Positions 1-37,465 of a stretch of DNA of 37,465 nucleotides are shown in pieces (position 1 is the first letter of the stretch; each line of letters begins with the position of its first letter). The notes below the pieces were generated by a model that did no database searches, was not told where the DNA came from, and saw nothing but the letters and a program-made list of their open reading frames with translations. The position numbers and the translations under genes were made by a program. This DNA is from Bacteroidales bacterium (GTDB taxonomy: Bacteria > Bacteroidota > Bacteroidia > Bacteroidales > VadinHA17): positions 1-37,465 of the forward strand of contig PMIL01000041.1 in the NCBI GenBank assembly GCA_003157075.1. Direction: 5' to 3'.

Positions 1-1177
1 ATTAGACTCATTGCTCGATATTACCCTGTCGATCAATGCCAATCTGCCCACCGAGGTCCTATTATCAAAATATGAATATATCCTCAGGAATAACCTTGGT
101 ATCGGCAAGATTCTGATATTTAAGCATTCCGGCACCTGGGAATGTCTGCTGAATGCAGGATTTCCAAAGCATTTTGAAACCATTGACGTCGAATCCAAAC
201 TTCTCAATATCGGTGAAATTTTCTGTAATGCCTCGGAACTTGGATTTGAGGGGGTTGACATAATAGTGCCGGTATACAATAACAGTATACCCCTTGCTTT
301 CGTCTTTATTGGCGATATTGAAGAAGAAGGTGAAGGAATGAGTCCTGTTTTGAAACATCTGAATTTCATACAGACCATTTCAAGTATTATTATTGTAGCT
401 ATTGAGAATATCAGATTAGTTAAAGAAAGTCTTCATCAGGAGGCGTTAAAAAAAGAGCTTGAACTTGCGTCTAAAATGCAGAAGATGCTCATCCCTGATA
501 ACAGCCATATGCCAAAAAATCCTAAAATAATTGTAAATGGATTTTATTTCCCGCACTATGAAGTTGGCGGAGATTACTATGATTGTATCAGGCTCTCAGA
601 AACAAAAACAGGATTTTGTATTGCTGATGTATCAGGGAAGGGAATATCGGCAGCAATCCTGATGTCGAATTTCCAGGCCAGCCTCAGAGCTCTTTTTACA
701 TATGACATAGATCTTGAAACGCTTGTTACAAAATTAAATTCAATCGTAGTAATAAACGCTGCAGGTGAAAAATTTATAACATTATTTGTTGCAAGGTACG
801 ATCATAAGAGCAGGGTCCTTGAATACATCAATGCTGCACATAATCCTCCGGTGCTTTACAATACTGTCACGGGAGAGATCCTTCACCTGAGGACTTCGTG
901 TGTCGGAATAGGGATGCTTGATGATATACCGTCAGTAAAGAAGTCTGAAATAATAATAAAAGACTTTTCAAAAATTGTTTGCTACACAGACGGTCTCTCC
1001 GAGTTAAAATATGCAAACGGAAAAGATATCGGAACAAAGGAAATTATCAGCCATATCTCAAACAGCGATCCTGTTGAATCCAATATGCAGAAAATGATAA
1101 CTGACCTGGGATTGCCAAACAATAACCCTTCAACTTTTGATGATGTATCGATCATCGCAGCGGATCTGATGAAATGA
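1..1177 (+). CDS. GAF / SpoIIE-type PP2C serine phosphatase (5' partial)
   Basis: The frame is open to the first base of the window, so the true start lies upstream; the first in-window start-like codon is a TTG at 11 and is probably internal. Residues about 20-135 (counted from that TTG) resemble a GAF sensor domain, followed by a short helical linker and a SpoIIE/RsbU-type PP2C phosphatase domain to the C-terminus. Phosphatase signatures are visible: VGGDYYD (metal-binding Asp), ADVSGKGISAA, NAAHNPP, YTDGLSE and FDDVSII. Such proteins dephosphorylate anti-anti-sigma (STAS) proteins in partner-switching circuits; no STAS or RsbW partner is in view, so the target is unknown. It converges on tyrS across a structured repeat. 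Confidence 0.88.
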   Translation, partial: LDSLLDITLSINANLPTEVLLSKYEYILRNNLGIGKILIFKHSGTWECLLNAGFPKHFETIDVESKLLNIGEIFCNASELGFEGVDIIVPVYNNSIPLAFVFIGDIEEEGEGMSPVLKHLNFIQTISSIIIVAIENIRLVKESLHQEALKKELELASKMQKMLIPDNSHMPKNPKIIVNGFYFPHYEVGGDYYDCIRLSETKTGFCIADVSGKGISAAILMSNFQASLRALFTYDIDLETLVTKLNSIVVINAAGEKFITLFVARYDHKSRVLEYINAAHNPPVLYNTVTGEILHLRTSCVGIGMLDDIPSVKKSEIIIKDFSKIVCYTDGLSELKYANGKDIGTKEIISHISNSDPVESNMQKMITDLGLPNNNPSTFDDVSIIAADLMK

Positions 1178-1252
1178 CAAAGAGACTAAGGGACGAAGAG
1201 ACGAAATGTCTTGTCTCCTATTCCCTTAGTCTCTCAGTCTCTTAGTCTAATA
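1178..1252. repeat. Structured octamer-like repeat between convergent genes
   Basis: AGAGACTAAGGGA at 1181-1193 is matched by its perfect reverse complement at 1222-1234, and an inner stem pairs GAGAC (1198-1202) with GTCTC (1213-1217). The whole stretch is built from degenerate 7-8 base units of the form (A)AGRGAC(G/T) and their complements. It lies between the stops of two convergent genes, so it could act as a two-way transcription stop, but no T-run follows either arm. Similar unit repeats occur between genes in Bacteroidota from memory; not verified here. Confidence 0.6.
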
Positions 1253-1261
1253 CCAAGGAAT

Positions 1262-2554
1262 TCAGCTCACCCTTATCAGATAATAATTCTTTTTGCCTTT
1301 CTGAATAAGCAGATACTTGTTATTCAGTAGCGATTCCCGTCTAAGAATTTCATCTGGGTTTTCGATCTTTGCCTTATTTATACTGAATCCGCCTCCCTGA
1401 ACAAGTCTCCTTAATTCACCCTTAGAAGCAAATACCTGGGAATAATCGGTGCAAAGATCTGCAATGGAAACTCCTTTATGAAGAATTTCCATCTCAACAT
1501 CAAAAACCGGAACTCCGTCAAAAACGGAAAGAAAAGTATTTTCACTCATCTTCTTCAGAGATTCTGTTGTCCCTTTACCGAAAAGTATTTGTGAGGCTTC
1601 AACAGCACCTTCGTATTCATTCCTGGAATGAACCATAACCGTTACCTCTTCAGCCAGCCTCTTCTGCAGGAGCCTTTCATGCGGAGCTTTACTATGCTCT
1701 GTAATTATCTCTTTAATCTCCTTCTGCCCAAGGACAGTAAAGATTTTAATATATTTTGCTGCATCTTCATCAGAAACATTGAGCCAGAACTGGTAAAACT
1801 GGTAGGGTGTAGTTTTTTCAGGATCGAGCCATACATTTCCTGATTCTGTTTTACCAAACTTAGTTCCGTCCGATTTGGTAATCAACGGACAGGTCAATGC
1901 GAAGGCTTCTCCGCCAGCTTTGCGACGGATGAGCTCTGTACCCGTAACTATATTCCCCCATTGATCAGAGCCTCCCATTTGAAGCCTACAGCTGAAATTA
2001 TTGTATAGGTACAGGAAGTCGGTCCCCTGAACCAGCTGATAAGAAAATTCCGTAAATGACATCCCCTCTTTTGATTCATAGCCTATTCTTTTCTTTACTG
2101 AGTCTTTTGACATCATGTAGTTGACGGTAATATGTTTACCGATATCCCTGATGAAACCAAGGAATGAATACTCTTTCATCCAGTCATAGTTATTAACCAT
2201 AATGGCACGATTTGCCTTTTCTGACTGGAAATCGAGAAATTTGGAAAGCTGTTTTTTTATAGCTTCCTGATTTCTTCTTAACGAAGTCTCATCGAGCAGG
2301 TTTCTCTCTTCCGATTTACCCGACGGATCTCCTATCATACCGGTTGCGCCGCCAACGAGAGCTATAGGTGTATGTCCGCCCCGCTGGAAATGAACGAGCA
2401 GCATAACCTGTACCATATGACCTATGTGTAATGAGTCTGCAGTGGGATCGAATCCAATATATCCGCTTATTTTTTCTTTTTCTAATAACTTTTCAGTACC
2501 AGGCATAATATCATGTATCATGCCTCTCCATTTCAGTTCATCGACAAAATTCAT
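1262..2554 (-). CDS. tyrS: Tyrosyl-tRNA synthetase
   Basis: Charges tRNA-Tyr with tyrosine in the cytoplasm. This is a class I synthetase of the usual bacterial length (430 residues). The HIGH signature is at residues 43-46 and the KMSKS-equivalent is KFGKT at 232-236, a normal bacterial variant. Tyrosine-site motifs include [13 protein letters not shown] and QVLxxQWG-like GGSDQWGN at 195-201. The C-terminal 60-70 residues form an S4-type RNA-binding domain. A TAnnTTTG-like -7 element lies 20 bases before the ATG at 2554, suggesting a short leader and transcription separate from cvpA. No T-box leader is seen. Confidence 0.97.
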
Positions 2555-2573
2555 AAAAACAGTTTTTGAGAGT

Positions 2574-2582
2574 GCAAATATA
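2574..2582 (-). promoter_or_regulatory. Candidate -7 promoter element of tyrS
   Basis: On the minus strand this reads TATATTTGC, matching the Bacteroidota -7 consensus TAnnTTTG, 20 bases before the tyrS start. No TTTG is found at the usual 19-21 base spacing upstream, so the call rests on one half of the promoter only. Confidence 0.4.
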
Positions 2583-2592
2583 ACAAACAGGG

Positions 2593-3129
2593 TCAGATTA
2601 CCGGTTCCTGCGGCTTCTTTTTAAACCTGTCAAAACTACGGTTAAATCCTCCCTCGCCTATTATAGGAAAAATAGCAGGAGCGATATCGGAAATCGGATT
2701 ATAAAATTTAGACTCCTCTATAGTTTTTTTAGGTAGAAATGATCTTCTTGCATCGAGAGCATTTAATACTACAAAGAACACACTCATTATCAGTACTGAT
2801 TTGAGTAATCCGAAGACAATACCGAGTATTCTGTTAATAAATCCGAGTGAAGCTGCATTAACAACTTTATCAGCCAGTATTCCAATGAAATGAATGAGTA
2901 CGACAATCAGTCCAAATGTAATAAGGAAAGCGATTATGCCGACGTAGCGTCCTGTCATGTCAAAATAATCATAGAGTTTTTCTGCAGTAAAGCTCGAAAA
3001 TTTTATTGCCCCCCAGATTCCAAGAATCAATGCGGCAAGTGAAGCCACCTCCTTTACGAGTCCGTTAATAAATCCCGTAACCAGTGAAAGAATAAGAACA
3101 ACGACTATAATAGCATCTAACCAGTTCAT
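2593..3129 (-). CDS. CvpA family membrane protein
   Basis: A 178-residue inner-membrane protein beginning [12 protein letters not shown] with about four hydrophobic segments, typical of the CvpA family (colicin V production in E. coli; in Bacteroidota usually a conserved protein of unclear role). The frame stays open upstream to 3327, but that extension would overlap the tRNA-Arg gene and its promoter on the other strand and has no membrane-protein character. The ATG at 3129 is therefore the start. The polar C-terminal tail (about residues 130-178) is cytoplasmic or flexible. It lies upstream of tyrS with a 38-base gap. Confidence 0.85.
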
Positions 3130-3192
3130 AATATTTATATTTAGCAATATCAAAGATAATTTATTTTTCAGTATGGAACCAAAACGACTCAT

Positions 3193-3248
3193 GACACAGG
3201 TCACACGGGTTTTTTGATCTTTGGGTGGTGTGCCGTGCGTCTTGTGTC
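3193..3248. repeat. Imperfect inverted repeat upstream of tRNA-Arg
   Basis: The arm at 3193-3208 (starts GACACAGG) pairs with 3233-3248 (ends TTGTGTC): six outer and five inner base pairs match around an unmatched centre of about five positions, with a 24-base loop. It lies between cvpA and the tRNA promoter. It may be an intergenic repeat or a transcription stop; no T-run immediately follows. Confidence 0.35.
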
Positions 3249-3268
3249 CATTATGTTTAAGAGGGCGA

Positions 3269-3300
3269 TTTGTAATGATAAAAAAAAGATATACTTTTGC
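3269..3300 (+). promoter_or_regulatory. Bacteroidota-type promoter of tRNA-Arg
   Basis: TTTG at 3269-3272, a spacer of exactly 19 bases, then TACTTTTGC at 3292-3300. This matches the Bacteroidota housekeeping sigma consensus (TTTG, 19-21 bases, TAnnTTTG) at both elements. The predicted transcription start falls a few bases before the tRNA 5' end at 3313, leaving almost no leader. Confidence 0.8.
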
Positions 3301-3312
3301 GACTGAAATAAT

Positions 3313-3384
3313 GGCCCCATAGTTCAATGGATAGAATGGAGGTTTCCTAAACCTTAGATTCAGGTTCGATTCCTGGTGGGGCTA
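3313..3384 (+). tRNA. tRNA-Arg (anticodon CCT)
   Basis: Full cloverleaf of 72 bases. The acceptor stem GGCCCCA pairs with TGGGGCT (first pair G-T) with discriminator A at 3384. The anticodon stem GAGGT/ACCTT encloses a seven-base loop with anticodon CCT at 3346-3348, which reads AGG codons. The T-arm has a canonical TTCGATT loop at 3365-3371. CCA is not encoded. The gene has its own promoter directly upstream. Its 3' end is imperfectly copied at 4571-4588, marking it as a likely integration site. Confidence 0.95.
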
Positions 3385-3385
3385 C
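3368..3385 (+). other. Putative attachment site in tRNA 3' end (left copy)
   Basis: The last 17 bases of tRNA-Arg plus one flanking base match 4571-4588 at 16 of 18 positions in the same orientation. tRNA 3' ends are the usual targets of tyrosine integrases, which leave one intact tRNA and one partial copy. No integrase gene is present, so this is inference from the repeat alone. Confidence 0.5.
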
Positions 3386-3430
3386 TAATATAAGTGTCAA
3401 AGGCCTGTATTTTAATAAGATACAGGTGTT

Positions 3431-4345
3431 TTATAGGTTTTTAGAAATGCCTTCTTGTTTGTATAATCTATCTGTATTATAAATTTCCCTTATCATTGCC
3501 TGAACTATTTCATCAAAATCGTCATACTTATAGGCTCTTATTTCATATAAGAACTTTTCAAATGTAAACGGGTAATATATCAAAGCGTGTCGAATGACCT
3601 GTATAGCCTTCCTTTTCTTTTCCTTTCGAAAAAATTTGATATAATCACCTGACAGCTCATCAAGGTATCTTTCTTTGTGTAATATGTTCCATTTTAGGTC
3701 TTTAATCAGGCTGTTTGAGATTCTTAGAATTCTTAACTCTTCTTCAAATTTATATTTCAAAGCCCAAAAATCAATATACTCCGGCAAATCATTTCTTATA
3801 TCAATTAATATTTCAGTATGTTTATCTGGAAATTCTTCGAAGAATTGAGATATCCTTGCATTTTGTTTATTGACTAAGATATCATTCAGAAATTTATCAT
3901 ACAAAATACCGGAAGCGTCAGGGTCTTTAGTTCCTTCAATATGCAATTCGTTATCACCTGAATTATTATCATTCGCTATTTCGTTTTTATATTCTTTTTC
4001 AATTTTATCATCTGCTATACTTCCATTATCAGGTGTTTTCTCAATATCAGTGGAAGTAAAAATATTATTCGCAACATGTTCATTTGTAATATTAGTGTCA
4101 ATAACTACATTACGTTGATCAGTAATATCCGGAATATTTATATATCCGTTCTTCATTAGTTTTTTGTATCCAATGTTTATTGTTCTTCTATGCGCTCCTA
4201 TTTCTTTTGCAAATGATTCCTGTGATATTTTTATTACATCTGGTCTGGTGATAAGCAAATAAAGCATACGCATCTCTGTTAAGGTCAGGTGTTTGCTGAT
4301 TTCCATGAAGTCAGATGTAAATTCGTTAAGATTAATTGTTTTCAT
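3431..4345 (-). CDS. Winged-helix DNA-binding protein, function unknown
   Basis: I do not recognise the full-length family. Residues 18-70 form a clear winged helix-turn-helix: a helix TLTEMRMLYLL, then KISQESFAKEIGAHRRTI as the HTH, then KKLMKNGYI. Residues 80-145 are Asn/Asp/Glu-rich and low in complexity, probably a flexible linker. Residues 150-300 are helical and charged with no known motif. The layout recalls replication-initiator or regulator proteins of small mobile elements, but this is not demonstrated. It is the only gene between two copies of the tRNA-Arg 3' end, and a perfect palindrome lies 5 bases before its ATG, which suggests autoregulation. Confidence 0.75.
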   Translation of the reverse strand: MKTINLNEFTSDFMEISKHLTLTEMRMLYLLITRPDVIKISQESFAKEIGAHRRTINIGYKKLMKNGYINIPDITDQRNVVIDTNITNEHVANNIFTSTDIEKTPDNGSIADDKIEKEYKNEIANDNNSGDNELHIEGTKDPDASGILYDKFLNDILVNKQNARISQFFEEFPDKHTEILIDIRNDLPEYIDFWALKYKFEEELRILRISNSLIKDLKWNILHKERYLDELSGDYIKFFRKEKKRKAIQVIRHALIYYPFTFEKFLYEIRAYKYDDFDEIVQAMIREIYNTDRLYKQEGISKNL

Positions 4346-4350
4346 GTCAA

Positions 4351-4368
4351 TGTGATATATTTATCACA
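4351..4368. promoter_or_regulatory. Palindromic candidate operator
   Basis: TGTGATA (4351-4357), a four-base spacer, then TATCACA (4362-4368): a perfect seven-base inverted repeat. It begins 5 bases upstream of the start codon of the winged-helix gene, where a bound protein would block transcription or translation. It resembles a CRP/FNR-like half-site pair in form, but the natural candidate binder is the adjacent winged-helix protein. Confidence 0.5.
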
Positions 4369-4798
4369 AGATAATAATTATTTTTTATTTTTCAAAACCC
4401 AGATAGATTAATCCAGATCAAACATAATGCTGAAGCTGAATATCTGTAACGGAGACCAAAACTAATCTCGTTGGATCCGGGGCTTATATAAAAGCCCTGT
4501 AATTATAAGCAGGAAATAAACAGATTTATTCTGATAAATGAAGACCGGGCATACTGAAGTTTCGGGCGGTGATTCCGGGCGGGGCTACAATAACTAAAAG
4601 ATGAAGCCTTGAAGAATAACTCTGTCAGGATTTTTTTTATTCAGTTTAGTCTGAAAATCCATCTAAATAGTTTAATTTTGGTATAACTGATTGTATATCA
4701 TCCCGGGCTATTTCTAAATCAACTTCCAATAACCCTTTATGATATAACCATTAAAAAATCATCAGGGAACCATTTAAAATATTTATAAGTCTGACAAG
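4369..4798. other. Non-coding region beside the tRNA-anchored segment
   Basis: No supportable gene. It holds a small hairpin (GGGCTT at 4480-4485 with AAGCCC at 4492-4497, no T-run), the partial tRNA copy at 4571-4588, and a possible -7 element TAATTTTG at 4673-4680 facing the coiled-coil gene at 4799. Confidence 0.6.
4571..4588 (+). other. Putative attachment site (partial tRNA-Arg copy, right)
   Basis: GATTCCGGGCGGGGCTAC matches the tRNA-Arg 3' end (3368-3385) with two mismatches and includes the T-arm 3' strand and acceptor strand. The upstream bases do not fold into the rest of a tRNA, so it is a partial copy. Together with the intact tRNA it would bound a segment of about 1.2 kb. Confidence 0.5.
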
Positions 4799-5698
4799 AT
4801 GAGAAAGACATTGCTGATCATAGGATTAGTTGCCATTTTTACCACTGTTTCAGTTGCACAAAGTAAAAATGACACTATAAAACAACTTCAACGCCAGATT
4901 GAGAATCTTGGAAACCTCAATTCCAAATTGTCAAAACAAGTCAATTCAGCTAATTCAAATATAAAAAAAATTGAAGGAAGACTCTTATCTACTTCTGATA
5001 GTGTGGATGTTTTGAAGGAAGAATTAGTTCTTACTAACAAGAATTTACAATCCATGACAACTAAACTTGAATTTCAGATACAGCAATTAAACGAGAAATC
5101 AAATTCTGACTATTCAGCTTTAAGCAAAAGAGTGAGTAATAATAACCTATATTGGATCCTTGCCATTGTATCGATAGCACTATTTGGTATAATTCTTTTC
5201 GGCTGGTTAAGAAGCAGATTAACAATGGTCAAAACTGATCTGTCAGACCAGATAAAAAGCTCATCCGAAGCTATCCGTGAAGAGATAATAAAACTTGACA
5301 ATCAGGTATTCTGGTCACTTGATTTTCAAAAAAAGCTAAACAATACGGAACAAAATGAATCTGAAAATATTGACCATTCGCTTGCTTTAAAAGTTGCAGA
5401 TGAAATTATCCGTATTCAAAAGAATTTAAGCAATATGGACCAGGAAACCAAAGGTGTGAAACAGCTGGAATTTGCAGTTGAACGCATTCAGGATAATTTC
5501 ACGGAAAATGGATATGAGATGGTTGAACTACTCAATAAGCCTTATGACCAGGGGATGAAGCTATCTGCTAAATTTAAAACTGATCCTGCCCTGAAACGGG
5601 GCGAACAGATAATTACCAGGATTATAAAGCCACAGGTAAATTACAATGACGTTATCATTCAGGAAGCACAGGTGGAGGTAAGCGTTGGAGAACAGTAA
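4799..5698 (+). CDS. Membrane-anchored coiled-coil protein with GrpE-like C-terminal domain
   Basis: No named family recognised over its full length. Residues 1-20 are a signal peptide ending SVAQ. Residues 22-112 are a long, presumably periplasmic coiled coil. Residues 117-138 are a membrane helix followed by RSR, putting the rest in the cytoplasm. Residues 196-296 resemble the helical bundle and beta-wing of GrpE, the nucleotide exchange factor of DnaK: a helical pair, then NGYEMVELLNKPYD, then an IITRIIKPxVxYNDVIIQEAQVEVS stretch matching the GrpE wing pattern in spacing and hydrophobicity. No Hsp70 gene is nearby. The GrpE link is my inference from pattern, not a search. It lies just outside the tRNA-anchored segment. 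Confidence 0.7.
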   Translation: MRKTLLIIGLVAIFTTVSVAQSKNDTIKQLQRQIENLGNLNSKLSKQVNSANSNIKKIEGRLLSTSDSVDVLKEELVLTNKNLQSMTTKLEFQIQQLNEKSNSDYSALSKRVSNNNLYWILAIVSIALFGIILFGWLRSRLTMVKTDLSDQIKSSSEAIREEIIKLDNQVFWSLDFQKKLNNTEQNESENIDHSLALKVADEIIRIQKNLSNMDQETKGVKQLEFAVERIQDNFTENGYEMVELLNKPYDQGMKLSAKFKTDPALKRGEQIITRIIKPQVNYNDVIIQEAQVEVSVGEQ

Positions 5699-5767
5699 GG
5701 ATAAAGTAAAAGTCTGTTCTGGATGATGTCACCTGCCTGAACTTTGCAGATAAGTTGAGACCGCTGA

Positions 5768-6091
5768 TTATTTTTCCCCCGGAGCCCGGTAAGTGACAGA
5801 TTTTTTCGATGCAGCATCAATATCCTCAACGGAAAGCAGAACGGTAGTAGAAATTGCCACTAATCCAGCTGAATTAACTCTCAATCCAACTGCTGCTGCA
5901 GAGATATCATCCGGAAGCTCGCAGGTAATGTAAGCATCATGTTCACCGAAAGCATAATAGAATGATTCCAGCTTACCCCCTAATCCTGTCAGCATTTTCT
6001 GGACCTCTATCTTTCTTTTTGTACCGCCATCCGCAATTAATCCCTTAACACCATTTGCATTGTAACATGCCTTTATGAGATACTTTTTCAT
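5768..6091 (-). CDS. GYD domain protein
   Basis: A 107-residue protein of the GYD family (PF08734), recognisable by MKKYLIKACYNANGVKGL, GGTKRKIEVQKM, LGGKLESFYYAFGEHDAY and the AAAVGLRVNSAG stretch. These are small ferredoxin-like (dimeric alpha/beta barrel) proteins of unknown biochemical role. It is the last gene of a minus-strand run that starts at the metallo-beta-lactamase, 146 bases after the GyrI/VOC fusion, so co-transcription is possible but not certain. Confidence 0.88.
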   Translation of the reverse strand: MKKYLIKACYNANGVKGLIADGGTKRKIEVQKMLTGLGGKLESFYYAFGEHDAYITCELPDDISAAAVGLRVNSAGLVAISTTVLLSVEDIDAASKKSVTYRAPGEK

Positions 6092-6237
6092 AGCTATTTG
6101 TATTAATTTTCAAATCACTAGATCGTTTGATTTCAGATATTTGATTATTAACAATTTGAAAACTGATATGTTCGCTGGATATAAAAAAAGTCCTGACACA
6201 TTTAGTATCAAGACTTTTTCGTCTTCGAATGTATTTT

Positions 6238-7095
6238 TCAGGAAATCAGTGGCTTTCCTATCTCCCAGTGAAGACCAAACGGATCTGAAAGCCTTCCAAG
6301 GCGCCATCCATGCTCCTCCCCAACGGGAAAAACCTCAGTGGCACCTGCTTGCAATGCTCTGAGGAACATAACATCAGGATCAGGTACAGTAAGTATCATT
6401 CGTACTGTGCCTCCCCCCAGGGCTTCAAAACGAGTATCTTCATCAGGCCCGTTACTTACCCAGAACTCGGCTCCGTTAACAGAGAGCCTTGCTACCAGGT
6501 CCTCTCCGCCCCCTTCCAGCCGATATACTTCAATCGCTCCAAACGCTGCTTTATAAAAATCAATTGCTTTCTTACTATTTCTAACCGTCAGCCATGGAGC
6601 CATTGAAAATGGTATGACCTTTGGCTTTATCGGGATCCAAATCTCTTCCTCGGAATCTGTGCTTTCATTTTTAAATTTCTCACCTAATATTTCAAAATGA
6701 GGCCTGTTATCCAGATCATAATCCGACGATGGTAACCACTCTCCAAGTATATACCTGAAGGTATCAGCGGCATCACTTGCAGCTCCATGATATAAAAACA
6801 CAGCGTAGAGCCCCCGTTCCAGCTTGAAAGATTCCATTTGATCAGGAATTGATTCAAAGTCTGTAACTTCAATTGCTGCCCATTTTTCAAATTCAGCCTC
6901 AGGATTAAAATTGCTGAAAAAGTGCGGAGCATATAACTGGATTGAGTAGAGGGACGTTCCAATGTTGTTGATTATTTCTTTTCGACGCAGCATAAAACCC
7001 CTCCAGAGCATGCTGGTTTTATTATCTGAAAATGACATTGCCATCTTCATTCCCACCAACTTTTTCTCTTTTAATGTCCTTACGCTTACTTCCAT
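6238..7095 (-). CDS. GyrI-like effector-binding domain fused to VOC (PhnB-like) domain
   Basis: Two domains in one 285-residue frame. Residues 1-155 resemble the GyrI/SbmC and AraC-effector-binding fold (start MEVSVRTLKEKKLVGM; later LERGLYAVFLYHG; YILGEWLPSSDY; RPHFEILGEKF; EEIWIPIKPK), the fold that binds small molecules and, in GyrI itself, inhibits DNA gyrase. Residues 164-285 are a vicinal-oxygen-chelate domain of the PhnB/glyoxalase type (APWLTVRNSKKAIDFYKAAFGA; DPFGLHWEIGKP). Thirteen bases separate it from the pentapeptide gene upstream, so the two are probably co-transcribed. The join falls cleanly in a linker, so it looks like a real fusion. Ligand and reaction are unknown. Confidence 0.82.
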   Translation of the reverse strand: MEVSVRTLKEKKLVGMKMAMSFSDNKTSMLWRGFMLRRKEIINNIGTSLYSIQLYAPHFFSNFNPEAEFEKWAAIEVTDFESIPDQMESFKLERGLYAVFLYHGAASDAADTFRYILGEWLPSSDYDLDNRPHFEILGEKFKNESTDSEEEIWIPIKPKVIPFSMAPWLTVRNSKKAIDFYKAAFGAIEVYRLEGGGEDLVARLSVNGAEFWVSNGPDEDTRFEALGGGTVRMILTVPDPDVMFLRALQAGATEVFPVGEEHGWRLGRLSDPFGLHWEIGKPLIS

Positions 7096-7108
7096 TTCTA
7101 TAATTATT

Positions 7109-7669
7109 TCAGAATTCTATTTCAAGGTTGTATTTCCCCAGGAGGCCCGGAATTCCGGCGAGGGCAAATTTCGCGCCTTTAATCCGGTTATTTTCCGGAT
7201 CAATCGAATAGTTAAAGGATGTCCGAAAATCGGCTTTTTCAAGTATTGTATCTTGAAATGCGGCCCGGGTAAGATCGCATTCATCAAAAACAGAACCTGT
7301 CAGATCACATTCACTGAAGTCGGTTTCCTGAAGTTTTACACCTCTGAAAATTGTTTTCTTCAGTTTTGTGCGGAAAAAAGAAGAAAGATTCAGATTACAA
7401 TTGTTAAAACTGACAGACAGTCCTACCTGGTTGCAGTTTTCAAACCGCAGTCCCAGCATCTTGCAGTTGGTAAATCGAATATCTCGCAACGCTGTTCTGT
7501 TGAGCTTAACCATACTTAGATTACAATTTTCGAACACGCATTCCATAAATATTATTTCAGAAATGTCCGAATTTGAAAAATCGCAGTTCAGGAAAACACA
7601 TGATTCATACTCTTCTTTGTCGAGAGGTATCAGTGTAAAATCTGTTTTATCAAATCTCTTGTCCAACAT
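7109..7669 (-). CDS. Pentapeptide repeat protein, Qnr-like
   Basis: 186 residues made mostly of A(D/N)LXX-type pentapeptides with central F or L and many Cys (CVFLNCDF; CVFENCNL; TDFSECDLTGSVFDECDL), predicted to form a right-handed beta-helix. The last 35 residues (SIDPENNRIKGAKFALAGIPGLLGKY) match the C-terminal cap typical of Qnr-like proteins. Qnr proteins mimic DNA and protect gyrase from quinolones; whether this one does is unknown. It sits 43 bases after a GNAT gene and 13 bases before the GyrI-like gene. Confidence 0.88.
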   Translation of the reverse strand: MLDKRFDKTDFTLIPLDKEEYESCVFLNCDFSNSDISEIIFMECVFENCNLSMVKLNRTALRDIRFTNCKMLGLRFENCNQVGLSVSFNNCNLNLSSFFRTKLKKTIFRGVKLQETDFSECDLTGSVFDECDLTRAAFQDTILEKADFRTSFNYSIDPENNRIKGAKFALAGIPGLLGKYNLEIEF

Positions 7670-7712
7670 ATTTTTATTCCCCCCAAGCAGTAAACGTCTA
7701 TTAGGTAATTAT

Positions 7713-8165
7713 TTAAATCAGGTCCTTTTCGAAGCAGAGACTGTTTTCGACTCCGGCATATTGACCATAGTTCGGAATCAGCTGATATCCGCTCTTTTTG
7801 TAGAGTCCTACTGCCTCGTACTGTCTTTTGCCGGTCTCCAGAATACACTTGCTCGCAGATAATTCAGATGCCCATTTTTCAAGCTCACTAAGAATCATAG
7901 AAGCTATGCCTTTTTTCCTGTTTTGAGGAGATACATACATTCGTTTCACTTCCATTGTACCCTTATCAAATTCTTTTATAGCCCCGCAACCCATAGCTTT
8001 TTCATCTTCATAAGCAACAATAACATACCGGATATTATCAATTTTGTTAAACTGAGAATAAAAGACATGATCCTTTCCATCCACAATGGCTAAGTCAGCA
8101 TCAAGCAGCTTCACGAGTGCTATAAAATCGCGGTTCTCAGAATTTGTTCTTACCAGTTTTATCAT
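7713..8165 (-). CDS. GNAT family N-acetyltransferase
   Basis: 150 residues with the GNAT fold. The acetyl-CoA loop is NRKKGIA (residues 82-88) in MYVSPQNRKKGIASMIL, preceded by the beta-strand VKRMYV and followed by the usual C-terminal YKKSGYQLIPNYG motif. It transfers an acetyl group from acetyl-CoA to an amine; the substrate cannot be read from sequence. It lies in the minus-strand run between the DHCW cupin (53-base gap) and the pentapeptide protein. Confidence 0.9.
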   Translation of the reverse strand: MIKLVRTNSENRDFIALVKLLDADLAIVDGKDHVFYSQFNKIDNIRYVIVAYEDEKAMGCGAIKEFDKGTMEVKRMYVSPQNRKKGIASMILSELEKWASELSASKCILETGKRQYEAVGLYKKSGYQLIPNYGQYAGVENSLCFEKDLI

Positions 8166-8218
8166 ACGATTTCATTATTGTTTGGACTTTTACTTTAAAA
8201 TAGTTGATGAGAAAGTAG

Positions 8219-8563
8219 TCACTTCTGTGAACCACCAAGAAATTCACCGTCAATAATCATAAGTTTAACACCTTTTTCAGAAAATGAACGATGTGAACTC
8301 ATATTATCAGAAACGACATACGAAATTCCCTGTTTCATAATAAATGTTTTGCCATTTTCCAGTTCACTCACAAACTCACCTTCAAGACAATGCACTATAT
8401 GGCCTTTCTGGCACCAATGGTCAGCTAAATATCCCTTAGAATATTCGACAATCCGTACTCTTAATCCTTCAAATTGAAGGGTTTGCCATAAGGCAACACC
8501 AGATTCCCCTTTATATTCTATTTTGGGAATTAATGACCAGTCAATTGTTTGAAAAGGTATCAT
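8219..8563 (-). CDS. DHCW-motif cupin-fold protein
   Basis: A 114-residue single-domain cupin. The segment YLADHWCQKGHIVHCLEGEF (residues 46-65) carries the His, Cys and Glu pattern of the group known as DHCW-motif cupins, followed by SYVVSDNMSSHR as the second cupin motif. Probably a metal-binding small-molecule or stress protein; no reaction is established. It begins 21 bases after the metallo-beta-lactamase stop, so the two are likely co-transcribed. Confidence 0.85.
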   Translation of the reverse strand: MIPFQTIDWSLIPKIEYKGESGVALWQTLQFEGLRVRIVEYSKGYLADHWCQKGHIVHCLEGEFVSELENGKTFIMKQGISYVVSDNMSSHRSFSEKGVKLMIIDGEFLGGSQK

Positions 8564-8584
8564 AACTTTAATGTTTTTGTCGCA

Positions 8585-9325
8585 TCAGAAGTTCCTTAAT
8601 AAATCCCGGGTATGCTTCAAAAGATCCAAACCTCCGTATTGCCCGTGTCCGGGTATCACGATCCTGGCATGACTGAATTTTTCAATCACTTTATCTATTG
8701 TTCCGGGATATGCATTAATATCACCATCAGCAATATTTCCCAGGTCTGTTGAATTTAAACTTTTAACCATGCATCCCGGGAATAGAATTTTTTCTGAAGG
8801 AATCCATACAACGACATTGTCGAGCGAATGAGCGGCCCCCAGAAAATAGCAGCTTATAACTTTATCATCCAGGTAGAGCCTGATGGAATCCTTAAAGCCT
8901 TGAACCGGAACCGGAAGGTTTTTGCTCCTGGCAATATCAATTGTTTTTTGATTAGCATATGAGGGAATTTTATGGCTTAATAAATACCCTAATCCACCCA
9001 TGCAGTCGGCATGCCAATGATTTGGTATGAATCCTGATAATTCAAGGCCCATTTTGTCTTTCATGTATGTAACTAATGATTCTGTGAGTGAATCAGTCCA
9101 GGGAGTATCAAAAAGAAATGCTTTATGCTTATTTATGAAAATTAATCCATTGGCAGCGACTCTGCCATATCGGGGGACATCTGCATATGAAACATGGATA
9201 TATGCATTCCGTGAGATTTTTATCAGCCCCAGATCTTTTGAGATCTTGAAAGATTCACCAGAGGTCTGACAGAATATGTTAGATTGAAATAAAATGATGG
9301 ATAATAGTAAAAATACTTTTCCCAT
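8585..9325 (-). CDS. bla: Subclass B1 metallo-beta-lactamase, CcrA/CfiA-like
   Basis: A zinc hydrolase that opens beta-lactam rings, including carbapenems in the B1 subclass. The signal peptide is residues 1-20 (ends NIFCQ), so the enzyme is periplasmic. All B1 zinc ligands are present: H103, H105 and D107 (NHWHADCMGGLGYL), H166 (GAAHSLDN), C185 (LFPGCMVKS, with the conserved Lys188) and H227 (IPGHGQYGG). Length (246) and several stretches (FIPNHWH, YANQKTIDIA, KNLPVP, GNIADGDINAYP) are strikingly like Bacteroides fragilis CcrA. No insertion sequence or integron lies nearby, so it looks like an intrinsic chromosomal gene. It heads a minus-strand run of stress-type genes. Confidence 0.93.
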   Translation of the reverse strand: MGKVFLLLSIILFQSNIFCQTSGESFKISKDLGLIKISRNAYIHVSYADVPRYGRVAANGLIFINKHKAFLFDTPWTDSLTESLVTYMKDKMGLELSGFIPNHWHADCMGGLGYLLSHKIPSYANQKTIDIARSKNLPVPVQGFKDSIRLYLDDKVISCYFLGAAHSLDNVVVWIPSEKILFPGCMVKSLNSTDLGNIADGDINAYPGTIDKVIEKFSHARIVIPGHGQYGGLDLLKHTRDLLRNF

Positions 9326-9577
9326 ATTCTGCTTTTTATGGTATTTCAGTAAATGCAGTACGACAAAACATATCTTATCAAATTATTTAGATGTTTCCAG
9401 CTATTAGACTCTTTATGTGAATTATATGCATTAATCTGTTGATTAGAGTAATGAATGAACTTCATCCTATCAATTACTTCATATAACATATTCTAATTAT
9501 ATCTATTTATATACAATATATATTATGGCAATAGCAATTTCCGGCTTCCTTAATTGCCAGGCTGTACTTTTTAATTG

Positions 9578-10045
9578 TCAGGTTAAGCCGAAACGTTTTA
9601 TCCCTTCAGCGTCAAAATTACAATTCAGCCACTGATCATCAATTTCTGCCCCGTTTTTCTTATACATCTGAATTGCTGACGAATTCCAGTTAAGCACCTG
9701 CCATCTCACCCTCTTGCAGTCCTCCTGCCGTGCAACTTCAAAGACCCTTTTTAAAAGAGCCGTTCCTAATTTCTGTTTTCTGTATGATTCCTTAATATAA
9801 ATATCTTCGAGGTACAACGACTTGCCTACCCAGGTAAAATAAGCAAAGAAATAGAGTGCCATTCCAACAATCTCCAGGGTTTCCGTTTCTGCTACAAAAC
9901 AATTAAAAAGATGTTTTTCCTGCTTCATAAGTTCAACTGAATTTGTTACTTTCTCAGGAGCTTTTTCAAAATCAGCGAGTTCCCTGATCAATAAGAGTAC
10001 TGCAGGAAAATCCTCTTCAGTCGCTTTTCTTATGTTGATATTCAT
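9578..10045 (-). CDS. GNAT acetyltransferase, SSAT/diamine type
   Basis: 155 residues resembling the spermidine/spermine and thialysine N-acetyltransferase group: IRKATEEDFPAVLLLIRELADFEKAPEKV at the start, ALYFFAYFTWVGKSLYLEDIYI in the middle, and the acetyl-CoA loop RKQKLGTALL at 89-98, then WNSSAIQMYKKNGA. The likely substrate is a polyamine or lysine-like amine, inferred from the subgroup. It stands alone, with about 250 bases to the beta-lactamase and 160 to the RND pump gene. Confidence 0.88.
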   Translation of the reverse strand: MNINIRKATEEDFPAVLLLIRELADFEKAPEKVTNSVELMKQEKHLFNCFVAETETLEIVGMALYFFAYFTWVGKSLYLEDIYIKESYRKQKLGTALLKRVFEVARQEDCKRVRWQVLNWNSSAIQMYKKNGAEIDDQWLNCNFDAEGIKRFGLT

Positions 10046-10207
10046 AATGTTTGATAAATTACCACCGGAATGTTGATTGTCCCCGATACAAACTTCTCTT
10101 TGGCCTGATATTATATATTAATCAACACAAATTTAATTAGAAAATCAGGACATTACCTGGATGTCAGGTCCGAATTTAAATCAACTTGCATGAAAAGTAA
10201 TTGAACC

Positions 10208-13200
10208 TTATACATGATAATCTTCCGGATGATAATTCTTCTGCAGCTCTTCGAGTTTCCGTTTACCATAGGTGAGACGGGTTATAACGACAAAAAGTAC
10301 AGGAACCATAAAAATGCCAATAAAAGTTGCGGCAAGCATTCCTCCCAAAACTGTAAAACCTATAGTCTGCCTGGCGACAGCACCCGCACCTGTAGCAAAA
10401 ATCAGAGGCGATATTCCGAAGACAAATGCGAGTGAGGTCATCAGGATTGGCCTCAATCTCAATTGTATTGCCTCAAGTGTTGCACTTATTATTTCCATGC
10501 CGCTGTCGACACGATTTTTAGCAAATTCAACAATCAATATTGCATTCTTCGCTGCTAGTCCAATAAGAGTTATTAATCCAATCTGAGCATAAACATTATC
10601 GCTTATTCTGGGTACAAGTGTCAGAGTAAAAATTGCGCCAAAAGCTCCTAATGGAACTGCCAGGAGGATAGAGAAAGGGACTGACCAGCTTTCATATAAG
10701 GCAGTAAGAAAAAGAAATACAAATAGAATTGAGATGGCAAAGATTAAAGTTGACTTTGACCCTGCTTCTATTTCTTCATGGCTTAAGCCGGAAAATTCAT
10801 ATCCGTATCCGGCAGGCAAAACTGATGCTGCAGTTTCCCTGAGAGCCTCAATAGCTTCCCCGCTGCTGTATCCTTTGGCAGCATCCCCGTCAAATTCGGT
10901 AGAGCGGTATAAATTAAAGTGAGAGATAAGCGGTGAACTTTCTATGATCTGATAACTGACAAAAGTATTCAGCGGTATCATATTGCCCGTGTTGTTGCGT
11001 ACATAGTATTTATCAATTGCTGTTATTTTATCCCTGTATATTGTATCAGCCTGAGCCATTACCCTGAAATTTCGGCCATAAATAGTAAAATCATTTATAT
11101 ATATACTTCCCATGTATGTCTGAAGGGCATTAAAAACATCGGACAATCGTACTCCAAGTTTCTTGCATTTTTCCCTATCTACAGTAATTTTATATCCGGG
11201 AGTGTTCGCTGTGAAAAATGTGAAGGCGCTGCCGATCTCAGGACGTTTGTTCGCAGCTATCATGAAATTCCTGACAACATTTTGAAATCCTTTAATATCA
11301 TCATTGCTCTCACGCTGCTCGAGGATAAAACTGAATCCACCTGTACTTCCAAGTCCCGGAATAGCCGGCGGAGCTATAACTATAATCCTGGCCTGGGTTA
11401 TCGCTGAAAACCTTCTGTTAAGATCAGTAATTATTCCTTCTAGCTGTTCTTGTTTGGAAGTTCTTTCATCCCATGGTTTTAACTGGCAAAAAATGGTTGC
11501 ACTGTTTGATTTTGTTGAAAATGTAATAACATTAAGACCTGCAAGAGCAGCATAGTGACCAACCCCATGCACCTCATCAAGGGTTTTCATTACCTGATGC
11601 AAAACATCTACAGTTCGGGCAGTAGATGAGGCTTCGGGCAATTCGAAAGTGATATATAATCGGCCATTATCCTCAGTTGGAATAAAACTTGTAGGTTTGT
11701 TTTTGAAAAGGAAAATAGTTGCAACTACAAACAGAATTAAAAGTATAACAACATATCTGGCGTAATTGATAACCTTTTTTACGCTTGAAGAATATGTATT
11801 GAGACTCTTATCAAATATCTTATTAAAAAAAATAAAAAACTTATTTAATAATCCCTGCCTGGATTCTGTTTTAGGAACCAGCAGTAGCGAGCTCAGTGCC
11901 GGAGTCAGAGTTAGTGCAACAAAAGCTGAAAGCAGCACGGAAATTGCAATGGTTATGGCAAATTGCTGGTAGAGTTTCCCCACAATTCCGGGAATAAATC
12001 CTACCGGAACAAATACTGCAGCAAGTATCAGGGCTATTGCTACAACAGGTCCAGAGATATCCTGCATTGCCTTAAACGCTGCGTCCTTTGCTGTAAGATG
12101 TTTATCATCGATATAATGCTGTATTGCTTCTACAACGATTATAGCATCATCGACAACAATTCCGATTGCCATCACAAGACCAAAAAGAGTTAAGGTATTT
12201 ATTGTAAAGCCCAGCGGACCAAAGAACATAAAAGTTCCGATAATGGAGACAGGGATAGCCAGTATAGGGATGACTGTAGCTCGCCAGCTCTGTAAAAAAA
12301 TAAAAACTACAAGGACCACAAGCAACAGTGCAATTGTTAAGGTCTTAATTACCTCCTGAATGGAAACTTTCACGACGGAAACAGCTTCGAATGGAACATT
12401 GTAAGCAAGGTCCGGGGGAAATGATTTGCTCAATCTTGCCATCTCGGTATAGACTCCATTGGCTGTCTCCATAGCGTTGCTTCCCGGAAGCTGGAATACC
12501 AGCACAAACGATGAGGGTCTGCCATCAACAAATGAACCTCCGGAATAATTGAACTTTCCTAATTCAACCCTTGCAACATCTTTAAGATAAACTAGAGATC
12601 CATTTGCTGGGTTTGTCTTTACAATGATCTCGCCAAAAGCCTTTTCAGAAGTGAGCCTTCCCTCTACAAAAGCTGTATATTCAAAAGGTTGGTCTTTGGC
12701 CTGAGGTGTTGATCCAACAATTCCTGCTGCCACCTGTACGTTTTGTTCCTGCACTGCCTGGATGACGTCTCCCGGGGTAAGGCTCAGGTGAGCCATCTTA
12801 TCGGGGTTTAACCAGATCCTCATTCCAAAATCATCAGCTCTTGTAAAAATATCGCCGACCCCTTTTACCCTGAGCAATGCATCTCTTACAAAAATATTGG
12901 TGTAGTTATCGATAAATTTAATTCCATGTGTGCTTTTAGGTGAATAAATAGCTACGAGCATCAGAATACTGGGCGATCGTTTTCTTACCGTAATTCCTAA
13001 ATTTCTTACATCAGCCGGAATGTTTGGTTCTGCTGAGTTTACCCTGTTTTCAACATCGAGAGCTGCAATATCGATATTTGTCCCGATATCGAAGGTAACA
13101 TTCATGCTCATATTACCACTGCTGGTACTATTTGACTGCATATAAGACATCCCGGGGACTCCATTTACCTGTGACTCAATGGGGGTTGCAACGGTTTGCT

Positions 13201-13375
13201 CTACGGTCTGGGCATCGGCACCAATATAATTTGCGGAAACTTGTACTACAGGTGGTGTAATATCGGGGTATTGGCTGACAGGCAGACTTACTATTGATAC
13301 TATTCCCAGAATAATAATTATCAGGGAAATTACAATGGCAGTATTGGGTCTTTTTATAAAGAGATTGGCAATCAT
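10208..13375 (-). CDS. RND (HAE1/AcrB-type) efflux pump
   Basis: The inner-membrane proton/drug antiporter of a tripartite efflux system. It has 1055 residues and two similar halves with six membrane helices each, as in AcrB. The proton-relay acidic pair is D409-D410 in TM4 (AIGIVVDDAIIVVEA), and the TM10 Lys lies in IGLAAKNAILIVEFAK. The N-terminus MIANLFIKRPNTAIVI and QYPDITPP are typical of the HAE1 subfamily, arguing for drugs or amphiphiles rather than metals. It is third in the operon, 23 bases after the adaptor gene. Confidence 0.96.
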   Translation of the reverse strand: MIANLFIKRPNTAIVISLIIIILGIVSIVSLPVSQYPDITPPVVQVSANYIGADAQTVEQTVATPIESQVNGVPGMSYMQSNSTSSGNMSMNVTFDIGTNIDIAALDVENRVNSAEPNIPADVRNLGITVRKRSPSILMLVAIYSPKSTHGIKFIDNYTNIFVRDALLRVKGVGDIFTRADDFGMRIWLNPDKMAHLSLTPGDVIQAVQEQNVQVAAGIVGSTPQAKDQPFEYTAFVEGRLTSEKAFGEIIVKTNPANGSLVYLKDVARVELGKFNYSGGSFVDGRPSSFVLVFQLPGSNAMETANGVYTEMARLSKSFPPDLAYNVPFEAVSVVKVSIQEVIKTLTIALLLVVLVVFIFLQSWRATVIPILAIPVSIIGTFMFFGPLGFTINTLTLFGLVMAIGIVVDDAIIVVEAIQHYIDDKHLTAKDAAFKAMQDISGPVVAIALILAAVFVPVGFIPGIVGKLYQQFAITIAISVLLSAFVALTLTPALSSLLLVPKTESRQGLLNKFFIFFNKIFDKSLNTYSSSVKKVINYARYVVILLILFVVATIFLFKNKPTSFIPTEDNGRLYITFELPEASSTARTVDVLHQVMKTLDEVHGVGHYAALAGLNVITFSTKSNSATIFCQLKPWDERTSKQEQLEGIITDLNRRFSAITQARIIVIAPPAIPGLGSTGGFSFILEQRESNDDIKGFQNVVRNFMIAANKRPEIGSAFTFFTANTPGYKITVDREKCKKLGVRLSDVFNALQTYMGSIYINDFTIYGRNFRVMAQADTIYRDKITAIDKYYVRNNTGNMIPLNTFVSYQIIESSPLISHFNLYRSTEFDGDAAKGYSSGEAIEALRETAASVLPAGYGYEFSGLSHEEIEAGSKSTLIFAISILFVFLFLTALYESWSVPFSILLAVPLGAFGAIFTLTLVPRISDNVYAQIGLITLIGLAAKNAILIVEFAKNRVDSGMEIISATLEAIQLRLRPILMTSLAFVFGISPLIFATGAGAVARQTIGFTVLGGMLAATFIGIFMVPVLFVVITRLTYGKRKLEELQKNYHPEDYHV

Positions 13376-13398
13376 GACCTGTGATTTGCTTTTAATAA

Positions 13399-14535
13399 CT
13401 ATCGCTTAACTATATCTTGTTTCGCTGAGGGACCACCAACCTGAACTACAGATCCATTATGTACCTTTTGCAGTCCGTCAAGAACAATTTTATCGCCAGG
13501 GTTTAATCCCTGCTTTACAACTATATATTCACCAAGGTTTGAACCTGGTTCAATTTTGATTTGTTTTACTTTCATACTGTCAATTACATATACAAAGTAT
13601 TCTCCCATCTGCTCTACTACAGCTTTGTAAGGTATAACAGTCTGGGTGCCTGAGTTTCCGCTTAGGACTTTAACTTTGCAGTTCATACCTGTTCTTAAGC
13701 TTTTCTCATGATTAGGAAAAATAAGTCTTACTTTTATAGTTCCTGTCTGGTGATCAACAGCGCGGTCAATCACACTTAACTGTCCACTTGAAGTATACTC
13801 AGAATTATCAGGCAGAAGAATTCTGAATGTTGAATCTGTCTTGCTTCCCTCCTTTTTCTTCAGATCAATAAACCATGGAAGCGATTTTTCATTAATTATA
13901 AAATCGACTCCGATAGGATCGTCAGATGAAATTGTATTTAACAAAGTCTGTCCCTGATTTATAAATGCACCTGTTTTAACCTGTGATAATCCTATTGTGC
14001 CGGAAAAAGGAGCCCGGATTATTGAATAATTAAAATCGGTCTCTGCATTTGAACGGGCAGCATTCGCGGACAACAGTTGCATTTTAGTATTTTGCAGATT
14101 GGTCGTTGCATCATCATAGGTTTGTTTAGCAATTGCATTTTGATCATTCAATTTTGAATACCTTTCAGCATCGCGTTGTGCCTTTTGAAGATTTGATTCC
14201 GAGATATCGGCATTTGCTTTGGCCTGCTCAAAAGCAGCCTGATATTTTCTTCTGTCGATTTCGTATAGTTTCTCACCTTTAGCTACCTGTGACCCTTCGG
14301 TAAAATAAATGCCCGTAATGAACCCGCTTACCTGACTATGAAGCTCAACTTCATTTAACGCCACAACAGTTCCCGGGTATGAATCATAAAAACTTACTTT
14401 TTGAGATTGAACAGTATATTCTCCTACCGGAACCGGTCCGGCAGTCTGATTCTGCTTACTTACCTTCTTACATGATTGTATCGATATTATAAGACAGCAA
14501 ATCAGTAGCAGATTAAATATTTTCTTGTTAGTCAT
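13399..14535 (-). CDS. RND periplasmic adaptor (membrane fusion protein)
   Basis: 378-residue AcrA-type adaptor joining the RND pump to the outer-membrane channel. It is a lipoprotein with lipobox SIQSC (Cys22). The order is: split lipoyl domain (ELHSQVSGFITGIYFTEGSQVAKGE and FNYSIIRAPFSGTIGLSQVKTGAFI) around an alpha-helical hairpin rich in Ala, Asn and Gln, then the beta-barrel and membrane-proximal domains. It lies 17 bases after the outer-membrane factor gene and 23 before the pump. Confidence 0.94.
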   Translation of the reverse strand: MTNKKIFNLLLICCLIISIQSCKKVSKQNQTAGPVPVGEYTVQSQKVSFYDSYPGTVVALNEVELHSQVSGFITGIYFTEGSQVAKGEKLYEIDRRKYQAAFEQAKANADISESNLQKAQRDAERYSKLNDQNAIAKQTYDDATTNLQNTKMQLLSANAARSNAETDFNYSIIRAPFSGTIGLSQVKTGAFINQGQTLLNTISSDDPIGVDFIINEKSLPWFIDLKKKEGSKTDSTFRILLPDNSEYTSSGQLSVIDRAVDHQTGTIKVRLIFPNHEKSLRTGMNCKVKVLSGNSGTQTVIPYKAVVEQMGEYFVYVIDSMKVKQIKIEPGSNLGEYIVVKQGLNPGDKIVLDGLQKVHNGSVVQVGGPSAKQDIVKR

Positions 14536-14552
14536 GTCAATATATCGTAAAA

Positions 14553-15944
14553 TTAGTAGTCGACTGATATTTCTCCCAATGCACGTTTCACATCAATATT
14601 ACTGAACATCAGCATGAACAAGGCATTAAGATTATTAATGCGCGCTGACATAAGATCCGTTTCAGATACAATGACTTCCAGATAAGTTTTGATGCCCTGA
14701 TTGTATTGTAATTTCACAGTATTATAAACGTCCTGTGCAATTTCAATATTCTGCTGAGTCATCCGGTAAGCCGCCAGATCGCTTTTATATGAAGCCATTG
14801 CACTGACAAATTGAGTATTCATTTCGTTTCGTGTGTTCAGGGTGTCAAGCGTCAGTCTTTCATATTGCATTTTTGATTTCTTAATATTCTGAATCCTTTT
14901 GGTACCCTCAAAAATCGGGAATGATAGAGAAAGGCCGATTGTTGAGTTTGGATAAGAGCTTTTAAAAAGCTGATTGTAAACATCATTCTGATAAATTATA
15001 TTATAATTAGCAAATGCAGAAAGCGAAGGAAGAAAACTCATACGGTAATAATCGGTTTTGGATTTCTGGAGTTTAAGGTTTGTCTGAAGCAATTGATATT
15101 CAATGCGATTATAGACATTTATATTTTGAAGAGTATCAATGATAGCATCCTTCTCCATCGAAAGGATATTTGAACTCAGATTCAGGGGTTTTTCGTTGGG
15201 GTATCCCATCACCTGCTTCAGGTAACTGATTTTTGATTTTATAGATTCCTCCGCATTCTTTTTCTGTGACAAGGCATTATTCAGAGAAATAGTGGCTCTT
15301 TTATAGTCTATCACATCACTTGTCCCACTCTGATAAAGAGCATAAGCATCTTTCAGACTCTTTGACAACCTGTCAATTTCTTCTTTAATTATGTTCAATT
15401 GTTCTCTGGAAAGCAGGACATCATAGAACGCCTTGTTTATTTCAACTACAATTTCTATCAATGCGCTCCTTGAAGTCTGGGAAGCCTGGAGGCGATAATT
15501 TCCTGCTGTTCTTCCTGCGATATAAACATCGTTATTAAAAATATTCTGGGTCGCAGAAAACTGAATGTTTGAATTATATAATACTCCGTTAGGAATAAGA
15601 ATCTTAGGTCCGGTGGGATTGGAAATATCAGGAAACAGGAAAACCGGCTGTTTAAGATAATGCTGTAATCCAGCACTGGCATTAACTTGCGGCAACCAGT
15701 CAGCCAATGCAATTCTGATATTCTGTCTTGCTATTCCCTCATCGAGATTCAATTGTTTCACCAACGGCTGATTATGCCTGGCATATTTAATGCAATCATT
15801 TATGGTTGCACTATCGGATATTATATTTTGCTGATTTTGGGCCCTTAAACCGGAACTGAAACAGAGAAAGGTAATCCATATAATCAAGACCCCATGTTTA
15901 CTTTCAGACAATTTTCTTTTTATTATATTATTCAAATACATCAT
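14553..15944 (-). CDS. TolC-type outer membrane efflux protein
   Basis: 463 residues with an N-terminal signal (GVLIIWITFLCFSSGLRAQ) and the duplicated OEP fold: two repeats of long amphipathic helices with strands, for example INDCIKYARHNQPLVKQ at the start and YNQGIKTYLEVIVSETDLMSARI near the end. It forms the outer-membrane channel for the pump encoded downstream. Unusually for textbook operons, but commonly in Bacteroidota, the channel gene comes first. Two adjacent ATGs (15944 and 15941) could serve as start. No regulator gene is adjacent. Confidence 0.93.
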   Translation of the reverse strand: MMYLNNIIKRKLSESKHGVLIIWITFLCFSSGLRAQNQQNIISDSATINDCIKYARHNQPLVKQLNLDEGIARQNIRIALADWLPQVNASAGLQHYLKQPVFLFPDISNPTGPKILIPNGVLYNSNIQFSATQNIFNNDVYIAGRTAGNYRLQASQTSRSALIEIVVEINKAFYDVLLSREQLNIIKEEIDRLSKSLKDAYALYQSGTSDVIDYKRATISLNNALSQKKNAEESIKSKISYLKQVMGYPNEKPLNLSSNILSMEKDAIIDTLQNINVYNRIEYQLLQTNLKLQKSKTDYYRMSFLPSLSAFANYNIIYQNDVYNQLFKSSYPNSTIGLSLSFPIFEGTKRIQNIKKSKMQYERLTLDTLNTRNEMNTQFVSAMASYKSDLAAYRMTQQNIEIAQDVYNTVKLQYNQGIKTYLEVIVSETDLMSARINNLNALFMLMFSNIDVKRALGEISVDY

Positions 15945-16017
15945 AGACTTCCTTCAAAAAAAATAACCGGAACAATTAAGATTCCGGAGTTAAACAATTA
16001 TAATAATATTTTAAATT

Positions 16018-16039
16018 CGTTTAAAAGAGCGTTTAAAAG
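16018..16039. promoter_or_regulatory. Direct repeat upstream of the RND operon (candidate operator)
   Basis: CGTTTAAAAG occurs twice, at 16018-16027 and 16030-16039, a 12-base period of about one helical turn, some 75-95 bases upstream of the operon's first start codon. Such spacing fits a regulator that binds one face of the helix. No regulator gene is adjacent to support it. Confidence 0.35.
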
Positions 16040-16157
16040 TCATAACAAAGCTCTATTGATTTTGTTCGTCACATTTTTGAACAGATGGAAGGAATGGTCA
16101 CTTGTACCTCAGAAGGAGTGGTCTTCGGATGCAACATTAATTGATAAACAGGATAAA

Positions 16158-16616
16158 TTATTTGTCGGTTTTCTGAATTTTTTTTAAAATCTGAATAATT
16201 AATTTATTCTGATTTTCAATATGCATTAATATTGTTTCAATTTCCACCTCAGCTTTTTTGTTTATTGCGAAATCTTCTTCAGCAAGGATTTCTGAATGCC
16301 TTGACTGTATATTTTGTCCGATCATAATTAGTGGCATAAGGAAAATCTGTATCATATTTGATATGAAAAGCCAGAGAACAAAAGCAGGAAACGGATCAAA
16401 TCTTAATTGTGCCGGAGCCAGGGTATTCCATGTTAACCATACAAAGGTCCAGCCAAAAATGATTATAAAAAAACCCATGCTCCCTACATGCGTTGTAATC
16501 CAGATAGCAACTTTATCAATCTTAGACAGCTTTGACCTGTGCTGAACGTTTACATTCCGAAAAGGTTTGAAATTCTTTCTTATTTCTTCGAGCGAAGGGA
16601 GTTTCTGTTGTTTCAT
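16158..16616 (-). CDS. DUF1003 membrane protein
   Basis: 152 residues with two hydrophobic segments (GFFIIIFGWTFVWLTWN and FPAFVLWLFISNMIQIFLMPLIMI) and the DUF1003 signatures FDPFPAF and MIGQNIQSRHSEILAEEDFAINKKAEVEIE. The C-terminal region is a predicted cytoplasmic coiled coil. The function of the family is unknown. It follows the serine hydrolase gene by 34 bases and may be co-transcribed with it. Confidence 0.9.
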   Translation of the reverse strand: MKQQKLPSLEEIRKNFKPFRNVNVQHRSKLSKIDKVAIWITTHVGSMGFFIIIFGWTFVWLTWNTLAPAQLRFDPFPAFVLWLFISNMIQIFLMPLIMIGQNIQSRHSEILAEEDFAINKKAEVEIETILMHIENQNKLIIQILKKIQKTDK

Positions 16617-16650
16617 ATCCGGATATTTTTTTGTTTGTCTGACTTATAAT

Positions 16651-17706
16651 TTAATATTCCAGGGCTCTCAGAATATAGTCCCAGAGTACTTGTTCCAGTA
16701 TGTTCTGACCATCATTCCATGCAGTACATACTACAACAGCATTATGATTGGGTATTACCCAGATGAATTGCTCGCCCCTTCCGGAAGCAAAATTGATACC
16801 TTCCGCTTTTACAGATGCCATAGCGGAACCATAACGCCACCACTGGTATCCATAATCACACCAATAGTTCATTTGGTTATACGGTATCGTCGATTCTTCA
16901 ATCCAGTTCTTCGAAATAACCTGCTCATTTTTCCAAAGTCCTTTTTTTAAATACAATTGGCCAAACTTGATCATGTCAACAGGTCGAAGGCTTAAACCCC
17001 ATCCTCCGATTGAGACTCCATCAGGCCGGTTATCCCATGTCCAGTCAGTAATTCCGAGTTTTGAGAAAAGATTATCCCTGGCAAAATCTCTTGCCGGTTC
17101 CCCTGTTGCCTTAGTAATTATACCTGAAAGTAAATTTGATACCCCGCTGTTATAAGTCACAAATGTTCCCGGCTTATGCGCCATTGGACGGTCTAAAACA
17201 TATTTTATCCAGTCATCGGTCTGGATCAGCCTAATTACATCATTAGCAGGATCATTATATGACGTTGTCCACTCATCCCAGGTAAAACCGGAAGTCATTG
17301 TAAGCAAATCCCTTATAGTTATCTTTGCCTTTAATGAATCAAAATTGGCAATAGTATTTTTATATTCGGGAAAGAAATTCAGCATGGGGATATTTACGCT
17401 ATCCAACAATCCTTTATCCAGACAAATTCCAATCAGAGCTGAAGTAAAACTTTTGGTTACCGAGTACAATGCATGCTTGGTTTCTCGTGTAAACCCATTG
17501 AAATATTTCTCAAAAATTATTGAATCATCTTTAGCAATTATAAGGCTATGAACTTCTCCATAATGATGATTTTCAACCTGGGAAACAATTTCATTAAAAA
17601 TTTCTGTCTGAGGAGATACCGGACTTTTGTCTTTTCTGCAGGAAGCAGAGATAATGACAATCCAGGTAATTAAAACTGCCAGTTCTATTCTGTCAAGCAC
17701 TTTCAT
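16651..17706 (-). CDS. Serine hydrolase lipoprotein, class C beta-lactamase/PBP4* family
   Basis: 351 residues. The lipobox IISASC (Cys23) predicts a lipoprotein. The catalytic SxxK is S82-V-T-K85 (ALYSVTKSFTSALIG) and the YxN motif is Y185-N-S (TFVTYNSGVSNLL), as in the beta-lactamase (PF00144) family of esterases, D-peptidases and AmpC enzymes. Most members outside true AmpC are esterases or peptidases, so a resistance role should not be assumed. Its start is only 2 bases past the stop of the small membrane protein gene, indicating one transcript. Confidence 0.9.
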   Translation of the reverse strand: MKVLDRIELAVLITWIVIISASCRKDKSPVSPQTEIFNEIVSQVENHHYGEVHSLIIAKDDSIIFEKYFNGFTRETKHALYSVTKSFTSALIGICLDKGLLDSVNIPMLNFFPEYKNTIANFDSLKAKITIRDLLTMTSGFTWDEWTTSYNDPANDVIRLIQTDDWIKYVLDRPMAHKPGTFVTYNSGVSNLLSGIITKATGEPARDFARDNLFSKLGITDWTWDNRPDGVSIGGWGLSLRPVDMIKFGQLYLKKGLWKNEQVISKNWIEESTIPYNQMNYWCDYGYQWWRYGSAMASVKAEGINFASGRGEQFIWVIPNHNAVVVCTAWNDGQNILEQVLWDYILRALEY

Positions 17707-17708
17707 AA

Positions 17709-18116
17709 CTAATCATTTTTGTTTGACATCCTTCCTGAAATCTTCTCACTTAATAGGATAAGTATCACCAAAAGAATCCATGAGATAAGGGGAACAATAA
17801 GAAATACAAAAGCAGGCTTCACTCCGGGCGGACTCAGTATTCCGCCATAACACAATAATGAACAGACAGACAAAACAATTATAAGACAGTACAAACCAAT
17901 TCGGGCAAAAATTGACCAGTTTCTGGAAATAATATCAGACATCAGGAATGCAATATATGGGGAGATTACCCATACCGCAAAAAGCAGCGGAAGAAGTACT
18001 GAATTATTCTTCCGGCCAGCATGGAACGTCAGAACAAGTGATCCTACAGCACCAGTTAGTATCAGTATGAGAACTATGGCATGTAAGAATCTTATATTCA
18101 GAACTTTTTTCACCAT
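17709..18116 (-). CDS. Small four-helix membrane protein, unknown function
   Basis: Not recognised. 135 residues from the ATG at 18116; a TTG at 18122 two codons earlier is possible but less likely. Four hydrophobic segments are visible (about residues 11-30, 40-58, 68-89 and 100-121), with both ends predicted cytoplasmic and a Lys/Arg/Asn-rich tail. It directly precedes the serine hydrolase with a 2-base gap, so the two are probably translated together and may work together. Confidence 0.7.
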   Translation of the reverse strand: MVKKVLNIRFLHAIVLILILTGAVGSLVLTFHAGRKNNSVLLPLLFAVWVISPYIAFLMSDIISRNWSIFARIGLYCLIIVLSVCSLLCYGGILSPPGVKPAFVFLIVPLISWILLVILILLSEKISGRMSNKND

Positions 18117-18187
18117 CCACAATTTTCTATGTTAAAGATAGTAAAGACGAGCCAAACGTGTAACGACATTCCGGTTATCCGATTCTT

Positions 18188-19867
18188 TTAGTCCCAGTTG
18201 AAAATTTCAATTTTATTATTTAGTTTCCATTTTTTTGGATAAGCCGTTTCCATCCAGTCAAGGGGTTCACCAACAGGCAGATTCTGTGATGCAAGGTTAA
18301 AGCACTCTTTAATTGCGGTTTTTTGTTCGGGACCAATTGCTTCAGGTTGTGCTGAGATAAAAAGTGGTGTGCCGCTTTTTGCCACAAGTTCCATCCATTG
18401 TTTGTTTTTCTCCCAGGGGACTTTCGTTGTTAATCCGACACAATCTCCGTCTGCTGCATAAAAAATGTCATGCTGTATCGTCCGGAATCCTAAAGTATTC
18501 ACTCCCATTTTCCGGGTCCTGGCCCACTCGTTACCGGAGGTATCATCGCCTATCCGGTTCAGTTCAAATAATCCTGCTGACAAATGACTGAATGTATTAC
18601 ATCCAATGATATATGTCTCTCCAGCAGCTTCCCTGATATTCTCATATAAATTCAAAACTATTTCTGCGTTTGTTTTTGAGTTATCATTCATAATCCAGTT
18701 ACTCTGACTCAATGCACCATTTTTCAGCATCTCAAAACCCCATTTACCAAAAATATCGAATGAGGTGTAGTCAAATTTCACCAGTTCATAGCCCCAGGCT
18801 TTATAGAGTTCAAAATAGCTTTTGATTCTTTCCAGATTTTCAGGGATTGATGGGTCAAGTATAGGATTGTTTTTTCCTCTGCCTTTTATTAATGGGAGAA
18901 TAAGGGAAGCGGGATCTTTATGGCTCCCGCATAACGGTCGCACCCAGATGCCCGGTCGCATTCCTGTCTCTTTTATTTTACCGGCCAGCTTGCCCATATC
19001 AGGAAACTTTTTGTTAGGAGTATTCATATTATCTCCCCAGGAACTATCATCCGGCAAAGAGGGAGAAGTCTGAAACCATCCTGCATCAATTACAGAAAAG
19101 GGACGATTTGTAATATCCCTGGCCATGGGACTCATCAAGTCTGTATGTTCAAGGATCAATTTTTCAGAATTATTGCCATATGTAAAATACCAGTCATTTA
19201 TACCATAAACCGGCAGTTTGGGCAAATGAGACTCATTGCACATTTTTTTTGCGAATTTTCTTGCAGTCTGAAAAGGAGTCTCGTTAATATCACTTCTGAT
19301 GGTTACTATCTCAGCGGCGTTTAGTTGTCTGTCATTTAATTGAACGCCATCCCCGCCTGATCGCAAATCAAGTGTTAGACTTAATTTTTCATTGCCAATC
19401 ATCCAGAAGCAGAATGATTTAGCCCCTGTTTTTACACCAAAACCATTAGTGTTTTTAGCATTATACTCTAAAAAATACCAGGGAAGAATTTCACTTTCTC
19501 TTGCTTTATGCCAGGATACATCTCCATAAGTACGTTCCCATTGGTCGTTTAATACCGATGATGTACTTTTAACAGGCGTTTTCCAATGAAGGCTTATTGA
19601 ACTAAGTTTCACTTTTGGAGCTTTTATTCCAATGGCAACAGAGTTCTCCGTATTCTTCAGGCTAACAATCAAATCTTTATAGATCCATGATTCTTCTCCT
19701 TTGCTCTTCTGAAGGATCACACTTTGATTGTTAATAATTGCTGAAGCTTCATCGGGCATATTAATCAACTGAGTCACTGGTTCATTGACAGATCCAGTAA
19801 ATTTATCACTTATCAATGCACTAGCAAGTGCAGCACCAGTGGTTCTGATAAAATTTCTGCGATTCAT
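18188..19867 (-). CDS. GH36/melibiase-like glycoside hydrolase (clan GH-D)
   Basis: 559 residues. A Tat-type signal (MNRRNFIRTTGAALASA) predicts export folded. A beta-sandwich N-terminal region is followed by a TIM barrel with the clan GH-D pattern: NDWYFTYG, VIDAGW, GMRPGIWVRPL (compare GLWVEPE in GH36), the nucleophile D366 in VKFDYTSFD and the acid/base D441 in RIGDDTSGNEWAR. Family members are mainly alpha-galactosidases or alpha-N-acetylgalactosaminidases; the exact substrate here is not clear. The start is 17 bases after the GH125 stop, so the pair is co-transcribed. Confidence 0.82.
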   Translation of the reverse strand: MNRRNFIRTTGAALASALISDKFTGSVNEPVTQLINMPDEASAIINNQSVILQKSKGEESWIYKDLIVSLKNTENSVAIGIKAPKVKLSSISLHWKTPVKSTSSVLNDQWERTYGDVSWHKARESEILPWYFLEYNAKNTNGFGVKTGAKSFCFWMIGNEKLSLTLDLRSGGDGVQLNDRQLNAAEIVTIRSDINETPFQTARKFAKKMCNESHLPKLPVYGINDWYFTYGNNSEKLILEHTDLMSPMARDITNRPFSVIDAGWFQTSPSLPDDSSWGDNMNTPNKKFPDMGKLAGKIKETGMRPGIWVRPLCGSHKDPASLILPLIKGRGKNNPILDPSIPENLERIKSYFELYKAWGYELVKFDYTSFDIFGKWGFEMLKNGALSQSNWIMNDNSKTNAEIVLNLYENIREAAGETYIIGCNTFSHLSAGLFELNRIGDDTSGNEWARTRKMGVNTLGFRTIQHDIFYAADGDCVGLTTKVPWEKNKQWMELVAKSGTPLFISAQPEAIGPEQKTAIKECFNLASQNLPVGEPLDWMETAYPKKWKLNNKIEIFNWD

Positions 19868-19884
19868 CTGCGTTTCTCATTATT

Positions 19885-21321
19885 TTAACCAAGTTGAATT
19901 TTTAATATCTCCGGTTTTTCATGATATAGCTTCAATATCAGTTCTCCAAAAATAGTGTTTGCCCAGGCAAACCAACTTCGTGAAAAATCCTGAGGGTTAT
20001 CGACATTATAGGATTCGTGAATAAATCCGGTACCTGCATGAGTTTTTTTCAATATAGTAAGGCAATTTATGATTTCTTTATTGTCAGTACTTGTAATTGC
20101 CTGTATTACCAATCCAAGCGGCCAAATCTTCTTTCCTCCTACATGGGGCCCACCAATCCCCTTGCCGAATTTACCTTCATTAAACCATGGATTAGCATGG
20201 CTTAAAGAAAATTTGCGGGTATTCATATAAATGGGGTCGGTTGAGTGACAGTAACCAACATATGGGAGCGATAATAAATTAGGCACATTGGCATCATCCA
20301 TAAACAGGGCATTTCCAAAACCATCAATTTCGATCGGGTAAATTTTACCTGCTGTTGGATGCTGAAGGACCGCATAATTTTTTAATACCAGGTCAATTTC
20401 ATTGGCAAAATCGGTACATACTTTTTCCATCTCTTTATTGGATAATGCAGTTCCGTATATTTCTCCTAATTGACGCAGTGAAACAACAGCAAACATATTT
20501 GAAGAAATTAAAAACGGAAATATGGTGGAATCGTCAGAAGGCCGGAACATTGAATGAATAAGCCCTATTTTTTTTGTGGGATTGCCATACCCGCTTCCGA
20601 ACTGGCTATCAGTAGGATTCAATGCTAATCTTTGAAAATGATAAGGTCCATCGTTTTTCATCCGTTGTTGTTCTCTGAAAGTTTGAAGAATAAGTTTCAT
20701 CGCTTCCTGCCAGGTATGATCAAAAGAAGACGAGTCGCGGGTATTTTTCCAATATCCGTAAGCCAGGCGAATAACATAGCAAAGTGAATCTACCTCCCAT
20801 TTATGTTCATGAACACCCGGTTTCATTGTTGTGACATCATCTTTCCATTCGCTTATGCGGGCAGGATCATTATAATATGCATTTGCATAAGGATCAAGCA
20901 ATACAAATTCAGTTTGTTTTGCTATTACTCCTTTTAATAGTTTTTTCAGTTTTTCATCTTTGTTAGCCAGCGGAATGTATGGCCACACCTGTGCAGAGGA
21001 ATCCCGCAACCACATAGCGTCTATATCTCCTGTAATAACGTATGTAAAGGGGTTGCCGTTTTTTTCTGTGTGTGTAACCGTAGTATCAAGAGTGTTTGGG
21101 AAACAATTCTCAAACATCCAAGCCAGTTCTTCATCGGCAATGGCTTTTTTCACCTCAACAATTGTTTCTTCAACCGCGCTGCTCATAAAACGCCGTTTAC
21201 CGGGTTCGGGACGTTTTGAAGGATAAGATCCGCCGGCAGAACCTCCAAGTGCAGGGAAGCCCGGTAATAATCCAGCTGAAGCAATCCCAACGGTCTTTAT
21301 AAATTTTCTCCTGTCTGTCAT
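19885..21321 (-). CDS. GH125 exo-alpha-1,6-mannosidase
   Basis: 478 residues with a Tat-like signal (MTDRRKFIKTVGIASAG). The GH125 (formerly DUF1237) (alpha/alpha)6 barrel is marked by YVITGDIDAMWLRDSSAQVW (about 94-113), HEHKWEVDSLCYVIRLAYGYW (171-191), NPTDSQFGSGYGNP and the C-terminal HESYNVDNPQDFSRSWFAWAN. Characterised members remove non-reducing alpha-1,6-mannose. Sharing an export signal type and a 17-base junction with the GH36-like enzyme suggests joint action on a glycan containing alpha-mannose and alpha-galactose-type linkages (inference). Confidence 0.92.
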   Translation of the reverse strand: MTDRRKFIKTVGIASAGLLPGFPALGGSAGGSYPSKRPEPGKRRFMSSAVEETIVEVKKAIADEELAWMFENCFPNTLDTTVTHTEKNGNPFTYVITGDIDAMWLRDSSAQVWPYIPLANKDEKLKKLLKGVIAKQTEFVLLDPYANAYYNDPARISEWKDDVTTMKPGVHEHKWEVDSLCYVIRLAYGYWKNTRDSSSFDHTWQEAMKLILQTFREQQRMKNDGPYHFQRLALNPTDSQFGSGYGNPTKKIGLIHSMFRPSDDSTIFPFLISSNMFAVVSLRQLGEIYGTALSNKEMEKVCTDFANEIDLVLKNYAVLQHPTAGKIYPIEIDGFGNALFMDDANVPNLLSLPYVGYCHSTDPIYMNTRKFSLSHANPWFNEGKFGKGIGGPHVGGKKIWPLGLVIQAITSTDNKEIINCLTILKKTHAGTGFIHESYNVDNPQDFSRSWFAWANTIFGELILKLYHEKPEILKIQLG

Positions 21322-21549
21322 ATTAAATTAAAATTACCGAATGAGTTTACATAAAATTAAACTAATAATTCTATTAAAGATACTCAGATTCTAATATATG
21401 AGTCTTTCTATTCACTAATTGCAGATCACCGCAATTTAAGGAACAGGACTGACCACTTTTCGGTATAGAAAAAGGTTACAGATTGGAAGCATTAATATTT
21501 GAAACCTCCATAAACAAAGAAATTAAACCATTTTCTAAGTTTTTTTGTC

Positions 21550-21972
21550 TTAGACTTCCAATTCCGTTCTCACATGAGAAGCAATTATTTCATGACATCC
21601 ATCAAAGGCCTGCCATACTGAATTGCACCAGCTTTTTATCTTTAAATCGCGCTGTACTCCCGGTGGTGTTTCCATGACTTCTAAAATCGAAATTTCTCCT
21701 CTTTGTTCCGGCAGTTTAAAAGCCGGCCATACTTTTTTATTTTTTGACATTTGTATATGTGCCATTTGGACCTGCTTCCCGGAATAGTTCTTTTCAATGA
21801 ACAGATAAAGTCCTGCCAGAGCAAATGTAATTGCAATGGGTTTTGTTTTATCATCAGCATGTTGTGCAGTATAAGCATCAACAACATGCTGATGAATAAA
21901 ATATATCTTATCGGGATGATCGAGCGTATAATATGCCAGTTCATTATACAGATCCTGGTCAGATTTCTTCAT
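21550..21972 (-). CDS. DUF5946 family protein
   Basis: 140 residues, soluble, matching the DUF5946 pattern as I remember it: LYNELAYYTLDHPDKIYFIHQHVVDAYTAQHADDKTKPI, ALAGLYLFIEKNYSGKQVQ and the C-terminal WCNSVWQAF. Function unknown. It sits inside the carbohydrate gene run (52 bases after DUF3863, 228 before GH125) without an obvious link to sugar metabolism. Confidence 0.75.
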   Translation of the reverse strand: MKKSDQDLYNELAYYTLDHPDKIYFIHQHVVDAYTAQHADDKTKPIAITFALAGLYLFIEKNYSGKQVQMAHIQMSKNKKVWPAFKLPEQRGEISILEVMETPPGVQRDLKIKSWCNSVWQAFDGCHEIIASHVRTELEV

Positions 21973-22024
21973 TTCTCTGGCTTTACTTTATTCTATAATT
22001 TAATAATTTCCTAAAATTATCAGG

Positions 22025-23386
22025 CTATTCCTGCTTTTTAAAAAGCATCGGATAATATTCTCCGATTAATGATTTTGACTTATCAGAAAGTTTATCAATC
22101 TGAATCGGTTTATCTTGCGGCCTGGTTTGTTTTTGATTAATTTCTCCCATAAGACTCCAGTTTCTTGTACTGCCTGATACCGGTTCTTTAACTCCTATGT
22201 CGTACCGTGTAAAGTCTATAACCATTTCATCCCCAAATTTCAAATTCTTCAGTAATGCCAATCTGAATTTTTTATTCATAAACCATCTGATCACTTTATC
22301 AGAGTCAGAACCGCCTATTCCTGATCCTTTCTCTTCAAACTGATAATTAAAGCTATTGGATTTATATTGTTCTCTCCAGATCATTCCAAATTCTCCCTGT
22401 GTAATGAATTTAACATCAGGCCATCGTCTTTTAATTTCACTTAGCCATAAAGTAAGTCCGTCGAGTTCAATCGGAAGAGAAACTTCCCAGCAATTTGTGA
22501 CCCATGCAAAGCCATTAAGAACAAAACCCTTATCAAAATGAATGGCTGTAGTATATAACATCTCTTTACACCCTGTATCCAAACCATATTTCCCGAGAGT
22601 CTCTATTGGGCCAACGCCCATCCTGCTGTTAAAGCCTTCCGAGAAACCCTGACGTCTGGCTGACAAGAAATCCATGGTCCAGCCATCCAGGTTCACACAA
22701 TCAATAAAATCTGTGTGTCCTTGGGCGGGTTTACAAAAATGTTCTTTTGACGGATAGTAAGGATATGAAGGAGCTCCATCCCCATCTTGATTGTCAATCG
22801 CAAACTGACTCCACACATTGCCCTGGCATACATGGATTCCTTCCTGTTCTGAAAGAAATTCCTGGTTTTTTGATGATAAAAACCCTGCGACAATACTCAG
22901 CGGACGATAATTATTGCCAACAATAGATGATACCTTGGCTAACCCATCATGCAAATCATTGTTAACCTGCTCAGTAGAATTATAGGCGTTCGCAAAATAT
23001 GCTCCGGGAATAAATGTAATTTCGTCTCCGAATTTTTTATGATACCCTACCACAAGATCCCTTATTTGCCTGTAATTTGAAGTTGTATCATGTAAAGCCA
23101 GCCAGCTTAATGCCCAGGTTATCCTGGCTCCCGGAAAACCTCTGGAAATAGCTTCCCTGAACTTAACCACTCGCAAAGGTGTATGGAGGCTTCTCTCGTT
23201 TTCTCCTGCATTCTTATTCCTGGAAACCTCAATCTGGTTAACGCGGATTACTGCATTAAATGTCAGAAAACGATTTCCGGTCAACCCGGTCTGTTTCTGG
23301 TCTTTATTCCCTTCTCTATATATAAAACCGGTTAATGAAAAAACCAGCAAGACTAAAAACAATAACCTAGTATACTTATAAACCAT
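22025..23386 (-). CDS. DUF3863-like exported protein
   Basis: 453 residues with an N-terminal membrane/signal segment (residues 5-24). The body resembles the DUF3863/DUF3864 proteins of Bacteroides: FNAVIRVNQIEVSRNKNAGEN, GARITWALSWLALHD, DEITFIPGAYFANAYNSTEQV and ISIVAGFLSS-like stretches. The first half has the look of a NodB-like TIM-barrel deacetylase, but I do not see the full catalytic set. It begins 3 bases after the stop of the six-hairpin protein, so the two are translationally coupled and likely act on the same glycan. Confidence 0.7.
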   Translation of the reverse strand: MVYKYTRLLFLVLLVFSLTGFIYREGNKDQKQTGLTGNRFLTFNAVIRVNQIEVSRNKNAGENERSLHTPLRVVKFREAISRGFPGARITWALSWLALHDTTSNYRQIRDLVVGYHKKFGDEITFIPGAYFANAYNSTEQVNNDLHDGLAKVSSIVGNNYRPLSIVAGFLSSKNQEFLSEQEGIHVCQGNVWSQFAIDNQDGDGAPSYPYYPSKEHFCKPAQGHTDFIDCVNLDGWTMDFLSARRQGFSEGFNSRMGVGPIETLGKYGLDTGCKEMLYTTAIHFDKGFVLNGFAWVTNCWEVSLPIELDGLTLWLSEIKRRWPDVKFITQGEFGMIWREQYKSNSFNYQFEEKGSGIGGSDSDKVIRWFMNKKFRLALLKNLKFGDEMVIDFTRYDIGVKEPVSGSTRNWSLMGEINQKQTRPQDKPIQIDKLSDKSKSLIGEYYPMLFKKQE

Positions 23387-23389
23387 AAT

Positions 23390-25927
23390 CTATCTATTCT
23401 TTAAATTATTAAGCTCCGATATGTTCAGATTTTTTGTGACCTTAATTGTTTTTGCGTTTGATTTGACTCCGAATTTCAGAACCCCGTTTTTATCGCTTTT
23501 GCTTTTAATGATTGTACCTCCATCGTAGATCGTATAAGAGCTATCTGTTGCAGAAACATCGATGGTGTATAATATTTTTCCCAGCTCATTCTTTGAAGAC
23601 TGGATCCAGTTATACTCATCTATTCCCCATTTTACAATTTCAATCGATATGTTTTCAGCCGTTTGTGCCCTGAGTGAGTATAAATTATTTTTCTCCTTAA
23701 AATAGACCAATTCATTCTTGTCAGAATAAAAGCCAAAGTCACTTTTTGAAGATATTTTAAACTGTCTGTCAGATATAAAATAGTTATTTGTAGCCAATCC
23801 GATTTTAAGTTTGTTCTGCCTGAAATTATAAATCAGCTCAGTCCCTGATAATTTTGCCGGAAGATGCGGGTTTAAATAAAGCCTGTTGTAAAGAGGATTA
23901 ATCCCGTAAATGGCCTTATAAAGCCCCACAAGCGCAAGACTGTTTCCTGAGAGGATATCATCTCCCAGGCCATCCTGATTGATTCTGCCATATCTCTGGA
24001 ACGCCAGGCCATCTTTTTCGTACCGGTTCAAAACATTATCAATATATTTCAGGGCCAGATCAGGTTTGTAATTCGCGTAAGCTTCAACACCGATGCTTCC
24101 CCATGATAGAAATATATCACCGTTTTCATAAGCAGGAAAAGGAAATTGCCAGTCATTACCTTCTCCGGTGGCATACGGATACAAACATATTGGCCAGAAG
24201 AAAAGATTTTCCCTATGTGTTTGTTCTTCGATTTTATCCAGAATAGCATTGCGTCTTATAGTATCGTCACACAGGCCATATACAATTGCCATAAGATTTA
24301 CTGGAATCACAAGATTGTCGCCATGGATAGACTTGTCCTTATCTAGCCAATGTATGTACCATTTATTTTTACTGCTCCAGAAGCCTCCATTCTCTGCCGG
24401 TTTGTTAAAACTGATTTTAAGTTCTTCGGCAAAAGTCGAATAGTAGTTTGCTCTTTCCGGATCACTCAATTGGTTTTCCACATCGGCCCATAAGGTTAGA
24501 GCATGATATAATTTAGCGTTTACAAATGCATTTTCGAATGAGGCCCATATAATATCGATCCAGTCGCTTCCCTTTTTTCCGGAATGAGAATCCGTCATCA
24601 TTTCAACTAAATGATTGTGATTTGAATCTCTTTTTAACATATAATCCAGAGCCATCTCGCAGCTTCTTTTATGACCGGAAACCCAATTTATATCACCTGT
24701 CAGGTTATATAGGTCTGCTACATTCGCTACAAAATCAGGGTTTGAGTCCATCAGATATCCCCATTGAGCTTCATAGAAGCCTTTATTTGTAACTGTGCCG
24801 GGCATAGCATCCTCATTGAGATAAGCCCATCGTGCCAGAACCCGCCCGTCAGGCTGAATAGCATTATCACGGTAAAAATCAAGGCATTTTTTGTACCCTT
24901 GTATATAACTGTCATCGTTGATACCGATGGCAAACTGGGCAATATACTGCTCGTGCAAACAAATTGGCCCATAAGGGGTATGCCAGCTGTTGGCTCCAAA
25001 ATGCTTTTCATCGATAACTCCTATCCTGGCAATCGTATTCAATAAACTGGTCACCTGTTTCCCATTCTCTCCGACAAATTTACCCCTGTTATATGTTTCA
25101 TTATAGTTTACATAGGATAAAGAAATTGTTTGAACATATTTCCCTGAAGGAACAAAGTAAGTATTCCATACATCTGTTTTTCCCCGGATAAACCTGCTCC
25201 TTTTTTCAGCCTCATAGCGGGGAATTAGTTCGCTGTCGGAAACAGAAATATTATAGATCAGTTTATCTTCAATAGAACGGCTGTACTTCATTGCCACCTT
25301 TTTCCCTTTTGCTATTACGGAAACCTTTAATGCATTTCCTGTTGTACCATTCCAAAAAATGGAGCAATCAGTATGAACTCCATATGTACACAGCTTCTGG
25401 TTAAAAAGATAAAACCAGGCAAGTCCTCCATATCCGAGAAAAGCGCCATCCCACGTTTTAAAATTATTAAAATTGAATGAAGGAAAGGCAGCCTCTTCAA
25501 GAGATAAAGGTTTTGGAAAAGATCTTTCTATATCAAATCTGATATCGTTTTCGGTAATTAAAAAATTCCAGTTTTCTATAACCGGAGTATCATCGTTACC
25601 ATATTTTAAGTTGCTTACCGACACCGAATTTTTTCCGGTCTTAATTGCAGGTACAGATGTGAGTTTAAGAGTAGAATATGTATTGGCGGCTGTTTTAATC
25701 GAAGAAAAAATACCAGCCGGCCCTGAGATTACAGATTGTCCATTGATATTTAAACCGGAAATATTGCATTTCCCGTTATAATCAAGAGTAATCATAATTT
25801 TGGCATTGCCAAAGATTATGACCTTGGTTGATGAATTATTATTAATAACGATATCGCCTGCATTGCAAAACTCACACATGAAAAGAAATAGAATTATTGC
25901 TCCTGACCGGCAGAACTTATTGCTCAT
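23390..25927 (-). CDS. Large exported six-hairpin glycosidase-like protein
   Basis: 845 residues from the ATG at 25927. The frame continues to a TTG at 25969, but that codon overlaps a promoter-like element and the ATG leads directly into a signal peptide (AIILFLFMCEFCNAG). Residues 25-290 form a beta-sandwich-like region; 310-690 look like an (alpha/alpha)6 barrel (SWHTPYGPICLHEQYIAQ; DSHSGKKGSDWIDIIW; WQFPFPAYENGDIFLSWGS; GDDILSGNSLALVGLYKAIYG); the C-terminal 150 residues are beta-rich. The layout fits GH94/GH78/GH63-like enzymes, but the exact family is not recognised. Coupled to the DUF3863 gene. Confidence 0.75.
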   Translation of the reverse strand: MSNKFCRSGAIILFLFMCEFCNAGDIVINNNSSTKVIIFGNAKIMITLDYNGKCNISGLNINGQSVISGPAGIFSSIKTAANTYSTLKLTSVPAIKTGKNSVSVSNLKYGNDDTPVIENWNFLITENDIRFDIERSFPKPLSLEEAAFPSFNFNNFKTWDGAFLGYGGLAWFYLFNQKLCTYGVHTDCSIFWNGTTGNALKVSVIAKGKKVAMKYSRSIEDKLIYNISVSDSELIPRYEAEKRSRFIRGKTDVWNTYFVPSGKYVQTISLSYVNYNETYNRGKFVGENGKQVTSLLNTIARIGVIDEKHFGANSWHTPYGPICLHEQYIAQFAIGINDDSYIQGYKKCLDFYRDNAIQPDGRVLARWAYLNEDAMPGTVTNKGFYEAQWGYLMDSNPDFVANVADLYNLTGDINWVSGHKRSCEMALDYMLKRDSNHNHLVEMMTDSHSGKKGSDWIDIIWASFENAFVNAKLYHALTLWADVENQLSDPERANYYSTFAEELKISFNKPAENGGFWSSKNKWYIHWLDKDKSIHGDNLVIPVNLMAIVYGLCDDTIRRNAILDKIEEQTHRENLFFWPICLYPYATGEGNDWQFPFPAYENGDIFLSWGSIGVEAYANYKPDLALKYIDNVLNRYEKDGLAFQRYGRINQDGLGDDILSGNSLALVGLYKAIYGINPLYNRLYLNPHLPAKLSGTELIYNFRQNKLKIGLATNNYFISDRQFKISSKSDFGFYSDKNELVYFKEKNNLYSLRAQTAENISIEIVKWGIDEYNWIQSSKNELGKILYTIDVSATDSSYTIYDGGTIIKSKSDKNGVLKFGVKSNAKTIKVTKNLNISELNNLKNR

Positions 25928-25966
25928 AGTTAATTTTTTAATTCTTAATGTAGAAGGGACTACTAA

Positions 25967-25974
25967 CAAAAGTA
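25967..25974 (-). promoter_or_regulatory. Candidate -7 element for the glycosidase operon
   Basis: On the minus strand TACTTTTG matches TAnnTTTG, 40 bases before the ATG at 25927. A TTTG complement (CAAA) lies at 26000-26003, but the spacing is 25 rather than 19-21 bases, so this is a weak call. Confidence 0.35.
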
Positions 25975-26142
25975 ATTAGTTTTTATCCCACTCTTTCTCC
26001 AAAGAGATAAAAGTTATGGTTTTATCTATCATATCATTCAGATTCTTTATAAGAACGTCGGGATTGATCTTTGATGAAAGGGAAAGATTAAAAAGGGTAC
26101 TAGTTTATCCTGATAATTGGTATGAGCCAGGTATCGTTTTAT

Positions 26143-26589
26143 TCATTCGTGACTCAGAGTCACACTTTTCTGTGAATCATCATAGAAAAGTCTGAGTTGA
26201 TGCTCATTTACTTCGAACGACTCTATGTCGTAGATAATTTTTGAAAACATATCTCCCCAGACAGGCTGTGCGATCTTGGTTCCTCCATAGGATACAATGT
26301 GGATATATCTTCCCGCCAAAGTATACTTTCCTGTCATACTGTTGGTAGTACAGTAGCCCCAGAGAGAATCATCAGCGAAAGTGAGAATCACGTCCAGGCC
26401 GTTCCAGGAATCAACATCAGTTTTTACTGTTATTGTACCTTTTTCGAAATCCTCATATGAGATAACCTTCCATTTCCCATTAATATTTGATATTCCGGAG
26501 TCATCGCGGAAATTTTCATTTATCCGTTCTTTATCGCAACTGACGGTAAATATGAAACTGAAAAGAATTACTTTAAATAGGTTTTTCAT
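26143..26589 (-). CDS. Lipocalin-like lipoprotein
   Basis: 148 residues. Lipobox FTVSC (Cys18) after a short hydrophobic signal. The body begins INGKWKVISYEDFEKG and alternates short strands with GKYTLAGRYIHI and YDIESFEVNEHQLRLFYDD, the layout of lipocalin-like/META-type Bacteroidota lipoproteins with a GxW near the first strand. Ligand unknown. It stands about 215 bases upstream of the glycosidase gene on the same strand; the link is uncertain. Confidence 0.7.
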   Translation of the reverse strand: MKNLFKVILFSFIFTVSCDKERINENFRDDSGISNINGKWKVISYEDFEKGTITVKTDVDSWNGLDVILTFADDSLWGYCTTNSMTGKYTLAGRYIHIVSYGGTKIAQPVWGDMFSKIIYDIESFEVNEHQLRLFYDDSQKSVTLSHE

Positions 26590-26865
26590 GACCGTTAATT
26601 CAGGGTTATCTCAAATAACAAATAATATGCCATAGAGTTGTACAAAAACAGTAAAATTTCATTCAGTTTTTCTTAAATTTTATACCTCTCAAAATAAAAA
26701 GCTGTCATGTATTTCTATCAGTCTCAATATTGAGAATTCATAACTCCAATGAAGGTCTTTCAGTAAGGGAGCAAACATTTCCATGATTTTGATTGTTATA
26801 TTTTAATTACACAAGAAATAGATTTTTTATCCATAAATAATTATAAAAACTTAAAATTTAATGCC

Positions 26866-27294
26866 ATGAGTAAACATTATGCAAATGCAAACTGGGAAGG
26901 GAACCTGGTTAAAGGTAGCGGGAAGTACACCCTTAAAACGAGCGGTTATGAAGGTAAAATTAAATTTTCATCACGTTTTGAGGATGATAAAAGTGCCTCG
27001 AGCCCAGAAGAACTGATTGGGGCAGCCCTTGCGAGCTGTTATTCAATGGCACTTGCGCATGCGCTTGATCAGGCAGGCAACACTGCTGATAAAATTGAGA
27101 CCTCTGCTGAGGTTACTCTTGGTAAATCAGTTGATGGATTCTCAATATCTGAGATCTTACTGAAAACAACGGGAAAAGTCAAAGGTATCGAAAATAAAAA
27201 ATTCCAGGAGATAGCCGAAAAGACAAAATCAGGTTGTCCTGTATCAAAAGCTCTGACCGGAACAATCATTAAACTTGAAGCCGTTTTGGTTTAA
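26866..27294 (+). CDS. osmC: OsmC family peroxiredoxin-like protein
   Basis: 142 residues of the OsmC/Ohr family, which reduces organic hydroperoxides with a Cys pair. The two catalytic Cys are C58 (GAALASCYSMALAHAL) and C124 (KSGCPVSKALTG), with Arg37 in FSSRFEDD and a Glu at PEELIGAA as expected. The starts and ends match known OsmC of about 140 residues. It stands alone on the plus strand and converges on the EEP gene. Confidence 0.93.
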   Translation: MSKHYANANWEGNLVKGSGKYTLKTSGYEGKIKFSSRFEDDKSASSPEELIGAALASCYSMALAHALDQAGNTADKIETSAEVTLGKSVDGFSISEILLKTTGKVKGIENKKFQEIAEKTKSGCPVSKALTGTIIKLEAVLV

Positions 27295-27363
27295 ATGTCA
27301 CTAATGTTACAAATCGTCCGTATTGTTTGAGTAGCCTTAGAGTTTTATTACCCCTCCGGACAT

Positions 27364-27447
27364 TTATATAGATTTTGGTTTGGCCAGATCGGCTATAAGG
27401 CCAAAATGGTCACTGGCCCAAACGCCATTAACGGGTTCATCAAAGTA
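27364..27447 (-). pseudogene. Out-of-frame C-terminal end of the EEP hydrolase
   Basis: In a frame shifted by one base, the region after the EEP stop reads FDEPVNGVWASDHFGLIADLAKP and ends with TAA at 27364-27366. This is the conserved end of the same family, including the catalytic SDH. Removing one base anywhere between about 27440 and 27461 (for example in the four-T run at 27458-27461 or near 27446) restores a single gene spanning 27364-28234. Confidence 0.8.
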
Positions 27448-28234
27448 TGCGATCGCATTTTAATATGTCAAGAGCATTTCCTCCATGTGCTCCAAAACGG
27501 ACAAAAATATAATCTATACGGCGGAAGGGCCAATCGCGAAATGGTTTCATACCTTTCACAACCCCATCAATAACAAGTGGATTCACAGGGGTGAAAGTGT
27601 GTCCCGAATCATCAGGATGAGTGCTTTCCCAGGCATCTCTGTAGCAGACACTCATGTAACCCAGAGATTGTCTGCCTGTAATGAAACGTATACTTGCGGA
27701 ATCATGATCAGCATCAAGATCACCTACTAGTATCACCTGTTGTTTGGTGAGGTCCGCCAGGTCTTCAACGAACCTTATGGCTTTCACGGCTTGCAATTCG
27801 CGTTCAAACTCTAAGTTTAACTGCCAGTTAGGAAAATGATTAACAAAAAGCAAAGAGCCAATGGGATCGGGGGCAATGATTTCCGCAATAAGAGTTGCAC
27901 ATGGGAATCCTGCTGTCTGCGGAGTCACCTTCAAATCAACCTCCTGAACTTCTCCAATTGGCCAGCGGCTCGCAATTGAAATACCCATCCCGTTGGGATC
28001 GCGCTCTTTCGAGTGAGCGATGTTGAAGCCCGGACCAAGAAGATCAAATACCTGATCATAATCATCCGTTTTTATAGATTCATGGAAAGCCACCATATCT
28101 GGTTTCAGGTCATTAATTCTTTCGATCAGCACCTTGCGCCGGCTATCCCAATTTCCAAATCTCTGCCACAGGTTAAGTGTCAGAACGCGAAACTGAGCAG
28201 GTGATTTTCCGGAATTATTATCTTCTTTTACCAT
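27440..28234 (-). CDS. Endonuclease/exonuclease/phosphatase family protein, C-terminally frameshifted
   Basis: A metal-dependent EEP hydrolase. Start chosen at the ATG at 28234; the frame continues to a TTG at 28273. Motifs: VLTLNLWQRFGNWDSRR, the metal Glu in MVAFHES, FVNHFPNWQ, VGDLDADHDSAS (GD(F/L)xxD) and FRRIDYIFVR. The frame stops right after LDILKCDRIL, before the expected catalytic SDHFGL segment. That segment exists downstream in another frame (next entry). No signal peptide. As written the product lacks its last catalytic His and is probably inactive unless the shift is a sequencing error. Confidence 0.82.
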   Translation of the reverse strand: MVKEDNNSGKSPAQFRVLTLNLWQRFGNWDSRRKVLIERINDLKPDMVAFHESIKTDDYDQVFDLLGPGFNIAHSKERDPNGMGISIASRWPIGEVQEVDLKVTPQTAGFPCATLIAEIIAPDPIGSLLFVNHFPNWQLNLEFERELQAVKAIRFVEDLADLTKQQVILVGDLDADHDSASIRFITGRQSLGYMSVCYRDAWESTHPDDSGHTFTPVNPLVIDGVVKGMKPFRDWPFRRIDYIFVRFGAHGGNALDILKCDRIL

Positions 28235-28423
28235 TTTATCGTCATTACAAAACAAAGGTGAGCACTCAACCAATGATTATTGTTGTACAACTTTTAAAAT
28301 AATTTATATCATTCACACATTATATATTGACAGTAGGTTGTTATAAATTAAAAATAGAATTAAGTCAAATACGAGAAAAGAGAATAAAAATCGTAAAATT
28401 GTGAAGAAGTAACAAAATGTATT

Positions 28424-29251
28424 ATGGTCATAGTTATTCAGTGTAAGGATGGAGTGGGTCTGGTTGCAGCCATATCGTCAGTTTTAGCAAATGCCGGCTT
28501 TAATATTGTTTCCATGCGGGAACATGTGGATTTACAGGAGAGCAGGTTTTTTGCCAGGATCGTTGTGGACAAAATCTCAGATCCGCAAAATATTGAGATG
28601 GCAATAACAAAAGTATTGGCTCCTGATGCTGTAGTTAAAGTAGATCCTTTGCCAGAGAAAAAAATTGTTGTTCTCGTTACAAAAGAACATCATTGTTTAA
28701 GCGATATCCTGACACGGAATCACTTTAAAACGCTTGGAGCCAGTGTACAATGCGTTATTGGCAATCACCCTGATTTGATGAGTATTACTGAACGTTTCGG
28801 TATTCCCTTTCATTTAGTTTCGCACGAAAATAAGAGTAAAGAAAATTATGAGTCTGAATTGATGGATAAAATTCTCGGGTATATGCCTGATTACTTAATT
28901 CTGGCCAAGTTTATGCGTGTTCTTTCAGCTGATTTTATTGCATCTTTTAAATTAAAAATAATTAATATTCATCACTCATTTTTGCCGGCCTTTACCGGTG
29001 CAAACCCTTATAGACAGGCGCTAAAACGGGGGGTAAAAATTATAGGAGCAACGGCTCATTTCGTCACCGATGATCTTGATGAAGGACCTATTATTACTCA
29101 GAAAACTATATCGGTAAATCATTCCTTTGTCCTGGCAGATCTGATAAAAGCCGGCAGGGAAAATGAGACTGCCGCGCTTGCCAAAGCCATGCAGTTGGTT
29201 TTTGAAGACAGGGTCTTTGTTTACGATAATAAAACTGTTGTATTCGAGTAG
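28424..29251 (+). CDS. purU: Formyltetrahydrofolate deformylase
   Basis: Hydrolyses 10-formyl-THF to THF and formate, balancing one-carbon pools and supplying formate for purine synthesis. 275 residues: an N-terminal ACT domain (1-75, CKDGVGLVAAISSVLANAGFN) followed by a formyltransferase-like domain (80-275). Catalytic residues of the GART-type site are N181, H183 (INIHHSFLPAFTGANPY) and D219 (TDDLDEGPII). The ACT domain normally senses glycine and methionine. It is a single gene facing the AlkA gene. Confidence 0.93.
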   Translation: MVIVIQCKDGVGLVAAISSVLANAGFNIVSMREHVDLQESRFFARIVVDKISDPQNIEMAITKVLAPDAVVKVDPLPEKKIVVLVTKEHHCLSDILTRNHFKTLGASVQCVIGNHPDLMSITERFGIPFHLVSHENKSKENYESELMDKILGYMPDYLILAKFMRVLSADFIASFKLKIINIHHSFLPAFTGANPYRQALKRGVKIIGATAHFVTDDLDEGPIITQKTISVNHSFVLADLIKAGRENETAALAKAMQLVFEDRVFVYDNKTVVFE

Positions 29252-29307
29252 CTTATCTATGCATTCTACAAAAGGGTTAATCCACTGAAGTATGTAGCCC
29301 GCTAATC

Positions 29308-29937
29308 TCAAATGAGCCCAGAGGCGTTTTTAAAGTTTTTCTGCCTTTTACTCAGGTAGTAGTGCCATAAATAATAAGTTGCAAGCGAACGGAAAGGTTT
29401 CCATTTTTCAGATAGTGATATTATTTCTTCCTTTGTTTTTACTTCAGACAATTCCCTGACTGTATTTATTACAGCTATATCGCCTGAGGGAAAAATATCT
29501 TTTGATTGCAGACAAAACATTAAGTAGATATCCGCAGTCCAGTTACCAATGCCTTTAATTTTCGTAAGTTTTTCCCGAACTTCAGTTTCGTTTTGCTCTG
29601 TCAGCGCTTCGAGGTTAATTTCTCCCTGGAGAATTGCAATTGATAACGCTCTAAGATAAATGGTTTTCTGGCGACTGATCTGGCAGATTCTCATATCCTC
29701 ATCAGTGAGCCTGAGGATATTTGACGGGGTAATCCCATGCAAATAAGTATTAAGTTTAAGAAAGTGAGCATTTGCAGAGGCTAAACTTACTTGTTGTTCA
29801 AGTATAATTTTAGACAGGGAAATGAATCCTGGCGGTCTGGTCCAGGGTGGAGGATGACCAAACTTTACATCGATGGAAGCAAATAATGAATCCATTTTTG
29901 TTAGTTGTTCAATATCATTTTGATTAACAATGGTCAT
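29308..29937 (-). CDS. AlkA-type DNA-3-methyladenine glycosylase (HhH-GPD)
   Basis: Removes alkylated bases from DNA. 209 residues from the ATG at 29937; a TTG at 29967 is an alternative but overlaps a TAATTTTG -7-like element. The core HhH-GPD domain has FISLSKIILEQQVSLASA, the hairpin-helix-hairpin LTKIKGIGNWTADIYLMF (124-141) and the catalytic Asp153 in FPSGDIAVINTVREL. It lacks the N-terminal TBP-like domain of E. coli AlkA, as in many short bacterial forms. Confidence 0.9.
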   Translation of the reverse strand: MTIVNQNDIEQLTKMDSLFASIDVKFGHPPPWTRPPGFISLSKIILEQQVSLASANAHFLKLNTYLHGITPSNILRLTDEDMRICQISRQKTIYLRALSIAILQGEINLEALTEQNETEVREKLTKIKGIGNWTADIYLMFCLQSKDIFPSGDIAVINTVRELSEVKTKEEIISLSEKWKPFRSLATYYLWHYYLSKRQKNFKNASGLI

Positions 29938-30139
29938 TAATAATTTCACTAAAGTTGCAGAATTCAAAATTAATCATTGTTTTTTCTTTTGCGCTGAACA
30001 GGTCAGTAAAGGGGTCATGATGTTATCCGAATGAAAAAGCGGAGGATAAAAATTTTATAGTTGCTACCGGATTTATGACTTCCCGAATGAATTACGAAAA
30101 TAATCATCATATTTACCCCGCCAATTAGCTGAATTTAAA

Positions 30140-30715
30140 ATGATGAAAGTACTTTTTGAATCCAAAGTAAAATATATTGTTCTGTTTATTGTTGTGTGTC
30201 AGCTATTTAACAATTCATGCTCGAGACAAGTTTATCACGGATCATCGTTTCGGAATATTGAAACCCCTGTGGAAAATAGGAAATTAAAAAGTTTTCTGGA
30301 AACAGGTTCAGAAAGGAAGATAAATACTCATCAAGTCACAGCCGACGAGATAATAGCTACTGCTCAAAAATATATCGGTGTGCCTCATTGTATGGGAGGT
30401 ACAAATATGAAATGCATAGATTGCTCGGGATTACTTGTAGCTGTTTTCGCCACTCACGGAATTAGTCTGCCTCATAACTCGGAAGAGCAGGCCAGGTATG
30501 GAAAAATAATAGAAGGAACAGATAAACTGTTAAAAGGGGATCTTGTCTTTTTTGTCAGAACTTATAAAACTAATAGTTTTATAACCCATGCCGGTATTTA
30601 TATCGGTAATAATAAATTTATACATACCTCTTCCAAAAATGGGGTAACCATCACTGCATTAAATGATCCGTGGTGGAAGGATAAGTTTATCTTCGGCACA
30701 AGGGTGCTGGAGTAG
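30140..30715 (+). CDS. NlpC/P60 peptidoglycan endopeptidase, probable lipoprotein
   Basis: 191 residues. N-terminal hydrophobic segment (10-26) followed by NNSC, a weak lipobox (Cys27). The NlpC/P60 domain (70-185) has catalytic C95 (CIDCSGLLV), H150 (THAGIYIG) and H162 (FIHTS), with the characteristic TAQKYIGVPH and GDLVFF. Such enzymes cleave within murein stem peptides. It stands alone on the plus strand; stop codons of it and the Cdd1-like gene lie 15 bases apart. Confidence 0.92.
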   Translation: MMKVLFESKVKYIVLFIVVCQLFNNSCSRQVYHGSSFRNIETPVENRKLKSFLETGSERKINTHQVTADEIIATAQKYIGVPHCMGGTNMKCIDCSGLLVAVFATHGISLPHNSEEQARYGKIIEGTDKLLKGDLVFFVRTYKTNSFITHAGIYIGNNKFIHTSSKNGVTITALNDPWWKDKFIFGTRVLE

Positions 30716-30730
30716 CATATCATTCTGAAG

Positions 30731-31024
30731 TCACTCGTTATACGGCTTATTTTTCCAGTACCACCAATTCAGTTTTTCTTTTTCGTGGTCCTTTTCAGTA
30801 GCATAGTAAATGGCGCAACGAAAAGTATAGAGCATACAGATATCGTGTTTCACACCGGTTAGGGTGTTTAACTTGTCGTACAAAATTGCCGGATTTTGTC
30901 TCTCAAGGTCAGTAATACTTCTCAGTCCTATATTCCAAAAGTCAAGGGAACATGCTTTCCCAACACCCGGAATAGTCATAAACTCTTTTAAAACGCTGTT
31001 TTTATCGGAAAATTTTCTATTCAT
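30731..31024 (-). CDS. Helix-hairpin-helix 'pathogenicity locus' (Cdd1-like) protein
   Basis: 97 residues from the ATG at 31024. The HhH motif is FMTIPGVGKACSLDFWNIGLRSITDLE and the later LTGVKHDICMLYTFRCAIYYA matches Cdd1 (PF11731), a small family of unknown role. The predicted HhH suggests nucleic-acid binding. Its start overlaps the last 8 bases of the ABC permease gene, so it is translationally coupled to it; an upstream ATG at 31057 would lie within the permease gene and gives no family similarity. Confidence 0.82.
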   Translation of the reverse strand: MNRKFSDKNSVLKEFMTIPGVGKACSLDFWNIGLRSITDLERQNPAILYDKLNTLTGVKHDICMLYTFRCAIYYATEKDHEKEKLNWWYWKNKPYNE

Positions 31025-33440
31025 ATTTAAGTGACTTAGCTGGATTTGTACCTGCAATCACCAAAGTATTGTAAGTTATTGTGAGTGCAGAGATAATAAT
31101 AATTAACAATCCTGATAATAAAAAAAGCCACCAGCTGAATTCAACTCTGAAAGGATATTTTTTCAGCCAGTTTACAGAAAAGATATAAGCTGCCGGTGCA
31201 GCTATAATTATACCTAAAACAATCAGTTTCAGGAAATCGGCTGAAATAAGCAATATTATGTCATAGACAGTTGCTCCGTTAACCTTGCGTAATCCTATTT
31301 CTTTTGTCCGTTGGACGATAACGAACCATGAAAGTCCGAATAAGCCTAAACACGCAATAACAATAGCAAGAAAAGCAAACAATTCAAAAATGGTCCTGAA
31401 TTGCTTTTCAGCATGATACTGGTTATCATAATAATTCGAGAGGAAAAAATAATCAAAGGGATTTCCGGGAAAAAATTGTTCCCACTTTTCTTTAATCTTT
31501 TCAATTGTTTCCTGAGTCATTTTAAAACTATCACTGCCCGTTTGGCCCTCATAATTCAGTTTAATTGAAAAATAGTCACGAGTTCCAGGCGTAAGCCTGA
31601 ATATCAGTGCATCGTAATTTGCTTTTAAAGATTCCTGGTGAAAGTTTTTAAGGACTCCGATGATCTTATAGTTATCGCCCCAGAAATATATTACTTCTCC
31701 GAGGGCCTTTTCAGGAGATTCAAATCCCATAAGTTTAATTGCCTCTTCATTAAACAAAACACAGTGTTCATCAGTACTGTATTCCTTAGAAAAATTCCTT
31801 CCGGATTTAACAGATAAATCATAGGCATCGACAAAATCATAATCTATCCCAATAACCCGATACTGATTCGATTTTGTATCGTCTTCGCTGGCAAGACGTA
31901 TTCCTCCTGCATTCCATCTGACTTTGCCTCCGGGAATAGTGGTCGAAGCTGTGATAGATTTTATAACAGGATATTTTAATAATTCGGTTTTGAAAGAAGT
32001 CAGCTTATCTTTATAAGTCGAATCAGCAACTCCTGGTCCCTGAATTATAATTGTCTGATCAATATTAACGCCCAGTTTCTGATTACGCATAAATGAAATC
32101 TGATTATAAACTGTAAATGTTACTGCAATAAGTGCTATGGATACTGCGAATTGAAAAACTACCAGAGCCTTCCTGACAACTGCCCCACCCGGACCCCCAT
32201 TAAGTTTTCCCCGGAATATTGACATGGGTTTAAATGAAGAAATTACAAGTGCCGGGTATATCCCGGAAATTACTGGCCCGATAAATATCATTGCTAAAAA
32301 GACAATCCACACAACGGCAGTGTTCAATCCCATTGCTCTCCCTGTAAGCACCCGGAAGTACGTCATTGTGACCAAAACCAGTATCACAGCAAATGCTGTC
32401 GCAATAATATTTATTGCAAAAGATTCGGTTAAAAATTGTTTTATCAATTGAATTCTGGCAGCGCCTGATATTTTCCGGACTGCTACTTCTCTTGAACGGA
32501 AAATTGCTTTTACTGTTGATAAATTTATATAATTTACCCAGGCAATTATAAGGATTATGAACGCAATCACCATTAAAAAATAAACTGTTTTGGCGTCGCC
32601 ATTTGGTTCAGCCTCCCACATCAAATTTGAGTAAAGATGAATACTCCGGAGTGATTGAAGGGAAAATACTGTACCTGAATTATCTGAACGAGCCTGATCT
32701 TCATTGCGTTTATTTGTAAAAGCATTCATCTTTTTTTCAAACGCTTTTATATCTGTACCGCTCTGTATTTTGATATATGTATAAAAACCATCCCAGTTCC
32801 ATGCGGTCTCAACTTCTTTACCACTCCAATGTACATAAGTCGGCCAGGAGATAAGGATATTGAATTTAAGGTGGGTATTGTCAGGAACATCTTTAAATAT
32901 CCCGGTTATTTTAAAAGCTGAACTTTTGTTTAATTTGAACTTTTGACCAATAGCATTTTCACCTCCGTAATACTTTTTTGCAATTGATTCTGATATTAAA
33001 GCTGTAAACGGCTCATCCAGGGCTGTGGAGTCTGGACCGGCAATTAGCCTGACAGGAAACATTGTCAAAAATGAACTGTTAGCCGCATAGAGCTTTTCTT
33101 CCCTGAAATTCTTTTCATCTATATTAATTATACCACCCAAATTTATAAGCCTGGCAAATGTCAGTACCTCAGGGAATTCGTTTTTTAAGGCAGGACCAAT
33201 TGCAGCACATCCGGCACCCCAGGTAGTACTGAGTTTTCCTTTATTATAACGGTCCTGTCTCACACGGTATATCTGGTCCGCATTTTTATAAAAACTATCA
33301 TAACTCAGTTCATAAAATGAATATTGCAGAATAAGCACAAAGGCAGCAATACCCATTGCCAGCCCAAAAACATGAATAATAGAAAAGGTCTTGTTTTTAA
33401 GGATCTCACGCAATGCGGTTATCAAATAATTTTTAAACAT
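31017..33440 (-). CDS. FtsX/MacB-type ABC transporter permease (orphan)
   Basis: 807 residues from the ATG at 33440 (MFKNYLITALREILKNKTFS); the frame extends 22 codons further but that end is not conserved in type. Two units each of a MacB-like periplasmic domain and an FtsX four-helix domain: TM near the start (IHVFGLAMGIAAFVLIL), FtsX triplet around YFLMVIAFIILIIAW, second MacB core in the middle and FtsX at the end (RTKEIGLRKVNGATVYDIILLI). No ATPase gene is adjacent, which is common for this Bacteroidota family. It overlaps the Cdd1-like gene by 8 bases. Confidence 0.92.
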   Translation of the reverse strand: MFKNYLITALREILKNKTFSIIHVFGLAMGIAAFVLILQYSFYELSYDSFYKNADQIYRVRQDRYNKGKLSTTWGAGCAAIGPALKNEFPEVLTFARLINLGGIINIDEKNFREEKLYAANSSFLTMFPVRLIAGPDSTALDEPFTALISESIAKKYYGGENAIGQKFKLNKSSAFKITGIFKDVPDNTHLKFNILISWPTYVHWSGKEVETAWNWDGFYTYIKIQSGTDIKAFEKKMNAFTNKRNEDQARSDNSGTVFSLQSLRSIHLYSNLMWEAEPNGDAKTVYFLMVIAFIILIIAWVNYINLSTVKAIFRSREVAVRKISGAARIQLIKQFLTESFAINIIATAFAVILVLVTMTYFRVLTGRAMGLNTAVVWIVFLAMIFIGPVISGIYPALVISSFKPMSIFRGKLNGGPGGAVVRKALVVFQFAVSIALIAVTFTVYNQISFMRNQKLGVNIDQTIIIQGPGVADSTYKDKLTSFKTELLKYPVIKSITASTTIPGGKVRWNAGGIRLASEDDTKSNQYRVIGIDYDFVDAYDLSVKSGRNFSKEYSTDEHCVLFNEEAIKLMGFESPEKALGEVIYFWGDNYKIIGVLKNFHQESLKANYDALIFRLTPGTRDYFSIKLNYEGQTGSDSFKMTQETIEKIKEKWEQFFPGNPFDYFFLSNYYDNQYHAEKQFRTIFELFAFLAIVIACLGLFGLSWFVIVQRTKEIGLRKVNGATVYDIILLISADFLKLIVLGIIIAAPAAYIFSVNWLKKYPFRVEFSWWLFLLSGLLIIIISALTITYNTLVIAGTNPAKSLKYE

Positions 33441-33638
33441 GGGTCGATATTTATACATTAGGAAAATCAAACAAAAGTTCCAAAACCTGTCGGTGGTAAG
33501 GTTCAATAGGAATTCAATAATTTATTTTTATATAAACTCTTAAACATATAAAAGGTTACACATTGTAATACCATCAATAATTTAATAGGTTACAAAATTC
33601 TTAAACGAATAGGATATGATAATTAAAAAGAATCTGAT

Positions 33639-34250
33639 CTATTTCCTGAATTTGCCAAGCATTTCCGATGAAGCTTTCTCAGGTGACCCGCAATCAAAAG
33701 GTGGTTTGGGATCGTACTCAATTGCAAGCTGAAACACCATTGCTGCTTTATCTCCGGCAATTTTACTGACCAGGTAAAGTGCCATATCTATTCCGGCGGA
33801 TACTCCGGCAGATGTAATAAATTTCCCGTCCTGAATGTATCTCTCATCCATCACAGTGAGGTTAAAACTGCGTAACTGCTCCTTTCGCCTCCAATGTGTG
33901 GTGCAGTTTTTCCCATCCAACAATCCTGATTGAGCTAAAAGCAGAGAACCTGAACATACCGAAACTGTCCATTTAGTTGTCCGGTTTATTTTTCGAATCC
34001 AATCGAGTACATCTAGGTTATTCAACAAAACATCTATTCCCGGTCCGCCTGGGACCAATAAGATATCTGCTCCGGAAATCTCATCTATTGAATTATCAGC
34101 TGAGATTCTTAAACCATATGGATCACTGTACTCCTTCTTTTCATGACCTGCAAATATGATCTTTGAATCCGGAAGCTTGTTTAAAACTTCATAAGGTCCA
34201 ACAATATCAAGAGCTGTGAAATTATCAAAAAGAAGAATAACTATTTTCAT
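33639..34250 (-). CDS. DJ-1/PfpI family, isonitrile hydratase-like
   Basis: 203 residues from the ATG at 34250 (a TTG at 34271 is less likely). Nucleophile elbow Cys99 in TVSVCSGSLLLAQSGLLDGK, Asp15 in FDNFTALDIVGP and the ending IEYDPKPPFDCGSPEKAS all match isonitrile hydratase (InhA of Pseudomonas), which hydrates isonitriles to N-formamides. The AraC-type HTH of related regulators is absent. It starts 13 bases past the Imm5-like gene stop, so they share a transcript. Confidence 0.85.
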   Translation of the reverse strand: MKIVILLFDNFTALDIVGPYEVLNKLPDSKIIFAGHEKKEYSDPYGLRISADNSIDEISGADILLVPGGPGIDVLLNNLDVLDWIRKINRTTKWTVSVCSGSLLLAQSGLLDGKNCTTHWRRKEQLRSFNLTVMDERYIQDGKFITSAGVSAGIDMALYLVSKIAGDKAAMVFQLAIEYDPKPPFDCGSPEKASSEMLGKFRK

Positions 34251-34263
34251 GACAGTATAATTT

Positions 34264-34743
34264 TCATTCAACCTTCAAACTTTTTGCCTTCTGTTTCAGT
34301 ATTGGCATAATTAATTCCACTAACACGGATGGTAATTTTTGCAATTGTCCGGTTTGCCACTTCCGTTCTTGCTCAATTGATTTACCGGCAAGTTTGACAG
34401 CTTTCAGTGCATAAAGTGCTCCGCCTGGTGCATGGTCTGCCATATGAGCAGTTGCAACGGTGTGCCCGACTGACCTGGCTACTGCGATTATAACCGGATC
34501 AGATGATTCTCTCGCCACTGCATGCGCACCCTGTGAAGCAATCATTGCTTTACCTGTTTTAACATTTTCAGTTTCCCATTCTTTAGCTACATGCAGGGCA
34601 TACAGAAGACGGTTATCAATATCCTCCTCAATAAGTGAAAGTACACGTTCAGAACATCTTTCAGCCCATCCGATCAGTTTATTATGATTGTCCCTGGTTA
34701 GTGATCCTCCACGATGTACAGCAATAAATCTTTTATCGCGCAT
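34264..34743 (-). CDS. Putative immunity protein, Imm5-like
   Basis: 159 residues, soluble, helical. RDNHNKLIGWAERCSERVLSLIEED, the AKEWETENVKTGKAMIASQGAHAVARESSDP repeat-like region and RSVGHTVATAHMADHAPGGALYALKAVKLAG match the Imm5 group (PF14423) as I remember it, predicted by others as immunity proteins against polymorphic toxins. No toxin gene is present upstream or downstream. It forms an operon with the isonitrile-hydratase-like gene, so either it is an orphan or the Imm5 label is too broad here. Confidence 0.75.
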   Translation of the reverse strand: MRDKRFIAVHRGGSLTRDNHNKLIGWAERCSERVLSLIEEDIDNRLLYALHVAKEWETENVKTGKAMIASQGAHAVARESSDPVIIAVARSVGHTVATAHMADHAPGGALYALKAVKLAGKSIEQERKWQTGQLQKLPSVLVELIMPILKQKAKSLKVE

Positions 34744-34892
34744 TTAAACAGTATAATTATTTCCCATCTTTAAATAGCTTTCCGTCAGGGCGGCCTGGTT
34801 CTCTTTGCCTACCCCATGATAATGATAAGGCGGTTTAGCTAACATATATGCAAAAAGCAGGTGTTATAAAACTGATCTGGTTATACTGTATA

Positions 34893-35573
34893 CTAATTAA
34901 TCCTCGTTCTGAAAATGCAAACTTTTCTGCAGATATTACAGGCGTAAATATCAAACCCCCTTTCATTCTTTGGAGCAGAGTATTCTCTGCATAGTTTTTG
35001 ATTTACAGTAAAACCGTTCAAAGCATTTTGAGGACAGCTATCAAGACAAATACTGCATTTCGGAGGACACCGGACATTTTCAATCAAAGGATCCGGATCT
35101 AACTCATTATCGGTTAATATGGCTCCGATATACACCATGTTACCTAGGTCAGGATTAATCAACAAATTATTTCGGCCAAGAATGCCAAGACCGGCCAGAT
35201 AACCAGCATGGCGTAGAGAAAGGATCCCCATACCATGACGATTTTTATTATCCCAGCTAAGGAAAGGAACATCTGAAGGTATTGGAACTGCATGATTTCC
35301 ATTACTTTGAATTGCTTTACAAAGCTCTAGGCTAATATTATCAAGCTTTGAGTATATCAAATGAGCAGTATGTGAATACGGAACGGGATTCGAAGTTAAT
35401 ATGATCTCCGTTGGCATTTGGATCAGAAAAACAATAACTGATTTGCATCCGATATAAATATCTTTGGGATGGAAACCATCCGGTGCACCTGTAAACCTCT
35501 CAACAGAAGCTATTCCGCATTTCTCTGCACCAATAGAAAGAGAAAGATCTTTTATTTCTGAAGGTGTGTACAT
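34893..35573 (-). CDS. QueG-like 4Fe-4S epoxyqueuosine reductase homologue
   Basis: 226 residues. The N-terminal part has KDLSLSIGAEKCGIASVERF and LRHAGYLAGLGILGRNNLLIN, the core of the QueG/DUF1730-4Fe-4S family. Two iron-sulfur clusters are indicated by C169-x3-C173-x2-C176-x3-C180 (CPPKCSICLDSCP) and C212-x2-C215-x3-C219 (CNICRKVC). True QueG (about 310-380 residues) uses cobalamin to complete queuosine in tRNA; this protein is shorter, so an oxidoreductase of related type is also possible. Stands alone. Confidence 0.82.
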   Translation of the reverse strand: MYTPSEIKDLSLSIGAEKCGIASVERFTGAPDGFHPKDIYIGCKSVIVFLIQMPTEIILTSNPVPYSHTAHLIYSKLDNISLELCKAIQSNGNHAVPIPSDVPFLSWDNKNRHGMGILSLRHAGYLAGLGILGRNNLLINPDLGNMVYIGAILTDNELDPDPLIENVRCPPKCSICLDSCPQNALNGFTVNQKLCREYSAPKNERGFDIYACNICRKVCIFRTRIN

Positions 35574-35827
35574 TTTTAATCCAATTATTTGTCGAATATA
35601 CTCAATTCGTATTTAGCGGGGAATCAGAATGCAGGTATAAGACTTTTACCTGACTTTTCCGGTTACATTGTCTATTAAAGTTAAACAATATTCATGAAAT
35701 GGTAAGTGACTTATGGATTTTACACGGAAAGGACATGAAATGCATAGAAATATATAGAATAAATAGAAATGAGGAGATATAATCAGAAATTCGAGGAAAT
35801 AGACAGAAAATAATAATTCAGGAAAAT
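35574..35827. other. Intergenic, no gene supported
   Basis: AT-rich stretch between the QueG-like gene and the terminator of the next gene. Around 35735-35790 there is a purine-rich run with repeated ATAGAAAT-like words (for example near 35740, 35755 and 35764), which may be a degenerate repeat. No promoter, RNA or ORF is convincing. Confidence 0.5.
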
Positions 35828-35859
35828 TAAAAAGAGTTGCCTCTTAAAAGAAGCAACTC
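35828..35859 (-). terminator. Rho-independent terminator of the small secreted protein gene
   Basis: A hairpin with arms GAGTTGCCTCTT (35834-35845) and AAGAAGCAACTC (35848-35859), one mismatch and a 2-base gap between the arms (with a larger loop when folded). On the minus strand it is followed by a T-run (35829-35833), the classic layout, 40 bases after the stop of the gene at 35900. Confidence 0.75.
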
Positions 35860-35899
35860 CTTATACAAGCTTTTAGCATTCAAATGCTTTCACAGATTA

Positions 35900-36259
35900 T
35901 TACATTTTACCCTTGTGAAGCTTTTCAATCTGGTCGGGAGTAAATTTATCCACCTTCTGGATCTTGGCGTTTGCCTGTAAATCCTTAGGCAGAGCAGCTC
36001 TGACATCTGCTTCGGATTTTCCTTCAAGGAAAGCATAAGCAGTATGATCTCCCGACATACAGCCGAATTCAAACTTTGACAGGTACTGATCCCCTTTTGT
36101 CTTAAGATCCGTTAGAGTGCCGAGACATTGTTCCGGAGTATGAGGAGCCTGTACAAAATAAACGCTCATTTTACCGGAAGCAGCCGGTGTGCTCTGACCG
36201 AATGATACTAGGCAAAGCGATAAGAGAAATACAGACGAAATAACTTTTAACGATTTCAT
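35900..36259 (-). CDS. Small secreted protein, ferredoxin-like fold suspected
   Basis: 119 residues with a signal peptide (MKSLKVISSVFLLSLCLVSFGQ). The mature part MSVYFVQAPHTPEQCLGTLTDLKTKGDQYLSKFEFGCMSGDHTAYAFLEGKSEADVRAALP has a beta-alpha-beta-beta-alpha pattern and two Cys. The layout recalls small dimeric alpha/beta-barrel proteins such as the GYD or DUF4242 type, but no family is recognised. Exported to the periplasm or outside. Followed by a good terminator at 35828-35859. Confidence 0.75.
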   Translation of the reverse strand: MKSLKVISSVFLLSLCLVSFGQSTPAASGKMSVYFVQAPHTPEQCLGTLTDLKTKGDQYLSKFEFGCMSGDHTAYAFLEGKSEADVRAALPKDLQANAKIQKVDKFTPDQIEKLHKGKM

Positions 36260-36413
36260 AATCTTTCAGTTTTAAATTAGACATTGATTAAACCTAATCC
36301 ACTAGAAATCGTAAACAAAAAATCCTTCAGATTTGTTCGATCGTCTTTTATCTTATATTGAACGTCAGGCCAGATCCTGAATAACATAGGCGATCCGAAA
36401 TGGAAATTCACAA

Positions 36414-36653
36414 CTAATATGATGTATAAAAATGGCTGACGCAATCAACGCATAATGCTCTCCCAGTTTTTGCACATTTTTTCCTGGCAGAATCTTCCTC
36501 TTCACAGGAAAAAATATTTCCGGCACTCTCCGACTTATCCATCTTTCCACAAAGTGAAAACTGTTTTGATGTGCAGCCCTCTTCTGTCATCCTGCCTTCA
36601 AATAAATGATATTCTTCGGCACCTTTTTTCTTTTTTAATGTATAAGCTATCAT
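36414..36653 (-). CDS. Small Cys-rich protein, possible zinc-binding
   Basis: 79 residues from the ATG at 36653 (an upstream ATG at 36680 is possible). Seven residues of Cys are clustered (GCTSKQFSLCGK; FSCEEEDSARKKCAKTG; ALCVDCVSH) in CxxC-like spacing, which suggests a metal site. No family recognised. Codon use is ordinary for the window. It may be a real small gene; confidence is limited by its size. Confidence 0.5.
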   Translation of the reverse strand: MIAYTLKKKKGAEEYHLFEGRMTEEGCTSKQFSLCGKMDKSESAGNIFSCEEEDSARKKCAKTGRALCVDCVSHFYTSY

Positions 36654-36680
36654 AACTGATAATTTGAGCTCAGGAATCAT

Positions 36681-36849
36681 TCATTTACCCTCATTGATTT
36701 TGACTTCGTCGAGCTCCTCCGCTTCGCGTCGTCAGTTCTTCGTTTACCCAGACCCCAAGGGGAGCGAAGAACCGAGCACAAAGTGCGAGCTCGACGCAGT
36801 CAAAATCAATTTACGCCCCCTGGGGATGGGGTAAATAAATTGATTTTCA
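36681..36849. repeat. Nested inverted repeat, REP/BIME-like
   Basis: Outer arms of 24 bases (36693-36716 and 36787-36810; ends TTGATTTTGAC) match with a single mismatch. Inside lie GTTCTTCG at 36735-36742 with CGAAGAAC at 36765-36772, and CCCC at 36753-36756 with GGGG at 36759-36762. A second pairing of TTTACCC-type and GGGTAAA-type words spans 36681-36689 and 36829-36838. It is far more GC-rich than its surroundings. The form suggests a repetitive palindromic element, perhaps mobilised by a TnpA_REP-type enzyme elsewhere. Confidence 0.65.
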
Positions 36850-37034
36850 AGCGTTTTTGGATTTTGTATATATCGATAGTCATAACTGATAATTCTGAAA
36901 TATTTGAATATACGAAGATATAGAGATTATTAATCATCCGTAACATCAAATAGCACCAGTTAAGATCAAGGAATTCTGAATCATAATCTGGCTCTTTATG
37001 AGCCAATTTAGATCTGGATAGTGAATTTAGATAA

Positions 37035-37082
37035 ACTATTTATAAAATAGTATACGTTATTTGTGTAATTATATTATATTTG
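37035..37082 (+). promoter_or_regulatory. Candidate promoter and operator of the TetR gene
   Basis: TATATTTG at 37075-37082 matches the -7 consensus 28 bases before the start codon. Upstream, ACTATT (37035-37040) and AATAGT (37046-37051) form an inverted repeat next to GTATAC (37050-37055), a position where a TetR protein could repress its own gene. No TTTG is found at the right -33 spacing. Confidence 0.45.
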
Positions 37083-37109
37083 TACACTTTTTTACTTATC
37101 GTAAAGGAC

Positions 37110-37465
37110 ATGAAGAAACAGTCAGGTAAGTTTGAAGCTATCATAAACTCAGCGAGATCCCTCTTTTGGAGACATGGGATCCGACGGGTTACAATTGAAG
37201 AAATATGTGAGAAAGCCGGAGTAAGCAAGATGACCTGCTACAAGTACTTCAGCAATAAAACAGCCATTGCGAAGTACCTTATTGAAGATATGTTTGAATC
37301 GGGAGTTAAAGCTTATAAGGAAATTTATAACAGCGATACTCCTTATGAAGAAAAGGTTAAAAAGCTGGTTGATCTTAAAATCAGCAATGCTCACGAAATG
37401 AGTCAGGAACTTTTAGATGATATATATAAATATCAGGATGAAGAATTAACCGAAACAATTGAAAA
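37110..37465 (+). CDS. TetR/AcrR family regulator (3' partial)
   Basis: Starts with ATG at 37110 (MKKQSGKFEAIINSARSLFW) and runs off the window after about 118 residues. The TetR HTH is at residues 26-57: RVTIEEICEKAGVSKMTCYKYFSNKTAIAKYL, which aligns well with the family. The following helices (ESGVKAYKEIYN...) are the start of the ligand domain. Targets unknown; nothing ties it to the RND operon 21 kb away. Confidence 0.88.
   Translation, partial: MKKQSGKFEAIINSARSLFWRHGIRRVTIEEICEKAGVSKMTCYKYFSNKTAIAKYLIEDMFESGVKAYKEIYNSDTPYEEKVKKLVDLKISNAHEMSQELLDDIYKYQDEELTETIE

Follow-up and report, generated by a model that had tools for sequence, protein, structure and literature searches.

Bacterial GrpE is known as a soluble cytoplasmic factor without a membrane helix. 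Several described systems resemble the locus analyzed here. In Escherichia coli, the C-terminal domain and the helix bundle of GrpE bind the nucleotide-binding domain of DnaK (PMC10825016), and its coiled coil, together with the N-terminal tails, extends to the substrate-binding domain of DnaK (PMC12915176). An HSP70-GrpE theme occurs in the GAP1-N2 GTPase conflict systems, described mainly from actinobacteria and firmicutes; Hsp70 and GrpE genes lie together in these predicted conflict loci, with GTPase and FNIII-repeat proteins (PMC7159879). CoCoNuT Type III systems carry the Hsp70-like protein CnuD and added kinase/ATPase modules (PMC11090510). DnaJ-DnaK-dependent phage protection was reported for bNACHT25 (PMC12169576). 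The available parts of the last three papers describe no membrane-tethered GrpE. A search of the open-licence literature, whose coverage is incomplete and leaves most subscription papers outside, found no description of a tethered GrpE-like protein or of the operon reported below among the best-ranked results (the first 5 to 15 rows of long lists).

The window, which is the whole 37,465-nt stretch of DNA analyzed in this study, carries a gene with an ATG start for a GrpE-like membrane protein of 299 aa (4799..5698, forward strand, as are all features of this gene given below). The protein is probably a membrane-anchored, divergent GrpE-type exchange factor that serves a dedicated Hsp70, and the system around it may act in conflict or stress. 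The evidence is good both for its homology to GrpE and for the linkage to Hsp70. Nucleotide exchange is the likely function, and the protein may in addition dimerise, sense the periplasm, and take part in defence. Like GrpE (PF01025) and mitochondrial GrpEL1, it has a long helix followed by a helix pair and a C-terminal beta-wing, and in its relatives the gene is likewise linked to Hsp70. Unlike in GrpE, a signal-peptide-like start, a coiled coil, and a membrane helix replace the soluble N-terminal region. The N-terminal end of the family would lie across the membrane, whereas the tails of E. coli GrpE bind the DnaK substrate-binding domain (PMC12915176). The HEA motif and the basic last-strand residues of GrpE are replaced in the family (joint alignment of six family rows and eight Bacteroidota GrpE rows), and the Pfam score is below the cut-off. 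Because three canonical features (Pfam cut-off, solubility, and motif) were not found, we classed the protein as a GrpE-like variant and not as GrpE.

Compared with the GAP1-N2 systems, the loci described here are from Bacteroidota and contain a kinase-AAA+ protein, a TerB-like protein, and a membrane-tethered GrpE-like domain. Pfam listed no GTPase or FNIII family for the five core proteins of the L012 operon (for the kinase-AAA+ protein, among the best 25 of 28 matches). An Hsp70-like protein, coiled coils, a kinase, an AAA+ ATPase, and proximity to BREX or other restriction systems are shared with CoCoNuT Type III as described in PMC11090510. No McrC or HEPN family was listed by Pfam for the L012 operon proteins, nor for ten flanking proteins at E<=1e-4. 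Distinct from CoCoNuT Type III, the Hsp70 here retains its ATPase motifs and has an exchange-factor-like gene of its own as partner.

Layout, assumed topology, and predicted fold of the 299-aa protein

Hydropathy analysis located an N-terminal hydrophobic segment at residues 1-23 and one strong segment at residues 114-141. The former holds the signal-peptide-like start (approximately residues 1-20, 4799..4858), with a putative cleavage site placed by eye. The best 21 residues of the latter, 117-137 (5147..5209), define the membrane helix. Between them lies a heptad-rich segment (residues 22-113, 4862..5137), which is helical in the AF2 model. In the segment before the membrane helix, 72% of the heptad a/d positions were hydrophobic compared with 14% elsewhere, and none of 1000 composition shuffles reached this level.

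Heptad and charge counts were carried out on the 16 homologues having a segment before the membrane helix. In 10 homologues, no more than 10 of 1000 shuffles matched the heptad pattern; in the other six the pattern was weak (more than 10 of 1000). The charge step across the membrane helix fitted the assumed topology in 11 of the 16, was level in four, the window protein included, and was opposite in one. Hydropathy of the N-terminal start was above the threshold in 6/9 homologue rows; in the operon-borne L079 homologue, the gene as called starts at the membrane helix. The coil is presumably periplasmic and the C-terminal domain cytoplasmic.

The window protein was modeled with AF2 as a monomer from a 17-row alignment (mean pLDDT 81, pTM 0.34). 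The model contains a long helix (residues 2-183), two helices (194-212 and 220-236), and six strands between residues 239 and 297. Beyond the membrane helix, the long helix continues through residues 138-183 (5210..5347); this stretch aligns with the long helix of GrpE and is presumably cytoplasmic. In the model and in the structure matches, the two following helices (5378..5506) correspond to the pair of the GrpE four-helix bundle, and the strands form a beta-wing (residues 239-297, 5513..5689).

In a Foldseek search against the PDB, the first 13 rows were all GrpE or GrpEL1 (E 8e-6 to 4.7e-3), and row 14 was unrelated (E 0.25). These rows include chains from E. coli, Geobacillus, Thermus, M. 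tuberculosis, and human. TM-scores to GrpE chains were modest (0.35-0.50 by target length), and the whole-chain rmsd was 16 to 26 A because the long helices bend differently. The long helix of GrpE aligns from about residues 115-153 onward, that is, from the membrane helix or its continuation. In the VIA comparison, the first six rows were GrpE or GrpEL1 with Z-scores of 10.3 to 9.2, although a Z below about 13 for helical models may reflect a common arrangement only. Chain 9blt_B superposed on residues 191-299 of the window protein at 4.0 A over 106 residues. Thermus GrpE (Z 6.1) ranked below the unrelated flotillin (Z 8.2, residues 1-239), a row that was set aside since it does not include the wing.

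The original prediction had read the N-terminal half as a signal peptide, a coiled coil, and one membrane helix, and hydropathy and the heptad shuffles supported this layout. It had also proposed a possible GrpE-like domain in the C-terminal part, with the beta-wing in a predicted structure as the check. The wing is present in the AF2 model and the leading Foldseek rows support the proposal. The C-terminal motifs that it quoted are contained in the translation of ORF 4799-5698 as NGYEMVELLNKPYD and RIIKPQVNYNDVIIQEAQVEVS.

Likeness to GrpE at the sequence level

When residues 191-299 were searched against Pfam, GrpE was the best family, with E 0.01 and 16 bits against a cut-off of 25.8. When the whole 299-aa protein was searched, GrpE was twelfth of 23 weak matches (E 0.47, 10.5 bits). 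Coiled-coil families (YlqD, Exonuc_VII_L, EssA, TIGR04211, and others) matched mostly the N-terminal half below their cut-offs and were rejected, as were the PADLOC matches LmuB, two JetC models, and LeoBC, which lay mainly over the coiled-coil part (LeoBC, residues 51-222). When the whole genome was searched with PF01025 at E<=10, the GrpE-like gene was not among the listed matches. Pfam GrpE was also not listed for two operon-borne homologues, L012 (E<=0.5) and L079 (E<=1), and NCBIfam gave no GrpE match for the C-terminal domain. A phmmer search of the domain against PDB sequences returned repeat-protein noise and weak unrelated matches but no GrpE, a single sequence being too weak a query. 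The case for GrpE would be only suggestive if it were built on one sequence.

Profile comparison was performed using hhalign with nine C-terminal domains of the family and 20 canonical GrpE proteins. This set represented 20 of 25 GrpE loci; the contig-edge fragment L050 and four loci missed by the regular expression were out. The two profiles aligned collinearly over 91 columns with a score of 28.7, a probability of 34%, and a pairwise E of 4e-4; the best of 200 column shuffles scored 20.7 and the reversed profile 13.2. A 17-domain family profile was then run against 414 entries, in which five small ORFs were present twice. The 19 family members came first, followed by small GrpE-like ORFs and canonical GrpE. 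Nine of the 20 canonical GrpE proteins, which had been picked by Pfam and not by the profile, were found at E<0.01. Three weak genome matches of the nine-row profile (L090, L091, and L094) were canonical GrpE as well (Pfam E 7.4e-45 to 1e-42). The L092 and L093 proteins (494 and 845 aa), which are by length not GrpE, scored within the range of canonical GrpE; hence, the family profile alone is not specific at that level. The replacement of the HEA motif and the last-strand basic residues makes binding to DnaK doubtful and suggests specialisation for a dedicated Hsp70.

Homologues and their Hsp70 operon

Nineteen strong homologues were collected, the window's included. The weak matches L008 and L009, which end before the GrpE-like domain, were dropped, and two weak plasmid matches in Sphingobium and Treponema were left aside. 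Among 13 distinct weak profile matches, five were small GrpE-like ORFs before Hsp70, three were canonical GrpE, and two (L069/L092 and L072/L093) were neither, judged by ORF length; L071, L073, and L074 were left out.

The neighbours of the homologues, to which the original prediction had pointed as a place to look for Hsp70 genes, bore out the link. The Hsp70 gene is the next gene downstream in 15 of the 19 homologues (L012-L014, L016-L018, and L075-L083), or 15 of the 18 with a visible downstream context, L084 itself lying at a contig end. The three homologues without an Hsp70 neighbour, referred to here as orphans, are the window copy, L011 (same genus, 77% identical), and L015.

The Hsp70 of the operon is 833 to 868 aa long (that of L014 is cut by the contig end). 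Upstream of the GrpE-like gene, 14 of the 15 operons encode a related protein of 486 to 709 aa, which is cut in L075; one of the four such proteins scanned (L013) has a CFI-box-CTERM domain. A kinase-AAA+ protein similar to the L012 fusion is encoded in 13 operons, next after Hsp70 or one or two genes on, and BLAST found a TerB-like protein in nine. In the L012 operon, Pfam matched Hsp70 at 4.9e-61 over residues 9-374, and the kinase-AAA+ protein matched both AAA (4.9e-38) and protein kinase (1.6e-23). PF00004 was the best family for its AAA+ domain, and AAA_5 matched too. The TerB-like protein scored 21.1 bits, under the cut-off of 24.4. The fusion of protein kinase and AAA+ ATPase is encoded at L012:11503-13278, and simple HRD and DFG patterns are absent in some members.

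DLGTTNS and GGGTFD are kept in all 18 Hsp70s aligned, five distant ones among them. An AF2 model of the L012 Hsp70 (pLDDT 87) matched whole DnaK and BiP structures (best E 1.9e-36), which indicates that this Hsp70 is complete, with an enlarged C-terminal part. One operon (L076:2295-7283) contains two tandem Hsp70 genes; the second, in which the GIDLGTT and D.GGGT patterns are missing, may encode an inactive partner.

The GrpE-like domain also occurs by itself. In five further genomes (L085-L089), a protein of 95-120 aa made up almost entirely of the GrpE-like domain is encoded directly before a distant Hsp70 of 824-836 aa. A similar pair of small protein and Hsp70 is carried by a Pseudomonas plasmid (L103:7639-10490; profile E 6.5e-4), where it is annotated as hypothetical protein and Hsp70, and a weaker pair by an Aminobacter plasmid (L104:7654-10538; profile E 3.4e-3), where the small protein is likewise annotated as hypothetical. 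A 706-841-aa protein precedes the small GrpE-like ORF in L087, L103, and L104. These small proteins beside Hsp70 show that the link between the domain and Hsp70 is independent of the membrane anchor.

On a Haliscomenobacter plasmid, the operon adjoins brxL and pglZ of BREX, and a SIR2-family gene lies about 7 kb upstream of it. Ten flanking proteins from eight other operon loci were scanned at E<=1e-4. L081 contributes a type I methyltransferase, L082 a phage integrase, L077 a transposase, and L083 a NACHT protein with a sulfatase-modifying-factor domain matching PDC-S60. Among the remaining six, one had no match, and five are a TPR-protease, an M48 peptidase, a pyruvate:ferredoxin oxidoreductase, a transporter, and a DUF5906 protein. 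When the L012 operon proteins were compared with listed defence components, only kinase/AAA+ similarity and one weak match were found. The flanking genes give hints of a possible mobile conflict system, and the operon may function in conflict (defence) or stress.

Proposed mechanism and the possible partner of the solitary copy

In the mechanism we propose, the periplasmic coiled coil and the single membrane helix would run on into the long cytoplasmic helix, which would carry the helix pair and the beta-wing and dock them on the nucleotide-binding domain of an Hsp70. In most relatives, the partner would be the dedicated Hsp70 of about 840 aa from the next gene, usually with a kinase-AAA+ protein in the operon. 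Hsp70 would be drawn to the inner membrane, where its substrate-binding domain would sit close to the bilayer. Through the tether, the reset of Hsp70, and hence client release, would occur only at this membrane. The periplasmic coil would dimerise and may gate or tune the reset. A GrpE that is tethered, extends into the periplasm, and has its own Hsp70 would represent a novel means of positioning, and perhaps gating, Hsp70 activity. The operon is centred on chaperones; one copy lies on a plasmid next to BREX, and others near a restriction methyltransferase or a NACHT protein.

The solitary copy in the window lacks such a partner nearby. A tblastn search (E<=1) with 13 operon proteins from relatives, four Hsp70s among them, found nothing in the window. 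The window genome, which is 89% complete, has a single PF00012 match (E<=0.01), a 643-aa frame on contig C46, which is not the contig of the window. The remark in the original prediction that no Hsp70 gene is near was therefore correct. One canonical GrpE above the cut-off was found in this genome, on contig C137. Since the 643-aa protein is the only Hsp70 found there, housekeeping DnaK is the likeliest present partner of the window copy.

A first alternative is that the solitary copy serves housekeeping DnaK as a membrane-local exchange factor beside the normal GrpE of the genome. With the operon Hsp70 as query (E<=0.01), each of the three orphan genomes gave a DnaK-sized match, 34% identical across the nucleotide-binding domain, and two of them also gave a short match within an ORF of about 350 aa. 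The kinase-AAA+ query (E<=1e-5) matched only ORFs of about 720 aa, over the AAA part. Judged by size and region, the ORFs of about 350 and 720 aa are taken to be MreB and FtsH, respectively. The solitary gene is also maintained, as indicated by its low dN and its conserved positions. Between the window copy and L011, dN was 0.12-0.13 and dS 0.9 for the whole gene, dN 0.066-0.073 and dS >1 for the C-terminal domain, and dN 0.16 and dS 0.71-0.79 for the looser N-terminal part; tyrS, close to the C-terminal domain in this respect, gave a dN of 0.081-0.084. Purifying selection on the GrpE-like domain of the window copy is strong. The window copy and L011 each keep all 19 positions that are conserved in 14 operon-borne rows, and L015 keeps 14 of them. 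Service to DnaK agrees with these observations. However, the wing residues are those of the dedicated family and not those of canonical GrpE, and with the orphan genomes 85 to 92% complete, an Hsp70 may have escaped assembly. Given the specialisation that the replaced residues suggest, we regard service to DnaK by the solitary copy as possible but doubtful. A wider version, in which a previously undescribed Bacteroidota immune or envelope-stress machine uses a GrpE wired to a periplasmic coil to switch a dedicated Hsp70 at the inner membrane with the kinase-AAA+ protein as output, and cells that have lost the machine plug this GrpE into DnaK and thereby place a cytoplasmic Hsp70 under direct control of the envelope, is a tentative and somewhat unlikely picture.

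A second alternative sees the solitary copy as a part of the operon, retained or captured, whose targets in trans would be the Hsp70s of incoming plasmids or phages, with a role as a decoy, an antidote, or a regulator. A midpoint-rooted tree places the three orphans together with 12 operon-borne copies in one group of 15 rows (support 96/97); the order inside this group is poorly resolved and L015 has a long branch. Matches are rare, occurring in 9 of 146 genomes including the window's own, and two of the nine match only outside the GrpE-like domain. A plasmid carries one of the operons next to BREX genes, and a tRNA gene is near the copy in both the window genome and L011. In the window, tRNA-Arg(CCT) is upstream of the GrpE-like gene (3313..3385, forward strand). 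In L011, tRNA-Arg(CCT) is also upstream of the 77% identical copy in the same orientation, and the intervening and outer genes differ. These observations are consistent with a captured piece, but a direct sign of a decoy, antidote, or regulator role was not seen. An insertion at the tRNA end was rejected because a repeat of the last 14 tRNA bases was not found in the window, which also speaks against this alternative. A fresh relic of a broken operon was rejected likewise: the upstream gene, Hsp70, kinase-AAA+, and TerB left no trace by tblastn (E<=1) in the window, L011, L015, and L021. On balance, action in trans is unlikely.

A third alternative is a GrpE-derived fold that has no exchange activity and now serves a membrane complex only as adaptor or assembly factor. 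It would account for the replaced canonical residues, the membrane anchoring, and the solitary gene of three genomes. We consider it improbable, since an Hsp70 gene is linked in 15 of the 18 visible contexts, the 18 aligned Hsp70s keep their ATPase motifs, and the domain exists alone next to Hsp70. Finally, that the likeness to GrpE is a chance product of helices and short strands in an ordinary coiled-coil membrane protein is hardly credible: Pfam GrpE is under its cut-off, is absent for two relatives (L012 and L079), and is equaled by many coiled-coil families for the whole protein, but the structure search, the comparison with shuffled profiles, the finding of canonical GrpE by the profile, and the Hsp70 linkage all contradict it. 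A membrane-anchored GrpE-type exchange factor remains the preferred reading of the gene.

Between the tRNA gene and the GrpE-like gene, the window encodes a 304-aa protein in the opposite orientation (3431-4345), whose helix-turn-helix and PADLOC CARF matches are both weak. In L011, the corresponding interval holds a 716-aa peptidyl-dipeptidase Dcp-like gene. The next gene downstream of the GrpE-like gene in the window is a GYD-domain gene on the opposite strand (5768-6091). Further downstream, an efflux operon (AcrB-type pump, HlyD-like protein, and outer membrane efflux protein) lies beside a gene for a beta-lactamase-family protein (10208-17706). The region 18188-25969 encodes a GH125 alpha-mannosidase, a DUF3863/DUF3864 protein, and two proteins of 559 and 859 aa without a Pfam match at 1e-6.
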